DNA from: Deltaproteobacteria bacterium
GTDB taxonomy: Bacteria > BMS3Abin14
Length of the DNA: 64,000 bases
Assembly (NCBI GenBank): GCA_013151915.1
Contig: JAADHJ010000008.1
Span: 1-64,000 of the forward strand
Direction: 5' to 3'
Part shown: positions 1-64,000 of the stretch, piece by piece
Layout of the letters: the number at the start of each line of letters is the position of its first letter
Numbering within the stretch: position 1 is the first letter of the stretch
Notes under the pieces: generated by a model
What the model was told of the DNA's origin: nothing
Database searches by the model: none
Seen by the model: the letters and a program-made list of their open reading frames with translations, nothing else
Made by a program: the position numbers and the translations under genes

Positions 1-49
1 TTCCATTTTAGGATCTTCCGGCTTTAATGCGTACTTTTATTATTTTGCT

Positions 50-111
50 GTCATTGCGAACCGATCACCGAGTGAAGCAATCCCGAAGGTCCAAAGCTAA
101 TTTAACACAGT
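50..111. repeat. Intergenic repeats, family A (CATTGCGA...GAAGCAATC) followed by family C
   Basis: Bases 50-84 hold a short imperfect palindrome that opens with GTCATTGCGA and closes with GAAGCAATC. The same pattern recurs at 12655-12702, 18697-18743, 53325-53404 and, degenerate, at 61048-61083. It is followed at 89-111 by a copy of a second repeat, GCTAATTTAACACAG, that recurs near 2001, 19711 and 59118. The first 200 bases otherwise show no gene. Confidence 0.6.
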
Positions 112-200
112 GCAGCCCCTCATAGGCTGTGATAAATCCGTTTTTCTCCAAGTCCGATTTTCATCCAGGTACTCAGTCCCCGAATAAACCTTAATTTTAA

Positions 201-1757
201 TTATGGGCGACCCGGGTTCGGGTTGCTTCCTTCCGGGGAGAAAACATTTATTATCGGCCGGTTGAAACCAAATGCCGTATCATCGCCGTCAATTATAAAT
301 GCCTTAATGGAACTCTCAGTGAAATATTCCCAGAAATTATTCTGCGCGGGGATAGTAATGGTTCCCGGCGAAGACCCGCCTGTTACGAACACATTATTTG
401 TCGAGAGCGACTGGTCCAAAAAAGAATTACCAATAATGCTGTTAAACCCTGAAGAATTTGGAACTAGGTAATTGCCTAAATCAGGAAGCGGCGTTTGGTT
501 GAAGTCGCCGTCCAGGATAAAACCTGACCCCGTATTCCCGGTAATGACGTTATGGAAAAAAACGGGAGCTGTTCCTCCCTCGATACGAACGCCGTATCCG
601 GCGTTGTCGAAGATGTCGTTGAAACGGATGTCGGGTGTCTCTGGAGAACCGCCCCCGGTGGTAATGTTGATTCCCCTGGTGTTGCTCGCGAGATTCCCGT
701 TGATGACATTGCCGGAAATGACGGAAGAAGCGCCGCTGATCCAGATCGCCGGTGCGTTCTCGAAGAAAACGGTGCTGTCGATAACCCCGCTTCCCGACTC
801 GGCGAACATACCCCCGCCGGACCCCGACGGAAGTTCATTTCCCCTGATCATGGAATCGTATATGTCGTAAACCGCACCTTTCAGGTAGACTCCGCCGTGA
901 TTGGATCCGGTCCCTGATGAGGCGTCTACCATGGTGCCGTAAAGGTTGACGTTGACGTCGCCGGTTGATCCCCCCGCGTCCATGGCGCTCACAGCCCACT
1001 GCAGCTGCCCCGTAAACACCGAGTCCTGAACTGTCAATTCAAGAGCGGTGGCCGTGGATGCCTTGACTCCAATGCCCCCGCCGCTGATCCGGAGATCCTT
1101 GAGGGTAAGATCAGACCCTATGCTGAAGATGTATGAAGACCCGCTCGACGTGGCGAGCGCGGTCTGAGGGGTAGCATCGACTGCTGAGAACCCGTCCGCG
1201 GTCAGGGCTGTGCCGTACCCGCTGCCGACAACCATGAGGTCCTTTGTGTTGGCCAGCACAGGGCCTGCGGCACTGGTCCCGTAGGCTCCCCCGGATCCGG
1301 AGCGGTAGAGCACCGTTCCGGCGGCGGCATAGAAATTCTTAAGAACCGTCGGAGATGAAGAAATCGACACTGTGGCGGTGGACCAAAGCTGCGGGTCCTC
1401 CGCGTTGCCGTCGTTGTCGGTGGCCCGGGTCCAGATGACGGGACCACCGGAGGGCAGCTCCCCCGCCGTGGCCGCGTATGACCAGTCAAACCTCGAGAGG
1501 AGGGGTTTGTCAGCAGCCGTCGTCCAGTTGGCCTTGTTGTCGAAGGAGATCTCCACCTTGATCCCGACAGTGTCGTCCGAGGCAGTCCCGCGGAACGTGA
1601 CGGTTTCCCCGGAGCCGTTCATGAAGATGTAGTTGGGGGGGTCCGTGAGGGTCGAGGTGGGGGGCGTTGTGTCTACGTAGGTGCCGCATGCTCCAAGGAG
1701 AGCGCCAATGGCCAGGAGCATTACAAAATATATAGCGGGAACCGTCGGTCGGTCCAA
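201..1757 (-). CDS. Secreted lipoprotein with Ig-like segment and parallel beta-helix repeats
   Basis: The product of about 518 residues starts with a hydrophobic segment ending in the lipobox LLGAC, so it is probably a lipoprotein. Next comes a short Ig-like region opening TPPTSTLTDPP that includes a VEISFD strand, then many N/G/S-rich short repeats (for example IRGNEL, VISGNVINGN, IRFNDIFDN, VITGN) typical of right-handed parallel beta-helix (PbH1/NosD-like) proteins. I chose the TTG at 1757 because AGGAGAAAGG lies just upstream; an in-frame GTG at 1799 would give a long polar leader before the signal. It is divergent from the Tad operon. The substrate or ligand is unknown; such folds are found in carbohydrate-active enzymes and in surface adhesins. 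No catalytic residues could be assigned. Confidence 0.75.
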   Translation of the reverse strand: MDRPTVPAIYFVMLLAIGALLGACGTYVDTTPPTSTLTDPPNYIFMNGSGETVTFRGTASDDTVGIKVEISFDNKANWTTAADKPLLSRFDWSYAATAGELPSGGPVIWTRATDNDGNAEDPQLWSTATVSISSSPTVLKNFYAAAGTVLYRSGSGGAYGTSAAGPVLANTKDLMVVGSGYGTALTADGFSAVDATPQTALATSSGSSYIFSIGSDLTLKDLRISGGGIGVKASTATALELTVQDSVFTGQLQWAVSAMDAGGSTGDVNVNLYGTMVDASSGTGSNHGGVYLKGAVYDIYDSMIRGNELPSGSGGGMFAESGSGVIDSTVFFENAPAIWISGASSVISGNVINGNLASNTRGINITTGGGSPETPDIRFNDIFDNAGYGVRIEGGTAPVFFHNVITGNTGSGFILDGDFNQTPLPDLGNYLVPNSSGFNSIIGNSFLDQSLSTNNVFVTGGSSPGTITIPAQNNFWEYFTESSIKAFIIDGDDTAFGFNRPIINVFSPEGSNPNPGRP

Positions 1758-2323
1758 TTTAATCGCCCTTTCTCCTGATAAGAACACACCAACACCCACT
1801 TAATTCCTACCATATCAACCCGTTGGAAACAAGGAATACATTTTTGAAATCTACGCCAGTATTAATTCAACAATCTTCAAAAGCATTAAGGCAAGGTTCA
1901 CAGAAAAATTCAATACATTCAAACCTGTATCTTTCTAACAGGGATGAAGGGGATGGAGGGGATAAGGACAGGAGAGAACGCATAGTTAACCAAGGTCAAA
2001 AGCTGATTTAACACAGCGTGACCACTTACAGGTCACACCACAGATGTGATGAGTCAGCTTTTGACCTTCGGGATTACCTTTATCCTTTGCCTATAGCCTA
2101 TAGCTTACAGCCTCCAGCCTGTTTTTCCCGTTGGACGTTCTTTCCCCGGACAGGCTGTCCGGTATCCGGACAAATTCCCGGGTTTTTGGCCTCATCTGAT
2201 TTGCCGGAGACTCAACCTTTCCGAACTTTAAAACATATTTTATCTTTAATTTCAGTTAGTTGCGAACGAAACCCATGGATGGCACGCCCATTGCCCTATG
2301 TGAGGCAAAGAAAGGAGGAGAAG
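1758..2323. other. Repeat-rich intergenic region upstream of the Tad operon
   Basis: No gene is supported here; the short open frames lack a ribosome site and coding character. It contains a copy of the AACAGGGATGAAGGGGATGG repeat (1938-1957). It also has a nested inverted repeat: AAGGTCAAAAGCTGA at 1992-2006 pairs with 2054-2068, and GTGACC at 2018-2023 pairs with 2031-2036. A tandem GCCTATA motif lies near 2091-2104. A perfect 17-base palindrome, CCGGACAGGCTGTCCGG, lies at 2146-2162. The last is about 160 bases before flp and could be an operator, but no regulator is known. Confidence 0.5.
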
Positions 2324-2575
2324 ATGACACTAATACGAGGAAAATCTGAAAAAGGCCAGGGAATGACAGAATACATCATTATCGTCGCCCTGGTAGCGAT
2401 CGCCGCAATAGCCGTGGTGGGCTATTTCGGAGACGTTGTGAGGAACCAGTTCTACAACATGACGGCCGCCCTGGCGGGAAGTTCATCCCACAGTGATACG
2501 GGCAAGTTCGCCAGAAAGGCGGAAAGGGAAAAGAACCAGAGGGGGCTGGGCGACTTCTCGCCCTCGGCCCATTAA
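2324..2575 (+). CDS. flp: Flp-type major pilin
   Basis: An 83-residue type IVb prepilin. The class III signal reads KG|QGMTEYIII: cleavage after glycine would put Glu at +5 and Tyr at +6 of the mature pilin, the Flp hallmark, followed by a continuous hydrophobic helix (IIIVALVAIAAIAVVGYF). The polar C-terminal tail is longer than in minimal Flp proteins. The start is fixed by AAAGGAGGAG at 2311-2320. It is the first gene of the overlapping Tad operon. The prepilin peptidase needed to process it (TadV/CpaA) is not in this window. Family assignment is strong. Whether it is the only major pilin is uncertain because a second EY-like short prepilin lies at 4841. Confidence 0.9.
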   Translation: MTLIRGKSEKGQGMTEYIIIVALVAIAAIAVVGYFGDVVRNQFYNMTAALAGSSSHSDTGKFARKAEREKNQRGLGDFSPSAH

Positions 2576-2577
2576 AA

Positions 2578-3138
2578 GTGGTTACCGGTCTGATGGCGAT
2601 CCATATTATCCCACAGGAAGGGCCGAACCCCTCGGAACAGGGACAGGGAGCGGTTGAGGCGATCCTCACCCTCCCTGTCTTTCTCATCCTGATCACGGTC
2701 CTCTTCCAGAGCGCTTTGCTGTGCATGGCGCAGGTCACCGTTCAATACGCGGCATTCAGCGCGGCGCGGACGGGGGCGGTATGGAATGGCGACATGGATC
2801 AGATGACGGCCGCGGCGGGCAGGGTTCTGCTGCCCGTGACCGGGCGGGTGTTCACCGGTAAACATCCTTTCAAGGTGGAAATCATTTCATCGGAAGCAGC
2901 CGGGGATCAGTCCCGGAAATCCGATGCCGACACACAAGATACGGACAGGCTATTAAGGGTTCGGGTGACATGGAACTACCCGCTGATGGTCCCATTGGCC
3001 GGCCGCCTGCTTAACCAAGGCGCCCTGACATCGGCGATGACGCGTCCCTCACTTCCCCTGACGGCCACATGGAGCCTTCCGATGGAACCGGTCCGGATGC
3101 CCAGGGACGCAAGAGGAAACGGGCATGCTCACTCATGA
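2578..3138 (+). CDS. TadE-like pseudopilin
   Basis: About 186 residues from a GTG only two bases after the flp stop; an ATG at 2593 is an alternative start. Near the N-terminus the motif EQGQGAVEAILTLPVF is followed by a hydrophobic helix and QYAAFSAARTGAV, the typical TadE/TadF layout (polar leader, Gly-x-x-x-x-Glu-like processing site, one membrane helix, then an extracytoplasmic domain). TadE-type proteins are minor pseudopilins needed for assembly of Tad/Flp pili. It overlaps the next gene by 14 bases, supporting translational coupling. Confidence 0.8.
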   Translation: MVTGLMAIHIIPQEGPNPSEQGQGAVEAILTLPVFLILITVLFQSALLCMAQVTVQYAAFSAARTGAVWNGDMDQMTAAAGRVLLPVTGRVFTGKHPFKVEIISSEAAGDQSRKSDADTQDTDRLLRVRVTWNYPLMVPLAGRLLNQGALTSAMTRPSLPLTATWSLPMEPVRMPRDARGNGHAHS

Positions 3139-4243
3139 GGGCCGGACCGGCCAGGCCATGGTCCTTGGGATCGTTTTCCTTTCTATCGGGGTCATCCTGC
3201 TTCTGGGGCTATTCCGCCTTTCGCTGGCCGTAAGGGACAAGATCCGGCTGCAGCTTTCCGCCGACCTGGCCCTCAAATCGGCCCTTAACGTGGAGGCGAA
3301 CGGACTGAATGCCATAGCCCTGGCAAACAGGGCCATGCTTTCGGACGATGCCCTGTCGGCCCAGGTCAACGCTCTCGTGAGCGAAACGACCTTCTACCGC
3401 AGGCTCCTTGACGGCTTTAGCCGAATCATTCGATTTATCCCCGGTGGCGGTCTGGCCTTCTCGGCAGTTCTGGGCAGAGGTGGAAGGGCCATGGAAGCCC
3501 TGGCCAGGAAGGGGGCGCGGATACTGATCCCGGCCGCACGAATACACCGGACCATTATAGGTTCCGAGCAACGGATGATCCGCGCATCCCTCCCCTTCGT
3601 GTCCCTGAAAGCGGCCGGGAAGTCCGTCTCGGAGAACTTCCCCGGGGCTTTAATCCCATCCATTTCCCAGGCGCTTTTGTTGAGGCAGGCCCGATCGGTG
3701 TCATCCTCCATGGCCCCCCCGCCCGGCACCGACACGACGCGGATAATACGATCGACCTTAAACTCCCACACCCTGAGAAGAAACTGGAGGATCGGTTTTG
3801 GAGCCATATCACTTCCCATCAAGAAGAGGGGAGGAGGTTCCGTACTTCCGAACGACTTTACGGCCTTCGATAAACTCAAGGTCAGGACCTTCAGACGCTT
3901 TCACTGGACATGGAAAACGGTTCTGTCCACAGCCAGCCGGTCATCCAGGTTCGGCTACCGTTCCCATGGCAGGACCCTTAATATTTCCGACGGAAAATTC
4001 ACTCCCGGCCTGACGCTGCTGATGGAATCCCGGCCGCCTCGTTTTTCAGAGGGGCTTTCCGGCTACGAAAACAAGCTCTACGCCGTCAGTTCAGGAGAGA
4101 TCTATTACGAGCGCCCGGAAAAACCGGATGAGGCGCCTAATCTTTTCAATCCATTCTGGAGGTCCCGCCTGATACCGGTGTCCAAGGAAACCACGGCCCG
4201 TCGCCTGATCCCGAGACCTCTTCTAAAGGAGGTAAGGCATTGA
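3125..4243 (+). CDS. TadG-like pilus assembly protein
   Basis: 372 residues. The N-terminus GQAMVLGIVFLSIGVILLLGLFRLS, followed by a stretch rich in ALKSALNVEANGLNAIALANRAM, is the pattern of the N-terminal 'Tad' helix of TadG-like proteins. The rest is a basic, non-repetitive extracytoplasmic part. No von Willebrand A metal site (DxSxS) is visible, so it is a short TadG-like form. The start overlaps the preceding gene, and its stop overlaps the TTG start of the next one, with AAAGGAGGT just upstream of that. Its role is probably structural, at the pilus base or tip. Confidence 0.7.
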   Translation: MLTHEGRTGQAMVLGIVFLSIGVILLLGLFRLSLAVRDKIRLQLSADLALKSALNVEANGLNAIALANRAMLSDDALSAQVNALVSETTFYRRLLDGFSRIIRFIPGGGLAFSAVLGRGGRAMEALARKGARILIPAARIHRTIIGSEQRMIRASLPFVSLKAAGKSVSENFPGALIPSISQALLLRQARSVSSSMAPPPGTDTTRIIRSTLNSHTLRRNWRIGFGAISLPIKKRGGGSVLPNDFTAFDKLKVRTFRRFHWTWKTVLSTASRSSRFGYRSHGRTLNISDGKFTPGLTLLMESRPPRFSEGLSGYENKLYAVSSGEIYYERPEKPDEAPNLFNPFWRSRLIPVSKETTARRLIPRPLLKEVRH

Positions 4244-4851
4244 ATTACCGTACGTCCCGCACACGCCAGAGGGGGCAGGCCATCATCGAATTCATCGTCG
4301 TCATCCCGGTGCTCCTTCTTCTGGTGGCCGCATCCTGGACCCTGCTGGCGTACCAGGCTTTTCCGGTATGGATGGATGAGTTTCTGGGGCTCGAGATGTC
4401 CATCCCCAACGGCACGCAGGTTTACAGGGAACTCACCGATGCCCATGAAAATTCCATGATCCCACCCTACCCTTCCAGGGAGGATTTCCATTGGAAAACA
4501 GATATAAGCAATCCGATAAAGTTTCCCCCGCCCCTTTCCACCCTTTATCCGGGAAGGTTTTTCAGGGCACAACTGGTTCTCGACCCCGCCCGGATGATTC
4601 GAGAGAGCGTGCCGTTTTCGGGACTTCTTCCCTCTGACCCCACACCTTCGCACCGGGGCCTTACATACCTGTCATCGCCTACATATGAGGATGGAGACGT
4701 CAAAGGGATGCTGGAGAAAATAGTTTTGGGGGGTATTAGAACCGGAGCTTTGATCCGCGCACTTCGCCACATCGGTATCGACCCGGTTCATCTGAATCTT
4801 GACGCCCTGCCCACCCCGCCCGAATCAACCGGGGACAACCATGTCAATTAA
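4240..4851 (+). CDS. Second TadE-like pseudopilin
   Basis: About 203 residues from a TTG at 4240 preceded by AAAGGAGGT (4226-4234). The motif RGQAIIEFIVVIPVLLLL shows the TadE-type processing site (Gly, then Glu at +5) and the single hydrophobic helix. The extracytoplasmic part is proline rich and has no recognisable domain. Its stop overlaps the short prepilin that follows by 11 bases. Confidence 0.75.
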   Translation: MNYRTSRTRQRGQAIIEFIVVIPVLLLLVAASWTLLAYQAFPVWMDEFLGLEMSIPNGTQVYRELTDAHENSMIPPYPSREDFHWKTDISNPIKFPPPLSTLYPGRFFRAQLVLDPARMIRESVPFSGLLPSDPTPSHRGLTYLSSPTYEDGDVKGMLEKIVLGGIRTGALIRALRHIGIDPVHLNLDALPTPPESTGDNHVN

Positions 4852-4999
4852 TCGCAAAACGGGGCAGTCCCTGGTGGAAACCATTGTCGTCACAACCCTC
4901 GTTGCCATGGGAATAGTTGCCCTGTCCACGGGCATATCAGGTGTTTTTGAAAAATCCCTGCGGACCATTATCACCCTCATATCATCACCCATCCCCTGA
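4841..4999 (+). CDS. Short Flp/TadE-like prepilin (52 aa)
   Basis: A 52-residue frame starting at ATG 4841. The sequence KTG|QSLVETIVVTTLVAMG reproduces the class III prepilin signal with Glu at +5, but Thr replaces the Flp Tyr at +6. Only about 26 residues follow the membrane helix. It overlaps the preceding gene and ends immediately before the CpaB gene. It is probably a minor pilin. It is easily missed because of its length and because an in-frame upstream ATG (4799) gives a spurious extension. Confidence 0.65.
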   Translation: MSINRKTGQSLVETIVVTTLVAMGIVALSTGISGVFEKSLRTIITLISSPIP

Positions 5000-5011
5000 A
5001 TGGAGGAAAGA

Positions 5012-5683
5012 ATGAAGCGCAGGACATCCGTCATTATCATTTCGGGCATGATCGGCATCATGGTCGGGACGGGATACATGATGAAAATTCAGGCCATCAG
5101 GACCCGGATCACCGGCATTCAGGAAACCATACAGGTCCTCACCACGAGAAAATCCCTCTCCATCGGGGATGCCTTGAGCGGGGACAATGTTTCTGCAACC
5201 GAGTTTCCCAAGGCTCATCTTCCGAGAAGAGCGATTCTCGCCGAGGACATGGAACTCATAAAGGGAAGAACCCTCATCCATCCTGTCCCGCAAGGAGACC
5301 CGATTCTCTGGACGGACCTGCCCGAGGGGCCCAGGATCCACTACCCCACCGAAAAGATCCCATCCGGGGTCCGTGCCATGGCTCTTCCCGCCAGCGAGGT
5401 CCAGACCTTGGCGCATCTTCTTTCGCCCGGAGACAGGGTCGACATGGTGTGGACCCGCTTCGTGGACGGATCAGCTCAACCTGCCAGCACCATTCTGGGG
5501 GAAGCGATTCCCATACTTGCCGTGGGCAGTTGGATCCGTCCGGAGGCGCCGGGCCGGCGGGGGAATAATTTTCCCTCCTCCATCACTCTTATGGTCGACC
5601 AGAAACTGGCACTGAAGGTGTCTTCGGCCATGCAGAGCGGTCAGATAACCCTCATCGCCAGGGCGCGGGGAGACTACCGGTGA
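5012..5683 (+). CDS. cpaB: Flp pilus assembly protein CpaB/RcpC
   Basis: About 223 residues with an N-terminal membrane anchor (VIIISGMIGIMVGTGYMM), a coiled segment, and an SAF-like domain (VPQGDPILWTDL, IPSGVRAMALP, LLSPGDRVDMVWT) followed by the RcpC/CpaB C-terminal domain. CpaB helps position the outer-membrane secretin. The ATG at 5012 is preferred over 5000 because GGAGGAAAG (5002-5010) lies between them. The TGA overlaps the GTG of the secretin gene. Confidence 0.85.
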   Translation: MKRRTSVIIISGMIGIMVGTGYMMKIQAIRTRITGIQETIQVLTTRKSLSIGDALSGDNVSATEFPKAHLPRRAILAEDMELIKGRTLIHPVPQGDPILWTDLPEGPRIHYPTEKIPSGVRAMALPASEVQTLAHLLSPGDRVDMVWTRFVDGSAQPASTILGEAIPILAVGSWIRPEAPGRRGNNFPSSITLMVDQKLALKVSSAMQSGQITLIARARGDYR

Positions 5684-6924
5684 ACCGATCGTGCCGCATC
5701 CTGGCCGTAATGACCATAGGCGCCTTGCTGGCGTCACCGGGTATGGGAAGAGCAGTGGTCGAAAACCCGGATGGTGAGATGATCTTCGGACAGGACACTG
5801 TCGGTGACCGGACCCCGAGGGGAGGGCAGACCAATCCCTCGCAGGCCCTCCATTCCCTTCGGGATATCGAGAATCTCAGGATCACCAGCTTCCCCGGCGG
5901 CGCCGTCCTTCAGGGAGAACTGCTTTCTCCAGAGGATCTTCGCCGCGTTCAGGAGGTGTCGAGGTCCATTAACGGGATAATCAACCTGTGTACCATGCGC
6001 CGGGACGCCCTCCAGGTAGCCGCGAAATTCATCAGGTCCGCCATGGCAGCCATAGGGATTAAGGGCCTGGACATGACTGTTGTCGGTAAAAATCTGTTCC
6101 TCAGCGGCACGCCGTCCTCCTCCGATGACGTGGCGCGGGTCGGGAAAATCTGCCAGGCATACAATCTTCCATTCATCGACGGAACCCGCAAAGGGGTGAT
6201 CAACCCGGAAATGATCACCTTTGAGGTCAGTTTCACCGAGATCAACCGCACTGCGTTAAAGGAACTCGGGGTCAAGTGGCCATCGTCCTTTTCCTTCAGA
6301 GATCCGTCGGGATTCAGGCTGGACCGGTTGCTGCCGAACAGCGCCATGGAATTGACCATCAATCTCTTTGTGGAGCAGGGTAAAGCGCGCATCATCTCCA
6401 AACCGCGGCTTGTCTGCAGATCAGGTGAGAAAGCGTCGTTCCTGGCCGGCGGTGAGATCCCCATCCCCAGGACCGATGCCGATGGCAACGTGTCTGTAAC
6501 ATGGAAACGCTATGGGATAATTCTTGAGGTTGCTCCGGAGATCTCCGCTGATGGGCGCATCAATGTACTTGTAACCTCGGAGGTCAGCACCATTGATCAG
6601 GCTAACTCGGTGGAAGGCATACCGGGGATCCTCACAAGAAAGATCTCCACATCGCTGAGCCTCGCGGAAGGCCAGACTGTCGTCCTTTCAGGGCTGGTCA
6701 ACACCGATGACGCCATCAAGGTCAGAAAGACTCCGCTTCTCGGAGATATACCGATCCTCGGTGAACTGTTCAAATCAAAGAGTTTTCAGAAAAGGGAGAC
6801 GGAACTGGTCGTCTTCCTGACACCCCAGTTGGCCGGAAATGCAGGCCCTCACGGGATGGGCGGCGGACAGGCTGCCGACCTCTCCGGGGGCTCGATGCCT
6901 TCCGATGATGAAAGGAGAAAGTGA
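5680..6924 (+). CDS. cpaC: Tad-type outer-membrane secretin (RcpA/CpaC)
   Basis: 414 residues from a GTG overlapping the cpaB stop. It has a signal peptide, then a BON-like N-domain (LRRVQEVSRSINGIINL), then the secretin core: ITFEVSFTEINRTALKELGV, SKPRLVCRSGEKASFLAGGEIP, VTSEVSTID, PLLGDIPILGELFKS, and the ETELVVFLTP end typical of the T2SS/T4P secretin family. It should form the outer-membrane ring through which the Flp pilus emerges. RcpA-sized; no truncation is seen. Confidence 0.9.
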   Translation: MNRSCRILAVMTIGALLASPGMGRAVVENPDGEMIFGQDTVGDRTPRGGQTNPSQALHSLRDIENLRITSFPGGAVLQGELLSPEDLRRVQEVSRSINGIINLCTMRRDALQVAAKFIRSAMAAIGIKGLDMTVVGKNLFLSGTPSSSDDVARVGKICQAYNLPFIDGTRKGVINPEMITFEVSFTEINRTALKELGVKWPSSFSFRDPSGFRLDRLLPNSAMELTINLFVEQGKARIISKPRLVCRSGEKASFLAGGEIPIPRTDADGNVSVTWKRYGIILEVAPEISADGRINVLVTSEVSTIDQANSVEGIPGILTRKISTSLSLAEGQTVVLSGLVNTDDAIKVRKTPLLGDIPILGELFKSKSFQKRETELVVFLTPQLAGNAGPHGMGGGQAADLSGGSMPSDDERRK

Positions 6925-7235
6925 TGAAAAGATCAATAACTGGAACGAAAGCCGTCACAACCGCTCTACTGTTACTGGCCTTCATGGCAATCCTCGCCTC
7001 GCCCGCGGTCGTCACGGCCGCATCCCCGGATGGGTCCCGATTGAATATCAATACCGCTTCCGTGGAACAACTTACTGCGCTTCCGGGCATCGGAACCATT
7101 AAAGCCCAATCCATCGTAGATTTCAGAACCGAGCACGGTCCTTTCACCTCCGCCGATGACCTTGTCCTGGCACCGGGAATCGGGACCAAACTTGCGGACA
7201 GGCTCAGAGAAATGGTTACAGTCAACCCCAATTAA
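6924..7235 (+). CDS. comEA: Exported ComEA-like helix-hairpin-helix protein
   Basis: 103 residues with a signal peptide (ALLLLAFMAILASPAVVTAA) and two helix-hairpin-helix motifs: LNINTASVEQLTALPGIGTI and the DDLVLAPGIGTKLADRL region. ComEA is the periplasmic DNA receptor of natural transformation. The start is ATG 6924, set by AAAGGAG at 6911-6917. It lies inside the Tad operon between the secretin and the TadA ATPase, which is unusual and suggests a link between this pilus and DNA uptake (inference). HhH proteins can bind DNA in other settings, so competence is not proven. Confidence 0.85.
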   Translation: MKRSITGTKAVTTALLLLAFMAILASPAVVTAASPDGSRLNINTASVEQLTALPGIGTIKAQSIVDFRTEHGPFTSADDLVLAPGIGTKLADRLREMVTVNPN

Positions 7236-7288
7236 ACATGCCTTGGGGGGCGGGGATAACCCTGCCCCCCCTCAGGGGAGGAGCTGAA

Positions 7289-8887
7289 ATGAACCTTATT
7301 GCCACCTTTCAGACACCCATAAGGGAGAACAGAATAGTTCGGACCACCGGGGACCGGGTCGAGATCGGGCGGGATTCCGATTCGGATCTGCGCCTGGATC
7401 ACCCTTCCATATCGAGAAAACACGCCTGCATCAGCCTCGTGGAGGGTAAAACCTTCTTTTCCCTGAAAGATCGTGGAAGCGCCAACGGAACATATGTGGA
7501 CGGCATGGTGATTGATGATGCGGCAATTCTTCACGGCGATCAGGAGGTGAGAATCGGTCCCTTCCGCTTCCGGATATGCCATTCGCCGGAGACATCTCCT
7601 CCCGAGAAAGAAAAGGTCCCTGTTGAGGGTTTGACGTGTGAAAGCGAGAGAAAAATAATGATGGAGGCCCTGAATTCCCTCCCAAAAATACTTGATTCCG
7701 ACACCAGAAAAGACGGGGATGACGACAAGGCGCTGGCCTTGCGCGCGGAAAGGCATCTTTATCCCAGGATTCTCGGACTCCTTCCTCCTCATGCCGATCC
7801 GAAAATGGCGGATGACCTGACAAAAAAAGCCCTGACACACGCCATGGGTCTTGGCCCGCTTCATGACTGGTTAAATGATCCTTCCATAGACGAGATCATG
7901 GTGAACGGCCTGGAAGGCGTCTATCTGGAAACCGCGGGAAAGCTCACCAGGAGGGACACGGTTTTTTCCGATGAACATTCGTTGATGCGGGTTATAGAGA
8001 GAATCCTCGCGCCACTGGGGCGCAGAGTGGATGAATTCACACCATATATGGACGGCAGGCTCCCTGACGGCTCCCGGATCAACGTTATCATCCCCCCCGT
8101 CTCTCTCATGGGCCCCGTTCTTACAATAAGGAAATTCCCATCCGAGAGGCTTGACATTGAAAGTCTGGTTGAATTGGGATCACTGACGCCAGAGGCGGCG
8201 GAGATGCTCGCGGCAGCTGTACGCTCCCGGATAAACATCCTGATATCCGGGGGAACCGGAACCGGCAAGACCACCCTGCTCAATTGCCTGGCCTCCTTCA
8301 TACCGGAAGGTGAACGCATTATCACCATTGAGGATACAGCGGAACTAGACCTCCACCAGGACCACGTTATCCGTTTGGAAACACGCCCCCCAAACGTGGA
8401 GGGTCTGGGGGAAATAGCAGCCAGAGACCTCGTAAAAAACAGCCTTCGCATGAGGCCCGACAGGATCATCGTGGGCGAATGCCGGGGAAGGGAGGCCATG
8501 GATATGCTCCAGGCCATGAATACCGGCCATGACGGATCCATGACCACCTGCCACGCCAATTCCCCAAGGGATGCCCTCAAGAGGATCGAGATAATGGCCC
8601 TGATGGCCGGGTTGGACATCCCCTACCACGCCATCCGGGAGCAGGTCACCTCCGCTATTCAACTGGTCATTCAGATCAGCCGATCCCCGGAAGGGCGGAG
8701 GGTAGTAAGCAGCATAACCGAGGTGGACCGTCTCGAGGGTGACCAGATCCTTACCCAGGAACTTTTTACATTCCGCAAGGGTTGTGGATTCAACGAACTG
8801 CGGTCAACCGGAATGATCCCCTCTTTTCCCCTTGTAAATGACGATCAGCGCGCTTCATTGGAGGGAGTCGGGAGGATTGTCAAATGA
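7289..8887 (+). CDS. tadA: FHA domain-TadA/CpaF secretion ATPase fusion
   Basis: 532 residues from ATG 7289, which follows GGGAGGAG. Residues about 15-95 are a canonical FHA phosphothreonine-binding domain (VEIGRDSDSDLRLDHPSISR with RKHA, then GSANGTYVDG). The rest is a CpaF/TadA-type hexameric ATPase with Walker A GGTGTGKTT near residue 321, Walker B-region RPDRIIVGE, and the His/Arg boxes (TTCHANSP). TadA drives pilus extension and, in some systems, retraction. The N-terminal FHA implies control by a Ser/Thr kinase or docking to a phosphorylated partner; no kinase gene is in the window. Confidence 0.9.
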   Translation: MNLIATFQTPIRENRIVRTTGDRVEIGRDSDSDLRLDHPSISRKHACISLVEGKTFFSLKDRGSANGTYVDGMVIDDAAILHGDQEVRIGPFRFRICHSPETSPPEKEKVPVEGLTCESERKIMMEALNSLPKILDSDTRKDGDDDKALALRAERHLYPRILGLLPPHADPKMADDLTKKALTHAMGLGPLHDWLNDPSIDEIMVNGLEGVYLETAGKLTRRDTVFSDEHSLMRVIERILAPLGRRVDEFTPYMDGRLPDGSRINVIIPPVSLMGPVLTIRKFPSERLDIESLVELGSLTPEAAEMLAAAVRSRINILISGGTGTGKTTLLNCLASFIPEGERIITIEDTAELDLHQDHVIRLETRPPNVEGLGEIAARDLVKNSLRMRPDRIIVGECRGREAMDMLQAMNTGHDGSMTTCHANSPRDALKRIEIMALMAGLDIPYHAIREQVTSAIQLVIQISRSPEGRRVVSSITEVDRLEGDQILTQELFTFRKGCGFNELRSTGMIPSFPLVNDDQRASLEGVGRIVK

Positions 8888-9549
8888 CCGTTGCCGATCT
8901 TGCAGTCTCCCTGGTCTGCGGAATCTCACTGGGTATTTCGGCGGCTATGCTCCTTGCCGGGGTCAAACCAAGGGGAAGGGATTTTGGACATTTCAACCGT
9001 TTCAAGGAAAAACGGCTGGAGCGCAGGCTTCCGGAAATGCTTGAAAGGATAGCCTCCGGTCTTTCCGCGGGACACAGTCTACAGCAATCCCTGGAATCCG
9101 TAACGCGACCGGCCGATCACCCCCTGGCCCCGATCTTCTCCCAGGTCCTTACCCGGATGAAGGCTGGACAATCCCTGGATGAAGCCCTGGTAAACGTTGC
9201 CGGGCTATTTCAAAGACGATCAATTCCTCTCGCCCTGCACAGTATGGCAGCCGCCCATCGGTCGGGGGCGAATCTCGTTGAGTCCCTCCACCTCCTGGCC
9301 CGGATCTCTCGGGACAGGGAAGCGCTGCGCGGTAAAATCGCCGCCATGTCCGCCCAGGGCCGGCTTCAGGGCATCGTCCTGTGCATGGTCCCGCTGCTCT
9401 TTCTCGGCGGGCTGTTCCTGGTCAGTCCGCAAAGCCTGTTCCCAGTCCTGCGAAGTCCCCTCGGCCGGAAGATTCTTCTGCTTTCCCTTGCCCTGCAGGC
9501 TATCGGGGCCGCATTTATCTTCAAAATGGTCCACAGGGAGACTTTCTGA
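8884..9549 (+). CDS. tadB: TadB inner-membrane platform protein
   Basis: 221 residues, overlapping the tadA stop by four bases (ATGA). It contains a T2SSF/GspF domain (LERIASGLSAGHSLQQSLE, KAGQSLDEAL, SGANLVESLHLLARISRDRE) followed by two hydrophobic segments. With TadC it forms the membrane platform on which TadA acts. It is shorter than typical TadB proteins, lacking most of the N-terminal membrane region, which is common in compact Tad loci. Confidence 0.85.
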   Translation: MTVADLAVSLVCGISLGISAAMLLAGVKPRGRDFGHFNRFKEKRLERRLPEMLERIASGLSAGHSLQQSLESVTRPADHPLAPIFSQVLTRMKAGQSLDEALVNVAGLFQRRSIPLALHSMAAAHRSGANLVESLHLLARISRDREALRGKIAAMSAQGRLQGIVLCMVPLLFLGGLFLVSPQSLFPVLRSPLGRKILLLSLALQAIGAAFIFKMVHRETF

Positions 9550-10235
9550 TGCATCCTCAAGATCTAACGGCCGCATTCGCCGTGGCCGCGGGGGCAGGCA
9601 TGCTCGCCTTCATCGCCTTCAAGGCAAAAAATCGCCTGCTCGGCCCAATTCTACTGGCACCTCTGGTCCCGGCAATGGTATGGGCAATCCCCCACGGTAA
9701 AAATGCCATTATATTCATTCCCCCTTTCCTGTTTCTTCTTTATTTCGCCACGAAAAAATCCCGTCAATATCGTAAGAAAGAGCTGCTTCGGCGAGATCTG
9801 CCGACCATGCTCGATTCACTTGTCCTGGGAGTCGAGGCGGGCCACCCGTTGATACCTGCCCTTCTGGGAACCTCCGAAATCCTGGGCGGGAAAAGCCCAC
9901 TGACGGCTGAGATCAACCGGCTCAGATACGACGTCGAACTTGGAGCATCCCACCCGGAGGCCCTCGACAGGATGCGTGAACGCCTGGGACTGTCCACGGC
10001 TGACGCGGCCTTGGGGGCTATCTCCCAGGCGCTTTCGCTGGGCACCCCCATTGGACGGACACTTAAAGAACAGTCGGGAAGAATCAGAGAGAGCCTGATC
10101 CTGGAGGGGGAACAGTTTGCAAACACCCTGTCCGTCAAGCTTCTGATCCCCCTGCTTCTCTTCATCTTTCCTGCGTCTTTTCTCGTCATCCTCAGTCCTA
10201 TAATCGTAACCCTGATGGAGAGACAACCGTGGTAG
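9549..10235 (+). CDS. tadC: TadC inner-membrane platform protein
   Basis: About 228 residues from the ATG overlapping the tadB stop by one base. It has N-terminal hydrophobic helices, a GspF-type domain (LPTMLDSLVLGVEAGHPLIP, ELGASHPEALDRMRERLG, QALSLGTPIGRTLKEQS) and a C-terminal hydrophobic hairpin. It is the partner of TadB in the pilus platform. The next gene overlaps its end by seven bases. Confidence 0.85.
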   Translation: MHPQDLTAAFAVAAGAGMLAFIAFKAKNRLLGPILLAPLVPAMVWAIPHGKNAIIFIPPFLFLLYFATKKSRQYRKKELLRRDLPTMLDSLVLGVEAGHPLIPALLGTSEILGGKSPLTAEINRLRYDVELGASHPEALDRMRERLGLSTADAALGAISQALSLGTPIGRTLKEQSGRIRESLILEGEQFANTLSVKLLIPLLLFIFPASFLVILSPIIVTLMERQPW

Positions 10236-10660
10236 AGGCTGTCAACACACGGTCCGGCAATATTGTTATCCGGAACCTTGCCATCCGATGCAGCTTCAGG
10301 GGCAGACTGAGAGGCTTCATGTTCAGCAGGCGGCCTGGGAACGGATCCGCCATTCTGCTTCTGCACACGGGACGCGTACACACGGCCTGGATGAGGTTTT
10401 ACCTGGATCTATACTTTTTCGATGCATCCTGGGGGCTTCTCGGCTCAACCCGGGCTGTAGGCCCCTTCCGGCTCCCGTCCTCGCCTGGAGGCTGCCGGCA
10501 CATCCTGGAGGTCCCGCACACACCCGGCAGCCCTCCATTGAAGATGGCGCTGGGAGATCGGCTGTCCATAGTCATCAGGGCACACCTGGAGTGTGGCAAT
10601 ACTATCCCGGTGAGCGCTTCGCCCGAAAAGCTAAGAGCTGAAGGGGAGGATCGACCATGA
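10229..10660 (+). CDS. DUF192 family protein
   Basis: 143 residues. The core RGFMFSRRPG...LLLHTGRVHTAWMRFYLDLYF, then HILEVPHTP and KMALGDRLSI, matches the DUF192 pattern (HTxxMRFxIDxxFxD, GLxxGDxL). DUF192 proteins frequently sit beside Tad genes; their biochemical role is not known. It starts with GTG overlapping tadC and ends in an ATGA overlap with the next gene. No signal peptide is visible, so it is probably cytoplasmic here. Confidence 0.75.
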   Translation: MVEAVNTRSGNIVIRNLAIRCSFRGRLRGFMFSRRPGNGSAILLLHTGRVHTAWMRFYLDLYFFDASWGLLGSTRAVGPFRLPSSPGGCRHILEVPHTPGSPPLKMALGDRLSIVIRAHLECGNTIPVSASPEKLRAEGEDRP

Positions 10661-11718
10661 CCCCGTGCATCGCAACCATCCGGAAGGGGAAGAAACGGCG
10701 GCGCTTTTTCTTTTTAACCGGCTCCTTTTCCATCGGAATAAAAAAAGAGGATGATCTGATAATTTGTCATCCGGAGGTTTTTGACAGGAGCATAAAGGTT
10801 GCTGACGGAAAGGTAGTCCATGGGGCATCCGATGTTGGAAATGAGAGAAAAATATCCGGTGGTTTGAATCCCCGAAGGATTTTTCTGGGGAACACAAGTA
10901 TCAGCATGACATGCCTGCAGCTTAAATTCTTCCTCCCCATAGCCATTATCTTTGGGGGTCTTTGGCTTGTCGGACTTTTTCTCACCCCTTCCAAAGGAGA
11001 TAAAATCAGACAGGACTGGGCCGGGATTGCCCTGCCTTCAAACGGTCCTTACGGCAATCTCAAGCAGGACCGGGCTCACCCCAGGGGAGTCCGCTTCACC
11101 TTTTCCCTGCCGCGCGATGGTCGGGGCCGGCTGAATTTCACGCCTGGTGGGTTGGGGGATGGATTGACCCTGTTCATTGAAATAGACGGGCACCCAACAC
11201 CGCGGCGGATAGCGGTCCCCCGCGGCTGGGGCAAAGAGGTCTCGGTTCCCATCCCAACCCTCCTTTCCCTTCAGGCACCTCACGACATGGTAATCCGGCC
11301 TTCAGAGAATACCGGGCCGGTGAGATCCTGGGGGATCAAAAATGTCCGGATCCAAACCCGATTGCCGGAAGAAAAGGGAGGGGACGCGATAAGGGATAAA
11401 ATGGAGAAGGTCCGATCCATCCTCGAAGATCCCATGGCGGGAGGCCGGGAAATCTCCCGATGTTATCTTATAGTAAGAGACGGTATCCGGGATGCCGGAG
11501 ACAGGGATTCGGGGAAAAAGCTTGAGTCGATGAAAACCGCAGTCGAGGAAAAGATGCAGGCCCTTTTACGAAAGACGGTGATTGAAAGCAGATCTCTAAT
11601 TGCATCCGGGCAAATTTCCAAGGCCAGGGAGGAAATGGACGACCTCAAGGCCTGGGTCCCCGGGACATGGATGGATGGAAAAAGGGAACTCGATGAAGCG
11701 GAAAGCATGTTCGACTGA
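10657..11718 (+). CDS. FHA-like single-pass membrane protein in the Tad operon
   Basis: 353 residues. The N-terminal 80 residues look like a degenerate FHA fold (FFFLTGSFSIGIKKEDDLII) without the SRxH or NG signature. A single membrane helix follows near residues 90-108 (FFLPIAIIFGGLWLVGLFL). The extracytoplasmic part has a beta-rich section (RFTFSLPRDGRGRLNF, LFIEIDGHPTPRRI) and a charged helical C-terminus (MKTAVEEKMQALLRKTVIES). The cytoplasmic FHA-membrane helix-external layout recalls YscD/PrgH ring proteins of type III secretion, but that is architectural analogy only. It overlaps genes on both sides. No family name could be assigned. Confidence 0.6.
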   Translation: MTPCIATIRKGKKRRRFFFLTGSFSIGIKKEDDLIICHPEVFDRSIKVADGKVVHGASDVGNERKISGGLNPRRIFLGNTSISMTCLQLKFFLPIAIIFGGLWLVGLFLTPSKGDKIRQDWAGIALPSNGPYGNLKQDRAHPRGVRFTFSLPRDGRGRLNFTPGGLGDGLTLFIEIDGHPTPRRIAVPRGWGKEVSVPIPTLLSLQAPHDMVIRPSENTGPVRSWGIKNVRIQTRLPEEKGGDAIRDKMEKVRSILEDPMAGGREISRCYLIVRDGIRDAGDRDSGKKLESMKTAVEEKMQALLRKTVIESRSLIASGQISKAREEMDDLKAWVPGTWMDGKRELDEAESMFD

Positions 11719-12634
11719 CACGGCACCGAAGCCCGCCCATTTTCTCATACTGCTGACCCGGGCCGGATGGGTGGTCTCGGTCCATAGGCCTGAAGAAAAC
11801 AGCATCTCTTTGGGCCGGTCGTCAAGCAGCAAAATCCGGGTGAACGACCCCCACTTTCCACGCTTCGCCGGCGAGGTCATCCTCAGGCCGACTCCGCTTT
11901 TTCGCACCCCGGCACGGGGACAGGGTAAAAGCCGGTTGAAATTGATGAGACCCGGCCGCCCCATCCCACTTCCTCCATATAAACTTTTTCTCCTGGAAGA
12001 GGGGGAGGTATTCCGTAATCGCAACAGAACTTTCCTGAAAAACCTGAAAATCATGGGGCATCTGAAACCGATACATATTCTGGCGGCTGTCGTGATGGTT
12101 TTCACGGTTTCCGCCGCCGGCTTTTATCAACGCACAGGAATCGAAGATCATGATCGAATGACTATAACGGTGCCCTTTAACATCGGGCATCGGGAAGAAT
12201 TCACGGCGGATAAACCCAGGGATGAGAATAAGGCGGTGGAACATGTTGAGGGGAATGCGGCAAACCGGCCGAGGAGTACCCCTGTCAAAGCAAAATACAG
12301 CCACCGCAGTCACCCGGGGTATGTGGAGGAGGCCACCTTCTCCAGGATACTCAAACAGGCGAAAAAACGGTTGTCCAAATACGATGCAGCCGGTGCGGGA
12401 AAGCTGATCACTCCCCTTTTACCCCTGTTGTCGCCAGGGCAGCGCGACACGGCAGTCATGGCCCTGAATCCTTACGCGGAGGAGATTTTCCAGAAGGCCT
12501 ATATACTGCGACCGTTTCGCAGGAAAGAGAGTGACGGGATGATGCGGGAACTGGCACTAAGCGGTCTTGAGATACTGCCTGGTGTTCGGAAAGCCGAAGG
12601 GAACGATCCCGTGGACGACCGGAGGGCGCCGTGA
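11693..12634 (+). CDS. Second FHA-like single-pass membrane protein
   Basis: 313 residues from ATG 11693, overlapping the preceding gene by 26 bases. The N-terminus carries a recognisable but degenerate FHA stretch (ISLGRSSSSKIRVNDPHFPR), then one membrane helix near residues 120-140 (IHILAAVVMVFTVSAAGFY). The external tail is charged, with helical TPR-like segments (ATFSRILKQAKKRLSKYDAA). It has the same architecture as the gene before it, suggesting they work as a pair. It is the last gene of the Tad operon; no terminator is obvious after it. Function unknown. Confidence 0.6.
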   Translation: MKRKACSTDTAPKPAHFLILLTRAGWVVSVHRPEENSISLGRSSSSKIRVNDPHFPRFAGEVILRPTPLFRTPARGQGKSRLKLMRPGRPIPLPPYKLFLLEEGEVFRNRNRTFLKNLKIMGHLKPIHILAAVVMVFTVSAAGFYQRTGIEDHDRMTITVPFNIGHREEFTADKPRDENKAVEHVEGNAANRPRSTPVKAKYSHRSHPGYVEEATFSRILKQAKKRLSKYDAAGAGKLITPLLPLLSPGQRDTAVMALNPYAEEIFQKAYILRPFRRKESDGMMRELALSGLEILPGVRKAEGNDPVDDRRAP

Positions 12635-12654
12635 CGACCTTTTCAGCTCCGCCA

Positions 12655-12702
12655 GGGATTGCCGCGTCACTCTCGTCTCCCTCGATGCTCCTCGCAATGA
12701 CA
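12655..12702. repeat. Family A palindromic repeat
   Basis: An inverted-orientation copy of the repeat opening GGGATTGCCGCGTC and closing CCTCGCAATGACA, placed between the convergent Tad operon and ECF sigma gene. The sequence closely matches the copy at 18697-18743 at both ends while the middle differs. Confidence 0.6.
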
Positions 12703-12747
12703 GCAAAATAATAATATAAGGTACGCATTAACCGGATGAACCGAACT

Positions 12748-13347
12748 TTAAGGGGCGGCTATTCCATCCGGTTCCGACCTGGCTTTCATAATCTCCAGGA
12801 GCCTCTTTTTTGCACGGAAAATCCTCACCTTGACAAGGTTCAGGCTGATCCCGAGAATGTCCCCGATTTCCCGGTAGGAAAGATCCTGAAAGTAGCAGAG
12901 GATAATGGCCATCCTGTATTTCTCGGGGAGAAGGGCGATGGATTCTTCGATGAACATCCTCTCCTCCATCTGCATGGATATGTAGGAGGGGTCCTTCAGA
13001 TGCCGGGCGTCACTATCTCCGACGATGGCGCCGGGGGGAATTTCATGCATCGATACGATTTTACCTCTTTTCAATCTGCGGTATTCGTCTATGCAGATGT
13101 TTTTCGCAATGCTGTAGATCCAGGTGGAGAACTTCTTCTTCGGATCGTACCGCCTGAGGAATCGAAACACCCTCAGGAACGTCTCCTGGGTCAGTTCGGC
13201 CGCCAGGTCCTCGTTCCTGAAAAATTGATATGTAAAGTTGAATATCCTGTTCTGGTAGGCGGATACAAGTTCCGTGAAGGCGTTCCTATCCCCCTTTTGA
13301 ATCCTTACCGCAAGGTCTCTATCATTTCTGTCCGGATCGGATAACAC
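12748..13347 (-). CDS. ECF (sigma-70 group IV) sigma factor
   Basis: 199 residues from a GTG at 13347, with AAGGA seven bases upstream. Region 2 is clear (FTELVSAYQNRIFNFTYQF, AAELTQETFLRVFRFL, FSTWIYSIAKNICIDEYRR), as is region 4 with its helix-turn-helix (LPEKYRMAIILCYFQDLSYR, GDILGISLNLVKVRIFRAKK). It is RpoE/SigW-like. No anti-sigma factor gene is adjacent; immediately upstream lies a decayed cytochrome fragment. The nearby thioredoxin and cytochrome genes are candidate targets, but I could not define a shared ECF promoter motif. Confidence 0.9.
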   Translation of the reverse strand: MLSDPDRNDRDLAVRIQKGDRNAFTELVSAYQNRIFNFTYQFFRNEDLAAELTQETFLRVFRFLRRYDPKKKFSTWIYSIAKNICIDEYRRLKRGKIVSMHEIPPGAIVGDSDARHLKDPSYISMQMEERMFIEESIALLPEKYRMAIILCYFQDLSYREIGDILGISLNLVKVRIFRAKKRLLEIMKARSEPDGIAAP

Positions 13348-13357
13348 AAGTAAGTCC

Positions 13358-13585
13358 TTAATAAGCGGCGACCGGATGGCACGAGCGGCACAAAGCCGTA
13401 AAATCCACCTGCGGATGGATAGCCTGCGGGTCTGTGTTAATCCCTCTGATAATCTTCAACATATAAACGCCGCCTGACAGAGCGGCCTCGGGGGCAAATG
13501 ACAGGACTGGTAGTTTATCAGGTTGTTCTCGGTATATGAAGTGGTAGCTTCGCCCGGTATGAGATGATCCGAGTCGATAGTGGGA
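13358..13585 (-). pseudogene. Decayed c-type cytochrome fragment
   Basis: On the minus strand two reading frames together read like a periplasmic cytochrome. One frame gives SYTENNLINYQSCHLP, and another continues APEAALSGGVYMLKIIRG and ends FTALCRSCHPVAAY. One intact CXXCH (CRSCH) remains; a second site reads YQSCH, a TAC where TGC would restore Cys, and a frameshift separates the two. No start, signal peptide or ribosome site is visible, and the upstream edge merges into a GTTGGACACTGG-type intergenic repeat. I read it as the remnant of a multihaem gene. An intact short protein of about 85 residues is the alternative. Confidence 0.5.
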
Positions 13586-13732
13586 CGTTGGACACTGGCC
13601 GTTGGCTGCAAACATATTCTCTACTGTTTTAGGTTGACAACTTGACCGCAGGATTGATAGCTTCTCCTGGATTTGTTAAATTTTTACCAATCATACGAGA
13701 CCTCTCTCAATGGATCATGGAGGATCCTCCGG

Positions 13733-14293
13733 ATGGTTTCTCCCCGGAAAATCAGGGCGCTAATTGTACTCGGAAGGCCTGGTCTTGCAGCATTACTTGT
13801 GCTGCTGGCCATTCTCGCAACCGCTTTTTCCCCTCACGTGACCATGGGGGCCTCCATTAAGGAGGGAGATGTCGCTCCGGTTTTCACCGGGCAGGACCTG
13901 AAGGGAATTTCCCGTAACCTCCAGGATCACATTGGCAAAGATGTCATCATGCTGGACTTCTGGTCCATCTACTGCGTTTCCTGCGTTCAGGAGATGCCCA
14001 AACTGGTGGAACTTCACAGGAAATACAGGGACCGGGGTTTCGTGGCCTTCGGGATCAATCTTGACTCTTTCAGCATCCGGCGCGTAAAGCGGTTTGTCGC
14101 CGGCCTCGATTACGATGTCTCCTATCCCATTATCGTGGACCGTAAGAGAGAGATCGCCGGCGCCTACAAGGTGGGGGTGCTGCCGACAACCATATTCATT
14201 GGGAAAGACGGTAAAGTCAAACTCTTCCATATCGGCTACAAACCCGGCAATGAAAATGAATTTGATGACCTGATTAAAAAACTGCTGAAATAA
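13733..14293 (+). CDS. TlpA/ResA-like thioredoxin, active site CVSC
   Basis: About 187 residues from ATG 13733, which follows GGAGG; an upstream ATG at 13673 would add 20 residues before the signal. It has an N-terminal membrane/signal helix (AALLVLLAILATAFSPHVTM), then the thioredoxin fold with FWSIYCVSCVQEMPKLVE, GINLDSF, and the cis-Pro loop VGVLPTTIFIGKDG. TlpA/ResA proteins reduce periplasmic disulphides, notably cysteines of CXXCH motifs before haem attachment. It is followed 16 bases later by a second TlpA-like gene and faces two multihaem cytochromes on the other strand. Confidence 0.85.
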   Translation: MVSPRKIRALIVLGRPGLAALLVLLAILATAFSPHVTMGASIKEGDVAPVFTGQDLKGISRNLQDHIGKDVIMLDFWSIYCVSCVQEMPKLVELHRKYRDRGFVAFGINLDSFSIRRVKRFVAGLDYDVSYPIIVDRKREIAGAYKVGVLPTTIFIGKDGKVKLFHIGYKPGNENEFDDLIKKLLK

Positions 14294-14309
14294 ACAGGAT
14301 GTTTCAAAA

Positions 14310-14891
14310 ATGATGAAAATGATTCAACCGCCGGGCAGAACACACCTCTTTTCGGCAATGTTCATACTGCTTTCTCTCGCCCTTTTACTGAGCAGCGCCG
14401 CCTTCGCCTCCGACGAGACCGATAAAGTTGCTGAAAGCCGGATCCTGAAGGCAGGAACTAAAGCGCCTGATTTCGAAATCCAGACCATCGATGGAAAACC
14501 TTACCATCTTCAGGATCACATTGGTCGAAAACCCATTCTTCTCTTCTTCTGGTCGTTCTTCTGCGGCCCATGCAGGGAGGAAATGCCATCTTTCCAGAAG
14601 ATCTACTCTGAACTTGGAAAGGATCGTCTGGAATTTGTCGGGGTAAACCTGGACGGGAAGGGCTTGAGTAAAGCCATCGAGAAGTTCCTGGCAAGTTCGA
14701 AAATGGAGTTCGTGCCTCTTTTCGATGAACTGGTCGGGGTAGACTACAAGGTGGCCGATCCCTATGGAATCGCCGGAACGCCAACCGTCTACATTATCGA
14801 CCTGAAAGGAAATATCGCGTTTTCCGCGGTGGGCAGGGTCGAGCCTGACGAGTTGAAAGGGGTCCTGGAGGGTATATTGGCGGGAAGCTGA
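14310..14891 (+). CDS. TlpA/ResA-like thioredoxin, active site CGPC
   Basis: 193 residues with a signal peptide (FILLSLALLLSSAAFAS). Thioredoxin fold: FWSFFCGPCREEMPSFQKIY, then GVNLDGKG, then the cis-Pro loop YGIAGTPTVYIIDLKG. The CGPC dipeptide is that of classical thioredoxin. It is in tandem with the CVSC protein upstream and convergent with the octahaem cytochrome gene six bases away. The likely role is apocytochrome thiol reduction in the periplasm (inference from family and neighbours). Confidence 0.85.
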   Translation: MMKMIQPPGRTHLFSAMFILLSLALLLSSAAFASDETDKVAESRILKAGTKAPDFEIQTIDGKPYHLQDHIGRKPILLFFWSFFCGPCREEMPSFQKIYSELGKDRLEFVGVNLDGKGLSKAIEKFLASSKMEFVPLFDELVGVDYKVADPYGIAGTPTVYIIDLKGNIAFSAVGRVEPDELKGVLEGILAGS

Positions 14892-14896
14892 CTCGC

Positions 14897-16108
14897 CTAT
14901 CGCGCTTTAATTGTTTTAATCCCGGCGCTGATCCACGCTTCATCCTTGTCCTCATGACACCGGGCGCAGGCCTGGGGGACAGTCAGATTTTCCTTTATTG
15001 AAACTTCATTGATATTGAAATTATGGGAACCGGAGGGGGGATTCTGTCCATCCATGTCCGAGTCGTGGCACTCGATACAGGGCATAGCAGGACGGCTGAA
15101 ATCGAACTTGTGGTCGTGGATGCTGTAGCGATCACCGTTGTCCGTCACAGTCGGCACGTGGCAATCCGCGCATTCGGCCTGGGCTTCAGTGTGCATGGAG
15201 TGTTCCTCGTAGGCTGGATAGATCTTCCGGTGGCATGTGCCGCAGTACTCGCTCCTCGACATCATTCGATGCTCTGAAACCGTTATCCCACGGTCGAATC
15301 CGCATATATCGCACGCCCGGTCTGTTGCATAGAACTTTGTCTGCCAGTACATGAACATCCTGTGACGCTCCTTGTACGACATATCACCCCAGTACCAGCC
15401 CTTGGATTTTGGTTTAGGCATAAAGAAGTCCGTATAGTAATCGGTCAGGTCGTCACCGGGTTTGAAACCCACGGGGAAGGGAAAGCTCCGGGTTTTTTTG
15501 TCCTTGCCGTCCGTGTGACATGCTTCGCAGATCATGTCCCGGTGCCGCTTGTCCAGCTTTGCCGGGTTGACAATCAGCGCAGGGTCTCCACCTGCCTCAA
15601 CGTGCTTGCTGCCCGGGCCATGGCACGCTTCGCAGGTGATGGATTCCTCCGCGTAAGAACGCGTTTGCGGGTCAAATCCGACGGCGTGGCAGCCATTGCA
15701 TGTAATGGGGTACGGGTTCTGCTTCCAGTTCCATATGGAATAGGGTTCCCACTTGGCCTCGGCTATGTTCCAGTACTTGGGAAGAACGTAGAATTGCCCT
15801 CCCAGGAGGGTGAGGTATTTCTGAATCCAGTGACTCCCGATGGTGAAGTAGATATCGCTCTTCTTGAAAGGGATGTCCGGACCAAAGCCTGTCGCTTCAA
15901 TAGCGCTTGGGTCCTTGAAAGCGTTGCGGAGCATTCTGGCGTGGGGAGTTTTTTTCCACTGGTTATAGATCTTCTCATGGCACTCTTTGCATGCGGTGGA
16001 GGTCACGTAGTTCTCCAACCCCACCGCCCTGGAAAAAACAGGAAAAATATACTGAAAAGAAAAAAGAATAATAAACAGGCTTAACAGAACCTTACGATTC
16101 GAAATCAC
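14897..16108 (-). CDS. Octahaem c-type cytochrome, cytochrome c554-like
   Basis: 403 residues with a signal peptide. Eight CXXCH haem sites in order: CKECH, CNGCH, CEACH, CEACH, CGTCH, CADCH, CIECH, CARCH. A ninth, non-haem-like CDICG lies between sites four and five. The N-terminal part (TACKECHEKIYNQWKKTPHA, YVLPKYWNIAEAKWEPYSIW) is of the cytochrome c554/c-prime-like superfamily. It is paralogous to the 16825-18033 protein, and the CXXCG is conserved in both. Upstream (16119-16149) are two direct copies of TATTACCATCGATT. Periplasmic electron transfer is likely; the substrate is unknown. Confidence 0.85.
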   Translation of the reverse strand: MISNRKVLLSLFIILFSFQYIFPVFSRAVGLENYVTSTACKECHEKIYNQWKKTPHARMLRNAFKDPSAIEATGFGPDIPFKKSDIYFTIGSHWIQKYLTLLGGQFYVLPKYWNIAEAKWEPYSIWNWKQNPYPITCNGCHAVGFDPQTRSYAEESITCEACHGPGSKHVEAGGDPALIVNPAKLDKRHRDMICEACHTDGKDKKTRSFPFPVGFKPGDDLTDYYTDFFMPKPKSKGWYWGDMSYKERHRMFMYWQTKFYATDRACDICGFDRGITVSEHRMMSRSEYCGTCHRKIYPAYEEHSMHTEAQAECADCHVPTVTDNGDRYSIHDHKFDFSRPAMPCIECHDSDMDGQNPPSGSHNFNINEVSIKENLTVPQACARCHEDKDEAWISAGIKTIKAR

Positions 16109-16118
16109 AACATCCCCT

Positions 16119-16149
16119 TATTACCATCGATTTCCTATTACCATCGATT
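16119..16149. promoter_or_regulatory. Direct repeat upstream of octahaem cytochrome
   Basis: Two perfect copies of TATTACCATCGATT (16119-16132 and 16136-16149), 17 bases start to start, about 10-40 bases before the minus-strand start of the cytochrome gene. Each contains the palindrome ATCGAT. The spacing suggests a paired activator or repressor site, but no regulator could be matched. Confidence 0.4.
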
Positions 16150-16164
16150 CCCCCAACTGTTGGC

Positions 16165-16190
16165 AGGGTCGTAAAAAGTCCATTTCGACT
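16165..16190. repeat. Remnant of modular hairpin repeat (family B)
   Basis: Only the GGGTCGTAAAAAGTCCATTT end of the family B element is present here, next to the stop of the thioredoxin gene. Better copies are at 48341-48500 and 62036-62334. Confidence 0.5.
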
Positions 16191-16192
16191 TT

Positions 16193-16750
16193 CTATTCCG
16201 GCACCTCCTTCACAAGATCGTCGAGGACAAAGGGGACCTCGTTCTCGCCGGGAGGGTAGTCCCCGACATGGGTGTATTTCACGGTGCCGTCAACGCCAAT
16301 GATGACTTTCAGGGGTATGGGCCCAGCCAGCCTGTAGATCTTGGTGGCCACCTTCAGGTCACTGTCAATGAGTACCGGGTAGGGTATTCCCTTTTCCTCG
16401 ACCATTTTTCTGACCTTCGCGGCATCTCCGGTTTCCAGGGCAATGGCGAGAAGTTCGAATCCCTTGTCCTTGTATTTGTTGTAATCCTTGATCAGGGTCG
16501 GGATTTCCTTCTTGCAGATGTCGCACCACGTCGCCCAGAATTCAAGCATCACGACCTTCTTGCCGAAATACCTGGAAAGGGTGATCTCCTCCCCATCCAG
16601 GGATTTCAGGGTAAAGTCCGGGGCCTTCTGCCCGATCTTTACCTTCATGGCCGTACCTTGGGCCTCCGACACCCCTTGAAAACACAGGGTAATACCGGGA
16701 ACAACCAGGAAAAACACCAGTACGACAAGAAACAATTTTCCTCTCTTCAT
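16193..16750 (-). CDS. TlpA/ResA-like thioredoxin, active site CDIC
   Basis: 185 residues with a signal peptide (LFLVVLVFFLVVPGITLCFQ). Thioredoxin fold: MKVKIGQKAPDFTLKSLDGE, FWATWCDICKKEIPTLIKDY, and the cis-Pro loop near GPIPLKVIIGVDGT. It lies between the two c554-like cytochromes on the same strand, so co-expression is likely. The role is probably periplasmic thiol reduction for haem ligation; the unusual acidic CDIC pair may tune the redox potential (inference). Confidence 0.85.
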   Translation of the reverse strand: MKRGKLFLVVLVFFLVVPGITLCFQGVSEAQGTAMKVKIGQKAPDFTLKSLDGEEITLSRYFGKKVVMLEFWATWCDICKKEIPTLIKDYNKYKDKGFELLAIALETGDAAKVRKMVEEKGIPYPVLIDSDLKVATKIYRLAGPIPLKVIIGVDGTVKYTHVGDYPPGENEVPFVLDDLVKEVPE

Positions 16751-16824
16751 CTCAAACCCCCTGCGCGATTCGTAACTCCTTCAGACCTCCCGACAGCAGC
16801 CTGCCGAGTTTATCTTTCATGCTC

Positions 16825-18033
16825 CTAGTGACCCACAATAACGGGTTTTTTCCAGCTATTGATCATATCCAGCGCCCAGTTCTCAGGGTCCGGTTTATCC
16901 GTATGGCATTTTGCGCACGCCTTCTGAATCCTGGGGTCGTAACAGTTCTGTGTATGGACCAGAAAGTAGCTGTAGGAGTGTATATTCCCCGAAAGCCCCT
17001 CGTTCAGGTCCTTACCCCGTTTGACGTGACAGTCGTTGCAGACCAGCTTTACCGTGTCGGGGTGGCGAGTGTGAAGCTGCATCTTTGCCCTGAACTCATG
17101 GCAGCTGAAGCAGAAGTCCATGGTGTCCGGATCCTTCTTTCCGTTGGTCTGCCTTCCACTTATCCCGCACACTTCGCACTTGGCCCTGGAGGAGTGCGTC
17201 ATCTCGTTCTCCCACTCACCGTAAATACGGCTTATGGCCTCTTTAGCCGATTCCCCCTCCTTCATCTCCAGGGGGATGTAATAATCCGCCAGATCTTCCC
17301 CGGGCGTGTACCCGACCGGGAAAAAATACTCACCGGACTTGTCGGTCCCCCTGACATGGCAGGATGCGCAGATCATTTTCCTTCGTTCATCAGTCAATCT
17401 GGAAGGATTGACTATCTTTTCCACATCCCCCCCGCCGGCCACATGAAGCCCCCCCGGGCCATGGCATTCCTCGCAGGACACACCCTCATCCGCGATGGTC
17501 TTCTCCTTGGGATTGTAGTGTGTCGTATGGCAGCCGGCGCAGTATTTGGAGTAGGGCTTCCTCTTCCAGGACCAGACGGAGTAGGGGCGCCACTCCTTTG
17601 ACTGAACGGCCCAGAGCCGGGGAAGAACATAGTACTCCTCCCCGATCTTTTTCATGTACCTCTGATCCCAATGGGACCCGATGGTGTATTCCACTTCATC
17701 CCTGGTGAACGGCAGGTCCTCCAGGCTGAAATCCGCAAGGATGGCGGATGGGTTAGCCTTGACGTCCTGGACCACCGTGCTGTGAAACGTTTCCTTCCAG
17801 CCCGCGTACTTATCCTCATGACACCGGGCACAGGCTTTAGAACCCAGGTAGCGGTTTCCGCCGGGGGCATCGCGGGAGATCGTCATCCCTACATAAGTTC
17901 CGCTGATCCGATTCCCGGCCGCGCCGGCGAAAGGCGCGGTTCCGAGCAGCAGACCCAGGAAGGCTATGGCAACCAGTCTCCACCGGGACGGGTGGATATG
18001 GCGGAGGTCTTTTCTTATTGAAGGTTTTTTCAC
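16825..18033 (-). CDS. Heptahaem c-type cytochrome, cytochrome c554-like
   Basis: 402 residues with a signal peptide (LVAIAFLGLLLGTAPFAGAA). Haem sites: CARCH, CAGCH, CEECH, CASCH, CFSCH, CNDCH, CAKCH. A CEVCG sits between sites four and five, at the same place as CDICG in the paralogue at 14897-16108. Shared stretches include YTIGSHW, YYVLPRLW, PYSVWSWK and MICASCH. It lacks the haem corresponding to CIECH; near that point it has an unpaired QNCYDPRIQ. Periplasmic. It forms a cytochrome-thioredoxin alternation with its neighbours. Confidence 0.85.
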   Translation of the reverse strand: MKKPSIRKDLRHIHPSRWRLVAIAFLGLLLGTAPFAGAAGNRISGTYVGMTISRDAPGGNRYLGSKACARCHEDKYAGWKETFHSTVVQDVKANPSAILADFSLEDLPFTRDEVEYTIGSHWDQRYMKKIGEEYYVLPRLWAVQSKEWRPYSVWSWKRKPYSKYCAGCHTTHYNPKEKTIADEGVSCEECHGPGGLHVAGGGDVEKIVNPSRLTDERRKMICASCHVRGTDKSGEYFFPVGYTPGEDLADYYIPLEMKEGESAKEAISRIYGEWENEMTHSSRAKCEVCGISGRQTNGKKDPDTMDFCFSCHEFRAKMQLHTRHPDTVKLVCNDCHVKRGKDLNEGLSGNIHSYSYFLVHTQNCYDPRIQKACAKCHTDKPDPENWALDMINSWKKPVIVGH

Positions 18034-18063
18034 AGCACCCCCCAGGCCAAAAGAAAGGGGAAA

Positions 18064-18657
18064 CTACTTCAATAGTTCCCCTAATATCCCCCTGACTTCG
18101 GCCGAATCGGAATCGCTGAAACCTATTTTATAATATTGGACGATCCCTTTCCTGTCAACGATAACGGTTACAGGAATGAACCAACTTGTGAAAATCCTCG
18201 TTATCTCCAGCTCCGGATCCACCAGGAGAGTATAGGAAATGGACATCTGTTTTAGCTGCAACCCCCCGCGTATCTCCTCACCATCATGCTGCTCGGTGTT
18301 AACGGCCCAGACAACAAGGCCCAGATCACGGAAATCATGGTAGATACCCTCCAGGGCTTTCATCTCATCAAGGCAGGAACCGCAGTTAACGCCCCACAGA
18401 TCTATGAGGAGAACCTTGCCCCGCATGTCTGTGGAAGAAACATTTTGTCCATCGACGGTAACCCCTGAAAAATCCTTCAAAGGCTTGCCCACAGGGTCCT
18501 CGCCGATGACGAGCTCCGCCATCTCCTTCCTCTTCTGCTCACTCGGATCGGCGTTGAGAATACCCGCCGCGGCCATCTGAAGGGAAATCATCAGAAGCAG
18601 AAGGGTAGCTATGAGCACCCAAGGTCGATATTTACAGGGTCTGGGGTCTTTAAACAT
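18064..18657 (-). CDS. TlpA/ResA-like thioredoxin, active site CGSC
   Basis: 197 residues with a signal helix (WVLIATLLLLMISLQMAAAG). Active site LWGVNCGSCLDEMKALEGIY, then VNTEQHDG, and the cis-Pro region WFIPVTVIVDRKG. It lies 30 bases upstream of the heptahaem cytochrome gene on the same strand and is probably co-transcribed with it. Periplasmic disulphide reductase-like; the partner is inferred to be the apocytochrome. Confidence 0.85.
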   Translation of the reverse strand: MFKDPRPCKYRPWVLIATLLLLMISLQMAAAGILNADPSEQKRKEMAELVIGEDPVGKPLKDFSGVTVDGQNVSSTDMRGKVLLIDLWGVNCGSCLDEMKALEGIYHDFRDLGLVVWAVNTEQHDGEEIRGGLQLKQMSISYTLLVDPELEITRIFTSWFIPVTVIVDRKGIVQYYKIGFSDSDSAEVRGILGELLK

Positions 18658-18696
18658 AGCGACGTTGCTCCCCGAGCCGAAGCAGTCTCGGTATGC

Positions 18697-18870
18697 GGGA
18701 TTGCCGCATCGTCACGCTGTCGGCATGACTCCTCGCAATGACATCGCTCAAAACGGTCTTCTCTGGACTCTGGACTGCCTCACTCCGTTGGACCCTAAGT
18801 TCCAGATACTTCGGCACTTCGATACCCCCATACGCCCCTACGCCCTTACGCCCTTACTGCCAAACACGTC
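18697..18870. repeat. Repeat-rich gap: family A palindrome and short tandem phrases
   Basis: Bases 18697-18743 hold a family A palindrome (GGGATTGCCGCATCG ... CCTCGCAATGACA). It is followed by CTCTGGACTCTGGACTG (18761-18777), then CTTCGGCACTTCGATACCCC and a run of CCCTTACG units near 18831-18860. The gap between the two thioredoxin genes (18658-18950) shows no coding signal. Confidence 0.55.
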
Positions 18871-18950
18871 CCGTCAGGGACAGCACTGCGAAGCCGGCAA
18901 ACCTGCGTTACAAAAAAATGCGGGCGCCGGCCCGCATCATTTTTCCCGGC

Positions 18951-19496
18951 TTATTCGGCCAGAAGCTTCTCGATCAGCGTAACATACTCCCCTTCGATCT
19001 CCGGGGTGTACCCCTCGTGGCGGAACCGAACGGTTCCGTCCCTGGCAATAATGATCGACAGGGGCGCGGCCATCATCTGGAAGACGTCGACCACCTTGAA
19101 CTCGGGGTCAACAATCACGGGGTAGGTGAATTTCGCCGAAAGCTGAGGCATGAACCTCTTAAGGGTTTTACCGTCGACACCATCCGTATTGACGCCCAGG
19201 ATTACCAGACCTTTGCTTCCATACTTGTTATTCAGACGCTCAAGAAAGGGTATTTCCTCGATGCAGTTCTGACAGCGAAGCCCCCAGAAATTTACTAGGA
19301 CCACCGATTTTCCAAGGTAGCCGGCAAGGCTCGTATTGCCTCCGTCGATATCCGTAAAGGTTACGGATGGGGCCTTGGGAAAGCCGGATTCCTTTACGTC
19401 GCCCCTGGAACCCACGCACCCGGCTGCAACGATAAATAAGCCCAACAGCCCAATGAAACCCGCACTTCCGACGCTCAGCCGATACCTTCCCATCAT
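18951..19496 (-). CDS. TlpA-like thioredoxin lipoprotein, active site CQNC
   Basis: 181 residues. The N-terminus has a lipobox IVAAGC at the end of a hydrophobic helix, so this TlpA homologue is probably lipid-anchored rather than soluble. Active site FWGLRCQNCIEEIPFLERL, then GVNTDGVDG, and a cis-Pro loop MMAAPLSIIIARDGT. It is the fifth thioredoxin-fold protein of the 13.7-19.5 kb cluster and the only one with a lipobox. Confidence 0.85.
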   Translation of the reverse strand: MMGRYRLSVGSAGFIGLLGLFIVAAGCVGSRGDVKESGFPKAPSVTFTDIDGGNTSLAGYLGKSVVLVNFWGLRCQNCIEEIPFLERLNNKYGSKGLVILGVNTDGVDGKTLKRFMPQLSAKFTYPVIVDPEFKVVDVFQMMAAPLSIIIARDGTVRFRHEGYTPEIEGEYVTLIEKLLAE

Positions 19497-19823
19497 CCCC
19501 CCTTACCGAGATTGATAGAGTCGTAAAAAGTCCATTCGCGGCTTTTTACTCCGCGCCCTCCCCGGGCGCCTTGATGACTTTTTACGAAGTCATCAAGATT
19601 CATCAGCTTGTGAAATATTTTCCGGCAACGGTCCTTTTTAAGCTAAACGAACTGTAAGTGTCAATAAAATCATGGAATGCCGGCAGAGTTTCGCGGAGTG
19701 AAACAAAGTCAAAAGCTAATTCACCATTGCCTATTGCCCACTTCCACACCTCGATACTTCCATACCCCCACACAGGGGCCTCCCCTTTACTTGGACTCTG
19801 AAACCATGTAATTTGAGGTCCCT
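19497..19823. other. Intergenic region with family B and C repeats
   Basis: Bases 19514-19598 hold a shortened family B element: the GTCGTAAAAAGTCC hairpin, the GCGCCC/GGGCGC hairpin and the GATGACTT/AAGTCATC hairpin, without the two middle modules seen in full copies. Bases 19707-19724 carry a GTCAAAAGCTAATTCACC repeat, and 19749-19770 a CGATACTTCCATACCCCC phrase. No gene is seen. Confidence 0.55.
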
Positions 19824-20702
19824 ATGGACCTGAGCATCATCATTCCCGCATATAACGAGGAACAGAACCTCCCGGGTCTCATTGCAACAATCCGTGAGGT
19901 GATGTCCGACAGGGCCGGGACATACGAGATCATCGTTGTCGACGATGCCTCCACCGACGATACGGCCGAATTCGCGGAAAAGGCCGGTGCGAAGGTTGTT
20001 TCCCACTCCTACAACATCGGCAACGGCGCCGCAGTGAAAACGGGGATACGGCAGGCCACGGGGGAGAAGATAGTTCTCATGGACGGTGACGGTCAGCACC
20101 GACCCGAGGTAATACCACAGCTGCTGAAGGAACTGGACGATTACGATCTTGTAGTCGCCGCCAGGTCGACCGGAAGTCACGCGGGCACCCACCGGCTCGC
20201 GGCCAATACCATCTACAACTGGATGGCATCCTACGTAACGAAGTTCAAGATACTCGACCTGACCTCGGGGTTCAGGGCAACAAGGAGAAAAACCGCCCAG
20301 CGCTACCTGTATCTCCTTCCCAACACGTTCTCCTACCCGACGACCATGACCATGTCCTACCTGCGGTCAGGGCTCAGATTGAAATATGTCCCCATCGACG
20401 CGCCGCCCAGAGGAAAGGGGTCCAGGAGCAAAATCCGGCTTTTCGCCGATGGGACCCGCTTTTTCCTTATCATCACCAAAATAGCGACCTTATACTCCCC
20501 TTTCAGGGTCTTCCTGCCCTTGAGCGCGGCCCTGTTTTTTACGGGAGCGGGATATTACCTCTACACCTTCCTGACAGCACATCGGTTTTCCAACATGTCC
20601 ATGCTGCTGTTCTCCTCCTCCCTGATCATCTTCATGCTGGGCCTGGTTTCGGAACAGATCAGCCAGCTGAGGATGGACAGAACGGAGAGAGAATTTCAGT
20701 GA
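19824..20702 (+). CDS. GT2 glycosyltransferase, dolichol-phosphate-mannose-synthase type
   Basis: 292 residues. GT-A fold: LSIIIPAYNEEQNLPGLI, VVDDASTDDTAEFA, VLMDGDGQHRPEVI (the DxD-type metal motif MDGDGQ), LTSGFRATRR. Two or three C-terminal hydrophobic segments (VFLPLSAALFFTGAGYYLYT, LLFSSSLIIFMLGLVSEQ) place it at the membrane. Such enzymes transfer a sugar from a nucleotide sugar to polyprenyl phosphate. It overlaps the next gene by four bases; that gene product is a likely user of the lipid-linked sugar. Confidence 0.85.
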   Translation: MDLSIIIPAYNEEQNLPGLIATIREVMSDRAGTYEIIVVDDASTDDTAEFAEKAGAKVVSHSYNIGNGAAVKTGIRQATGEKIVLMDGDGQHRPEVIPQLLKELDDYDLVVAARSTGSHAGTHRLAANTIYNWMASYVTKFKILDLTSGFRATRRKTAQRYLYLLPNTFSYPTTMTMSYLRSGLRLKYVPIDAPPRGKGSRSKIRLFADGTRFFLIITKIATLYSPFRVFLPLSAALFFTGAGYYLYTFLTAHRFSNMSMLLFSSSLIIFMLGLVSEQISQLRMDRTEREFQ

Positions 20703-22072
20703 ATATCAGAAAAAAGTTCATAAAAACCAACATTAAACTTTATCAGGTCCTTGTAGTCATGATCATCGTTCTCGCCTCATGGGGCATGAGGGTTGCTTAC
20801 ATTTACAACACAAAGGTGGACAACCCGGTTCGGGCTGACGCCAGGGACTATGTTTCCACAGGGTATAACCTTGCCAGGCATCACATATATAGCAGCGTGG
20901 TCATGAAAGCAGTACCTCCGGTTCCAGACAAGAAAAGGCCTCCCGGATATCCATTTTTTCTTGCAGCTATTTTTGCAATGACGCGTAATTTTCCTAACTT
21001 TTTTAATACCGTTCTTAACACGCAGTGTATTTTGGACACACTGACAGTCCTTGGAACCTTTCTCATCGCATGCAGGTTTCTTCCCTTCTGGGCCGCTATT
21101 GCCGCGGCAATTCTAACAGGCATCAGTCCCCATTTAATCGTCATGACCGGCTATTTACTGAGCGAAACCCTTTATTCATTTCTACTGCTTTTCGGGATTC
21201 TATTTTCCACTCTGGCAGTAAAAAAGCAGAAACCTCTTTTTTATCTCGTATCAGGAATACTGTTTGCCGCGGCGACACTTACCCGATCGGCACTCGTTCT
21301 CTTTCCACTCGTCGTAGCATTTTGCATGTTTTTCATTGCATCGGGCATACGGAAAAGAAACCTTAAGTTGGTCTCCATCTTCCTTGTGGGTTTCCTGATA
21401 TTATTGCTACCTTGGTCCCTCAGAAACATGCGCCTGAAAATCCCTGAAAACAGGAAATTCAATCCGGCTCTCACCAGCTTCATTCATGGTTCTTATCCGA
21501 ACTTTACCTATAAGACTGCCCGGTATTATGGTTATCCATATAGAGAAGATCCCCAGATTTCTTTCATGATGAAAAATTGGAAAAATACATTCGGGGTATT
21601 GAAAACCCGGTTTGTCAAGGCCCCATGGTCGTATCTTAAATGGTACCTGGGAGGTAAAATCCTCGCCCTGTGGCAATGGGATAACCGGGCCGGGGGAACA
21701 GGAGATATTTACGTCTACCCTTTTGTCAAAAGCGGTTTTAGGGATGTGGCAATTCTTCGCTTGGACAGAATCATTGCAAAAATATCCTACCTACCGTCAC
21801 TCCTCCTGGGGCTGCTAGGAATGGTATTATTCGCCATCGGCAGAAAATGGAAAGACCCTGAATATTTCGGGCTGATGGTCTGCCTTGCCCTTCTTCTCTA
21901 TTTTGCCGGTATTCACACGATACTCGCACCCTTCCCCAGGTATTCTGTACCGCTTCGACCCTACCTTTTCATCCTGGGTATGTTCGCACTATCCGACATT
22001 TGGGAAAGGTGGAAACATTGGAACTCCAGCCCATCGACTGAACGGGTATCAAACAACGAGAACCTATCCTGA
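20699..22072 (+). CDS. GT-C membrane glycosyltransferase (GT39/ArnT/PMT-like)
   Basis: 457 residues from a GTG overlapping the GT2 gene. Many hydrophobic segments span the protein, and the first external loop has the acidic pattern RADARDYVSTGYNLARHHIY followed by RPPGYPFFLAA. This matches GT-C enzymes that take polyprenyl-linked sugars (acidic residue near an AxxY, then PPGYP). It probably transfers the sugar made available by the upstream GT2 protein to a glycan or protein. The acceptor is unknown. Confidence 0.75.
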   Translation: MNIRKKFIKTNIKLYQVLVVMIIVLASWGMRVAYIYNTKVDNPVRADARDYVSTGYNLARHHIYSSVVMKAVPPVPDKKRPPGYPFFLAAIFAMTRNFPNFFNTVLNTQCILDTLTVLGTFLIACRFLPFWAAIAAAILTGISPHLIVMTGYLLSETLYSFLLLFGILFSTLAVKKQKPLFYLVSGILFAAATLTRSALVLFPLVVAFCMFFIASGIRKRNLKLVSIFLVGFLILLLPWSLRNMRLKIPENRKFNPALTSFIHGSYPNFTYKTARYYGYPYREDPQISFMMKNWKNTFGVLKTRFVKAPWSYLKWYLGGKILALWQWDNRAGGTGDIYVYPFVKSGFRDVAILRLDRIIAKISYLPSLLLGLLGMVLFAIGRKWKDPEYFGLMVCLALLLYFAGIHTILAPFPRYSVPLRPYLFILGMFALSDIWERWKHWNSSPSTERVSNNENLS

Positions 22073-22081
22073 ATGTCTGAA

Positions 22082-23002
22082 TCATTCATAAATGCTTTTT
22101 ACCCACAGTTCATAGTTCTCCCTATGCTGGCGGGCAATGGTGTCCAGAATAAGGCCAACTGAAAAGAACAAAAACGAAAGGCTCACCAGAGCTGAAGCGA
22201 GGATGGCCGTCGGAAACCTGGGAACGAGCCCCGAATGAAAATACTCGACAATAACAGGCACTCCAGAAACCGCTCCTGCAAGGAAAAACAGAACTGCAAT
22301 TCCACTGAAGAACATCAACGGTCTGTAATCCTTGAATATGTGGAAAGTAGTCCTTATAATCAGCAAACCGTCTGCAAAGGTATCTAATTTTGACACACTG
22401 CCATCCGGTCTTTCACCATAGTCGACCGGCACTTCCTGGACGATGAATCCCTTGTCCAGGGCGTGGATTGTCATCTCCGTCTCAACCTCAAATCCCATGC
22501 TGATCACCGGGGTCGTCTTTACGAATAGCCTTCCAAACGCCCTGTACCCGGACAGGGCATCCGTTAGTTTCGAACGGAACAGCAGGTTTATCAGGCGGAC
22601 GACAACATTGTTTCCAAAAAGGTGGAACTTGCGGAACGATCGGCCGGTGAAACGGGAAAGCCGGGTTCCGATAACCATGTCAGCCTCTCCATTCAAAACC
22701 GGCTTGATGAGTTCTCTCACTGAGGACGCAGGATAGGTATCATCGCCATCCACCATGATGTAAATATCGGCCTCAATTTCCCTGAACATTGAGCGAACGA
22801 CATTCCCCTTTCCCTGGCGAGGTTCCTTATGTACGATGGCTCCGGCGGCCTCCGCGGCCTTGGCGGTCCCGTCAGTGGAATTGTTGTCATAAACATAGAT
22901 TAATGCTTTGGGAAGCTCTCGACGAAAATCTTCCACAACCTTCCGAACCGTATTCTCCTCGTTAAAACATGGGATGAGAACCGCAATAACCCTGTCTTCC
23001 AT
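22082..23002 (-). CDS. GT2 glycosyltransferase with C-terminal membrane helices
   Basis: 306 residues. GT-A fold motifs: VIAVLIPCFNEENTVRKVVE, YVYDNNSTDGTAKAAEAAG, IYIMVDGDDTYPASSV (DxD-like), LTDALSGYRAFGR. The C-terminus has two hydrophobic helices. It resembles DPM/DPG synthases that act on polyprenyl phosphate. It converges with the GT-C gene, leaving nine bases between the stops. Confidence 0.85.
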   Translation of the reverse strand: MEDRVIAVLIPCFNEENTVRKVVEDFRRELPKALIYVYDNNSTDGTAKAAEAAGAIVHKEPRQGKGNVVRSMFREIEADIYIMVDGDDTYPASSVRELIKPVLNGEADMVIGTRLSRFTGRSFRKFHLFGNNVVVRLINLLFRSKLTDALSGYRAFGRLFVKTTPVISMGFEVETEMTIHALDKGFIVQEVPVDYGERPDGSVSKLDTFADGLLIIRTTFHIFKDYRPLMFFSGIAVLFFLAGAVSGVPVIVEYFHSGLVPRFPTAILASALVSLSFLFFSVGLILDTIARQHRENYELWVKSIYE

Positions 23003-23193
23003 ATCTCCACCCTTGTTTGCCCAAGATTGTGCTATCTCGCTTTTTCCCTGTAAATTGCGTCACACCAATATTTTCGCCAACGTGTTTTTACCCAAGTTAA
23101 TTTACATTAGACAGAACAAAAATATGCAGGAGGTAAAGTTAGCCAGTTTCGTAAAAAATATAAAGGAAAAAAGGGAACACATAACTGTCCGAA

Positions 23194-23240
23194 TGTCCCC
23201 ATAATCGTGATTGATTCTTGAATGAACGATTATGGAGACA
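23194..23240. repeat. Near-perfect 15-base inverted repeat
   Basis: TGTCCCCATAATCGT at 23194-23208 pairs with ACGATTATGGAGACA at 23226-23240 (14 of 15 positions) around a 17-base loop. The TGT...ACA outer ends and TGTCCCC opening resemble terminal sequences of small mobile or REP-type elements. No transposase is present, and no T-run follows that would make it a terminator. Confidence 0.6.
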
Positions 23241-23250
23241 CTTTACCCTC

Positions 23251-23303
23251 TTGACACGAACCACCAGCCCTGTTATTAACGAGTAACAATATTACTCATT
23301 AAT
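23251..23303 (+). promoter_or_regulatory. Sigma-70 promoter with overlapping palindromic operator
   Basis: TTGACA at 23251-23256 and TATTAA at 23274-23279, with a 17-base spacer, give a near-consensus promoter. A palindrome covers the -10 and start region: ATTAACGAGTAA (23275-23286) pairs with TTACTCATTAAT (23292-23303). A repressor bound there would block transcription. The downstream gene encodes a winged-helix regulator, so autoregulation is the simple reading. Confidence 0.65.
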
Positions 23304-23323
23304 AACTCGGAGGAGCGCTGGAA

Positions 23324-23899
23324 ATGCTTTCGGGCGTCATAACATCCAAAACCAAGATAAACATCCTGGTCAAGCTCTTCCTCAACCCGGCCATGAAGGC
23401 ATATCTGCGAGAACTGGCCTCCGAATTCAAAGTCTCCACCAATTCGGTGCGGACCGAACTGAACAACCTTACGAAGAACGGGGTCCTGGTTTCAAAGAAG
23501 GAGGGGAGAAACGTCTATTACCGGGCAAACACGGAACACCCCCTCTTCCCGGAGCTGTCCTCCATGGTGAGGAAGATAACAGGGATCGATGAACTCGCCC
23601 ATTCCGTGATCGATCGGTTGGGGAACCTCGAAACAGCCTACCTCACAGGAGATTACGCGGAGGGCAAGGACACTGGAATTATCGACGTCATTCTCATCGG
23701 TAGTATAGACAGAGAAAAGCTCGATGACGTCATCGTAAAGACCGAGCGCTACATCGGCAGAAAAATACGTCCCCTGATTCTGGATAAAAAAGAGTTTGAT
23801 TTACTACTCGAAAAAGGAAGCCTCGGTCCTGTCATGAAACTGTGGGATAAAAAAACTCACAAAAAGCTTGGAAATTGGAAATATGGAACGGAAACATAA
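23324..23899 (+). CDS. Winged-helix regulator with nucleotidyltransferase-like C-domain
   Basis: 191 residues; ATG after CGGAGGAGC. The N-terminal winged helix is ArsR/MarR-like (LVKLFLNPAMKAYLRELASE, FKVSTNSVRTELNNLTKNGV, SKKEGRNVYYRAN). The C-terminus (YLTGDYAEGKDTGIIDVILI, YIGRKIRPLILDKKEF) resembles a polymerase-beta-like nucleotidyltransferase fold without an obvious complete active site. Regulators of this shape often head surface-polysaccharide loci. It stands before the AsnB-led glycan operon and behind the palindromic operator at 23275-23303, so it probably controls itself and perhaps that operon. Confidence 0.75.
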   Translation: MLSGVITSKTKINILVKLFLNPAMKAYLRELASEFKVSTNSVRTELNNLTKNGVLVSKKEGRNVYYRANTEHPLFPELSSMVRKITGIDELAHSVIDRLGNLETAYLTGDYAEGKDTGIIDVILIGSIDREKLDDVIVKTERYIGRKIRPLILDKKEFDLLLEKGSLGPVMKLWDKKTHKKLGNWKYGTET

Positions 23900-24000
23900 T
23901 AATATAAACACCGTTAACTCTCGATTCGCAGGTTGCATTTCTCTGGACACCGGACTCCCCCGGCCTGAGCCCGACGAAGGCTGGGCTCTGGACTGAATTC

Positions 24001-25911
24001 ATGTGCGGAATATGCGGAACAGCGGGATTCGGCGATCCCGACATGATACGGAATATGGCCCATGCCATGATCCACAGGGGTCCGGACGAGGAGGGCTTTT
24101 TCGAGAGCAATGATCCTCCGCTGTTTCTGGCCAATCGGCGATTGAGCATCATCGACGTCGAGGGGGGCAAACAACCGGTTTTTTCGGAGGACTGGAAAAT
24201 CACCGCCGTCCAGAACGGCGAGATCTATAACTTCCTGGATCTGCGGAAGGAGTTGGAAGGGAGAGGCCACAATTTCCGCAGCCGGACCGACAGCGAGGTC
24301 ATCCCGCATCTTTACGAGGAATACGGTGAGGAATTCCCCCGCCATCTGGACGGGATGTTCGCAATAGCCCTGTGGGATTCGGCTTCGAGAAAACTGCTCC
24401 TTATTCGGGACCAGATGGGCATCAAGCCTTTATACGTCTGGGAAGACCGCCAGTGTCTCGCTTTCGCGTCCGAGGTCAAGGCCCTGCTGAAGACAGGGCG
24501 GTTCGATGCCGAACGGGAGCTGGACTCCCTCCACTTCCTCCTCAATATCCGCTTCATTCCGGGAGAGAAAACCCTGTTTAAAGGCGTAAGGAAGCTTCTC
24601 CCTGCCACGACCCTCGTGTGGCAGAGGGGCAAGGTCAGGGAGAAAAAATACTGGGAACTATCCCCCGGGCCGGACCGGAGGATAAGGACCCCCGCAGATT
24701 GCGTCGAGGAAACCCGCCGCCTCCTCAGGGCCGCCGTAAGCAAACAGCTCGTCAGCGACGTTCCCCTCGGACTTTACCTCTCGGGGGGGATAGACTCTTC
24801 CTCACTGGTGGCCATGGCTGCCAGCACATCCCCGGAGATGGTGAAGACATACTCACTTGGTTTCGGGGAACCCACGGATGAGCTTTCCGACTCAAGGCTG
24901 GTCGCGGAGACCTTCGACACCGACCATCACGAGACGACCATCTCTTTCGACGCCCTGTCCGTTTTCCCCAAGGTAACATGGCACGTGGAGGAACCGAAGG
25001 AAAACGCCATCCAGCTCTATCTCCTGTCCAGGTACGCTTCCCGGCATGTCAAGGTCGCCCTTTCCGGCCTGGGGGGAGACGAGCTTTTCGGGGGCTACCG
25101 GATCTTCGACTACCTCAGGCCCATGGTGCTCCCGGAGCGGTTGGCGGGACGAAGGCTGAATTCGGCCCTTCTCTGGCCCATGAGGAATCTCCTGAACCTT
25201 ATTGTCGGTAATCTCGGCTCCATGAAGTACGATTTCGCGAAAAGGGGGCTGGATTTCGTGCTGTCCGCCGGTGTGTCCGAACGCGGCTACCTGATCCTGA
25301 GGAATATGTGGGAACATGACAACAGGCTATTTAAAGCCGTCTACACACCGGAGGCGAGAAAACAGATTGAAAGGGGCGTCGAATCTTTCTTCACCCCTTA
25401 TTTTAAAAGCAACGGTCTGGATTCCCGTGAGGACGTCCTCCGTGCCGAGTTCCGATTCAAGATGGTGGATGACTTCCTTCTTAACGAGGACAGGACATCC
25501 ATGGCCAACTCCCTGGAAGTGCGGGTTCCATTCCTGGACAAGGACCTTGTGGAGTTTGCCTTCTCCATCCCCGCATCGGTAAAATTCGCAGGGGGGCTCA
25601 AAACCGTCCTGAAGGAGGCCATGGCGGACATCCTGCCGGAGAAAACCCTGGTCAAGCCCAAGTGGGGATTCACCTTTGATTCCTACTACCAGTTCCAGAA
25701 GGATCTACGTGAATTGGCCGGGAGGGAATTGACCGGGAACTTCATCCGAGACCAGGGGATCTTCAACTACAGTTTCATCCGGGGAATTCTGGAACACCCG
25801 CCTCACCGGTGGATGAGATGGCATTACTTCCTGCTCTGGCTGATCCTGGGCACCAAAGTGTGGGAGGACCTGTTCGTCCGTGGAAAGAAGCCGGAAGATT
25901 GCTATGACTAA
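24001..25911 (+). CDS. asnB: Glutamine-hydrolysing asparagine synthase family protein
   Basis: 636 residues beginning MCGICGTAGF; Cys2 is the class II glutaminase nucleophile. The N-terminal glutaminase domain has NRRLSIIDVEGG, QNGEIYN, and RSRTDSEVI. The synthetase domain carries the pyrophosphate loop LYLSGGIDSSSL near residue 261 and LGGDELFGGYR. Within a glycan locus such proteins often amidate a uronic acid or other sugar carboxylate rather than make free asparagine (inference). It overlaps the next gene by eight bases. Confidence 0.85.
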   Translation: MCGICGTAGFGDPDMIRNMAHAMIHRGPDEEGFFESNDPPLFLANRRLSIIDVEGGKQPVFSEDWKITAVQNGEIYNFLDLRKELEGRGHNFRSRTDSEVIPHLYEEYGEEFPRHLDGMFAIALWDSASRKLLLIRDQMGIKPLYVWEDRQCLAFASEVKALLKTGRFDAERELDSLHFLLNIRFIPGEKTLFKGVRKLLPATTLVWQRGKVREKKYWELSPGPDRRIRTPADCVEETRRLLRAAVSKQLVSDVPLGLYLSGGIDSSSLVAMAASTSPEMVKTYSLGFGEPTDELSDSRLVAETFDTDHHETTISFDALSVFPKVTWHVEEPKENAIQLYLLSRYASRHVKVALSGLGGDELFGGYRIFDYLRPMVLPERLAGRRLNSALLWPMRNLLNLIVGNLGSMKYDFAKRGLDFVLSAGVSERGYLILRNMWEHDNRLFKAVYTPEARKQIERGVESFFTPYFKSNGLDSREDVLRAEFRFKMVDDFLLNEDRTSMANSLEVRVPFLDKDLVEFAFSIPASVKFAGGLKTVLKEAMADILPEKTLVKPKWGFTFDSYYQFQKDLRELAGRELTGNFIRDQGIFNYSFIRGILEHPPHRWMRWHYFLLWLILGTKVWEDLFVRGKKPEDCYD

Positions 25912-27088
25912 CACCACCGACATCCTTTGCGTCTGCGAAAGGGCCCTTGATTGGGCCAGGGAACAGAATTACACAGGCTGGGAGAAGCACGACGCGCTCA
26001 ACAGCCCCATGCTCAGGGTCCTTTCCCTCGGGCGAAAGTGGCCCCGCATCTTCCTCACTCAAGGGATCATGCGGGCGCCCGTGAACATACGGCCGCTCCT
26101 GGGGGTAAGGAAACACAGGAACCCCAAGGGCGCCGCCCTTTTCGCCCGGGCCTACCTGAACCTTTACAGGCTGACGGGAAACGAACGCTACCGTGACGAG
26201 GCGAAGCTCATCCTCCAATGGCTTCTTGACAACCCGGCCAAGGGTTTCACCGGCCTGTCCTGGGGCTATCCCTACCCATGGCAGGACCTGGGGTTCTATG
26301 CTCCCCCCGGCTTTCCCAACAGAATCGTCACCTATTTTGTCGGCAGAGCCCTGATCCACGCATGGGAAGTGCTGGATGACCGGAAATACCTCGACGCCGC
26401 CCAGCGAGCGGTGGAATTCGTCCTCAAAGAGCCAAAAATTCTGTACGAGGACGACTCCATGAAATGCCTGAGCTACGTCCCCTCTCCCGATATCTCCATG
26501 GCGGTGATGGACGTCCCCGCCCTGTGCGGGGCCCTTTGCGCCATGGTCGGGAAGCACACCGGACGGCAGGACCTGGGGGACGAGGCATTCAGGCTCATAA
26601 ACTGGGTGGCGGACAAGCAGTCGGACTATGGGGCATGGTTCTACACTGATCCGCCGGACGACAGTCATATTACCCACGACAACTACCACACGGGAGAGAT
26701 CGTGGACTCGATCCTGGAATATGAACAGTACTCCGGGGACACCGGTTTCCAGGACACTTACCAAACCGGTCTGGGATATTATCGTGAAAACCTGTTCACT
26801 TCCGAAGCCCGTCCGAAATGGATGAACGATAGAGAATACCCCCACGACATTCACGGCTACTCCCAGGGGATCATCACCTTTACCATGGCCGGTGACCTGG
26901 TTTTCGCAGGCAGGGTTGCCAATGCCGCTATTGAGGATATGTGGAACGAAAGGGATGGCCGCTTTTACTACCAGAAACGGCGCAATCAAACTCTGAACTA
27001 CACCCCCATGCGCTGGGCCCAGGGTTGGATGAGTTATGCCCTGAGTTCCCTCGCCCTGGCACAGACAGAGAGGAGGGCAGCGCCATGA
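25904..27088 (+). CDS. Uncharacterised alpha/alpha-toroid protein of glycan loci
   Basis: 394 residues from ATG 25904. Helical repeats with aromatic, Gly-rich turns (ARAYLNLYRLTGNERYRDEA, LQWLLDNPAKGF, WGYPYPWQD, DNYHTGEIVDSILEYEQYSG, YPHDIHGYSQGIITF) point to a six-hairpin glycosidase-like alpha/alpha barrel. No signal peptide is seen. Similar proteins recur in polysaccharide clusters under misleading database names; a demonstrated activity is not known to me. It overlaps AsnB and the methyltransferase, so it is part of the operon and probably acts on a sugar or glycan intermediate in the cytoplasm. Confidence 0.6.
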   Translation: MTNTTDILCVCERALDWAREQNYTGWEKHDALNSPMLRVLSLGRKWPRIFLTQGIMRAPVNIRPLLGVRKHRNPKGAALFARAYLNLYRLTGNERYRDEAKLILQWLLDNPAKGFTGLSWGYPYPWQDLGFYAPPGFPNRIVTYFVGRALIHAWEVLDDRKYLDAAQRAVEFVLKEPKILYEDDSMKCLSYVPSPDISMAVMDVPALCGALCAMVGKHTGRQDLGDEAFRLINWVADKQSDYGAWFYTDPPDDSHITHDNYHTGEIVDSILEYEQYSGDTGFQDTYQTGLGYYRENLFTSEARPKWMNDREYPHDIHGYSQGIITFTMAGDLVFAGRVANAAIEDMWNERDGRFYYQKRRNQTLNYTPMRWAQGWMSYALSSLALAQTERRAAP

Positions 27089-27897
27089 TCGGGCGTGAAC
27101 AGCGCTTCCACCCATCTTATTCGGCGCTGGAAAAGGCCTACATATCTCTTCTCGGGGTTCCGGTGGTGGGACTCAGGATACGCGCCCGTAACATCATGAA
27201 CCTTCTTCCCCCTGACTTGAATCCGACAAGCGTGTTGGATGCGGGAAGCGGGCCGGGAGTCATAACCTTCCTCCTGGCTAAAAAGTACCCGGAAGCAAAG
27301 ATACTTGGGATAGACACGGTTCCCGGGGAGATCGAGGCGTGCCGGAAGATAGCCGGCGCCGCGGTCATGCAGAACACAGATTTCGAGGTTGCCGACATCC
27401 AGAACTTTTCTTATGAGAACAGGTTTGATCTTGTGGTGTGCGTCGATATCCTGGAACATATCGAGGACGACGCACATGCCCTTAAAAAACTCCATGGCGC
27501 CCTTAATCCAGGGGGGGTGCTTCTGCTCCATGTTCCCTCGAAATACAGGAGATATCCGGTTTTCCGAAGAAGCCTGAACCTGGATGTTCCTACACATGTC
27601 CGCCGTGGTTATCAACTTGATGCTATCTCGAGGATGGCCCGAGAGACCGATTTTGAGGTGTTGGACTATGGATACACCTACGGATTCCTTGAGACACTGG
27701 CAAACAACATCAGCTATGTAATCACAAAGGCGCGGAAAAAGAATAAAGAAATCTATGCGATTGCGTTTCCCTTGTTGAACCTTATCAGCTGGCTCGGCAG
27801 ATACTCCAGGCCTCAAGATCTTGGGGCGGGCATCTTTATGATCTGCAAAAAAAGATCAAGCTACTACAACATAACCAAGGAGATCGAAGATGTCTGA
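27085..27897 (+). CDS. Class I SAM-dependent methyltransferase
   Basis: 270 residues from the ATG overlapping the previous stop (ATGA). The SAM-binding motif VLDAGSGPGVITFLLAKK is followed by ILGIDTVPGE, DFEVADIQNF, and FDLVVCVDILEHIEDD (motif IV-like). It is UbiE/COQ5-like, acting on a small molecule or glycan. The substrate in this locus is unknown; a sugar O- or N-methylation is plausible. Confidence 0.8.
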   Translation: MIGREQRFHPSYSALEKAYISLLGVPVVGLRIRARNIMNLLPPDLNPTSVLDAGSGPGVITFLLAKKYPEAKILGIDTVPGEIEACRKIAGAAVMQNTDFEVADIQNFSYENRFDLVVCVDILEHIEDDAHALKKLHGALNPGGVLLLHVPSKYRRYPVFRRSLNLDVPTHVRRGYQLDAISRMARETDFEVLDYGYTYGFLETLANNISYVITKARKKNKEIYAIAFPLLNLISWLGRYSRPQDLGAGIFMICKKRSSYYNITKEIEDV

Positions 27898-29254
27898 TCA
27901 GCTAAAAGACAAAATTTACAATTTGATCCTGCCGGCCCCATTACTGATCAGTGCCAAACGGATAGGTTTGATCAAACTATTCAAAATGCTGTTTGAAATC
28001 GGGCTCAGCTATATATCCGTTGTATGGTATTTACTTTGGAGAAGGGGCCCCATGGCGGCCTGGAAATTCGTCAGCGTCAAACTTTTCACTCCCGTGGGAC
28101 CGGGTGGAGCGGGCATCTGGTGGTTTTTCACCGGGTGGTTCATCCGCCGTTTCCCCCAACTTTACGGTATGCCCAAGCAACTCGAACTGGAGATAACGAC
28201 AACATGTGCGAAAAAATGCATTCATTGCGAACATACCTACTGGTCCAAGGAATCCCAATCGATCAAGCAAATGTCCTATGATGAAGTGATCAGCATACTC
28301 GAGCAGTTCCCGGGATTGCGGTGGGCAAGTCTGGTGGGCGAAGGCAGTTCTTTTGAGCACAAGGAAATGAAGCGTTTCATCAGGTACCTCCGAGACCATA
28401 ATATCATGTCCTATATTCCCGATCATATGTGTGATTATGACGATGAACTGATCGAGTATATCGTTGACAACGACATGGAAGGGATCGTTCTGTCCTTCGA
28501 TGGCGCCAGCAAAGAGACCTACGAAGCAATTAAGGTTGGCTGTAAGCATGAGCGGACCATCGAAAACCTGAAAAAGATGGTCGAGATGAAAAAACGCAAA
28601 GGTTCTCCTTTCCCCGAGATCATGTTCGTCTACATCGCCATGAAGAACAACGTCCACGAGATCCCCGATTTCGTCGATCTGGTCGGAAGTATCGGCAACC
28701 GGGAGGAGTTCGGGGCCGGTTCGAGAATCGGCATCATCCGCCTTCTCGCCTTCAAGCAGATCCTTCACCTGCAGATGGAGGACATTCCCCGGGATATCAT
28801 TGATGAAGCCTACAGAAGAGCGGATAAACATGGAATACTGGTTAATTTCACCGGTACCAATGTCCGTGAGGAGCTACCCGATCCTTCCTGCTGCATGGCC
28901 TGGATGGAGCCATATATCATGATGGACGGTTACGTCTCCCAGTGCTGCGCCGTGTTCATTTCCAACAACAGAGATTTCATCCGTGATCATTCCCACGGAA
29001 ACGTCCTGAAAGAAAAGTTCCGGGATATCTGGTACAGCAATTCCTATAAGACCCTCAGATACACCATCAACAAACCGGACAGGCCTATCCCGATGCAGTG
29101 TGCCGGCTGCCGGATCTTCAACACCCTGCCGAGGGAGAAAAAGTTCGGGATCATCGACACCCGGACGGACAAAGTCATGACGCTCAGGGAGTTTTGCGAC
29201 GGCCACATGGGTGAGAACATGAAGTGGCGATACGAAGATGTGGATATGGATTAA
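27890..29254 (+). CDS. Radical SAM protein with SPASM-like C-terminus
   Basis: 454 residues. The radical SAM site CAKKCIHC (CxxxCxxC) near residue 104 follows LELEITTTCA, and LSFDGASKETYEAI is typical of this group. A C-terminal cysteine set (DPSCCMAW, SQCCAVF, QCAGCRIF) suggests a SPASM/twitch auxiliary cluster. The N-terminal 90 residues include a hydrophobic stretch (SYISVVWYLLW). It overlaps the methyltransferase gene by eight bases. Such enzymes in glycan loci may epimerise, dehydrate or link sugars; the reaction here is unknown. Confidence 0.8.
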   Translation: MSDQLKDKIYNLILPAPLLISAKRIGLIKLFKMLFEIGLSYISVVWYLLWRRGPMAAWKFVSVKLFTPVGPGGAGIWWFFTGWFIRRFPQLYGMPKQLELEITTTCAKKCIHCEHTYWSKESQSIKQMSYDEVISILEQFPGLRWASLVGEGSSFEHKEMKRFIRYLRDHNIMSYIPDHMCDYDDELIEYIVDNDMEGIVLSFDGASKETYEAIKVGCKHERTIENLKKMVEMKKRKGSPFPEIMFVYIAMKNNVHEIPDFVDLVGSIGNREEFGAGSRIGIIRLLAFKQILHLQMEDIPRDIIDEAYRRADKHGILVNFTGTNVREELPDPSCCMAWMEPYIMMDGYVSQCCAVFISNNRDFIRDHSHGNVLKEKFRDIWYSNSYKTLRYTINKPDRPIPMQCAGCRIFNTLPREKKFGIIDTRTDKVMTLREFCDGHMGENMKWRYEDVDMD

Positions 29255-29287
29255 GGAAACACGGTCGGCAAGAGGAGGTACAGTCCC

Positions 29288-30040
29288 ATGGAACAGAAGA
29301 TAAAGGCGCTTATCCTGGCTGGAGGAAGAGGGAAGAGGCTCAACGAGAGATCTTCGGATCTCAACAAGTGCATGCTGCCCATGAACGGACGGCCCCTTAT
29401 TTCCTACAGTCTGAACAACGCCGTCCGGGCAGGTGTAAGTGAAATCGTCATCGTGGTAGGCTACCGTGCCGAAGATATCATCAACGAGTTCGGCAATGAA
29501 TATAACGGCACCCGTATCCGATACGCCATTCAACATGAGCGCAAAGGTCTCGTCCACGCTATCGAAACTGCGCGGGAGGCCATCGATGGGCACGATTTCA
29601 TGACCTTCCTTGGAGACGAGGTCATGGTGGGCCCTCGACACTCGGAGATGATCAGGTACTTCGGAACGGAAGGGTGTTTTGTGACCTGCGGGGTTATCCA
29701 TGCAAAGGACACATCGGAGATATCCAGGACCTACGCCGTCATCCAGGATGACGGCGACACCGTGTTCCGACTCATAGAAAAGCCCAGGCGGCCCTTAAAC
29801 AGCACCCAGGGAACCGGTAACTGTATCTTTCGCAACGCCATCTTCGACTATATAGAAGAGACCCCCATCAGCCAGAAACGCGGCGAAAAGGAACTGGTGG
29901 ATATGATCCAGTGCGCCATCGACGACGGACAGACGGTCAAGACATTCAACATCGGATCGGAGTACTTCAACATCAACATCGAGGAAGATATCGAGAGGTT
30001 CGAAAAGCTTCTCCGGGATGCTGGAAGGAGAGAATCATGA
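29288..30040 (+). CDS. Sugar-1-phosphate nucleotidyltransferase-like protein
   Basis: 250 residues. The nucleotidyl transferase signature is LILAGGRGKRLNERSSDLNK (Lys placement as in RmlA/RfbF families), with FLGDEVMVGP as the metal-binding acidic pair and LIEKPRRP. The ribosome site AGAGGAGG precedes the ATG. It probably activates a sugar phosphate for the epimerase encoded next, with which it overlaps by four bases. The nucleotide (CDP, UDP or dTDP) cannot be told from sequence alone. Confidence 0.85.
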   Translation: MEQKIKALILAGGRGKRLNERSSDLNKCMLPMNGRPLISYSLNNAVRAGVSEIVIVVGYRAEDIINEFGNEYNGTRIRYAIQHERKGLVHAIETAREAIDGHDFMTFLGDEVMVGPRHSEMIRYFGTEGCFVTCGVIHAKDTSEISRTYAVIQDDGDTVFRLIEKPRRPLNSTQGTGNCIFRNAIFDYIEETPISQKRGEKELVDMIQCAIDDGQTVKTFNIGSEYFNINIEEDIERFEKLLRDAGRRES

Positions 30041-31065
30041 AAGTTCTTGTGACAGGAGGGTGCGGCTTCATCGGATCCCATGTGTGCGAGTTTTACAGAA
30101 ACATGGAATGGGATGTGGTTTCTTACGACAGCATGACCAAGTTCGAACTTAGCAAAACCGGTTACGACCTCGATCTGGTCAGGAACTTCAACTGGGATTA
30201 CCTGGAAAAGATCGGGGTCAAGAGGGTCAAAAAGGACATACGGGACCTCGACGACCTCCTGGCAGAGGCGGACGGCTGCGATTTCATTGTTCATACGGCA
30301 GCCCAACCGGCCATGACCCTGTCCATGGAAGAGCCATGGCTGGACCTCACGACGAACCTGATCGGCACCTACAACGTCCTGGAAACAGCACGGCAGATCA
30401 AGGTCCCTGTGGTGAACTGCAGCTCCATCCATGTCTACGGAACGGGCATCAACGAAACCATAAGGGAAGAGGAAACACGATACATCCGGACTCCCGCCGG
30501 GATCGCGGAGGATCATGAACTCATGACGGGGAATATCACCCCCTTGCACGCCTCCAAGATGGCGGCGGAACACTATGTCAGGATGTTCACCGACACTTTC
30601 GGGGTCAGAGCCGCGACATTTCGCCTGACGGGTCTTTACGGAACCAGGCAGTTCGGCGGCGAAGACCACGGGTGGGTGGCCAACTTCACAATCAAAGCCG
30701 CCATCGGACGACCCGTGACGGTCTTTAACACAGGCAAGCAGCTTCGCGACATCCTGTTCGCCCCGGATGTCTGCCACGCTTTTCATTCCTTTTACGAAAA
30801 CCCCGTGCCCGGGACGTACAACATCGGCGGCGGCGAGAAGACCATGATTTCCCTTATCGAGTGCATCGAGTACCTTGGGGAACTTGCCGGCGGGCCTGTC
30901 GAGGTCCACTTCGGAGGGGAGCGTTTCGGCGACCTTTACTACTTCGTATGCAACTCTTCCAAGGCCAAAAAAACCCTCGGGTGGGAGGCGCAGACGGAAC
31001 CGAGGGACGGGATCAAGGCTCTTTACGACTGGGCGGTGGAAAACCGGCGGGTTTTCGGAGCCTGA
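30037..31065 (+). CDS. Extended SDR nucleotide-sugar epimerase/dehydratase, active-site Tyr replaced
   Basis: 342 residues. The NAD-binding motif VLVTGGCGFIGSHVCEF and the HTAAQPA and NCSSIHVYG strands are intact. The helix that normally has YxxxK reads TPLHASKMAAEHYV, so Leu (TTG codon) sits where the catalytic Tyr is expected while Lys remains. It most resembles CDP-paratose/tyvelose 2-epimerase-like proteins. It overlaps the nucleotidyltransferase gene by ATGA. The function is therefore a nucleotide-sugar modification, but the chemistry may differ from standard SDRs. Confidence 0.8.
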   Translation: MKVLVTGGCGFIGSHVCEFYRNMEWDVVSYDSMTKFELSKTGYDLDLVRNFNWDYLEKIGVKRVKKDIRDLDDLLAEADGCDFIVHTAAQPAMTLSMEEPWLDLTTNLIGTYNVLETARQIKVPVVNCSSIHVYGTGINETIREEETRYIRTPAGIAEDHELMTGNITPLHASKMAAEHYVRMFTDTFGVRAATFRLTGLYGTRQFGGEDHGWVANFTIKAAIGRPVTVFNTGKQLRDILFAPDVCHAFHSFYENPVPGTYNIGGGEKTMISLIECIEYLGELAGGPVEVHFGGERFGDLYYFVCNSSKAKKTLGWEAQTEPRDGIKALYDWAVENRRVFGA

Positions 31066-31080
31066 TACAAAAGGCGCTTC

Positions 31081-32277
31081 ATGCACATCACCCACGTCTT
31101 CCCCAAATTCAAGGAGGTTCACGGCGGAGCCGAGCCGGTGATCTTCAACCTGCTCCGGTGCCTTGGCGATCAGGGGATCAAGAACACCCTCGTCACCGGC
31201 GGTTTTCCGGACTCCCTGGGAGAGCAGCTGGACTATAGGGTGGAGTTGGTAACCCCTCCACGCGCCCTCACTCCCTCTTTTAAAAACGTGCTCCTTGCCG
31301 CCTTTGCCAACCTGACCTCTACAGCGATCCTTCCCTTTTTCTTTCCCAGACAGACTGATGTCGTGTGTTTTCACACCGAAACGGTGGTTCCGGCTCTCGC
31401 CCTTTACAAGGTCCTGCGGCGGCGGCAGCCGGCCATCTACTTTTGCTACCAGCCGCCGCGCTTCGCCTACGACACCGGCGCAGAAACCTCCCGGTCGGGG
31501 GGACTGGTGGGGCGCCTGGTACCCCTGTTCGCGGCCGTTTACCGACCCTTCGACAGGGCCGCAGTGAAAAAGACCCACTCGGTCTTCACCTTTTCCACCG
31601 GCTACGGCAAATGGATCGAGAGAATCTACGGAATCGAGGGGGTGAAAGTGATACCACCAGGCATCCAGCGGCCGGAAAAGGTTCCTCCCCTGCCTCCTGC
31701 CATCGCTAAAGCACTTGAGGGAAAAGGGCCGGTCCTCTGTTTTACCGGAAAGTTGACCCCTTGGAAGAACGTGGACAGGCTCATCAACATCACCGGACTC
31801 CTCCGAAGAAAGTTTCCGGATATCGCGTGCCTTGTCGTAGGAAACGGCCCCTCCCTGGGCGCACTGAAGGAACAGGTTGCAAGGATGGACCTTTCAGACA
31901 ATATCCTGTTCCCGGGCTACGTCGGGCCTGGAGAAGTGTTTTCCTATTATGATGTGGCCGACCTTTTCGTTATTCTCGAACAGAACATCTCCTTCGGTCT
32001 GTGCCTTGTAGAGGCCAACTCCAGCGGAGTACCCGCTATGGCGTTCAAAGCCGGAGGTCCACTTGACATCATCGAGGACGGGAAAAACGGCTTCCTCATC
32101 CCTCCGGATGAAAACGACCAGGAGATCGCCAAAAGGATCGGAAATATCCTGAAATCCTCGGAGACTTTGAGCGGCATGAAGAAACACTCTCTTGAAATTG
32201 CCGCCCGGTTCACCTGGGAACGGTTCGCGACCCGTTTCGTGAATCTCGCTGAATCCATTTCCCATGGTAAGGTTTGA
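31081..32277 (+). CDS. GT4-family glycosyltransferase
   Basis: 398 residues, GT-B fold: N-terminal HITHVFPKFKEVHGGAEPVI, C-terminal LCFTGKLTPWKNVDRLINI, LVVGNGPSLGALKEQV, YYDVADLFVILEQNISFGLC and LVEANSSGVPAMAFKAGGP (the EX7E motif of retaining GT4 enzymes, here with Q..SFGL and E). It starts 16 bases after the epimerase. Probably cytoplasmic-face glycan assembly; donor and acceptor are unknown. Confidence 0.85.
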   Translation: MHITHVFPKFKEVHGGAEPVIFNLLRCLGDQGIKNTLVTGGFPDSLGEQLDYRVELVTPPRALTPSFKNVLLAAFANLTSTAILPFFFPRQTDVVCFHTETVVPALALYKVLRRRQPAIYFCYQPPRFAYDTGAETSRSGGLVGRLVPLFAAVYRPFDRAAVKKTHSVFTFSTGYGKWIERIYGIEGVKVIPPGIQRPEKVPPLPPAIAKALEGKGPVLCFTGKLTPWKNVDRLINITGLLRRKFPDIACLVVGNGPSLGALKEQVARMDLSDNILFPGYVGPGEVFSYYDVADLFVILEQNISFGLCLVEANSSGVPAMAFKAGGPLDIIEDGKNGFLIPPDENDQEIAKRIGNILKSSETLSGMKKHSLEIAARFTWERFATRFVNLAESISHGKV

Positions 32278-32521
32278 AAACAGCATCATGATCAAGGTCA
32301 TCCTCAACTCCCCGTGCAACTACTACACCTCGGTGGAGATCCTGGAAACTTTCGAATTCATCCGGACCACACCGCTCAACAAGGTCCAGGTGTTCCTGCC
32401 CGTCCCCTACCCTGGCACAAAACTATGGCACTATGCCATCGAGAGGGGTATGATCCCTCCTTCAGACCGTCCGTTACGGATGCCCGGAATGATCCGGCGG
32501 CGGGAAAGCCTACACAGATGA
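32264..32521 (+). pseudogene. Remnant of a B12-binding/radical SAM protein C-terminus
   Basis: An 85-residue frame whose centre, TTPLNKVQVFLPVPYPGTKL followed by AIERGMIPP, is typical of the C-terminal part of B12-binding radical SAM enzymes (the PYPGT motif), but the B12 domain and the CxxxCxxC site are absent. It overlaps the preceding and following genes. It is best read as a gene remnant left by a deletion; its in-frame ATG at 32288 could still be translated. Confidence 0.55.
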
Positions 32522-33477
32522 ACCGTCGATGGGTCCAGATCGTCGGCTTTGTGATTATCTGCGGAGCGACCCTGCTCTACATCCTGTTATTCAGGGACCA
32601 GACCCAACTCCTGAAAAATGTCAGGATCAGCCGCCTGTGGCTCCTGTTGACAGCCTCCTTTGTCATGGTGGTTACAACGGGGCTTACCAACGCCCTTCTC
32701 GTCAAGATCCTCGGTGTGCGGCTTACCACCTTCGAGTACTCCAGCCTGTCTTTTCTCACCACCTTTGCCAACTATTTCGGCCCGTTAAGGGCCGGGGCCG
32801 CAGTCCGAGCCACATACCTCAGGATGGTCAAGGGACTCCCCATCTCTGCCTACGCCGGCGTCATGGTAGCGAACTCCCTGATCCTGTTCTTCGTCTCGGG
32901 GATCACGGGGCTTAGTCTGCTTCTGGCGGGCTATTACTACTACGGGTTGATATCCCCGGAACTGGTTCTGGCCTGTCTGATCTTTACCGGATTTGCCGTC
33001 GCCGCCAAAATCGTGCGTTTACCATCCTTCAAGCGAGAGGGGCGAATTTACAACATGTTCCGGCTCGCCGCGACAGGACTCGACACCATCAGATCCCAGC
33101 ACCTGGGCCTCACGGAAGTCATTTTATCTATCCTCCTTCAGTACATTGTCGCCGCATTTGTCATTTACGCCGCTTACCACGCGATGGGAATCAGTATCCC
33201 TTTACTGCCGGCCTTTATCATCGGCGTTTTCAACGCCATGTCCGGTTACCTTTCCATCACACCCAACAACCTTGGACTCCAGGAGGCCGCTATCGGGTAC
33301 CTTGGCATGATAACCGGGCTCGGCCTTAACGAAAGTCTCCTGGCTGCAGCGCTCATACGGGGAGGGCAGGTGGCGGTTGTGTTTCTGCTCACTCCGGCCT
33401 GCTGGTTCTGGCTTCTAAGACCGGCGGGGATAAACATCATGGGCAAAGCCCCGGATCCCCATGGAGATCCGTCGTGA
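32518..33477 (+). CDS. LPG-synthase transmembrane domain (AglD2/UPF0104) flippase-like protein
   Basis: 319 residues from ATG 32518 with about eight hydrophobic segments. LTTFANYFGPLRAGAAVRATYL and YLSITPNNLGLQEAAIGYLG are characteristic of the lysylphosphatidylglycerol synthase TM family (PF03706), many of which are integral membrane proteins of glycan loci. The catalytic LPG-synthase C-domain is absent. Probable role in lipid or lipid-linked substrate movement (inference). It overlaps the next gene by four bases (GTGA). Confidence 0.75.
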   Translation: MNRRWVQIVGFVIICGATLLYILLFRDQTQLLKNVRISRLWLLLTASFVMVVTTGLTNALLVKILGVRLTTFEYSSLSFLTTFANYFGPLRAGAAVRATYLRMVKGLPISAYAGVMVANSLILFFVSGITGLSLLLAGYYYYGLISPELVLACLIFTGFAVAAKIVRLPSFKREGRIYNMFRLAATGLDTIRSQHLGLTEVILSILLQYIVAAFVIYAAYHAMGISIPLLPAFIIGVFNAMSGYLSITPNNLGLQEAAIGYLGMITGLGLNESLLAAALIRGGQVAVVFLLTPACWFWLLRPAGINIMGKAPDPHGDPS

Positions 33478-34517
33478 AAGTTCTGCTCGATATCCTCCAC
33501 CCCGCCCACGTCCATTTTTTCCGGAACGCTATCAGCGAACTGGAATCGGGCGGCCATGAGGTCATCGTTACCGCCCGTGACAAGGATCTTACCCTGCGGC
33601 TGCTGGACCTTTACAGGATCACCTATAACTGCATCAGCAGCGAGGCCGGCACAAAGACCGGCCTTGCAAAGGAACTTATCTCCAGGAACTGGAAAATGGC
33701 GAGGATCATCCGCAGGGGAAAACCGGACGTAATAGCCAGCATCGGCGGGATTTCCACTGCCCAGGCTGGGTTCCTCACCAGGACACGAAACTACATCTTT
33801 TACGATACGGAGAACGCGACATTATCCAATCTTATCTCCTATCCATTCGCCACAGAGGTTGTAACCCCCGAATGCTACCAAGGAAAGGTCAGGGGTCACC
33901 ACACAACCTATCCCGGCTACCATGAACTTGCCTATCTGCATCCCGACCGGTTCAAAGCGAACCCGGCCATTCTCCTTGAACACGGCGTGAACCCAGGTGA
34001 ACCCTATTCGGTCGTTCGCTTCGTATCCTGGAAAGCCCTTCACGATGTGAAGGCGAAAGGGTTCTCGGTCGAAGAAAAAGTGCGCCTGACCAGGGTTCTG
34101 GAAAAGTATGGCAAGGTCTATATCACAAGCGAATCGCCCCTGCCGGAGGAGTTCGATCGCTTCAGACTTCCCATACCGCCTCACCAGGTTCACCACCTTC
34201 TGGCCTTCGCCAGGCTTTTCATCGGTGAGAGCGCGACCATGGCATCCGAAAGCTGTATCCTAGGGACACCATTCATCTATCTGGACAAGGTGGGCCGGGG
34301 GTATACCAACGAACAGGATAACCGTTACGGGCTGGGTTTCAATTTCCGCCCGTGGGAAGCGCCGGATGCTATTTCAAAGGCGGAGGAGGTGTTGTCAGGC
34401 AACATGAAAAATAATCCCAGGCTCTATAAAGCGGTTGCCCGAATGCTGGATGAGAAAATTGACGTCACAAAATTCATCGTGGGTAAGCTCCTTGGAGAAA
34501 ATTCGGCCCGCGAGTGA
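33474..34517 (+). CDS. DUF354 family GT-B-like protein
   Basis: 347 residues. The N-terminus VLLDILHPAHVHFFRNAISE and VIASIGGISTAQAGFLTRT, and the C-terminal FIGESATMASESCILGTPFI, match DUF354 (PF04007), which has a GT-B fold similar to UDP-GlcNAc 2-epimerase and MurG-like enzymes. It is present in many archaeal and bacterial surface-glycan loci; activity is uncharacterised. It is the last gene of the glycan operon before a 147-base gap. Confidence 0.8.
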   Translation: MKVLLDILHPAHVHFFRNAISELESGGHEVIVTARDKDLTLRLLDLYRITYNCISSEAGTKTGLAKELISRNWKMARIIRRGKPDVIASIGGISTAQAGFLTRTRNYIFYDTENATLSNLISYPFATEVVTPECYQGKVRGHHTTYPGYHELAYLHPDRFKANPAILLEHGVNPGEPYSVVRFVSWKALHDVKAKGFSVEEKVRLTRVLEKYGKVYITSESPLPEEFDRFRLPIPPHQVHHLLAFARLFIGESATMASESCILGTPFIYLDKVGRGYTNEQDNRYGLGFNFRPWEAPDAISKAEEVLSGNMKNNPRLYKAVARMLDEKIDVTKFIVGKLLGENSARE

Positions 34518-34664
34518 TTGACGGTAAACGTATTGAAAAACAAGGATAAAAAGGTTACCTTGACCCACTGGAAACCCAGGAGAAAACCCACGTGTTGAAG
34601 CCTGTGATTCAGCCTTCTCGAGTCCCCGGGAAACGACACAGGAAGGGATGCGAAACCACTACTT

Positions 34665-36590
34665 ATGAATAAGCTCGCTAAGACCATCCAGTCCGGTTTC
34701 AACCGAAAACCAGTCTTTTTTTCCCTCCTCCTGATAACCGCGTCGCTGATGATATTCTACTCCAACAGCTTCAACGCCGATTGGCATTACGATGACTTTC
34801 ACCACATCAGGGAGAACATCAACATCCGCAAAATCTCCAATATCCCGGTTTTCTTCAAAGACCCATCGACATTCAGCCGGAACCCACAGACCAACATGTA
34901 TCGCCCTCTTTTAATGACCACCCATGCCATCGACTACCAGCTGGGCCTTCTGACTTCCCGCAACGGGTATGATGTGGTCTGGTACCATGTCACCAACTTC
35001 CTGTTCCACGTTCTGGCATCCTTCGCCTTATTCTTCATTGTCCTGTTTCTATTCAGGAAGAGAATTCCTCTGACGGGGGCCAATCCCATTCTGATCGCGA
35101 CCTTTGCCGCACTCCTTTTCGGCCTGCACACCATTAACACCGAGACTGTCGTTTACGTATCATCCCGCTCCTCGGGGATGTCGGCCATGTTCGTTTTTTG
35201 GGCCTTCTATCTGTATCTTACGGGTACTGAGGAGGGGACGGCAAAAACATGGCCTCTTGTTTTTTCCGGGATTCTTTACACCTGTGGGCTTATGTCCAAA
35301 GAGATAGCGATAACCCTGCCGGCCATGCTCATCTATTACGAATTCCTGCTCAACAATGAATGGATGAAAGGAGAGCGATTTTCCAGGATCATCGCATCAC
35401 TTACAACTCGAATGATGCCCTATGGCATCGGGGCGTTTCTCTACCTGACCGCCCGCCACCTCACCAAGGGGGAAAATCTCCTCAAAGTGCTCACATCCAA
35501 AGGGGGTACGGCTGCCGCCCCCAACCTGTCGTCCCAGCTCGCCACCCAGTCCCGGGTTTGGATCTACTACATCCGGGAGTGGCTCTGGCCTACTTCGCTG
35601 AGCATAGACAAGCCTTTTACGGTCAGTCGGCATTTCTCCGATCCCAAGGTCATCATCTCCCTGATTATCCTGGCGGCGATTCTCGCCGCCGTGGTTGCGG
35701 TGAGGAAGAAATATCCCCTCGTCACCTTCGGGACCCTCTGGTTCTTCACCGCCCTCCTCCCCACCTCTGTATTCCGCCTCAACGTTGTGATGAACGATCA
35801 CAGGCTCTACCTCCCCGGGCTCGGGGCAACCCTGGTTTTCACCTACGTGGCCGCAAGGCTTTTCGTCCGGTTCAGGACCGACAACCGTGCCCTTTTCAAG
35901 GCGTTTACGGCTATCTGCGTCGCTACCCTCCTCTTCATGGGCATCGGGACATTCAAACGGAACATGGCCTTTGCCACCGAGGAAACCATGTGGAAGGATG
36001 TGATCCTGAAGGACAGGAAATCCGTCCGCGGGTACAACAACCTGGGTATCTATTACGAACAGCACAAGGATCTCGACAAGGCGCTGAAATTCTATAACAA
36101 GACCATCCAGCTTGCCCCCATGTTCCCCAACCCCTATATCAACATCGGGAACGTGTACGACAAGAAAAAGGATTTTGAGAGGGCTGAAAGATTCATGAAG
36201 CGGGCTATTCAGCTCAACCCCAAATCAGCCCTGGCAACCTATAACCTGGGCAACATCCTCCGGGAGGCCGGAAAAACGGGAGAAGCCATATTCGCCTACA
36301 GGCACGCGCTGAAACTCAACCCACGCTATATCGAAGCAGCCAACAACATGGCCAATATCTACTTCAAGGAAAGGAAGTATAAGGAAGCCATTTATTTCTA
36401 CGGGAAGGCACTCGCCATCGATCCGACTTTCGCCATGGCGTATTACAATACAGGACTTGCCCAGGAGAACCTGGGGCAAAAAAGAGAAGCCATCAAGAGC
36501 TATGAAAAATTCATGCGATACTGGCTGGGTGATCAAAGATACATACGCATCTCCAGGAAAAGGATATCAAATCTCCAGAGAAGACAATAA
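34665..36590 (+). CDS. TMTC-like GT-C membrane protein with C-terminal TPRs
   Basis: 641 residues. The first external loop has the GT-C acidic motif WHYDDFHHIRENINIRKIS, then about ten hydrophobic segments, ending near residue 440. The C-terminal 180 residues are five TPR units (VRGYNNLGIYYEQHKDLDKA, PYINIGNVYDKKKDFERAER, ATYNLGNILREAGKTGEAI, AANNMANIYFKERKYKEAIY, AYYNTGLAQENLGQKREAIK). The layout matches TMTC-type O-mannosyltransferases, so protein O-glycosylation is a plausible role (inference). It is a close paralogue of the next gene. Confidence 0.75.
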   Translation: MNKLAKTIQSGFNRKPVFFSLLLITASLMIFYSNSFNADWHYDDFHHIRENINIRKISNIPVFFKDPSTFSRNPQTNMYRPLLMTTHAIDYQLGLLTSRNGYDVVWYHVTNFLFHVLASFALFFIVLFLFRKRIPLTGANPILIATFAALLFGLHTINTETVVYVSSRSSGMSAMFVFWAFYLYLTGTEEGTAKTWPLVFSGILYTCGLMSKEIAITLPAMLIYYEFLLNNEWMKGERFSRIIASLTTRMMPYGIGAFLYLTARHLTKGENLLKVLTSKGGTAAAPNLSSQLATQSRVWIYYIREWLWPTSLSIDKPFTVSRHFSDPKVIISLIILAAILAAVVAVRKKYPLVTFGTLWFFTALLPTSVFRLNVVMNDHRLYLPGLGATLVFTYVAARLFVRFRTDNRALFKAFTAICVATLLFMGIGTFKRNMAFATEETMWKDVILKDRKSVRGYNNLGIYYEQHKDLDKALKFYNKTIQLAPMFPNPYINIGNVYDKKKDFERAERFMKRAIQLNPKSALATYNLGNILREAGKTGEAIFAYRHALKLNPRYIEAANNMANIYFKERKYKEAIYFYGKALAIDPTFAMAYYNTGLAQENLGQKREAIKSYEKFMRYWLGDQRYIRISRKRISNLQRRQ

Positions 36591-36600
36591 AATCCCACTG

Positions 36601-38295
36601 ATGAAACGCGGCTCGGTCAAGACCTCATCTCATTATCCATTCATGGCCATCCTCGCCATTGTCATTATCGTGTCGGCCGTTTATTCCAACAGTTTTACCG
36701 GAAGCTGGCATTACGACGATTTTCACCATATAAAACAGAACTTGAGCGTCCGAAAAATATCAAACCTGCCTCTGTTTTTTTATGATCCATCTACATTCAG
36801 CGGGGACCCATCAGCCAGGATGTATCGGCCTCTGCTAATGGCATCGTACGCGGTCAATTATCAGTTAGCGCAAATAATTTCCGGGGACGGTTACGCCGTA
36901 TCCGAATATCACATCCTTAACTTTCTGTTTCATCTCCTGGCGACCATGGGAGTCTTCCTGATTGTCTTTTTTCTTCTTCAAAGGAATACGACCATCAATC
37001 CACTTCCGGCAGCGATATTCAGTGGACTCCTGTTTGGCCTCCACCCGGTGAATGCCGAGACGGTGGTATACATCTCCGCCCGATCCTCAGGCCTGGCCAC
37101 GATGTTCGCTTTCTTCGCTTTCTACATATATGCCCGGGAGACGGCACGTACTCCCGTCCGATTTACACCGCTGGTCATGTCGGCTTTTCTCTATCTTTGC
37201 GGTCTTATGACCAAAGAGATCGTTATAGTTCTTCCCGTGTTGATTCTCTACTACGAATTGCTCCTTAACCGGGCCTGGATGAAGGCGCAGCCCCCACTGG
37301 AGGTTATCAAGATCCTCATGGGCCGGCTTCTTCCCTTCCTGCTGGCCAGTGGGAGCTACCTGTGGATTCGTCATATCGTGCTGGGCGAAAATCTATACGC
37401 TACTTTGACATCCAGGGGCGGTTCTGCCGCCGCGCCCGATTTCACCTCGCAGTTGGCAACACAGGCGAAAGTCTGGGTTATCTATATTCGTGAGATTCTC
37501 TGGCCCACTTCTTTGAGCATAGACAAGTCCTTGACAGTGAGCCGGCATTTTTCCGACCCCACGGTCATCCTTTCCCTGATTATCCTATCGGTAATTATCG
37601 CGGTTGCGATTGGGATACGAAAGAAACATCCCTTGGTCACCTTTGGAACCCTCTGGTTCTTCACCGCCCTTCTCCCCACATCCCTTTTCCGTCTCAACGT
37701 CGCGATGAACGATCATCGACTCTACCTCGGAAGCCTGGGAGCGGTGCTGGTTGCCACCCAGGTTCCAAGTTTTCTGTTTAGAAAAAACAGGTCAGAAAAT
37801 GGTGCCATAATCAAGGTTTTTTACGCTATTTGCCTGGCAATTCTCATACTCCTGGGAACGAACACGTTCCATCGGAACATGGTGTTCGCCACGGATGAAA
37901 CGTTGTGGAAAGATGTATTGAAAAACAACCCGGATTCACTCAGGGCAAACCAGGCATTGGGCTACTTCTATTGGCAGGATTGGCGATTGCGAGAAAGCTA
38001 CATCTTCTTTAAAAAGGCGCTTGCGTTGGGACCTGAGAAACCGGAAACCCATATAAATATGGCAGCAGTCCTCAAGGATTTGGGCAAAACACAGGCAGCC
38101 TTGGAGGAGTTGAAAACGGCCGTACGCCTCTCCCCCAATGACCCCGATGTCCACTTCAACCTTGCCAGGCTTTATCGTTTCATGGGGGACAGGGGTGCAG
38201 CGCTGACAGAATACCGGCAAACCCTCCTGTTGAACCCCAGACACAGTCTGGCGATGTCGGAACTCAGAAAACTGTCAGGAACCGGTATCCCCTGA
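36601..38295 (+). CDS. TMTC-like GT-C membrane protein, tandem paralogue
   Basis: 564 residues from ATG 36601. It shares WHYDDFHHI, YRPLLM, NAETVVYISARSSG, KEIVIVLPV and SFTGSW blocks with the upstream paralogue, so the pair is a tandem duplication. Its TPR part is shorter (ANQALGYFYWQDWRLRESYI, THINMAAVLKDLGKTQAALE, VHFNLARLYRFMGDRGAALT), roughly three units. The divergence of the TPR regions suggests different acceptor or partner choice (inference). It converges with the PpiC-like gene, leaving 16 bases. Confidence 0.75.
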   Translation: MKRGSVKTSSHYPFMAILAIVIIVSAVYSNSFTGSWHYDDFHHIKQNLSVRKISNLPLFFYDPSTFSGDPSARMYRPLLMASYAVNYQLAQIISGDGYAVSEYHILNFLFHLLATMGVFLIVFFLLQRNTTINPLPAAIFSGLLFGLHPVNAETVVYISARSSGLATMFAFFAFYIYARETARTPVRFTPLVMSAFLYLCGLMTKEIVIVLPVLILYYELLLNRAWMKAQPPLEVIKILMGRLLPFLLASGSYLWIRHIVLGENLYATLTSRGGSAAAPDFTSQLATQAKVWVIYIREILWPTSLSIDKSLTVSRHFSDPTVILSLIILSVIIAVAIGIRKKHPLVTFGTLWFFTALLPTSLFRLNVAMNDHRLYLGSLGAVLVATQVPSFLFRKNRSENGAIIKVFYAICLAILILLGTNTFHRNMVFATDETLWKDVLKNNPDSLRANQALGYFYWQDWRLRESYIFFKKALALGPEKPETHINMAAVLKDLGKTQAALEELKTAVRLSPNDPDVHFNLARLYRFMGDRGAALTEYRQTLLLNPRHSLAMSELRKLSGTGIP

Positions 38296-38311
38296 AATCG
38301 TGATTTTCACC

Positions 38312-40087
38312 TCAACCGGTTTCAGGATTTTTCAGATCTGGGAGTTTCTGGGGGAGTAATTCTTTGTTCATCACCACTTTGTGGGATTCAACCAACTCCT
38401 TGAGGTGTTCCATCACAAGCGGGGCCGTCTTCTGGTCCCGAAGCCAGGCCCTGATGGTTTCCTGAACACTGCTGAACGGATAGGTCCCAAAATCACTCTT
38501 TTCGAGAACCTCAATTGCCATGACGCCACCCGTATCGGCGCCAACCACCCTGACGTCGCCCTCGGCCATGGTCCCAAACACTGCTTCCTGTGCGGAATCA
38601 AATCCCTTCTGGCCTTTCCTCAAATAATATATCTTGATTGAATTTTTTCCGTGAAGGGTGTCGACACCTCCGCTCATGGCCTGAAGGATGTCATCAAGGC
38701 CTCCCCCCTGGCTGACAATCCTCTCAAACATCGCCCGGTCCTTTTTGTAAGGGCTGAGGAGATAACGAATCCTCGCGGAAGCGGGAGTGCGGAAACGGTT
38801 TTTATTCTCATTATAATATTTCCGGGCATCATTCCTGGAAACGTTCACCGATGTGTTGTGTTTATAGTCCTGAATGTAGTTGGAATAGAGTATCGCCCCT
38901 TGGGATAACCGGATAACTTTCTCGAGGCTTTCCGGAATAAGCCTCTCCCTCGCAGATTCAGGGATTTCCTCCTCACCTTTCCGCCCGGCCAGGATTTTCT
39001 TCCCAACGACCTCAAGATCGCTCTGGATCATTCCCAACCACCTGTTCGCGGGAATGGAATCGAAAATGTTCTTATAGTTGGTCTTTACAAGGTATCTGAA
39101 GGTTCGATATGTCAGGTCCTTTCCACCCACCGAAAGAACGGGAAGGTCGGAAAACCCAAGTCCCAGATATTCCCTCTGGATTGCCTCCTTGAGGTTTTCT
39201 CTTTTTACCTGAATCCCCTTCTCCTGCACGTACCGGTTAAGATTATTCTGGGCCCTTCTAAAAGACCAGTCCCTACGTTTTCTCCTGAGGTAGTTTGAGC
39301 GCTCCCCTTCGTTCAACTCCTTGCGCTCCTTGACAAGACAGATAATCCAACCTACCCCGGATTCAACCGGTTGACTGATCTGCCCCTCTTGCAGATCAAA
39401 CAGGACCTTATCATCATATGCCCCGAAAAATCCGGATCCCGGAAAAATCAGCCCTGTATCAGGGTTCTTCCTTTCAGACACTTTGAGGTTGCCTGCGGCG
39501 GCCAGGAAGTCCTCGGGGTTTTTCATGGCCTGCCTGGCAATCTGAGCCGCCCCTTCCGAATTAAAGGCCTTCAATGCAAAGTTCATCATGACCCATTGAG
39601 AAGGTATCATGCTTTTTATCTCCGCCGGAGAAAACTCGGCATTGTTCACGAACCACTTCATGAATTCAGGGCCGGATATGGCAAGCCGGACGGCTTCATT
39701 GGAAAATTCAAGGCCGGGCTTCCTGTCATAGCCCTCCTGTCTGGCCTTCTGAACAACAGAGTAGTAGTTCACATAGGGCTGAACGAGGTCCAAGACCTCC
39801 AGATCTTCCCCGCTCTGACCATGCCTTGAGGACATAGCTCGGGAAAATATCTTCTTGAAGATGGCAAGGTCATCCCTGGTAACGGGGTTGCCGTCAATAA
39901 AAAAAACGGCCTCGGACGAAGCCTTTCCAGTTTCTCCCGGCATTTGCCGGCCACTCTCGCCCCCTTTTTTCCCTGCAGAGCAGGATGACAACAAAAAGGC
40001 CAGGACTATGACTAAAAGGAAAACTGATAAATCCAGACGTAATCTTTTCAAATTGCATTTCTCCAATTCGGTAACATTCAGCTCCAA
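38312..40087 (-). CDS. SurA/PpiC-like peptidyl-prolyl isomerase lipoprotein
   Basis: 591 residues. The lipobox AFLLSSC follows a hydrophobic helix. The N-terminal SurA-like chaperone part has FFIDGNPVTRDDLAIFKKIF; PpiC-type parvulin segments follow (NKNRFRTPASARIRYLL, then the AVFGTMAEGDVRVV region and YPFSSVQETIRAWLRDQKT). The middle is rich in charged helices. It should act as a periplasmic foldase or chaperone for outer-membrane or secreted proteins. It is downstream of the thioredoxin and 14-haem genes on the same strand, which suggests help in folding those exported proteins (inference). Confidence 0.7.
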   Translation of the reverse strand: MELNVTELEKCNLKRLRLDLSVFLLVIVLAFLLSSCSAGKKGGESGRQMPGETGKASSEAVFFIDGNPVTRDDLAIFKKIFSRAMSSRHGQSGEDLEVLDLVQPYVNYYSVVQKARQEGYDRKPGLEFSNEAVRLAISGPEFMKWFVNNAEFSPAEIKSMIPSQWVMMNFALKAFNSEGAAQIARQAMKNPEDFLAAAGNLKVSERKNPDTGLIFPGSGFFGAYDDKVLFDLQEGQISQPVESGVGWIICLVKERKELNEGERSNYLRRKRRDWSFRRAQNNLNRYVQEKGIQVKRENLKEAIQREYLGLGFSDLPVLSVGGKDLTYRTFRYLVKTNYKNIFDSIPANRWLGMIQSDLEVVGKKILAGRKGEEEIPESARERLIPESLEKVIRLSQGAILYSNYIQDYKHNTSVNVSRNDARKYYNENKNRFRTPASARIRYLLSPYKKDRAMFERIVSQGGGLDDILQAMSGGVDTLHGKNSIKIYYLRKGQKGFDSAQEAVFGTMAEGDVRVVGADTGGVMAIEVLEKSDFGTYPFSSVQETIRAWLRDQKTAPLVMEHLKELVESHKVVMNKELLPQKLPDLKNPETG

Positions 40088-40104
40088 GAAAACGGGGATT
40101 CAAA

Positions 40105-40186
40105 CTTGATGACTTTTGCAAAAAGTCATCAAGGCGCCTGTTGAAGGGCGCGCAAATCGAAGATTAGTGAGGAAAGTGAAAATGAA
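40105..40186. repeat. Truncated family B hairpin repeat
   Basis: It contains the GATGACTT/AAGTCATC hairpin, the GGCGCC...GGGCGC hairpin and the short AAATCGAAGATT hairpin, then stops inside the GGAAAGTGAAAATG module. It lies between the PpiC-like and thioredoxin genes. Confidence 0.55.
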
Positions 40187-40203
40187 GGGGGGATCATCCC
40201 CCC
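40187..40203 (-). terminator. G/C-run hairpin after thioredoxin gene
   Basis: GGGGGGA and TCCCCCC pair around a TCA loop just downstream of the stop of the minus-strand thioredoxin gene. There is no clear T-run, so termination is possible but not certain. Confidence 0.35.
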
Positions 40204-40214
40204 CCCCAGGAAAT

Positions 40215-40757
40215 CTACTTCAGTACTGCTGTGATACCGTCAATCACCTGCTGTTCTTTGGAAACCATGAATCCTTTCTGTGACATGAGGATAGTCCCGC
40301 TTTTATCCAGCACGACAAACGCGGGGGTAAAGGAGAAGCCAAAAACGGGGGCGGCGGTAAAGGATGGGTCAAGGAAGTAATCGACCCCAAAATGCCACTT
40401 ATCCTCGTAGCGCTTCACTGAAGCTGCGCCGCCAAGATCAACCGAAACAGAGAAAACATCAAATTTCCCATTCAGGTCGTCCTTAAGACCAACGAGGGAC
40501 CCGAGCTCCGCCTTGCAGGCCGAGCAGGCCGTGTTCATGAACTGTATGATGGTAGGCTTCTTTAACTCCTTAATCAGGTTGACCGTCTTGCCGTCGAGGC
40601 TTTGGACATTGATGGCCTCAACTTTGTCGCCGACCTTGTAGACTTTCACTGGGGCATTGTCGCCATCGGCCAGAGCCGACGAACCAGTGGCCGTCAGGAA
40701 AAATGCGAGAACAATAAAGATGGATAACACCAATATCGACCTTTTCTTTAAGCCCAT
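40215..40757 (-). CDS. TlpA-like thioredoxin, active site CSAC
   Basis: 180 residues with a signal peptide (LVLSIFIVLAFFLTATGSSA). Active site IQFMNTACSACKAELGSLVG, then FDVFSVSVDLGG, and the cis-Pro-region FSFTPAFVVLDKSGT. It lacks the Trp usually before the first Cys. Encoded between the 14-haem cytochrome and PpiC genes, it is a candidate reductase for that cytochrome's CXXCH cysteines. Confidence 0.8.
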   Translation of the reverse strand: MGLKKRSILVLSIFIVLAFFLTATGSSALADGDNAPVKVYKVGDKVEAINVQSLDGKTVNLIKELKKPTIIQFMNTACSACKAELGSLVGLKDDLNGKFDVFSVSVDLGGAASVKRYEDKWHFGVDYFLDPSFTAAPVFGFSFTPAFVVLDKSGTILMSQKGFMVSKEQQVIDGITAVLK

Positions 40758-40800
40758 TAGACCCTCCTTCCCATCTCATGGGACAACATACAAAACGAAA

Positions 40801-40836
40801 TTTATGGCTGCGGTGGAAAAACACCGCAGCCATAAA
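40801..40836 (-). terminator. Strong hairpin downstream of the 14-haem cytochrome
   Basis: TTTATGGCTGCGGTG (40801-40815) pairs perfectly with 40822-40836 around a six-base loop, a 15-base stem. Read on the minus strand it lies after the cytochrome stop and is followed by TTTCGTTTTG, fitting an intrinsic terminator. It would separate the cytochrome transcript from the thioredoxin gene. Confidence 0.7.
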
Positions 40837-40893
40837 CGATCGGAGCCTCCCGTCACCGCATTGCTTCAGCAAGAACGAAAGCCTGACCTATTA

Positions 40894-43245
40894 TTAGTAG
40901 GGATGGCAATATGCACAGAAAGTCGCATAGTCACCAGGCTTCGTGCCGTCAGGATAGTAAGGCACAAAACTCGTCCCATCGGGGATACTGGCTGGAGGAA
41001 CATAATCACCACCTAACGTAACGTCTGCATTCAGAGCATCGAGGATGTAGTTCGCCGACTGGGTGTTGGCATCATGGATCTGATGGCAGCTATCGCACGA
41101 CATCCGGTCGGCTGCAATATTCCACGTGGCGTCTTTGCTTCCCGACACATAGGTGGTCAGCCAGGCCTTTGCTGTATCGATGTTGAGCACGGCACCTGTA
41201 CGGCTGACGATAGATCCAGTGGTGGGATGCGTTCCGGGAGGCTGGTGGCATGCGACACAAAGGCCGTCCTGACCGCTCGAGTTATTACCGTCCTGGCCTT
41301 CGACAAAGTTGGCCAGCAGGAGATGACCGCCGGCGCCGTTGTTCTTCGCCGGCTGAAGTTCATGGCAGGACTCGCAGACCAATCCCAGACCTTTGGTGGT
41401 GTCGGGACGGAATCGCGGCCATCCACCGTTAGCGCCGGGATAGTCTGTGGTATTGGTCCATTCGTAGCCTGGGACAGTGTAGACACTGCTGATCCTGGGC
41501 TGAAGGTTCGAAGACATGACTGTCGCGCTGTTAAGCATCCACCCCAGATAGTGCGTCCCATTACCGATAATCTGGTACTGGGGCTCGGTGCCGATTGTTG
41601 CGTGCATCGTCGGCGAGAAGTTGGTGGGATCGCCATCCATGCTTATATGGCAGTTCATACAGGTCTCGCTGATGGAGTCCGCTACAGCATCCGTAGCCGG
41701 TGTTGTGGATCTGGCGTTGTCGAGTGGTACCCAGTTGGGATCGAGCCCGACCTTGGCGATACCGCCCCAGTTGTGCGCGCCGCTGCTGGCATGGCAGGTG
41801 GAGCAACTGAGAACGTCATTGGCTTTGCCAGTAACGTTTATAAGTGGGCTGGTGCTGGAGCCGTCAACGCCGGAACTGTCATAGGTGCCGCCAACAGGAT
41901 GGTGGGCGGTGTTGCCGCCCGCCAGATGGCAGTTGGCGCAGAGGTCAGCGGTGGCGTCCCTGGTGATAAATCCATAGTTGGTGGCGCCGATAGCCACAAT
42001 GTCATCTCTCTGGACGATTGCGTTCTGGTTGGCCAGTGGATGAGGCGTGTGGCACGACTCGCAGATGGCCACCGGGGTATTACCGGTGTTATAGGTCGTG
42101 GAGCTTCCGGTGGGCCAGAAGGTTGGGAAGGCTGAAACCCATTCGCCTTGGGGGATAATACCCATGAGAGGATGGGTGTACCCGGTCGCCCCTGGGTCGT
42201 AGGCTGAGCCGGCCAGAGCCGAGGCGTAATCACCACTCAGGGAACCATTGTGACACGCCGTACACAGGGGATTGGCAAGACCTGCTCCGTTGGCGATGGA
42301 CCGTCCGCTGATGGCCCCCGGTGAGACAGTGACGTTTTCTGTTTGTTGATCGATGACGAGGAAGTTCGTGTAGGGGGGGAGGTTCGCCGGAGGGTTCTGC
42401 CCGCTGTTGTTATTATCGGACTTCTGCCCGTGAACGGCATGGCACGTAACGCAGGTCACGCCGCCGGTGAGGCTACCGTCGGAAAGGTGCCCACCCAATA
42501 CCCAGTCGCCGACCCCTGCGGCCTGGACGGATGTACCGAAGGCATTTTCAAAGATGGTGTTGATTGTAATGCTCGTCCATGTACCGTTCCACGCCGCCGT
42601 CACGTCAGCGCCCACGGGATGGGAACCGGGATTGTTGGCCCTGGTGTTGGTCTGGACCCAGTTCTTGCCGGCCGCGCCGCCCTGCACATTTGTGCCGCTT
42701 ACAAAATGCCTGTTGTTATGGCAGTCGGAACACAGGCTTTCCATGGGCAGCCGCAGGAAAGGCTGGTTGGTGTTGTTGTCATGGACATTGTGGCAGGAAG
42801 TGCACTCCATCGTCTTATCGGCAAGAGTCCCTGAATTATTGTCGATGTAGGGCAGGCCGCTGGCGTCAAGGTAGTCCGGATCCTGGTCAGGGATTATGGT
42901 GGGGTCCATAAGAAGCCCGTGGCTCGAACCGCCGAAGACGTAGTTATTGGAAAGCGCGTCGGAGACCGCAGTGTCACCGGCATATGCGCCGGAGCTATAG
43001 TGGCAGGACGCACAGAGATTTCCAACGGTACCGGCGCCCCCAAGGGTGGATGCCTGAACGGGCCACAACCGGTTCGCACCTCCGCCGTGCGGGATATGGC
43101 ACGGAGAGCAGACACCGGACTCCGCAATGCCGGAAGCCGCTCCGCTAAGATCGTGGGGGCTACCTGTAATAGCCGCCCAGCCCGGTGGGGCCATCAGGGC
43201 AACGGCGGCTACCACAGCCAGCAGGATAACAAGTTTTGATCTCAT
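40894..43245 (-). CDS. 14-haem c-type cytochrome
   Basis: 783 residues with a signal peptide (LVILLAVVAAVALMAPPGWA). I count 14 CXXCH sites: CSPCH, CASCH, CTSCH, CSDCH, CVTCH, CTACH, CESCH, CANCH, CSTCH, CMNCH, CESCH, CVACH, CDSCH, CAYCH, the last three residues from the C-terminus. Spacers are long and rich in Gly, Asn and Thr, as in outer-surface multihaem proteins of metal-respiring bacteria. A role in extracellular electron transfer is inference. It lies directly after the FnIII/propeller gene on the same strand. Confidence 0.85.
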   Translation of the reverse strand: MRSKLVILLAVVAAVALMAPPGWAAITGSPHDLSGAASGIAESGVCSPCHIPHGGGANRLWPVQASTLGGAGTVGNLCASCHYSSGAYAGDTAVSDALSNNYVFGGSSHGLLMDPTIIPDQDPDYLDASGLPYIDNNSGTLADKTMECTSCHNVHDNNTNQPFLRLPMESLCSDCHNNRHFVSGTNVQGGAAGKNWVQTNTRANNPGSHPVGADVTAAWNGTWTSITINTIFENAFGTSVQAAGVGDWVLGGHLSDGSLTGGVTCVTCHAVHGQKSDNNNSGQNPPANLPPYTNFLVIDQQTENVTVSPGAISGRSIANGAGLANPLCTACHNGSLSGDYASALAGSAYDPGATGYTHPLMGIIPQGEWVSAFPTFWPTGSSTTYNTGNTPVAICESCHTPHPLANQNAIVQRDDIVAIGATNYGFITRDATADLCANCHLAGGNTAHHPVGGTYDSSGVDGSSTSPLINVTGKANDVLSCSTCHASSGAHNWGGIAKVGLDPNWVPLDNARSTTPATDAVADSISETCMNCHISMDGDPTNFSPTMHATIGTEPQYQIIGNGTHYLGWMLNSATVMSSNLQPRISSVYTVPGYEWTNTTDYPGANGGWPRFRPDTTKGLGLVCESCHELQPAKNNGAGGHLLLANFVEGQDGNNSSGQDGLCVACHQPPGTHPTTGSIVSRTGAVLNIDTAKAWLTTYVSGSKDATWNIAADRMSCDSCHQIHDANTQSANYILDALNADVTLGGDYVPPASIPDGTSFVPYYPDGTKPGDYATFCAYCHPY

Positions 43246-43325
43246 TCGTAAGCTCCTTTGTCTTTAATTCTTTCCGTTAATAAAAAGCTCCTTAATAAAG
43301 AACTTTCACGACCAACCCTTTTCCC

Positions 43326-45008
43326 CTATTTCATCACCTCCTTCTGATCCCAGTTAACCTGGCGTACTGAAATAATCTTTCCAAATCCATCGAGTACCCA
43401 AAGGTTACCCGCGCTGTCGAAAAACGGTGAATTGCAGTTGCCGATATTCATCTTCGGCTTTCCCGAGTTGCCTGGGTCAACTACCGCCTTTTCTCCTCCA
43501 ATATGATAGAGATACTTCCCGTCCGCTCCGCTGAATACCTGGAGCGACCCAACCCCGCCGTCGGCAACGAGAAAGGCATTTTCCTGATTCGGAATAGAGG
43601 TAATACCGTTCAGGCCGAGAAACCCACCAATGTAGCCTTTCACCCCGATACCCATGGTATATGCTATTTCCCTGGATTCCGGCTTGACAGCGATAATTCT
43701 GTGAAGGATGGGTTGAGCGACCCACACAAGGCCATCGGAAACCGGAAAAAACTGACCGGTTCCACCGGTTTTAACAAATTTCCCGGGAGTCCCCGGAAAA
43801 GTGTAGCGGGTAAACCAGTCGAGCGTATCCCCGTTCCCGGCATCGATTATGTAGACCATGTCGGTCATGGCCTCCGCCACCCAAAGGGTGTCGGTATCAC
43901 GAATGTAAATTTTCCCCGGCCGCTGCATGATCCTGTCAAAATCGGGGCGGATGTCATCCCAGATATCCTTCCTGTCCTTCGGGGGACGCGCCGGATCGGC
44001 CTTCCACACAAGCTCAGGTTTCTCCCCGCTGACATCCAGAACCGAGATCATAGGCTCGCCCATATTCGTTACGACGATATTATCGTCATCCAGCCATTGA
44101 AGGTCCAGGATCCTGTTATATTTCCCCTTTTCTCCTTCGGGAAAGACCATATTAAGATCTATCTTGCGAACCAATTCATTGGCTATCGGGTCATACTCTC
44201 TAAGAACAGCACCGTCCAATGGTTTAATAAGAACCATCCCTGCAGGGTCTGGGCTCATCTGGACAATTGTCGGCACCGGCATACCCGCCACCCTGCGCAC
44301 CCGCCTCAATTCCCTGGAGGGCACGACAACCATGGTGTTCGCCTTGGCCCTGACCTTTACCAAGGGCGCCTTTATCTTTACCAGCAGTGGCTGGGATTTG
44401 GCGCTTTCCTTTCCTGTCATGTCTTTTGACGATATTCTGTAGTAGTAATTCACGTCCATCTTGAGTCCTGAATCCTTGTACATCGTGTCGTTCTGGACGG
44501 AATCAACGAGCTGATATCCTTCGTCCTTCTTTTTGGAACGATAGACATTGTAGAATACGGCTCCCGCAGCGGCATCCCACCTTATGAAGGCGCTTCTGTC
44601 ATCGGCATTGGTCCGGTAAACCAGCCCGGTTGGGGGATTGACTACGACAATCCTGATAACGCCCGGAACGGATTTCGGTCCCTCCGCCCCGGCAGCGTCA
44701 ACAGCGGATACCTTATAGGAAAAACTTCCGCCCACCGAGGGCGCTATGCCCATGTACTGGTTGGCAGGGCTCTCTGCGATTTTTTTACCGTCAAGGTAAA
44801 CGACGTACTTCACCGCTCCGGGCACGGGCAGCCACATGGCGATGACCTGGTTTCCGGCCAGTAAAGGCTGGCCGGGGAGCCACGTGGGGGCCGGCGGAGC
44901 GGCGAAAACGGGCGCCGACAGGACCGCCACGGCGACCGTGACGACGAGGGAAACAACAACGGGTGGTAGTTTGAATTTCATCCTTCGGCTTTGTGATATT
45001 CTGTTCAT
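43326..45008 (-). CDS. Secreted FnIII-beta-propeller (NHL-like) protein
   Basis: 560 residues with a signal peptide (VVVSLVVTVAVAVLSAPVFA). Two FnIII-like domains occupy about residues 40-225 (VPGAVKYVVYLDGKKIAESP, AAAGAVFYNVYRSKKKDEGY, YYYRISSKDMTGKESAKS). A beta-propeller with NHL-like strands fills the rest (ILDLQWLDDDNIVVTNMGEP, IYIRDTDTLWVAEAMTDMVY, GLVWVAQPILHRIIAVKPES). There is no haem motif. Such proteins accompany multihaem cytochromes and may scaffold them. A sigma-54-type promoter lies at 45034-45049, just ahead of its start. An ATG ten codons downstream (MKFKLPP) is an alternative start. Confidence 0.75.
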   Translation of the reverse strand: MNRISQSRRMKFKLPPVVVSLVVTVAVAVLSAPVFAAPPAPTWLPGQPLLAGNQVIAMWLPVPGAVKYVVYLDGKKIAESPANQYMGIAPSVGGSFSYKVSAVDAAGAEGPKSVPGVIRIVVVNPPTGLVYRTNADDRSAFIRWDAAAGAVFYNVYRSKKKDEGYQLVDSVQNDTMYKDSGLKMDVNYYYRISSKDMTGKESAKSQPLLVKIKAPLVKVRAKANTMVVVPSRELRRVRRVAGMPVPTIVQMSPDPAGMVLIKPLDGAVLREYDPIANELVRKIDLNMVFPEGEKGKYNRILDLQWLDDDNIVVTNMGEPMISVLDVSGEKPELVWKADPARPPKDRKDIWDDIRPDFDRIMQRPGKIYIRDTDTLWVAEAMTDMVYIIDAGNGDTLDWFTRYTFPGTPGKFVKTGGTGQFFPVSDGLVWVAQPILHRIIAVKPESREIAYTMGIGVKGYIGGFLGLNGITSIPNQENAFLVADGGVGSLQVFSGADGKYLYHIGGEKAVVDPGNSGKPKMNIGNCNSPFFDSAGNLWVLDGFGKIISVRQVNWDQKEVMK

Positions 45009-45033
45009 AGTATCTCCTTATGCAGGTTCGTTA

Positions 45034-45049
45034 CGCAAGTTCCATACCA
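45034..45049 (-). promoter_or_regulatory. Sigma-54-type promoter (-24/-12)
   Basis: On the minus strand TGGTATGGAACTTGCG matches the TGGCACG-N4-TTGCA pattern with the invariant GG and GC ten bases apart. The predicted start falls about 15 bases before the FnIII/propeller start codon, leaving room for its AAGGAG ribosome site. The divergence from consensus is at two internal positions and the last. The adjacent NtrC-type gene makes regulation by it likely. Confidence 0.6.
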
Positions 45050-45283
45050 CAAAACATCTACTTGCGGCAGTTTTATAGTATGTGTTTTACATTTATTTTC
45101 AACTGATTACAGATTCAAAAAAAAAGTTTTTCCATTGGCTTTTACAGGTTTTCCGAACAATGGGGCATTGACCGCACGGACATGGGGCATATAACCCAAT
45201 GTCGTTCCGGATTCGTCAAGCAAGGCAAGGTGCAGAAGTATAGAAATAAAATTATCAATCCATCTTTCACTACATGAGGTTAA

Positions 45284-46636
45284 TCACAAAAGCTTGTGCT
45301 TCTTCATACGGTAACGCAGAGTATCCCGGCTGATACCTAGGAGCCGAGCGGCTCCGGACTGGTTCTCCCTGGACTGTTCCAGCGCCCTCTCGATGAGAAC
45401 CTTTTCCGTTTCGTCGAGGTTAAGCGTCTTTCCCTCGATCACCGGGGCCGATAGGGCGGGGGCGATCTTGCTCAGGGACAGGTCCTCAGCCCCGATGGCA
45501 TCCTTCGCCGAGAGGATCATGGCCCGTTCGATAACGTTCTTGAGCTCCCTGACGTTTCCCGGCCAGCTGTAGGCCTCCATGGCGGCCACCGCCTCCCTGG
45601 TTACCTCCTTGACCTCCTTACCCAGATCGCGATTGAACTGGACAAGGAAGTGCTCCGCCAGGGGCGCTACGTCCTCCGGCCTTTCCCTCAGGGGGGGAAT
45701 GTTGATGGGGATAACGTTCAGGCGGTAGTACAGGTCCTCCCGGAAGGCCTGCTCCCGGATCCTTTCCTCCAGGTCCTTATTGGTTGCCGCGATAACCCGG
45801 ACGTCCACCGTTATATCCCGGGTGCCACCCACACGTTTGAATGTCCAGTTCTCGAGAAACCTCAGGATCTTGGCCTGGAGGGCCATGGGCATGTCGCCGA
45901 TCTCGTCTAAGAAAAGGGTCCCGCCGTCCATCAGCTCGAACTGTCCCTTCTTGAGGCTTTTGGCGTCCGTGAACGCGCCCTTCTCGTGGCCCATAAGTTC
46001 ACTTTCGAGAAGCTCTATGGGCAGAGCAGTGCAGTTCACCGGCATGAACGGCATGTCCCTTCGCTTGCTCTCGTAGTGGATGGCCTGAGCCAGAAGGTCC
46101 TTGCCGGTCCCGCTCTCGCCGGTAATAAGGACGGTTGTTGCATCCGATTGGGCTATTTTGCGCCCGACGCCGAGGACCTCCTCCATCTCCCGGCTGCGGT
46201 AAATGATGTTATGGAAACCGTACTGCCTGTTTTCCTTCTCCCGATAGCGTGTCACCTCGTCCTTCAGACGCCGGGTTTCGAGGGCCTTGTCCACTGTTAT
46301 CCGAACCTCATCGAGGTTGAAAGGCTTGGGAAGATAATCGAAGGCCCCATCCTTCATGGCACGGACCGCCACGGAAAGATCGGAGGTGGCCGTAATCATC
46401 ACCACGGCGCACTCGGGCCTGGTTTTTTTGATGCCCCGGAGTAGCTCCATGCCGCTCATGCCGGGAAGCTGGATGTCCAGAAGTACCAGGTCCGGATCCT
46501 CCCGTTCCATGACGGCCAGCCCTTCCTCGGCAGAGGCCGTCATAAACACCTCGTATCCGTGCTCCACCAGGTTCTGCTGGAGGGACCAGCGGATAAGGTA
46601 TTCGTCGTCTATTACGAGAATTCTTCCCTTAGACAT
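45284..46636 (-). CDS. NtrC-family sigma-54 response regulator
   Basis: About 450 residues (ATG 46636; a GTG at 46648 adds four). Receiver domain: RILVIDDE with the phospho-acceptor Asp in LVLLDIQLPG, and the Lys loop DYLPKPF. AAA+ domain: Walker A GESGTGKD, the sigma-54 contact loop GAFTDA in place of GAFTGA, Walker B GGTLFLDEIGDMP, and the R-finger region. The C-terminal Fis-type HTH is QSGAARLLGISRDTLRYRMK. It is encoded just downstream of the haem-motif histidine kinase and upstream of the sigma-54-type promoter, so the three probably form one regulatory circuit. Confidence 0.9.
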   Translation of the reverse strand: MSKGRILVIDDEYLIRWSLQQNLVEHGYEVFMTASAEEGLAVMEREDPDLVLLDIQLPGMSGMELLRGIKKTRPECAVVMITATSDLSVAVRAMKDGAFDYLPKPFNLDEVRITVDKALETRRLKDEVTRYREKENRQYGFHNIIYRSREMEEVLGVGRKIAQSDATTVLITGESGTGKDLLAQAIHYESKRRDMPFMPVNCTALPIELLESELMGHEKGAFTDAKSLKKGQFELMDGGTLFLDEIGDMPMALQAKILRFLENWTFKRVGGTRDITVDVRVIAATNKDLEERIREQAFREDLYYRLNVIPINIPPLRERPEDVAPLAEHFLVQFNRDLGKEVKEVTREAVAAMEAYSWPGNVRELKNVIERAMILSAKDAIGAEDLSLSKIAPALSAPVIEGKTLNLDETEKVLIERALEQSRENQSGAARLLGISRDTLRYRMKKHKLL

Positions 46637-46754
46637 ATCTCTCACCACTTAAGGTATCGAAGGTCCCTGGAACGTGAAACGTGGAACCTACTATTTCACC
46701 ACCCATTCCGGTCTTCCCCACCCTCAAGGGGAAGGAAGAGTTCGGAATATGGCC

Positions 46755-48305
46755 TTACTCTTCGTGTTCCCCTGTCTCCGTATCTTTTGCAGTCTGCTCC
46801 TTCGGCAGATAAACCCTGAACACCGAGCCCTTTCCCACGTGGCTGTCCACGGTGATACGGCCGTGGTGCTGCTCAACCAGGCTCATGGTGATGGGAAGCC
46901 CCAGCCCGGTGCCATGGACCTTGGTGGTGAAGAATGGGGCGAAGATGCTCTTCAGTTTCTCATTATCTATACCCGCTCCCGTATCGGTAAAGGATATGAC
47001 GACGTAATCCTCAGGGGGGTGGACTTCGCCCAGTTCGGGGTCGGCCGATGGCAACGCGGCGATGGTGAGGGTGCCCCCATCCGGCATGGCCTGAACGGCG
47101 TTCACTGCCATATTGAGAAAGACCTGCTGGATGAGGTCGGGATCCAGGGGAACCATGGGCATTGAGGGATCCATGTTCAGCCTCACATCGATACCATAAT
47201 TCTTTATCTCAGGCATCCCCTCAATGAGGAAGAGGGTCTTTCGCACGAGGTCCGCGATATCGGTGGGCACGATTTTCGGCACGGAGGGCCTTGCGAAATC
47301 GAGCAGATCTCTGATTGTTGAATCCAGTCGCTCGATGAGCTTGAGGATCTCCTGGGTCACAGGGTAACGGGGATCGTTCTCACCGAACTCTCCGGCGAGC
47401 ACCTGAGTCGCACCGGCGATCCCGGCCAGAGGGTTTTTAATCTCGTGGGCGATTCCGGCGGCCAGTTCACCAATGGTAGCCAGACGGTCAGTCTTCTTGA
47501 GCTGTTCGGCATGATAGCGCTTCAGTTCCTGATCGGAGCTGTCCAATTGGCTGATCATGGAGTTGAAGCTGTCCGCCAAGTGGCCCAACTCATCCTTCCT
47601 TTTCAAGGACACGCGGGCCTTGAGGTCCCCCTTCTGCGCCTTGGCCATGGTGCGGACAAGCCTGTTGACGGGGATATTCACCAGAAGCCAGAGGCTGATG
47701 CTTATAGCAACGACCACCAGGATAACCGTGGTGAGGGTTGTGGCAAAGAGGAACTTACTGTTCCTGGCGATCCGCTCCTCCGTATCCTGCATGGAGACGC
47801 ACACATCCAGGACCCCCAGCAGTTCCTTCTCCTCCCCGTGGCAGCGGCGGCACTCAAGGCCGTTTTCGATAGGCTGGATGCTGCAGAAAGCCCTCTGTTC
47901 GGTTCCCTCGGACCTGAAGGGCCTGCCCTTCTCCTCGTTTTTGTAGACAGAGTAGTCCAGGTCATTCACAGCTTTGCCAACCTCATCGGGATCGGCGGAA
48001 TAGGTTATGATGCCATCCTCATCGAAGATCCTCACCGTCCTGATTCCGGGGACCACACCGACGGTACTGACAATCTTCTGGACGTCCTTCTGGCAAAAGC
48101 CGCTCATCTCCACAACGATGGAGTTCATGACGGAAGACGTCAGGATGGTGGCCTTGGTCATGGCCTCCTCGATGGCCTGATGGCTCAGGTTTTTCTTGAT
48201 GAGGAAGGAGGATGTCCCCAGAGCCACCGCCAGGATTACGGCGATGAAAAGGTTGACCTTCAATGCCAGTGATCTTATAAACATGCCTGAACCCTGCTCA
48301 TTCAA
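46755..48305 (-). CDS. Sensor histidine kinase with a periplasmic CXXCH haem motif
   Basis: 516 residues. TM1 is about residues 14-36. A periplasmic domain follows with C152-R-R-C-H156 (LECRRCHGEEKELLGVLDV) just before TM2 (about 185-209). HAMP runs to about 260. The DHp box is AAGIAHEIKNPLAG with the phospho-His near 287, and the HATPase has NMAVNAVQAM, DTGAGI and GTGLGL. CXXCH in this place suggests a covalently bound haem c sensing redox state, NO, CO or O2; the family is known in deltaproteobacteria. The kinase is 119 bases upstream of its cognate NtrC-type gene. Confidence 0.85.
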   Translation of the reverse strand: MNEQGSGMFIRSLALKVNLFIAVILAVALGTSSFLIKKNLSHQAIEEAMTKATILTSSVMNSIVVEMSGFCQKDVQKIVSTVGVVPGIRTVRIFDEDGIITYSADPDEVGKAVNDLDYSVYKNEEKGRPFRSEGTEQRAFCSIQPIENGLECRRCHGEEKELLGVLDVCVSMQDTEERIARNSKFLFATTLTTVILVVVAISISLWLLVNIPVNRLVRTMAKAQKGDLKARVSLKRKDELGHLADSFNSMISQLDSSDQELKRYHAEQLKKTDRLATIGELAAGIAHEIKNPLAGIAGATQVLAGEFGENDPRYPVTQEILKLIERLDSTIRDLLDFARPSVPKIVPTDIADLVRKTLFLIEGMPEIKNYGIDVRLNMDPSMPMVPLDPDLIQQVFLNMAVNAVQAMPDGGTLTIAALPSADPELGEVHPPEDYVVISFTDTGAGIDNEKLKSIFAPFFTTKVHGTGLGLPITMSLVEQHHGRITVDSHVGKGSVFRVYLPKEQTAKDTETGEHEE

Positions 48306-48340
48306 TCCTTATTAAAGGACGTTCAATGTTCAACGTTCAA

Positions 48341-48500
48341 CATTGATAGGGTCGCAAAAAGTCCATTAATGGCTTTTTACTCCACGGAAAGCGAAAAATG
48401 TCATTTTCACTTTCCTTGCAAATCAATGACTTGCAACGCAAGTTATTGATTTGGCGCCCTTCCGTGGGCGCGTTGATGACTTTTTGCGAAGTCATCAACA
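48341..48500. repeat. Full-length family B modular hairpin element
   Basis: Read on the minus strand, five inverted repeats follow each other: GATGACTT/AAGTCATC, GCGCCC/GGGCGC, AAATCAATAACTTGC/GCAAGTCATTGATTT, GGAAAGTGAAAA/TTTTCGCTTTCC and AAAAAGCCATT/AATGGACTTTTT. The element is about 160 bases. It lies upstream of the histidine kinase gene in the 48306-48588 gap, which also has GTTCAATGTTCAACGTTCAA at 48321-48340. No gene is seen there. Confidence 0.6.
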
Positions 48501-48588
48501 TTGGACACTGGACCGGGTTAGGGGATCTCCGGCGCTCCCTCCGGCAGGCAGTTTTTCGACAGGGTCACCCGACCCCGATGCATGACAG

Positions 48589-48708
48589 TCAGAGCAGGGT
48601 TGCGTTGAACATGGTTTCGGCCCACTGCCCCTGGGCGATGCCCAAAAAAAGGGCAATGCCCCCCGCGGCAAACAGAATAATTTTCAACAGATCCTTTACA
48701 CTGTTCAT
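48589..48708 (-). CDS. Small single-pass membrane protein (39 aa), translationally coupled
   Basis: An ATG at 48708-48706 overlaps the TGA of the upstream TlpA-TPR gene (ATGA). The 39-residue product opens MNSVKDLLKIILFAAGGIAL, with a hydrophobic helix spanning residues 7-24. It is below usual gene-calling thresholds. The exact overlap with its neighbour is the main evidence; homologues are unknown. It could be a small accessory protein of the cytochrome module or a chance frame. Confidence 0.45.
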   Translation of the reverse strand: MNSVKDLLKIILFAAGGIALFLGIAQGQWAETMFNATLL

Positions 48709-49928
48709 TGGGTGGCCTGTTTTTGCATCATGAGCTTCATCCTCTCCATGGGATCGAGCTTCCTGTGCGATTCAAAGGAAAATCCCAACTGCTTCAGACT
48801 GTCGGTGACGAGGGACGTCAACACCGCTATGGCCTCGCTTATCTTCCCCCCGTCTCTCAGAGGCAGCACCTCGGCCATATCGACCACCGGCTCCACGGCG
48901 ACCTCGTCGGCGTGGAGGTTCTTCTCCCCTGTTGCTCCCAAAGCTGCCTGTGGTTCCTGCCGAGACCCAGCGATGGATTTCGCCTGGCCGGCGGATGCGG
49001 GGGAATCCCCCATGGAATCGGCACCGGCGCCTGAGAGCAGTTCGATACTGTCGTCAAGCCTGTTTTCCTTAAGAAGGAGATGGGCCATCAGAAGACGGGT
49101 CTCGGCCCGCTTGGGATCGAGGCGTAAGGCTTCCTGAAGGAAAGTCATAGCGGCCTCGGCATTCCCTTCCCTGATGCCGGCGTACCCAAGGTAGATGGGC
49201 GGGTCCGGGAAGTGGGTATCGGCCTCGGCGGCCTTCTGGAGTTCCGGGACGGCCTTGGAGGGGAAGCCCTTTTCCATCAGACGCTTCCCCATACCGAAAT
49301 ACAGCATCGCCCGTTTATTCGGCCTGTACCCCGGCGCCTTGACAGCAGCCTCCACCTTTTCCCGGTACAGGCCCAACTCCTTCCGGACAGCCGTGTCGAC
49401 CTCCAGGTAGCCTGCGGTGGGATAACCGGACAGGTCAAAGACAATTGTTCCCGCCCGGTTGATAAGAGCGGTGGTGGGGGTGGCGATGACACCCCACTCG
49501 TTGAAGGTCTTTAGCCCCTTATCCACCAGGACGGGAAAGGAAACCTCTTTTTCATGGACCACCTTTTCGATCCTGGCCAGGTCACCGGCATCCATATGCT
49601 GGTTTTCAACGTTAACAGCCAGGATTTTCAAACCCTTTTCCCCGTACTGTTGGTCCAGTTTGGCCAAGTCATCCAGCTCCTTTAAGGAATGTTCGCTCCA
49701 TGTGGCCCAGAAAAAAACAAGGATGGCGGTAGATTTCCCATAATCCGCAAGGGTGTGGGGATTTCCTTCCAGGTCCTCAACCTTCACGGGAAGCGCCTGG
49801 TCACCGGCTTTCAGGTTCCTGAAAGCGGCCGCGGCTCCAGACACTGAAAACAGGAGAAGCCCAAGCAGGATCGAGGCAACAACAGATCGCGTAAAAAGTC
49901 CGCGCAGATTTCCACTCAACATACGCAC
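48705..49928 (-). CDS. TlpA-like redoxin fused to TPRs; active-site cysteines replaced by Ser
   Basis: 407 residues with a signal peptide (SILLGLLLFSVSGAAA). The N-terminal thioredoxin fold (DQALPVKVEDLEGNPHTLAD, FFWATWSEHSLKELDDL) has WSEHS where WCxxC is expected; the codons are AGC and TCC, so no redox-active pair is present. The cis-Pro loop VIATPTTALINRAGT is kept. C-terminal TPR-like helices follow (RAMLYFGMGKRLMEKGF, IYLGYAGIREGNAEAAMTFL), then a linker rich in Ala and Gly. It may hold rather than reduce apocytochromes. It is paralogous in layout to 50658-51686. Confidence 0.8.
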   Translation of the reverse strand: MRMLSGNLRGLFTRSVVASILLGLLLFSVSGAAAAFRNLKAGDQALPVKVEDLEGNPHTLADYGKSTAILVFFWATWSEHSLKELDDLAKLDQQYGEKGLKILAVNVENQHMDAGDLARIEKVVHEKEVSFPVLVDKGLKTFNEWGVIATPTTALINRAGTIVFDLSGYPTAGYLEVDTAVRKELGLYREKVEAAVKAPGYRPNKRAMLYFGMGKRLMEKGFPSKAVPELQKAAEADTHFPDPPIYLGYAGIREGNAEAAMTFLQEALRLDPKRAETRLLMAHLLLKENRLDDSIELLSGAGADSMGDSPASAGQAKSIAGSRQEPQAALGATGEKNLHADEVAVEPVVDMAEVLPLRDGGKISEAIAVLTSLVTDSLKQLGFSFESHRKLDPMERMKLMMQKQATQ

Positions 49929-49954
49929 ATCTCTCCCGGAGGGGGAAACTTAAA

Positions 49955-50647
49955 TTACAGCAGATGGTACTTTTTGTCCGAACTGTGAGGATCGTGACAC
50001 TTGGTGCATACGGCGTTTCTACGTTTCTCGATATGATTACGGCTCAGGTCCTGGCTGTGGCAGCCTAAGCAGAGTTCCTTGCCGGTTGCCCTGAGAAAGT
50101 ATTTGTTCCGGGATCCATGTGGATCGTGACAAGGGGTGCAGGACCCGGCCGCCACCGGCCCGTGGACGAATTTGCCATTATTAACGGGATCGTGACAATC
50201 CCCACAAAGAGCTTCATCCTCCCTGGCGATGGAATAAACTCCTTTTCCCCCACCCGAATGGCATGTATCACAGGCGGAGGTATCCGTTTCAATGTGATAT
50301 CGGTATCCTTCCTGTTTGCCTATGAAAATCTTCAACTTCAACCGTTCAATGCCCGGAGCGGCCAACGTCAGTTCATGCCTCCCATCCACCAGTTTTAACT
50401 CGTCGACAAGTACGTTCCTGTTGATGGGCACAAACCCGATTGTCTTCCCATTATCGAAGATCTCCGCCATCTTTGCCTCATAGTACCCCTCAACCTCGGC
50501 AATAAGGAGGACCTTGCCGCTCTTCAGGAACACCTCCTCGGCAGGGGCCAGAAGGTGAAACCTGGCGCCGGCGGCATGGACGACCGCAACCGAAAAGGAA
50601 AAAACAAGCAGAACAGCCAGACCCGTTCCACCCACAAAGCTTCTCAT
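49955..50647 (-). CDS. Pentahaem c-type cytochrome with N-terminal beta domain
   Basis: About 230 residues from ATG 50647, which follows GGGGAG. A signal peptide (GLAVLLVFSFSVAVVHAAGA) and a beta-rich domain (FHLLAPAEEVFLKSGKVLLI, GRHELTLAAPGIERLKLKIF) precede five haem sites: CDTCH, CGDCH, CTPCH, CLGCH, CTKCH. The repeated CHDPHGS/CHDPHSS pattern is of the doubled-CXXCH type shared with the 15-site protein at 51711-53009. It is encoded between two TlpA-TPR genes in the same orientation. Confidence 0.85.
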   Translation of the reverse strand: MRSFVGGTGLAVLLVFSFSVAVVHAAGARFHLLAPAEEVFLKSGKVLLIAEVEGYYEAKMAEIFDNGKTIGFVPINRNVLVDELKLVDGRHELTLAAPGIERLKLKIFIGKQEGYRYHIETDTSACDTCHSGGGKGVYSIAREDEALCGDCHDPVNNGKFVHGPVAAGSCTPCHDPHGSRNKYFLRATGKELCLGCHSQDLSRNHIEKRRNAVCTKCHDPHSSDKKYHLL

Positions 50648-50657
50648 GTCATCTCCC

Positions 50658-51686
50658 CTATTTGATTTTCCCTTCCTTCTTGAGCTGCCTGTAAATGGCA
50701 TCCCGGTATGTGATCATGGCCTTCCGGGTTTCCCCCATTTTCTCGTACACCTGCCCCAGCCTGTACAGTGCCAGAGCCGGATCGGGGTTGAGGGCTACAG
50801 CCTTCTGCAGTTGAGCCTCGGCCGCATCGAGATTACCCTCAGATAAGTAAACCGTTCCCAATCCAACATGGGCGTCATGGGATCCGGGGTCTGATTCCAG
50901 TACCTTCTCGAACTCCGCCCTGGCCGCCTGGAAATTCTCTGCCTCGATGTATAACCGGCCTGCGAGAAGCCTCGCACCGGGAAGGGAGGGATCAAGTTCC
51001 AGGGCCTTCAGGAGTTTTGGCAGGGCCTTGCTTCCCATCCTCCTGCTGATAAGAACCCGGGCCATCTGCATTTCCCGCTTGGCTTCCTTGGCCTCAGGGG
51101 TGAGCTCCTGAATCTCGTGCCTCGTCTCGGACTTGGCCATTTCCTCCTCGCTGATCAGGCCCAGAAGGAGCTTGGCCTCGTCCATCAGTGTCCGTTCGAA
51201 GTCGCTTCCGTAGGAGGAATATTCAAAGACGAAGCGTCCCTCCTGATCGATGACGGCCGTGGCGGGGAATATGAAGAGCCCGTACTCCCCGTAGATTTTT
51301 TTCTCCTCGTCAAGGAGTACGGGAAATTTCAGGTCCAGCTTTTTCTTCAGGGACTGAAGACTCCCCAGGCTCTCCTCGTTTTCGGAGATCGCGTAAACGG
51401 AAAGCCCCCTGTCTTTAAGGCTCGCATAGATGTTGGTCAGCCCGTTCAACGCCTTGATGGATCGGTCCTGGACGCCCTTGACGAAACACAGAATGACCAC
51501 TTTGCCCTTCTCGGCGGAAAGGGAGTGGTCCATACCTGCCAGATCCTTCAGCACAAAATCGGGCGGCGTCTCCCCTTTTTTCAGATTCCGGAACGCTGAG
51601 CATATCCCAGGCGGTGAAAGAAAGAAAATCGCCAGGACCATCACCACGGCCATGCGGAGCACGTACCCGGACATTCTGATTCTCAT
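50658..51686 (-). CDS. TlpA-like redoxin fused to TPRs; no CXXC
   Basis: 342 residues with a signal peptide (MAVVMVLAIFFLSPPGICSA). The redoxin fold TPPDFVLKDLAGMDHSL and VVILCFVKGVQDRSIKALNG has Gln and Ser at the two CXXC positions, so it cannot act as a dithiol oxidoreductase. The cis-Pro-like loop LFIFPATAVIDQEG remains. C-terminal TPRs: ARLLAGRLYIEAENFQAARA, AHVGLGTVYLSEGNLDAAEA, ALYRLGQVYEKMGETRKAMI. It shares the AFRNLK start of the mature protein and the layout of 48705-49928. Proposed role: assembly scaffold for neighbouring multihaem proteins. Confidence 0.8.
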   Translation of the reverse strand: MRIRMSGYVLRMAVVMVLAIFFLSPPGICSAFRNLKKGETPPDFVLKDLAGMDHSLSAEKGKVVILCFVKGVQDRSIKALNGLTNIYASLKDRGLSVYAISENEESLGSLQSLKKKLDLKFPVLLDEEKKIYGEYGLFIFPATAVIDQEGRFVFEYSSYGSDFERTLMDEAKLLLGLISEEEMAKSETRHEIQELTPEAKEAKREMQMARVLISRRMGSKALPKLLKALELDPSLPGARLLAGRLYIEAENFQAARAEFEKVLESDPGSHDAHVGLGTVYLSEGNLDAAEAQLQKAVALNPDPALALYRLGQVYEKMGETRKAMITYRDAIYRQLKKEGKIK

Positions 51687-51710
51687 CGTCCCCCCCCTAC
51701 CGGACCTGCC

Positions 51711-53009
51711 TCAGTTGGTTACCGGGTTGATCCTGTCATACCCCTTCGGCTTGTGACAGCCAACCACACATGAGCCGCCGTTCTTGGTCTGTGTGTACTT
51801 GATTGGAAGCATCCACATCTTTCCGAAAGGGACCTCCCTTCGGATGTGTTTTGGCTGATTTCCGGCGTGTACCTCGTGACAGGCCTTGCACGAACGTCCC
51901 TTCTCCCGGTTGACGTGGAGAAAATGGAGGTTCTCGTCGCCGTTTCTAAAACCGGTCAGAGTTGTGGTGTACCGATCGAGGGCGATATCCTTGTTGTGAC
52001 AGTCAAAACACAATGCGTAATTCTTGGTGCTGTACGGCATATAGAACTCGGCGGGGAACGGTTTCTTGAGGATCTTGGTGTAGGGGGACCCATGAGGATT
52101 GTGACAGGCATAACAGTCGTCCTGCCGAACCGGGCCATGGACGTACTTGGCTTTCCTCACCTTCAGCCCCATGGCCTTGTGGCAGGTGTAGCAGATCTTC
52201 TTGGCGGAAGCCCTCAACTGCCTTGGATAATCGGAGGCGTGTGGCGTGTGGCAGACAGTACACTTTTTCTCTTTCAGTGCACCGTGTTTTACCGCGGACT
52301 CCCGGATATACTGTTCCATATCCTTGTGGCACCTGAAACAGAGGTCCTGGCCTTCGGCTTTCAACTGGTACCGAAAATCGCTCGAGTGGGGATCATGACA
52401 GTTGGAGCAATCCTCGGCCGCCGGCTTGTGTTTGTATTTGAGTTCAAACTGCGCCTTCCTGTCCAGATGGCACAGGAAACACAGGTCCGACCCCTGCAAC
52501 TCCAGCAGGTTTTTGTAATCGGACGAGTGCGGATTATGGCAGATATTGCAATCTCCGGCAGCAACGGGCCCATGCACGAACTTCTTGTTGGTCTTGTTGT
52601 TCTCGTGGCAGGAAAAACACAGCGCGCTTATGGTCTCCTTCTTCAGCTGTTTCTCGGCGTTGGACTGGTGCGGATCATGGCAGGCGGTGCATTCCCCCTT
52701 TTTGACGGGGCCATGGACAACTTTACCGGTCTCCTTGGGCTCATGACACAGGTAGCAAAGGGCCTTTCCCTTGGCCGGGAACTTGAAGTCGCTTCCCTTG
52801 GATTTGGTGGGATGTGCGGCTTTTCCCTTGGTATGGCAGATCGTACACTGCCCTACCCCAACCGGGCCGTGAACGAATTTAGCCTTCCCCATGCTGGAAT
52901 GACACTTAGTAGTCACACAGTTATCAGCGTATGCCGTATTCCCATTGATCACGATCAGTCCCAGGGACAGGAAGACCGCAAAGATAAATACCGCCGCCAG
53001 TCGTTTCAT
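51711..53009 (-). CDS. Multihaem cytochrome with 13 CXXCH plus CX4CH and CX3CH sites
   Basis: 432 residues from ATG 53009 (after GGAGGAG); the longer frame to 53222 runs through a repeat. A signal peptide (LAAVFIFAVFLSLGLIVING) is followed by CVTTKCH (CX4CH), then 13 CXXCH (CTICH, CYLCH, CTACH, CFSCH, CNICH, CFLCH, CSNCH, CFRCH, CTVCH, CYTCH, CYACH, CFDCH, CKACH), and a terminal CVVGCH (CX3CH). Repeated units FVHGPV...C..CHDPHSSD alternate with LCFxCH. This doubled-CXXCH architecture is typical of linear multihaem wires. Up to 15 haems are possible if both odd sites are loaded. Confidence 0.85.
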   Translation of the reverse strand: MKRLAAVFIFAVFLSLGLIVINGNTAYADNCVTTKCHSSMGKAKFVHGPVGVGQCTICHTKGKAAHPTKSKGSDFKFPAKGKALCYLCHEPKETGKVVHGPVKKGECTACHDPHQSNAEKQLKKETISALCFSCHENNKTNKKFVHGPVAAGDCNICHNPHSSDYKNLLELQGSDLCFLCHLDRKAQFELKYKHKPAAEDCSNCHDPHSSDFRYQLKAEGQDLCFRCHKDMEQYIRESAVKHGALKEKKCTVCHTPHASDYPRQLRASAKKICYTCHKAMGLKVRKAKYVHGPVRQDDCYACHNPHGSPYTKILKKPFPAEFYMPYSTKNYALCFDCHNKDIALDRYTTTLTGFRNGDENLHFLHVNREKGRSCKACHEVHAGNQPKHIRREVPFGKMWMLPIKYTQTKNGGSCVVGCHKPKGYDRINPVTN

Positions 53010-53511
53010 CTTACTCCTCCCATGCCTCAGCAAAACAGGCTCCCAACTTCCTGAAATTGAAACGGCTCCAGATATGACAACCTCGTAAAAAGTCTCTTCA
53101 CCCCAGGATGCACGCTCCGCGCACATCATATCTGATGGACTTTTTACGAGCCCACCAAATATATTTTTCACAATGTGGTTGAAATCACCCAGTATATTAT
53201 TAAGTTCGGAAATCCATGTCAACTAAAAGGGTGTGACCGGCGTCCATGGCGGGACGTGTATGGAGGGGGAAGGCGGGGTGGCGCGGAGAGAGTTATTCAT
53301 GTCATGGCGATGACCCTCACTTGTGTCATTGCGAACTGATTACTGTGTGAAGCAATCTCGCGTGCCGAGACTGCTTCGGCACAGGGAGAGGCCTCGCAGT
53401 GACAAACTACTTCCCCGGCCTGAGCCACGCCGATGGTGTGATCGAAGTCTAGACCCCAGAACCCAGATTCTAGACCCTGAATTCTTGACCCCAGACCCTG
53501 ACTTTAAGGCT
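53010..53511. other. Intergenic region with palindrome and repeat phrases
   Basis: Bases 53081-53153 form a family B-like palindrome (CTCGTAAAAAGTC ... GACTTTTTACGAG). Bases 53325-53404 are a long family A copy (GTCATTGCGAACTG ... CCTCGCAGTGACA). From 53452 to 53504 a run of GACCCCAGA and TCTAGACCC phrases precedes the ccsA stop. No gene is seen. Confidence 0.5.
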
Positions 53512-54348
53512 TTACGAGTAGCTGTGCAGACCGGACAGAAGAAAATTGACGCCGAAATAGGTGAAGATCACCGCCGAGAAACCGACGATGGAGAGGACCG
53601 CAGTCCGTGTGCCCTGCCAGCCACGCGTAAAACGGGCATGGAGATAAGCAGCGTAGATGAACCAGGTGATCAGGGACCATGTCTCCTTGGGATCCCAGCT
53701 CCAGTAGGTCCCCCATGCATAGTTGGCCCACGCTGCCCCGGTAATGATCCCCAGGGAAAGGAGTGGAAAACCGACGGCGATGGACTTGTAGTTAACCTCG
53801 TCAAGCATCTTTGATTCTGGAAAGAGGGATACCAGAGAGCCCTCACTGCCCATCCTTTCCGACCTGCGCTTGACCAGATACATTATCGACACACCGAATG
53901 AAACAGCGAATGATCCGTAGGCAACGAAAGAGGTGACAACGTGCGCGATCAGCCAGTTGCTCTGAAGGGCGGGTACCAGGGGTTGGATCTCGTCGGGAAA
54001 CAGCAGGGCGTTGGCCGCCAGGATAACAAAGGCCAGGGGGGAGACAAACGCCCCCACCGCTTTCTGCTTGAACCGGTATTCCACCACCAGGTAGGCGATC
54101 ATGACGCACCACCCGAAAAACCCGAGGGATTCGTACATGTTGGATAGAGGTGCATGGCCGATGCCCATCCGGTAGGATTCGACCCACCGCATGATCATGG
54201 CGCCGGCCTGGGAAACGACACCCAGCCAGACCATCCCCGTGGCCGCATTCCCCACAGCCCGGCCCCTGAATGCAAGGTACCCGACGTAGAAAAAAGTGGC
54301 GAACAGGTAGGCGAAAGTAGCTATGCCGAATAGGGTGGAGCTGCTCAT
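53512..54348 (-). CDS. ccsA: Cytochrome c biogenesis protein CcsA/ResC
   Basis: 278 residues with about eight membrane helices. The tryptophan-rich haem-handling motif WGTYWSWDPKETWSLITW (WWD-type) is intact, and conserved His residues flank it (GHAPLSNMYES, IAHVVTSFVAY). CcsA presents haem for attachment to apocytochromes in System II. It overlaps resB by four bases, as expected for a ResB-CcsA pair. It serves the many multihaem proteins of the window. Confidence 0.9.
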   Translation of the reverse strand: MSSSTLFGIATFAYLFATFFYVGYLAFRGRAVGNAATGMVWLGVVSQAGAMIMRWVESYRMGIGHAPLSNMYESLGFFGWCVMIAYLVVEYRFKQKAVGAFVSPLAFVILAANALLFPDEIQPLVPALQSNWLIAHVVTSFVAYGSFAVSFGVSIMYLVKRRSERMGSEGSLVSLFPESKMLDEVNYKSIAVGFPLLSLGIITGAAWANYAWGTYWSWDPKETWSLITWFIYAAYLHARFTRGWQGTRTAVLSIVGFSAVIFTYFGVNFLLSGLHSYS

Positions 54349-55793
54349 TCTTTATCTCCTATATCCTTCCCACGATCTTTCTTCAACGCCTGTTTCAGGG
54401 CCACCAGCGCTCCGTCGAATTCCTTTTCAAAACTCGCGGGATTTCTGTTGGTGGACCCGGCCATGAGGACAGCTGTATTTTCAGGGTCAAGCTCGACCCT
54501 GAGCCACACCCTCCTGTGGGGGACGAAGAAGGCGATAAACAGGCCCCCTATCATGACGGAAGATGCGATCCATACCAGGGGAACGCCGGGGTCCCACGCA
54601 ACCTGGAGACCCGTGTATTCTCGAATATTTGCATCCCTGATCCTGAAATAGACCTGCCCACCCCGCAGTTTATCCCTGTCGGGTGCGGCCATGGAGATGA
54701 AAAAATCCTGTCTTCCACCTGCCGTGATCCTGCTCATCTGAACGGCAGGACGGCCCCCGATATAGGACGGCAGGATCTGTTGTATCCCATAGGTTGAGGA
54801 ATCCCCAATGACATTAAAGGGCTGTCCCACAGAGACGGTGACGGATGGCGCCGCCACCTTCCCGGAAGGATCAAGGACATCGAAGGTTACTGTGGAACTC
54901 TGGTCAACCCCATAGCTCGACTGATAGAAGTAAATGCCGTCAACAATAAGGGGATGGTTGACCTCGATCCTTTTTCTCTGGACCTCTTTACCATCCCGGA
55001 TAACCACCAGATCGCTGTAGTAATCCTTGGGCTGCCGGGTGCCAGGATAGTAAATCACCTGAAAATCGTCGCAGCGAATGTCAAATGGAAGTTTGACGGC
55101 CGCGTTCCTGCCGCGGAGTGGAACCCTGTTAATGGTCTGGCCCTCAACAATGGACACGAACCCCTTGAATCCAACGGCACCGCCATAAATAGCGCCAATG
55201 GCCAACAGTAAAATGCTCAGGTGGACCACATAGGCTCCCATGCGGCCATACCAGCCCCGATCCACAAAAAAGGTGACAGCCTCCTCGTTACGGTTTTCCG
55301 TGAACTTACCGAAACGGTCGGCCAGAAGATCCCGGATTCTTTCTTCGGCCTCCCCGGGAGAAACACCCCGCCGGACTGATCCGCGGAACTTCATCCGCCT
55401 GAAAAGGCTCTCGTCCAGAACGGCAGGTGATTGGGTCATCAGACGCCACGTCCGGGGAAACCTCTTTATGGAACAGAGGGTGATGTTGACCAGAAGAAGG
55501 GTCAGAAGGGTCAGGAACCACCACGACCGGTACATGTCGTCCAGAGCCAGGGACTGGAATAATCTGTATGCGCCGGGACCATACTCTTTCAAATACTGTT
55601 CCGGCCGGCCGTTCTGAAGAACAACGGTTCCCACGATGGATGTCATCGCCAAGATAATGAGGAGAAAAATGGCGAGGGTCACCGACGCGAGGGAATCGTA
55701 AATCCCTTTAATGAATGATTTTTCGGTGCTTTTGGTTGAAGGTTTTCCGGTACTTTCCCTGGATTTCACTTTTTGCTGGTTTTCGGAGGTCAC
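54345..55793 (-). CDS. resB: Cytochrome c biogenesis protein ResB
   Basis: 482 residues. N-terminal membrane helices (LASVTLAIFLLIILAMTSIV, WWFLTLLTLLLVNITLCSIK) and YVVHLSILLLAIGAIYGGAV, then a large periplasmic part (VEGQTINRVPLRGRNAAVKL, VNHPLIVDGIYFYQSSYG) and a C-terminal helix, as in ResB. With CcsA it forms the System II haem lyase. It is downstream of the tetrahaem cytochrome gene; a GC-rich hairpin lies between them. Confidence 0.9.
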   Translation of the reverse strand: MTSENQQKVKSRESTGKPSTKSTEKSFIKGIYDSLASVTLAIFLLIILAMTSIVGTVVLQNGRPEQYLKEYGPGAYRLFQSLALDDMYRSWWFLTLLTLLLVNITLCSIKRFPRTWRLMTQSPAVLDESLFRRMKFRGSVRRGVSPGEAEERIRDLLADRFGKFTENRNEEAVTFFVDRGWYGRMGAYVVHLSILLLAIGAIYGGAVGFKGFVSIVEGQTINRVPLRGRNAAVKLPFDIRCDDFQVIYYPGTRQPKDYYSDLVVIRDGKEVQRKRIEVNHPLIVDGIYFYQSSYGVDQSSTVTFDVLDPSGKVAAPSVTVSVGQPFNVIGDSSTYGIQQILPSYIGGRPAVQMSRITAGGRQDFFISMAAPDRDKLRGGQVYFRIRDANIREYTGLQVAWDPGVPLVWIASSVMIGGLFIAFFVPHRRVWLRVELDPENTAVLMAGSTNRNPASFEKEFDGALVALKQALKKDRGKDIGDKE

Positions 55794-55825
55794 TTGGCCT
55801 TCATTTCCTTGAAGTCAACATATTA

Positions 55826-55849
55826 TGGGGGCGGCAACAGCCGCCCCCA
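55826..55849 (-). terminator. GC-rich hairpin between tetrahaem cytochrome and resB
   Basis: TGGGGGCGGC (55826-55835) pairs with GCCGCCCCCA around an AACA loop. On the minus strand it follows the cytochrome stop by about 30 bases and precedes resB. There is no strong T-run, so it may be a partial terminator or a stabilising structure that lowers resB expression. Confidence 0.5.
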
Positions 55850-55881
55850 ACAGCAAACATGGTTCTAAAACGATCCGGATG

Positions 55882-56259
55882 TTACTTCGCCTTATGGCAA
55901 TCGCCGCATTTGGTCGGTCCGGTCGGTTTGTTCTCCTTTTTCAGCTCAAGATGACATCCCCTGCAGCGGATGTGGAAGGGGTTTACCTTGGTGTTGAAAA
56001 CGGTTGGATCGTTGGCCTTCGGATCCTTGCCGTGGCAATCAAAACAGTCCCTCTCGGAGCCCTTAACGTCCGCGTGGTGACACGTCTGGCAGTCGAGCCT
56101 GCTGGCATGTTCTGCATGGTCGAACGGGACGCCCGGCTTCTTCTTGGCCACCTTGTTGATCACAATCTGGGTGGGCGGGTTGCCCGCGAAAACCATGGGG
56201 GCCGAAAAGGCGGCAGTTACGAAAAGTGCCAGGGCAAAAACCAAGATCTTTCTGTTCAT
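55882..56259 (-). CDS. Tetrahaem cytochrome of class III (c3/c7) type
   Basis: 125 residues with a signal peptide (ILVFALALFVTAAFSAPMVF). Four CXXCH sites: CQTCH, CFDCH, CRGCH, CGDCH. The PFDHAEHA stretch supplies distal His ligands, as in cytochrome c3/c7 proteins. It probably shuttles electrons in the periplasm between dehydrogenases and the larger multihaem proteins. A sigma-70-like promoter lies upstream at 56319-56348. Confidence 0.85.
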   Translation of the reverse strand: MNRKILVFALALFVTAAFSAPMVFAGNPPTQIVINKVAKKKPGVPFDHAEHASRLDCQTCHHADVKGSERDCFDCHGKDPKANDPTVFNTKVNPFHIRCRGCHLELKKENKPTGPTKCGDCHKAK

Positions 56260-56318
56260 CTGTTTTCCTCCTCATTTGAAATCCGGGTGGCTCTCTCAAA
56301 CCTCTTTCCAACCCGCCC

Positions 56319-56348
56319 CTAATATCACAGCAGCCGGGAGAGTGTCAA
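56319..56348 (-). promoter_or_regulatory. Sigma-70-like promoter of the tetrahaem cytochrome
   Basis: On the minus strand TTGACA (56348-56343) is followed after 18 bases by TATTAG (56324-56319). This lies about 60 bases upstream of the tetrahaem cytochrome start. The -35 is consensus; the -10 is weaker. Confidence 0.5.
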
Positions 56349-56375
56349 CACGAACGCCTGTCTAATGGTACGAAA

Positions 56376-59066
56376 TCATTCCGGGCCGGTTACAGACGCC
56401 CCTCCGGCCAAGACCACAAGGGTGTACTTCCCGGGGTCAAGATATCTGCGGGCCGCCTCCTGTATCTGGCGTGGAGTCACGGAACGGATCCTCTCGGGGT
56501 AGTGCAGCGCCCTTTCAAGGTCCTCGCCATAAAGAACAGGGAAAAACACCTCATCGTTTCTGGAACCCAGGTCCTGCAGCTCGATCATTTTGCTGCCGAT
56601 GAGATAGGTTTTCGCCCTTTCAATCTCCGCCGGGCTGACAGGCTGGTCCCGGACAAGCCTGATCTGTTCCAGAATTCCGTCCAGGGCCTCCTGCTCTCGC
56701 GCGGGACTGACCCCGATGCCGAAAGCAATAAAACCTGGATCGATACCGGGCGCTACAAAGGAGAAGACGCTATAGGCCAGAGACCGCCGATCTCTCAGCT
56801 CGGTAAAGAGCCGGCCCCCCTGTCCGGCCAGGACGGCATTGAGAACATCAAGGCTGTCCAAGTCCGGTGAATAAAGGGTCGGCCCAAGATAACCGAGCAT
56901 GAGGTGGGTCTGTGCCTTGTCCCCCCTCACTTCCCTTACAACATGTTTTCCACCGCGGGGAACCTCCATCGGCAAGGGTCCTGGGTCGAATTTTCCGCCC
57001 GACAGCCCGCCAAAGGTCTTTTCGGCAAGGCGATAGGCATCCTCTACCCGTATATCCCCTGTCAGAGACAAAACCATCCCTTCCGGCCTGATCTCATTCC
57101 GGTAGATTTTAACCAGATCATCTCTGGTCAGGGAACTCACGCTCTCCTCCGTACCCAGGGTGGAGAACCTGTATGGGTGCTCCTTGAACAGGGCCGTCCG
57201 GAACAGGTCCATTGCAAAGGCTTCCATATTGTCCTTTCGTGCCTTTATGGCGCTGATCATCCGTTCCCTGGCCAGGTCAAGCTCATGGGCCGGCAATGTG
57301 GCATCCGTGAGGACCTGTCCCATCAGCTTGAGCCCCTCCCCAATGTCCCGGCTGAGAAACTTCCCGGTCACCCCGAAACTGTTGCGCCCCGAAAATCCGT
57401 CCAGGGAGGCGGACATGCCGTCGAGTTTGAGGGCCAGTTCGGTCGCCGACATCTGCCTGGTCCCCCTGGTGAGCAGGTGGGCGATGAGGTTGAAGGCCCC
57501 CTGGGTCCTCTCCGTCTCGAAGCGAACTCCCCCCAGCACCCCCACCCGCGCGGCAACAAGAGGCAGGCGGTGGTCCTCCCGCACGAGAAGGGTAAGCCCG
57601 TTGGGCAGGTTGCTCCGATAGACCGCGGGCACACTCTCGGTTCCTTTTCTGTGAGCGGCCGGCGCAAGTTTTCCATTCAACAGATCCCTGACCTCAGAAT
57701 CACCCGGCTGGGCATCAACATCCCGGGAAAGAAATCCAACGGTTGCCCTCTGCCCCGAGAAGACCCGTCTCGCGGCCGCCCTCAGATCGCCGGCGTCAAC
57801 GGCCTGGATACGGGAGCGATAGATATCATCGAAGTTGGGATTATCCAGGGTCAAGGCCATGTATCCGATCTCACGGGCCTGGCCCTCAACCCGCTCGCGC
57901 TCAAAAATCTTTCCGTTCAGGATCCGGCTGCGGGCCCTTTCGATTTCTTCCGAGGGTATCAACTTTTCCCGCAGGATGGCGAGCTGTTCGAGGAGACCCC
58001 TCAGGGCATCACCGATCCTCTCCGGATCCACGGTAGCCCCAAGGATAAAAAGGCCCGGGTCTTTTGGAGTATATGCGTAGGCCCAGGCAGCGTGTACGAT
58101 ACCCTTGTCCCGCAGGTTCACGGGCAAACGTGAGCTTTCCCCCTGGGATAGTATGGCGGCGAGCAGGTCGTATACCGGCTCCTCAGGGTCCTTGAGCGCT
58201 ACAATATGAAAAGCCAGGGCAACCCTTGCGGGGTCGGTGTCCCTCTGGACGTGGAAAATCCTGCTCTGGGTCTGGGGTTGCTGGGCAACTTCCTTACGCC
58301 TGGGGATTGCGCCACCCCTGGCGTTGAAATGGGCCGCGGCGGACCGGAAGACGTCGCCGGCCTTAACGTTGCCGACGACAACGAGCTTCATGTTTCCAGG
58401 GACATACCAGTGCTTGAAAAAGGCGAGCATGTCTCGCCGGGAAATGCTCTTTACCGATGCCGGAGTGCCGATCACCTTGCGGCCGTAGGGATGTTTCGGG
58501 TAAGCGGCCTTAAACAGCTCCTCTGAAAAAACCCTGGGAGGGCTGTCCTCGCCCCGATGGATTTCCTCGATGACCACGAGCTTTTCCTTTTCGAGTTCAC
58601 CCTTATCGAACGAGGAATGTTGAACAGCGTCGGACAGAACATCCATACCCGTCTCAAAATATGAGGATGCGATAGTAATATGGTAAACAGTATTGTCCAT
58701 GGATGTGTAGGCGTTGATATCCCCCCCTGCGGCCTCCACGGTGGAGGCAATCTCACCGACCTTTCGGGTGGCGGTTCCTTTAAAGAGCATGTGCTCGAAA
58801 AGGTGAGCAATGCCTTCCTTCCCTTTCGGCTCATCTCTGCCGCCTGCTCCCACCCACACCTGAAGTTCCGCGACTGTCTGACCGGGGTCCTCCCGGACCA
58901 GGACCTCAAGGCCGTTTGGAAGCGTCCTGGAAACAATCTCGCTGCGGTCCACGAAGGCCGCGGCGCCGGGGATGAAAATGGATGACAGAAATATGATCAG
59001 GGAAAAAGAAAAGACGGCCCCGTTTTTCAGCGGCCATGCGGAATTGAACGGTAATCTGAACCTCAT
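56376..59066 (-). CDS. M16 family zinc metallopeptidase (two-domain, exported)
   Basis: 896 residues from ATG 59066, which follows GGAGGACTT. A signal helix (FSFSLIIFLSSIFIPGAAAF) and an N-terminal M16 domain with the inverted zinc motif HLFEH (H88, E91, H92) are followed by EEIHRGED. The second M16 half (VYRSNLPNGLTLLVREDHRL) lacks HxxEH, as is normal for the non-catalytic partner domain. It probably degrades peptides in the periplasm. It is upstream of the tetrahaem gene with a promoter between them, so it is likely a separate unit. Confidence 0.85.
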   Translation of the reverse strand: MRFRLPFNSAWPLKNGAVFSFSLIIFLSSIFIPGAAAFVDRSEIVSRTLPNGLEVLVREDPGQTVAELQVWVGAGGRDEPKGKEGIAHLFEHMLFKGTATRKVGEIASTVEAAGGDINAYTSMDNTVYHITIASSYFETGMDVLSDAVQHSSFDKGELEKEKLVVIEEIHRGEDSPPRVFSEELFKAAYPKHPYGRKVIGTPASVKSISRRDMLAFFKHWYVPGNMKLVVVGNVKAGDVFRSAAAHFNARGGAIPRRKEVAQQPQTQSRIFHVQRDTDPARVALAFHIVALKDPEEPVYDLLAAILSQGESSRLPVNLRDKGIVHAAWAYAYTPKDPGLFILGATVDPERIGDALRGLLEQLAILREKLIPSEEIERARSRILNGKIFERERVEGQAREIGYMALTLDNPNFDDIYRSRIQAVDAGDLRAAARRVFSGQRATVGFLSRDVDAQPGDSEVRDLLNGKLAPAAHRKGTESVPAVYRSNLPNGLTLLVREDHRLPLVAARVGVLGGVRFETERTQGAFNLIAHLLTRGTRQMSATELALKLDGMSASLDGFSGRNSFGVTGKFLSRDIGEGLKLMGQVLTDATLPAHELDLARERMISAIKARKDNMEAFAMDLFRTALFKEHPYRFSTLGTEESVSSLTRDDLVKIYRNEIRPEGMVLSLTGDIRVEDAYRLAEKTFGGLSGGKFDPGPLPMEVPRGGKHVVREVRGDKAQTHLMLGYLGPTLYSPDLDSLDVLNAVLAGQGGRLFTELRDRRSLAYSVFSFVAPGIDPGFIAFGIGVSPAREQEALDGILEQIRLVRDQPVSPAEIERAKTYLIGSKMIELQDLGSRNDEVFFPVLYGEDLERALHYPERIRSVTPRQIQEAARRYLDPGKYTLVVLAGGASVTGPE

Positions 59067-59113
59067 GTCAAGTCCTCCGGCAAAACGGTTTGAACAACAG
59101 ATCTCGTGGAATT

Positions 59114-59136
59114 GAAAAGCTAATTTAACACAGGGT
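59114..59136. repeat. Family C repeat
   Basis: GAAAAGCTAATTTAACACAG, matching the copies at 89-111 and 1999-2016, sits upstream of the M16 gene. Confidence 0.5.
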
Positions 59137-59196
59137 GCACAGAGTTTCACCAGCCGTCGCTGAAGCTATGGCCGGCAGGCAGGGTAACACAGGGTT

Positions 59197-59874
59197 TCAT
59201 GAAGTCGTCAGCCATGGGACGCCCCGAAATGTACTCTCCAGATCCCGTACATCGGACACGCATATGTCGGCATAATCCCCGTGCGGCCGTCCCACCTGGA
59301 TGGCGACCATCCCTATCTCCGAAGCTCCGCGAAGATTGGCCTCCAGATCATCCACAAGGATGGTCCGCTCCAGGGCGGAGCCAGTCTCCCCCGCTGCGGC
59401 ACGGTATGCCTCGGGATGCGGTTTTCCCATGTACCCTGTTTCCCTCAGATCGCAGATCCCGTCAAACACCCCGATCATGTCCATGGCATGGAGGACCCTC
59501 TCGGCGTGCAGCGCAGTGCCGTTGGTGAAAATCACTTTAGGCAGGGTAATGCGAGAGATAAACTCCCTGAGATCATGGTCCGGCCCCAACATCCCCTCAA
59601 CGGGCACATCGTGGACGTAGTCCAGGTATTCGTCGGGATGAACATCGAAATGCTTCATCAGCCCGCCCAGGGTCGTTCCGTATCGCCCGATATAATCCTT
59701 CCGCATTATCCGGATATCGTCCACACATTCACCCGTCAGGTCCATGACGAACAGGTTTATCCTCTCGTTAATCCGGTCAAAGACTCCCTTTTCCCTGGGG
59801 TACAAGGTATTATCAAGATCAAAAAGGATACCTTCAGCATCCCACAGCCTCTCTTTGAGAGTTTCAGGTTCCAT
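59197..59874 (-). CDS. HAD hydrolase, pyrimidine 5'-nucleotidase type
   Basis: 225 residues. HAD motif I is ILFDLDNTLYP, motif II VIFTNGT, motif III near KPHPEAY, and motif IV ILVDDLEANLRGA. The DLDNTLY opening and small cap are those of the pyrimidine 5'-nucleotidase/SDT1-like group. It is cytoplasmic; the substrate is probably a nucleoside monophosphate or another small phosphate ester. It is divergent from the creatininase-family gene. Confidence 0.85.
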   Translation of the reverse strand: MEPETLKERLWDAEGILFDLDNTLYPREKGVFDRINERINLFVMDLTGECVDDIRIMRKDYIGRYGTTLGGLMKHFDVHPDEYLDYVHDVPVEGMLGPDHDLREFISRITLPKVIFTNGTALHAERVLHAMDMIGVFDGICDLRETGYMGKPHPEAYRAAAGETGSALERTILVDDLEANLRGASEIGMVAIQVGRPHGDYADICVSDVRDLESTFRGVPWLTTS

Positions 59875-59914
59875 GTTCCACCTTCCAGGTTCCAGTGGTT
59901 TGGGATTCTAACAC

Positions 59915-59990
59915 GTTGAACGTTGAACGTTGAACGTTAAACCTTATTCCCTAACTCCGATACTTCGATACCTCGACACCTCAGATACCC
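59915..59990. repeat. Short tandem phrases in intergenic DNA
   Basis: GTTGAAC is repeated three times in a row at 59915-59935, followed by GATACTTCGATACCTCGACA-type units to about 59990. Similar heptamer phrases occur near 2091, 18761, 46667, 48321, 53452, 61128 and 63323. Confidence 0.55.
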
Positions 59991-60091
59991 CCATACCTAT
60001 TTCCCAGGAACCCGTCAAGGATTCCTCCTGTACTGGCTCCTGGATATGGTCTGACGGGTCATGATATAATGTGCTTATGGAGATGATGTGG

Positions 60092-60796
60092 ATGACAAAA
60101 AACGATGTCGAACGGGAGAGAGCTGCCGGGACACCCGTCATTATCCCATTCGGTTCCGTGGAACAACACGGAAGCCATCTTCCCCTTGCAACCGATACCC
60201 TTCAGGCATATGACGTGGCCACCCGGGCGGCCATGAAAACAAAGGCCATTGTGGCGCCGCCGGTCCACTTTGGCCTGTGCAGCAGCACCCGGAATCATCC
60301 CGGCACAATCACCATCAGCGGCGACACCCTCCGGTCGGTGGTCCGTGACCTGATCCAATCCTTCAGCAGGCAGGGATTTTCCGGTATCCTCCTCTACTCC
60401 GGTCATGCCGGCAGGGTCCACATGGCCGCGCTCAGGGAAGCGGCCGAAAACTGCGTTCAAAACGATCCAATGCTCAAACTGGCTGTCGTCAGCGATCTGG
60501 ACCTGCTTCGTGAAACCGCAGGAGACCTCCTTGAAACTCCGGAGGATGGGCATGCGGGAGAGATTGAGACATCCAGGATGCTCTACCTGCATAACGATAA
60601 GGTCCGCGGAACTTCCCCTGAGGAATATCCCTCCTTTCCGAGTTTCCGGGTCCTCCCGGACCCGGAAAGGTTCTGGCCCGGCGGTGTATGGGGAAACCCC
60701 GAAGCTGCCACCAGACAAAAGGGGAAAAAGCTCGTTGAGAGGACCGCCGAGGCTCTGGCCGGAATCGTTGAAAACCTTTCCCGGGAAGGGGGTTAA
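60092..60796 (+). CDS. Creatininase-family amidohydrolase
   Basis: 234 residues. Metal-binding motifs are intact: IPFGSVEQHGSHLPLATDTL, YSGHAGRVH, and DGHAGEIETSRML. Relatives include creatininase and enzymes of riboflavin/F420 and PQQ pathways. I chose ATG 60092: GGAG at 60079-60082 fits, and a TATAAT at 60065-60070 would place the transcript start near 60077, after the upstream ATGs. The actual substrate is unknown. Confidence 0.8.
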   Translation: MTKNDVERERAAGTPVIIPFGSVEQHGSHLPLATDTLQAYDVATRAAMKTKAIVAPPVHFGLCSSTRNHPGTITISGDTLRSVVRDLIQSFSRQGFSGILLYSGHAGRVHMAALREAAENCVQNDPMLKLAVVSDLDLLRETAGDLLETPEDGHAGEIETSRMLYLHNDKVRGTSPEEYPSFPSFRVLPDPERFWPGGVWGNPEAATRQKGKKLVERTAEALAGIVENLSREGG

Positions 60797-61157
60797 GGAG
60801 CAGCTCGCCGCGGCAAAGCACGTTGTTGGAGATCACGGAGAAAACCTTACAGCACCAATTCCTTATAATCCCAATCCAGATCCAAAATGTATTTTTTAAC
60901 AGGGATGAAGGGGTGATAAAATAATGCGCCACTCCTTAACCCAAAAGATTTCTGATTTTATCCGCTTCCGATGTTTGCCTTATCCCTTCCATCCCCTTCA
61001 TCCCTGTTAAATCAGCATTTTCGCTGCGGCTCCCCATGGTCGCCACACGAGATCGCTTCGCATAGTTTCAGCTCGCGATGACAGGCCTTGTGCTTATCCT
61101 CCACGTGTCCCTGCATCCGCTCTTCCCCTCTGGACTCTGGACACTGGACATTCACTT
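60797..61157. other. Intergenic region bounded by inverted family D repeats
   Basis: TTTAACAGGGATGAAGGGG at 60895-60913 and its inverted counterpart CCCCTTCATCCCTGTTAAA at 60993-61011 face each other across about 80 bases. A degenerate family A palindrome lies at 61048-61083 and CTCTGGACTCTGGACACTGG at 61128-61147. No gene is seen. Confidence 0.55.
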
Positions 61158-61943
61158 TCAGGACAGCATTGCCCACAGGAGGATGGATCCCGCGACGACC
61201 GCATTGAGGGAGTCTGCCTCCCCGCGAAGCGGTACGGAGACCGGCATTCCCAATTCTCCGATCCACGGGGAAAGACCACACCCCTCGTTTCCAACCGCCA
61301 GGATGGATCTCGAATTGAAAGTCACCTCGTCGAAGGGCCGCCCTCGGGCATCGGCCAGATAAACGCAAAACCCCGCTTCCGCAAGAAGCATCAGGTCCTC
61401 CCGGACGATCTCCTTAAAAACCGGCAGATGGAAGATTCCCCCTGCTGAAGCGCGAATGGCCTTGGGGCCAAAGGGATCGGCCGATCCCTTTCCAACGAGA
61501 ATCCCCATCCCACCCAACGCCCAGGCCGTCCTTATCAAGGCACCAACGTTTCCCGGATCCTGAACTCCATCCAGGAATAGAAGCACCGCCGGACCATCAA
61601 TTTTCAGAAGTTGTGAAATACCCGGGTCGGCTGGAAGCTTTGCGACCCCCAGGAGGTTCCTATGATGCACAACGTCGGAGGCATCCTCAAAAAGGGCACT
61701 ATCCGCCGAGAAAACGGGGATTTGAGCGGCGGCGCCTGCCTGCACGATCTCCATACCGGCAAGGACTGTGGGGTCTTCCGCCACCAGGTATTCCAGATAT
61801 CCCGACTTTGCCGATTCCTCAATGGCTCTTTGCCCCTCGACCAGGCACAGCCCTTTCCTCCGACGGATTTTTCGGGAAGCCAAGGAACGTATGATCCTCA
61901 GCCTCTCCCGTGACAGAGGGGTGAAATTATCCGACATAAGCAT
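61158..61943 (-). CDS. SpoU/TrmH-family RNA 2'-O-methyltransferase
   Basis: 261 residues. The N-terminal substrate-binding domain (RIIRSLASRKIRRRKGLCLV, EGQRAIEES) precedes the SPOUT knot with motifs LFLDGVQDPGNVGALIRTAW, ILAVGNEGCGLSPWI, and VPLRGEADSLNAVVAGSILL. It methylates a ribose in rRNA or tRNA. The closest analogues are RlmB/TrmH-like proteins; the exact target is unknown. Confidence 0.9.
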   Translation of the reverse strand: MLMSDNFTPLSRERLRIIRSLASRKIRRRKGLCLVEGQRAIEESAKSGYLEYLVAEDPTVLAGMEIVQAGAAAQIPVFSADSALFEDASDVVHHRNLLGVAKLPADPGISQLLKIDGPAVLLFLDGVQDPGNVGALIRTAWALGGMGILVGKGSADPFGPKAIRASAGGIFHLPVFKEIVREDLMLLAEAGFCVYLADARGRPFDEVTFNSRSILAVGNEGCGLSPWIGELGMPVSVPLRGEADSLNAVVAGSILLWAMLS

Positions 61944-62035
61944 CTCCCAACCTTACGATTATATAATTTTATTCTAATATTCAAATGTACCATTGACAGC
62001 CGTCCCTTTGGAGGTTACTATTGCGTACACGAAAG

Positions 62036-62334
62036 TTGATGACTTCGCAAAAAGTCATCAATGCGCCCACATAAGGGGCGCTCAAATCGAAGATTTGTGA
62101 GGAAAGTGAAAATGACACTTTTCGCTTTCCGTGGAGTAAAAAGCCATTAACGGACTTTTTACGACCCTATCAATATTGATGACTTCACAAAAATCATCAA
62201 TGCGCCCATTTTAGGGGGCGCCCAAATCAACAATTTGCAGTGCAAGTTGTTGATTTGGGAGGAAAGTGAAAATGACATTTTTCGCTTTCCGTGGAGTAAA
62301 AAGCCATGGGGGACTTTTTACGACCCTATCAAAG
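62036..62334. repeat. Two tandem family B modular hairpin elements upstream of trxA
   Basis: Copy one (62036-62175) has the GATGACTTCGCAAAAAGTCA hairpin, the GCGCCC/GGGCGC hairpin, the short AAATCGAAGATTT hairpin, then the GGAAAG...CTTTCC and AAAAAGCC...GGACTTTTT modules. Copy two (62176-62334) is the same except that the middle hairpin is expanded to a 32-base form (AAATCAACAATTTGCA pairing with its complement). The 61944-62417 gap has no gene. Confidence 0.65.
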
Positions 62335-62369
62335 TCGATGGACTCGCAAAGAGTCCATCGACCTTTTTA
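62334..62369 (+). terminator. Hairpin with T-run just before trxA
   Basis: GTCGATGGACTC (62334-62345) pairs perfectly with GAGTCCATCGAC (62351-62362) around a GCAAA loop, followed by CTTTTT. It looks like an intrinsic terminator in the plus direction, about 50 bases before the trxA start, so it could attenuate read-through into trxA. Confidence 0.5.
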
Positions 62370-62417
62370 GAGGTTACCGGCAATGGATTACCAATCATGG
62401 ATTTTAAGGAGGTTATG

Positions 62418-62747
62418 ATGGCTGAAAGCAAAAACGTCAAGGAGTTTACGGACTCCAATTTTGAGGAGGAGGTTCTCCAGTCGACCAGGCCCGTCCTGGT
62501 GGATTTCTGGGCCGTCTGGTGCGCACCCTGTCGCATGGTTGCCCCGGTTGTCGACGAAATAGCCGACAACTACGGAAGCAGGGTAAAGGTAGGGAAAATC
62601 AACGTGGATGAGAACGCCCAAACACCCAATAAATACGGCATCCGAAGCATTCCTACCCTCATGCTCTTTAAGGGTGGCAAGGTGGTTGAACAGATCATCG
62701 GCGCCAATCCAGGCGAGATCAAGCGCATTGTCGAGAAGCATGCATAA
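62418..62747 (+). CDS. trxA: Thioredoxin (CAPC active site)
   Basis: 109 residues from ATG 62418, five bases after AGGAGG. It has [40 protein letters not shown] and [20 protein letters not shown]. The active site is CAPC rather than CGPC. No signal peptide is present, so it is cytoplasmic, unlike the TlpA-like proteins of the window. It is followed by a zinc-ribbon gene in the same orientation. Confidence 0.9.
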
Positions 62748-62767
62748 GGCATCCCTTGGAGGGCATG

Positions 62768-62950
62768 ATGAGTTACGCGATTTTTGAACTGAAATGTCCC
62801 GCCTGCGGGATCGAATATGCCCAGATCCTCACCGAGGATGAGGGAGAGGTGTCCATCTCCTGCCCGTCCTGTTCCGGTTCCCTGGAAAAGGGGAAAAAAC
62901 TGTCGGGAGCGGATATAATCTCCTGCGGTTGTAACACCGGATCCAGCTGA
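62768..62950 (+). CDS. Small zinc-ribbon protein
   Basis: 60 residues from ATG 62768, set by GGAGGG at 62758-62763. Two CxxC pairs (LKCPACGIEY, ISCPSCSGSL) form a zinc ribbon, and the C-terminus ends ISCGCNTGSS with an extra CGC. It follows trxA by 20 bases and is probably co-transcribed. Function unknown; the extra Cys pair may bind a metal or be redox-active. Confidence 0.65.
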   Translation: MSYAIFELKCPACGIEYAQILTEDEGEVSISCPSCSGSLEKGKKLSGADIISCGCNTGSS

Positions 62951-62981
62951 TGAGATATAAGGTCGGCGGTCCGTCGATCAT

Positions 62982-63023
62982 AATAAATAAAGGCGGCCTG
63001 GGGTGGGACCGCCTTTATTTATT
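62982..63023. terminator. Bidirectional terminator between convergent genes
   Basis: AATAAATAAAGGCGG (62982-62996) pairs with CCGCCTTTATTTATT (63009-63023) around a 12-base loop. The A/T-rich base of the stem gives a T-run in either direction. It serves the plus-strand zinc-ribbon operon and the minus-strand ferredoxin gene. Confidence 0.85.
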
Positions 63024-63037
63024 GTCGATTTTATAAA

Positions 63038-63208
63038 TCAGTCGCCAGAGCTGATAGCCTCAACAGGACACACGGCCTCGCAGGCTCCGCAGTCAGTACA
63101 AAGCTCCGGATCGATGACGTAAATATCACCCTCACTGATCGCCTCGACGGGGCATTCGTCCATACAGCTTCCACATGCGGTGCATTCATCAGATATAACG
63201 TAAGCCAA
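63038..63208 (-). CDS. 2[4Fe-4S] ferredoxin
   Basis: 56 residues from a TTG at 63208 preceded by AAGGAGGTG. Two cluster motifs are visible: DECTACGSCMDECPVEAI and ELCTDCGACEAVCPVEAI, the classic clostridial-type double site. It is a cytoplasmic low-potential electron carrier. The longer upstream frame lacks a ribosome site and runs through repeat DNA, so it is rejected. Confidence 0.9.
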   Translation of the reverse strand: MAYVISDECTACGSCMDECPVEAISEGDIYVIDPELCTDCGACEAVCPVEAISSGD

Positions 63209-63666
63209 GGTGTTCACCTCCTTTTCATCAAAAACGCGTTTCTCTCCACAAATAGAGGATGCATAACTCCCACGAAGGGAAATGTCAACCAGGATTTCGG
63301 AGGTAGCGCAACGTGGCAAAACAGTCCAGAGTCCAGAGTCCAGAGGTGAAAAGTGGAATGGGGGAAAGTTCAAACCTTTTATCTCACGCCCGCTCGTCAC
63401 ACCAGAAAAGTGACTCGCTAAAGCCGCAAAGCTCGCAAAGTAGGCCGCGCACCCTCACCAAAGCTGATTTCAGAGAAATCCTTCTCCCTTAGGGAGAAAT
63501 CGGGTGAGGGGAAATATGAATAATTAATAAAGATCGGAAAGAGAAATTTTTCTGAATTATTTGATTTTCTTTGCGTCCTTTGCGGCTTTGCCTGTCCCGA
63601 GCCTGCCTGCAGTGAGCCTGTCGAACTGTCGAGGGGCGTGAGACCGGACTTGGAATCAGCCCCGGT
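63209..63666. other. Repeat-rich intergenic region
   Basis: It contains CAGTCCAGAGTCCAGAGTCC (63323-63342), an AAAGCCGCAAAGCTCGCAAAG phrase near 63420 with a related CTTTGCGTCCTTTGCGGCTT near 63570, and CTTCTCCCTTAGGGAGAA near 63481. A CCGAGCCTGCCTGCAGTGAG and GAGCCTGTCGAACTGTCGAG pair lies near 63597-63636. No gene is supported. Confidence 0.45.
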
Positions 63667-64000
63667 TCAGCTGCACTTGGAGAAACCGCAGCCGTGGCAG
63701 GTAGCGCATCCCTCCGCGAAATCAAGGGAACCTCCGCAGTCGGGGCACTGGCTTCCCAGCGAAGCCCGCATGTTACCAACATCTCCACCGTGCCGTTTCC
63801 GGCCGGATACCGGCAGATCAACCACCTTCAGCGCCTCCGGGCTGTCCGCATTCCGGAGCTCCTTGTACTGCCTTAAAGCCTTGGCTAAGGCGTCGGAACA
63901 GGACAGCACCATCTCGCCGTTCTGCCACAGGGGGGATGGGCACCGGATTCCGGACAGCTGCTTGACGATGGAATCAGCCTCCACACCGGAACGTAGGGCC
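63667..64000 (-). CDS. nrdJ: B12-dependent ribonucleotide reductase, C-terminal end (partial)
   Basis: The frame is open to the window edge, reading ALRSGVEADSIVKQLSGIRC at its N-terminal side, so only the last 111 residues are present. The C-terminus CPDCGGSLDFAEGCATCHGC and GFSKCS is the zinc-ribbon/redox tail of adenosylcobalamin-dependent class II enzymes. It is an NrdJ-type reductase making deoxyribonucleotides without oxygen, consistent with an anaerobic life. The single CATCH in this tail is not a haem site; the protein is cytoplasmic. Confidence 0.85.
   Translation of the reverse strand, partial: ALRSGVEADSIVKQLSGIRCPSPLWQNGEMVLSCSDALAKALRQYKELRNADSPEALKVVDLPVSGRKRHGGDVGNMRASLGSQCPDCGGSLDFAEGCATCHGCGFSKCS

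Follow-up and report, generated by a model that had tools for sequence, protein, structure and literature searches.

Pneumococcal BOX and other modular repeats consist of modules that keep a fixed order and are gained or lost, as in the repeat described here, whose sequence and tips differ from theirs. REP, BIME and REPIN sequences are likewise palindromic, mosaic and intergenic and form tandem arrays. Bacterial MITEs of the IS630/Tc1 type, such as Correia/NEMIS and RUP, resemble the present repeat in that they are small, abundant and intergenic, carry terminal inverted repeats and hairpins, and are accompanied by a 2-bp duplication; their target is TA (PMC2229807). The IS30 family and IS30-type MITEs share with it a 2-bp duplication, a near-palindromic target, insertion into their own inverted repeats and a 2-bp junction. 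IS30 is reported to join its repeats at a 2-bp spacing and to target near-palindromic hot spots as well as its own repeats (PMC9333248). No earlier description of the repeat was found in the open-access literature (ISfinder and subscription journals lay outside this search). Three identities had been proposed in the first-pass annotation, a non-autonomous mobile element, a REP-type BIME and a structured RNA. In our view the repeat is very probably a non-autonomous transposable element (MITE), because it has terminal inverted repeats, 2-bp target duplications, sites that are empty in a sister genome and end-to-end insertions.

The window is the whole stretch of DNA analysed, that is the first 64,000 nucleotides of contig JAADHJ010000008.1 of a Deltaproteobacteria bacterium, whose genome is hereafter called the home genome. 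One full copy, with a long middle hairpin, lies on the − strand at 48343-48498 (H1-H2-H3long-H4-H5 on that strand) between two CA dinucleotides (48341-48342 and 48499-48500); it matches the copy at 62176 with an E value of 2.4e-43. Two others form a tandem pair on the + strand, the first at 62036-62173, with a short middle hairpin (fold z −7.5), and the second at 62176-62332, with a long one. They are separated by the 2-bp spacer TA (62174-62175). An AG stands to the left of the pair (62034-62035) and the same dinucleotide to its right (62333-62334); AG thus brackets the entire pair (62036-62332). The first-pass annotation had recognised these full copies and their five hairpins in a fixed order, and folding is indeed strong for either strand, with z values near −7 to −8 relative to dinucleotide shuffles whether the single strand is taken as RNA or DNA. 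The ends it assigned to the copies took in the 2-bp duplications, and the limits given above are the proper ones.

In the orientation of the copy at 62176, the modules are H1 (TTGATGACTTCGYAAAAAGTCATCAA), H2 (GCGCCC..GGGCGC), H3 (CAAATC..GATTTG), H4 (GGAAAGTGAAAATGA..TTTTCGCTTTCC) and H5 (GTAAAAAGCC..GGACTTTTTAC), followed by GACCCTATCAA. In the first member of the tandem pair, H1 is a near-perfect palindrome of 26 nt (62036-62061), the first 21 nt of which are the terminal inverted repeat TTGATGACTTCGCAAAAAGTC. H2 (62063-62081) is a hairpin with a loop that varies in the alignment of copies, H3 is the short form CAAATC-GAA-GATTTG (62083-62097), and H4 (GGAAAGTGAAAATGACACTTTTCGCTTTCC, 62101-62130) has a 12-bp stem. 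The 3′ half of H5 (62136-62162) starts the second terminal inverted repeat, which ends in GACCCTATCAA at 62173. The tip reads TTGATGACTTCGTAAAAAGTCA forwards in H1 and TTGATAGGGTCGTAAAAAGTCC backwards from the end of H5, a single sequence in inverted orientation. Both tips are inverted copies of the 21-bp sequence TTGATNNNNTCGYAAAAAGTC, and the terminal inverted repeats coincide with the outer half of each end hairpin (H1 and H5), a feature that goes beyond the first-pass annotation, as does the second family described below. No gene lies inside the element, which is a row of hairpins only. The middle hairpin had been described as having a 13-base and an approximately 32-base form; a short and a long form do exist, measuring 15 nt and 35-37 nt, and a third, of about 55 nt, occurs elsewhere in the genome. 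The latter characterizes the 177-bp class, where a further palindrome is nested within the H3 stem.

Incomplete copies proposed at 19514-19598, 40105-40186 and 16165-16190 are also real, with slightly different limits. The first, on the − strand at 19512-19596, is a clean 85-bp internal-deletion form that lacks two modules (H1+H2+H5, both tips kept; fold z −6.05) and is flanked by GA (19510-19511 and 19597-19598). The second, on the + strand from 40106 to about 40185, contains H1, H2, the short H3 and the left arm of H4, inside which it is cut. It runs into a GGGGGGATCATCCCCCC hairpin (40186-40208), possibly a terminator or a truncation scar. The third, on the − strand from 16160 to about 16183, is a remnant that keeps the H5-side tip alone. 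Across 1.52 Mb of the home genome, units bounded by tips cluster at discrete lengths (49 bp and approximately 137, 157 and 177 bp), alongside occasional units of 61, 85, 89, 102 and 112 bp. In the 49-bp form, the left half of H1 runs directly into the right half of H5; in the 61-bp form, an H2 arm is followed by the right arm of H5; the 102-bp form is H1+H4+H5. The shorter forms (49, 61, 85 and 102 bp) are internal deletions, some of them with duplications of their own: duplications were found for 11 of 30 units in the 49-bp class (shuffled mean 1.9) and for 7 of 20 in the 55-130-bp class (shuffled mean 1.4). Several deletion forms have thus moved as such. A solitary 26-bp H1 was considered as the minimal element and rejected; six solitary cases are without duplication, and most still adjoin H2 sequence.

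A second family has tips of the same kind (GGAC/AACC variants) and a different interior (about 102 bp), built around GGATGTGCGCGG; a 53-bp short form exists. In the window it is represented on the + strand at 53074-53158, with an AT/AT duplication and an interior unrelated to that of the five-hairpin element, and at 62335-62361, where the hairpin TCGATGGACTCGCAAAGAGTCCATCGA, also on the + strand and 2 bp from the tandem pair, resembles its tip hairpin. Further sites are C6:31781-31882, C6:58969-59069 and C3:5027-5138 in the home contigs. The window also carries other repeats. A dispersed palindromic repeat, TGTCATTGCGAACYGATYACYGWGTGAAGCAATCYCG, occurs with inverted copies at 49-85, 53324-53360, 18659-18704 and 53352-53397; we take it to resemble the widely seen GTCATTGCGAG...GAAGCAATC repeats. 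Short intergenic repeats of the types GTTCAACGTTCAAC and CTCTGGACTCTGGACACTGGAC are often located beside the elements (48321-48340, 48500-48512, 61116-61149, 63324-63357 and 18761-18790). Another repeat, AAAAGCTAATTTAACACAG, has four copies (87-107, 1993-2013, 19706-19726 and 59110-59130) and a partial inverted copy near 2045-2075.

Further copies are abundant in the home genome. In its 2.27 Mb, at least 44 matches to the 62176 copy score above 130 bits, a lower bound because only part of the candidates was scored, and shorter matches come in addition. The tip pattern TTGATNNNNTCGYAAAAAGTC is found at 590 places with up to 3 mismatches, compared with 8 for the reversed control. A chance origin is excluded by these two counts. 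Once tips are merged, 1.52 Mb contain 207 sites, about one per 7 kb, or about 310 per genome by extrapolation. The copies are essentially intergenic, as had been claimed, though the confinement is not strict: 38 of the 207 sites overlap ORFs in crude ORF calls, mostly at ORF ends. By simple codon-based gene calls, which make these counts crude, 124 copies lie in co-directional, 26 in divergent and 11 in convergent gaps, the corresponding shares of intergenic bases being 66, 19 and 15%. With 11 of 161 copies against 15% of the bases, convergent gene ends are not a preferred location, and a function there as a terminator or in the manner of a REP is not favoured.

The expected flanking duplications are present and measure 2 bp. 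Flanks agree over 2 bp for 37 of 107 tip pairs at home (shuffled mean 7.6, maximum 18) and for 55 of 80 in other genomes (shuffled mean 7.6, maximum 17). A fit over 3 bp is seen in a minority, 8 at home against 1.9 after shuffling and 11 in other genomes against 1.6; agreement over 4 bp is absent from all 107 and 80 pairs. The duplication is still visible in only about one third of the home copies. The duplicated dinucleotide varies (CA, TA, TT, AC, TG, TC, CC, AG, GA and others), TA accounting for 5 of 37 cases at home and 11 of 55 elsewhere. The joined target is YAA-NN-TTR; in other genomes its two most conserved positions are A and T, each in 98% of cases. Moreover, when tips face outwards within 60 bp of each other, 23 of 39 cases are exactly 2 bp apart. 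This abutment arises because a resident tip beside its duplication itself resembles the target.

Comparison with the genome of a sister species in the same genus, G001, reveals recent movement. The two sequences align over 488 kb at 84.7% identity. For 35 home insertions both flanks could be located in G001, and the insertion is missing in 27 cases, the same in 2 and different in 6. In 17 of the 27, the flanks meet within about 30 bp; in the other 10 the flank match is less regular, and the figure of 27 therefore means absence rather than clean empty sites. The full copy at 48343-48498 is absent from the corresponding place, and the cleanest empty sites are those of C33:90729-90865 and of the second-family copy at 53074-53158. 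At C33:20150-20286, 137 bp at home correspond to 27 bp in G001, consisting of two joined tips only, so that one and the same site directly shows modules gained or lost. Counts of the H4 motif are 81 in 1.5 Mb of home sequence and 2 in 0.8 Mb of G001.

Behind the observed outcome, that is inverted tips, a 2-bp duplication, a symmetric target, abutment and recent insertions, the following course of events may be proposed. A transposase supplied in trans would bind TCGYAAAAAGTC and cut at TTGAT/ATCAA, and staggered joining by 2 bp would place the element in YAA-NN-TTR and duplicate NN. Resident tips close to a target sequence would then give rise to tandem copies 2 bp apart. Interior hairpins are modules whose loss leaves the element still able to insert, this loss and the inversion of loops presumably proceeding by template switching or by deletion between hairpins. 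As judged from stems that are steadier than loops, the hairpins probably aid transposition or host tolerance. The enzyme would be of the cut-and-join (DDE) type and would act like IS30, with a 2-bp stagger, a symmetric target and targeting of its own ends; by analogy with IS30, we give this likeness about even chances, and membership of the IS30 family is not claimed. The tips of the element differ from those of IS30, and the home genome has no IS30 transposase at the thresholds used. With respect to IS630/Tc1-type MITEs, the difference is that the dinucleotide is free within YAA-NN-TTR.

Other ways of moving the repeat have been considered. Joined end to end, the tips read ATCAA-NN-TTGAT, which is symmetric about its middle dinucleotide, and the target is symmetric too, as would be expected if a serine recombinase rather than a DDE transposase acted at a palindrome with an overlap of 2 bp. 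However, such a recombinase needs matching overlaps, whereas the dinucleotide is free among copies of one family, which makes this explanation very improbable. The REP/BIME option, in which palindromes are moved by a single-strand Y1 (RAYT) transposase, agrees with intergenic, palindromic, mosaic and tandem copies and with two intact RAYT-like genes (C37 and C44) in the home genome. Yet REPs have no such target duplication or paired inverted tips, the flanks examined for both RAYT-like genes are devoid of these tips, and so are those of 29 Y1 loci from many genomes. Nor does Y1 track the elements: G002, with two Y1 genes, has no elements, and G007, G008, G010 and G011 have elements but gave no Y1 match. 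Since, in addition, convergent gaps are not favoured, this option can hardly be upheld. As for the transposase of the MITE that we prefer, no IS30, IS630 (DDE_3), DDE_Tnp_1 or ISAzo13 gene was detected in the home genome at the thresholds used, and rve gave one broken match. Among sampled IS30, IS630/DDE_3, IS4/IS5 (DDE_Tnp_1), ISAzo13 and rve loci from up to 33 genomes, none is bounded by a pair of the tips, an incomplete negative given the sampling of at most 30 loci per search with 1.5-kb flanks. IS30 was rejected as a partner, its matches being found in 4 of 33 genomes, all with other ends. Within the 3.47 Mb examined, no transposase could be recognised between tip pairs, and where the two tips are spaced by 0.6-4 kb and show the proper duplication, they enclose apparent host ORFs only. 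Longer tip pairs considered as autonomous elements (at home, 0.8-2.5 kb; L204, with a sigma-factor-like gene) look like two elements around host genes. The transposase may have been lost in the lineage, or may be rare, very divergent or located outside any insertion sequence.

The hairpins themselves raise the question of an RNA. Among 72 home copies, stems diverge by 0.8% in H3, 2.3% in H4 and 5-7% in H1, H2 and H5, compared with 24-38% for the loops of the latter three and 11% for the outer tip. The aligned copies were picked by their tips, which are nonetheless more divergent than the stems. That stems are more constant than tips is unexpected for a pure passenger, and counts against the MITE as the best explanation. 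Pair changes on both sides number 34, versus 6.9 after shuffling (maximum 16). These observations, together with the strong folding of both strands, are what a structured RNA would predict, whether regulator, terminator or processing site, if it were the functional unit, with copies kept by selection on neighbouring genes and dispersal being secondary. The paired changes lie mostly in the three outermost pairs of H1 and in a single pair of H5. In some copies the H1 loop is inverted (TTTTTACGAA for TTCGTAAAAA); covariation alone is no proof of selection, because template switching inside a hairpin gives both loop inversion and repaired arms. Against an RNA as the primary identity, most copies are not shared by the sister species G001, convergent gaps are not preferred, many mobile forms are without the interior, and no Rfam family reaches its gathering score. 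The psRNA14 family, the best match below threshold, was discarded, with 31.9 bits for a gathering score of 60, as a generic two-hairpin match without close sequence likeness. Altogether, a structured RNA is improbable and is not needed to identify the repeat. Without selection, the difference between stems and loops is less easily accounted for, and hairpin formation, in DNA or RNA, seems to be constrained. For a MITE, the constancy of the stems may mean that source copies have to keep them in order to move, or that the host uses them.

The phylum of the window is represented by 12 genomes of a single family, and the tips are found in 11 of them, G002 being without any. Among 278 genomes surveyed outside the family, G127 has 78 exact tips and G299 has 124, three genomes have one, and the rest have none. 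G127 and G299 belong to families unrelated to each other or to that of the window's bacterium, and the G127 tips listed fall into few variants, perhaps a sign of recent activity. In named genomes, at least 118 stretches carry the tips, and nearly all of the matches listed are labelled Desulfobacterota or Deltaproteobacteria; a single record each from Nitrospirae and Neomarinimicrobiota may reflect misbinning. At the Desulfobacterota loci, the same tips surround quite different, often palindromic interiors, and the H4 motif is absent from all Desulfobacterota or Deltaproteobacteria tip loci examined. Thus, the tips are widely shared and, so far as sampled, the five-hairpin interior is confined to the family of the window. 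Many Desulfobacterota elements with these tips (L126, L130, L142, L147, L153, L178 and others) enclose GTCATTCCGGCGAAAGCCGGAATCCAG-type palindromes, which are apparently a widespread repeat themselves, either as nested elements or as shared cargo. Plasmids and phages gave chance matches only. Viral contigs from IMG/VR gave 7 tip matches, none of them next to a recognisable transposase; element-like sequence is present in L368 and L371-L373. In L371-L373, three closely similar contigs, this sequence and its tip stand at the identical place by phage-like genes, and such elements may therefore also enter phages or prophages.

The elements rank among the most abundant intergenic features of their lineage, and elements with the same ends crowd the genomes of many relatives among sulfate reducers. 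If the transposase were named, much of the repeat DNA in these bacteria would be explained, and G002, a complete tip-free genome of the same family, provides a natural control for finding it by gene content. The constant stems and variable loops offer a testable case for hairpins mattering in MITE movement. It is tempting, albeit speculative and rather unlikely, to imagine that thousands of short elements, in Desulfobacterota as well as in the small phylum of the window, depend on a single transposase lineage, which would differ from ordinary insertion sequences and might be a host-kept gene. This enzyme would recognise TTGAT-N4-TCGYAAAAAGTC, act with a 2-bp stagger at YAA-NN-TTR and use the interior hairpins of its passengers. 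If true, such a transposase would explain both why the stems are kept and why autonomous copies are not seen.

Follow-up and report, generated by a model that had tools for sequence, protein, structure and literature searches.

In this work, we describe two proteins, A and B, that join a ResA/TlpA-like redoxin domain devoid of active-site cysteines to a TPR domain, and whose genes alternate with those of two multihaem cytochromes in the window (the whole stretch of 64,000 nucleotides analysed here). Judging from their sequences, A and B may be periplasmic, redox-dead ResA-TPR holdases or adaptors for the (apo)cytochromes of their own operon, a reading to which we would give close to even chances.

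Both genes lie on the minus strand, and their products were recognised from the open reading frames, Pfam matches and AlphaFold2 models: A (48705..49928) has 407 aa and B (50658..51686) has 342 aa. In A, WSEHS stands in place of WCxxC (residues 77-81; 49686..49700, minus strand; context WATWSEHS), and the two former cysteine positions, S78 and S81, are invariant serines among A orthologues. The corresponding site of B reads VQDRS (residues 72-76; 51459..51473, minus strand; context FVKGVQDRS), of which QDRS is invariant among the B orthologues of the phylum. Neither site holds a CXXC; A contains no cysteine at all, and the two of B are located in the signal region and in a beta strand. The cis-Pro loop is kept as ATPTT in A (P151; 49476..49478, minus strand) and, by sequence alignment, as FPAT in B (P141; 51264..51266, minus strand). 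Both proteins scored above the Pfam cut-off for the redoxin domain (AhpC-TSA/Redoxin, PF00578/PF08534) and matched several TPR families, and their mature forms start alike, with AFRNLKAGD in A and AFRNLKKGE in B (AF[RK][NK] among the orthologues). The absence of both active-site cysteines from a retained redoxin fold with its cis-Pro, the added TPRs and the common AFRNLK start had been claimed in a preliminary description of this DNA; the coordinates, the Pfam matches and the fold comparison all agree with it. Both proteins begin with hydrophobic signal sequences with AXA-like ends (judged by eye), which suggest that A and B are periplasmic.

The AlphaFold2 models (mean pLDDT of 82 for A and 86.7 for B) found their best PDB matches by Foldseek in ResA, including crystal structures of the C74A/C77A double mutant, with TM-scores normalised to the target of 0.81-0.93. 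Against the NCBIfam ResA model, both sequences scored below the cut-off of 170 bits (81.6 for A and 71.7 for B). An equivalent of ResA Glu80 is present in A (E84) and absent from B and from a third family, C, described below, so the substrate cavity of ResA is not conserved as a whole.

The minus-strand gene order is ResB, CcsA, 15-site cytochrome, B, pentahaem cytochrome, A. ResB (CcsB; 54345..55793, minus strand; PF05140, E 1.9e-103) and CcsA (53512..54348, minus strand), the latter with the WWD haem-handling motif, are subunits of the System II cytochrome c synthase. The 15-site multihaem cytochrome (51711..53009, minus strand, likely start 53009) has 13 CXXCH plus one site each of the CX3CH and CX4CH types; the pentahaem cytochrome (49955..50647, minus strand, likely start 50647) has five CXXCH and an N-terminal non-haem (Ig-like) region. 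With refined starts, 25 bp separate the 15-site cytochrome from B, 11 bp separate B from the pentahaem cytochrome and 27 bp separate the latter from A, a spacing of 11-27 bp as would be expected of one transcription unit. This order, together with the CXXCH counts, the PF05140 match and the WWD motif, bears out the alternation of A and B with a 5-haem and a 15-site cytochrome near ResB/CcsA that had been noted before. A nanowire identity was considered for the large cytochrome near the locus and set aside, the match being a short one to OmcE only (7tfs, E 2.9e-8); the G397 relative gave no such match.

The window's phylum comprises 12 genomes of one family, and A and/or B orthologues were read in nine, including the three single-contig genomes G002, G003 and G009, a result that rules out chance or an assembly artefact. 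No CXXC was present in the orthologues of these nine genomes wherever the site was readable. In a curated table of 49 redoxin-TPR fusions from several phyla, the cis-Pro is invariant (49/49) and CXXC is absent from 48; the C2 position is Ser in 43, C1 is Ser, Gln or Asn in 42, and 44 have Arg, Lys or His just ahead of C2, a position often occupied by Asn or Lys in the phylum of genome G271. About 40 more fusions beyond this table added no further CXXC, which leaves one among the roughly 90 read altogether. The preliminary description had named CXXC homologues in the same context as a point against its proposal; these were sought and none was found in the same slot, the only two-Cys fusion (CNRC, contig 132 of G366) having no multihaem gene within 6 kb. 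A single cysteine is retained in a few homologues (GDRC, SERC, LRC). In a comparison set of 20 stand-alone redoxins, CXXC is kept by 19, and the remaining one shows a lone Cys (WCSTS).

Between two genomes of the genus, dN/dS was 0.13 (A) and 0.26 (B) for the redoxin domain and 0.14 (A) and 0.15 (B) for the TPR part. The redoxin values, well below 1, indicate that the Cys-less domain is maintained by purifying selection, and selection and motif conservation together rule out a pseudogene. The former active site is a conserved new motif and not a product of decay. In a redoxin tree computed with the motif masked, A-like and B-like fusions formed groups that were each multi-phylum and separate from the CXXC set, with C near A; basal support was low and the tree is compatible with one or two losses of the cysteines, so a single origin was not retained.

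Searches with profiles of A, B and C, in which full-length redoxin-TPR fusions were counted, recovered such proteins in 25 of the 217 genomes of the large phylum of G271, as well as in the phyla of G158/G296, of G097/G237/G366/G601 and of G320 and in the families of G241, G248 and G359. The Cys-less class appears to span at least seven phyla (the home phylum and about six further lineages), a count based on genome kinship and, for G241, G248 and G359, on family labels. A scan of named genomes gave four orthologues from the home phylum, the remaining matches being mostly limited to the TPR part.

A survey for Cys-less redoxin-TPR proteins beside multihaem genes, as suggested in the preliminary description, found the arrangement to be recurrent in several phyla: a hand tally of 55 loci from outside the home phylum gave 43 in which an ORF carrying four or more CXXCH is no further away than about 6 kb, and around a fifth have no multihaem gene at that distance. 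Within the home phylum the order 13-haem, B, 5-haem, A is recurrent; it is found again in G296, from another phylum, flanked as at home by a CcsA WWD motif on the upstream side and a NapH-like 4Fe-4S gene on the downstream side. A scan of loci for the WWD motif showed ResB/CcsA adjacency only in the home phylum and G296, and such linkage is the exception and not the rule for the fusions. The G271 phylum has the order 13-haem, TPR-only protein (about 190 aa), A-like, 8-haem, sensor kinase and regulator. Over 112 residues, the TPR-only protein is 31% identical to the TPR part of B; since it fills the B slot, the redoxin domain is dispensable there or was never present, and so the constant feature of this slot would be the TPR and not redox chemistry. 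In G097, G237, G366 and G601, the genes run 13/14-haem, A-like, 5-haem, 8-haem, with a large 14-haem cytochrome further on, and in G397, G388, G406, G430 and G423 a B-like gene precedes those of a TMEM260-like glycosyltransferase, an NHL propeller and a large multihaem cytochrome. In 10 of 10 genomes of the G271 phylum, selected solely for carrying a fusion, the fused gene and an ORF with seven or more CXXCH are no more than 1.5 kb apart, compared with 2 of 28 sampled stand-alone redoxins that lie near an ORF with at least four.

The holdase or adaptor reading draws on this recurrence beside multihaem genes in several phyla, on the contrast in proximity between fusions and stand-alone redoxins, on the gene order and CcsA motif shared with G296, on the TPR-only protein in the B slot of the G271 phylum and on the combination of a conserved replacement motif, cis-Pro, low dN/dS and a ResA fold match. 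It also has precedents. The TPRs of CcmI and NrfG recognise apocytochromes by their C-terminal helix, and aggregation is suppressed by CcmI (PMC3884852); CcmG, according to the studies cited in PMC3601427 and PMC5742617, has a holdase role, and its cysteines are non-essential (Turkarslan 2008; Fabianek 1998); and CnoX, a Trx(SXXC)-TPR protein, is able to act as a holdase (PMC6282202). From these comparisons, we infer that A and B would act as chaperones, binding apocytochromes before or during haem attachment. Most likely, the exported ResA-like domain would dock, without thiol exchange, on the type of substrate recognised by ResA and CcmG, that is, unfolded stretches with CXXCH, while the TPR domain, in the manner of CcmI and NrfG, would grip the cytochrome at another segment, or else the synthase. 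The many-cysteine apocytochrome would in this way be kept unaggregated and oriented until its haems were attached and its partners assembled; wrong disulfides or aggregation would be prevented and the apocytochrome then handed to the synthase. More tentatively, and as something we find conceivable more than probable, the whole class may consist of dedicated apocytochrome holdases for cytochromes of very high haem number, uniting the TPR grip of CcmI and the holdase of CcmG/ResA in one protein, with a site of the Ser-x-Arg-Ser type taking over the contacts of the lost cysteines to substrate or haem propionate.

The question behind A and B is how an apoprotein of at least 30 cysteines is kept soluble and unscrambled until 10-15 haems have been attached. 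A conserved, redox-stripped helper encoded between cytochrome genes is a concrete and testable candidate for such apocytochrome handling, and helpers of this type could aid the heterologous production of multihaem proteins. The preliminary description had proposed a non-catalytic chaperone for cytochrome assembly. Part of this was upheld, namely that A and B are, from their sequences, non-catalytic, that they are exported and fused to TPRs, that purifying selection acts on them and that they are linked to multihaem operons in several phyla; a role in cytochrome assembly alone was not, in view of family C, of the fifth or so of loci without a multihaem gene and of ResB/CcsA adjacency in only one other phylum. 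These same points count against the holdase or adaptor reading in general, as do the incomplete conservation of the ResA cavity and the poorly supported base of the redoxin tree.

A and B are a new variant assembled from known parts. With ResA/TlpA/CcmG (DsbE) they have in common the redoxin fold, the cis-Pro loop, the export signal and, in the home phylum and G296, the link to ResB/CcsA, but where those proteins have CXXC, A and B have a conserved (S/Q/N)-x-(R/K)-S; they also add a C-terminal TPR domain and, lacking CXXC, do not belong to the ResA/TlpA family in a functional sense. A and B also show that 'thiol-disulfide oxidoreductase' labels on ResA-like proteins of electron-transfer clusters can mislead. 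CcmI and NrfG of System I resemble them in having a periplasmic TPR domain and a connection to cytochromes with many cysteines, the likeness in job being our proposal; CcmI, however, has a two-helix membrane part, in place of which A and B have a redoxin domain. The Pfam scan matched A and B to general TPR models and not to the CcmH/CycH TPR family PF23914, so that they do not appear to be CcmI members; the TPR-only protein of the G271 phylum gave a weak match to PF23914, below its cut-off (38.1 bits against 42). CnoX/YbbN likewise has TPRs that follow a thioredoxin-superfamily domain whose motif is non-catalytic (SXXC in E. coli), and its partnership with DnaK recalls the dnaK-neighbour family C. 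Nevertheless, CnoX is a cytoplasmic protein with a true thioredoxin domain, whereas A and B are predicted to be exported and have an AhpC-TSA/ResA-type domain (PF00578 present and PF00085 absent in the Pfam scan); E. coli CnoX also employs a cysteine, and A contains none. Given the different domain type and the export, A and B are unlikely to be CnoX members. In the available part of a report on Dethiobacter extracellular-electron-transfer clusters (PMC10376724), TPR proteins among multihaem and NHL genes are assumed to be assembly helpers, and neither a redoxin domain nor loss of cysteines is described there, unlike what is seen in A and B. We found no earlier description of Cys-less redoxin-TPR proteins beside multihaem genes in the open-access literature searched.

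The main and serious rival is that A and B are structural scaffolds, which would clamp the 15-site and pentahaem cytochromes in their mature form, perhaps together with the NapH-like protein of the quinol side, so as to form a periplasmic electron-transfer conduit, or would help to orient outer cytochromes; we regard this as doubtful, though far from negligible. Cytochromes and fusions alternate one-to-one, and this alternating gene order fits a scaffold and a holdase equally; synteny alone cannot separate the two, since it suits maturation and the assembly of mature cytochromes alike. Genes for an NHL beta-propeller, a sensor kinase/regulator and a large 14-haem cytochrome lie nearby in several lineages, which would suit a scaffold, as would the interpretation of the Dethiobacter TPR and NHL proteins as assembly partners (PMC10376724). 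A further point for a scaffold is a gene of the same genome (L049:4810-6420) that joins a redoxin directly to an Ig-like region and to 10 CXXCH sites, but this fused cytochrome retains CSSC and hence does not speak for the Cys-less class. Two points favour maturation: the ResA ancestry, and the adjacency of ResB/CcsA, which recurs in G296. The scaffold and maturation roles may be compatible.

Family C is a third Cys-less redoxin-TPR paralogue of 320 aa with WNPRS or WSPRS, present in 1-3 copies per genome. It lies directly after dnaK in most home-phylum genomes, with no cytochrome neighbours, it carries a signal peptide, and in many of its copies the C-terminal tail, PMER(M)(R/K)LLM, is the same as in A. 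Its position indicates that the architecture is used for more than one client or context, and the redoxin-TPR family is wider than cytochrome operons. It is therefore conceivable, although we consider it unlikely, that A and B are general periplasmic stress holdases of the CnoX type, without specificity for cytochromes, some members of which are merely carried by cytochrome operons; several fusions of G158, G296, G366 and G601 that lie away from multihaem genes would fit this view. Against it, proximity to multihaem genes is strongly enriched in the G271 phylum and the position of the fusions in the operon is conserved; moreover, DnaK is cytoplasmic and C has a signal peptide, so the link to dnaK may be regulatory only.

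That A and B are decaying or catalytically residual thiol-disulfide reductases, in which the loss of cysteines was neutral, is very improbable and strongly disfavoured: the few one-Cys homologues, the single CNRC and the missing redoxin domain in the B slot of the G271 phylum speak for it, and against it stand the serines at C2, the basic residue before it, the invariant cis-Pro, dN/dS well below 1 and persistence over several phyla. The window itself encodes an ordinary CXXC redoxin in the same region (40215-40757), and contig 51 of the genome carries System I, with CcmF, CcmB, a CcmC-like protein, an ABC ATPase, a CPPC redoxin and a TPR protein; genuine reductants are thus present in this genome.

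Family C, a third family of Cys-less redoxin-TPR paralogues, has a member on the plus strand of the same genome (G000:C23:41727-42689, or L047:13728-14690; site WNPRS), immediately 3' of dnaK, and its product is predicted from sequence to be exported. Relatives carry at most three copies of family C, many of which have a PMERM(R/K)LLM-like C-terminal tail common to the window fusion A.

Other redoxins of this genome include a stand-alone protein with one active-site Cys (WCSTS; G000:C42, L051:5163-5729) and five clustered TlpA/AhpC-TSA-type redoxins on both strands of the window (13673-19376), near which lie ORFs with seven to eight CXXCH sites. Furthermore, a single plus-strand gene (G000:C50:9809-11419, or L049:4810-6420) encodes a 536-aa protein that naturally joins a redoxin whose CXXC motif reads CSSC to an Ig-like region and 10 CXXCH sites; the adjacent genes encode an NHL protein, a sensor kinase paired with a regulator, and a further redoxin of TlpA-like type.

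Consecutive genes at 38312-45008 of the window encode a PPIC-type prolyl isomerase, a CXXC redoxin, a multihaem cytochrome of 783 aa and a beta-propeller-like protein; over a short stretch the cytochrome matches OmcE, a filament protein (7tfs). Similar gene sets also adjoin redoxin-TPR fusions in other phyla.

The genome combines a System I ccm operon (G000:C51, L050:1286-6985) with System II ResB/CcsA.

In other lineages, a gene for a TMEM260-like protein O-mannosyltransferase (L246:9546-11342; equivalents in L247, L249 and L250) is flanked by genes for a B-like protein and a large multihaem cytochrome, the latter being a possible glycosylation target.
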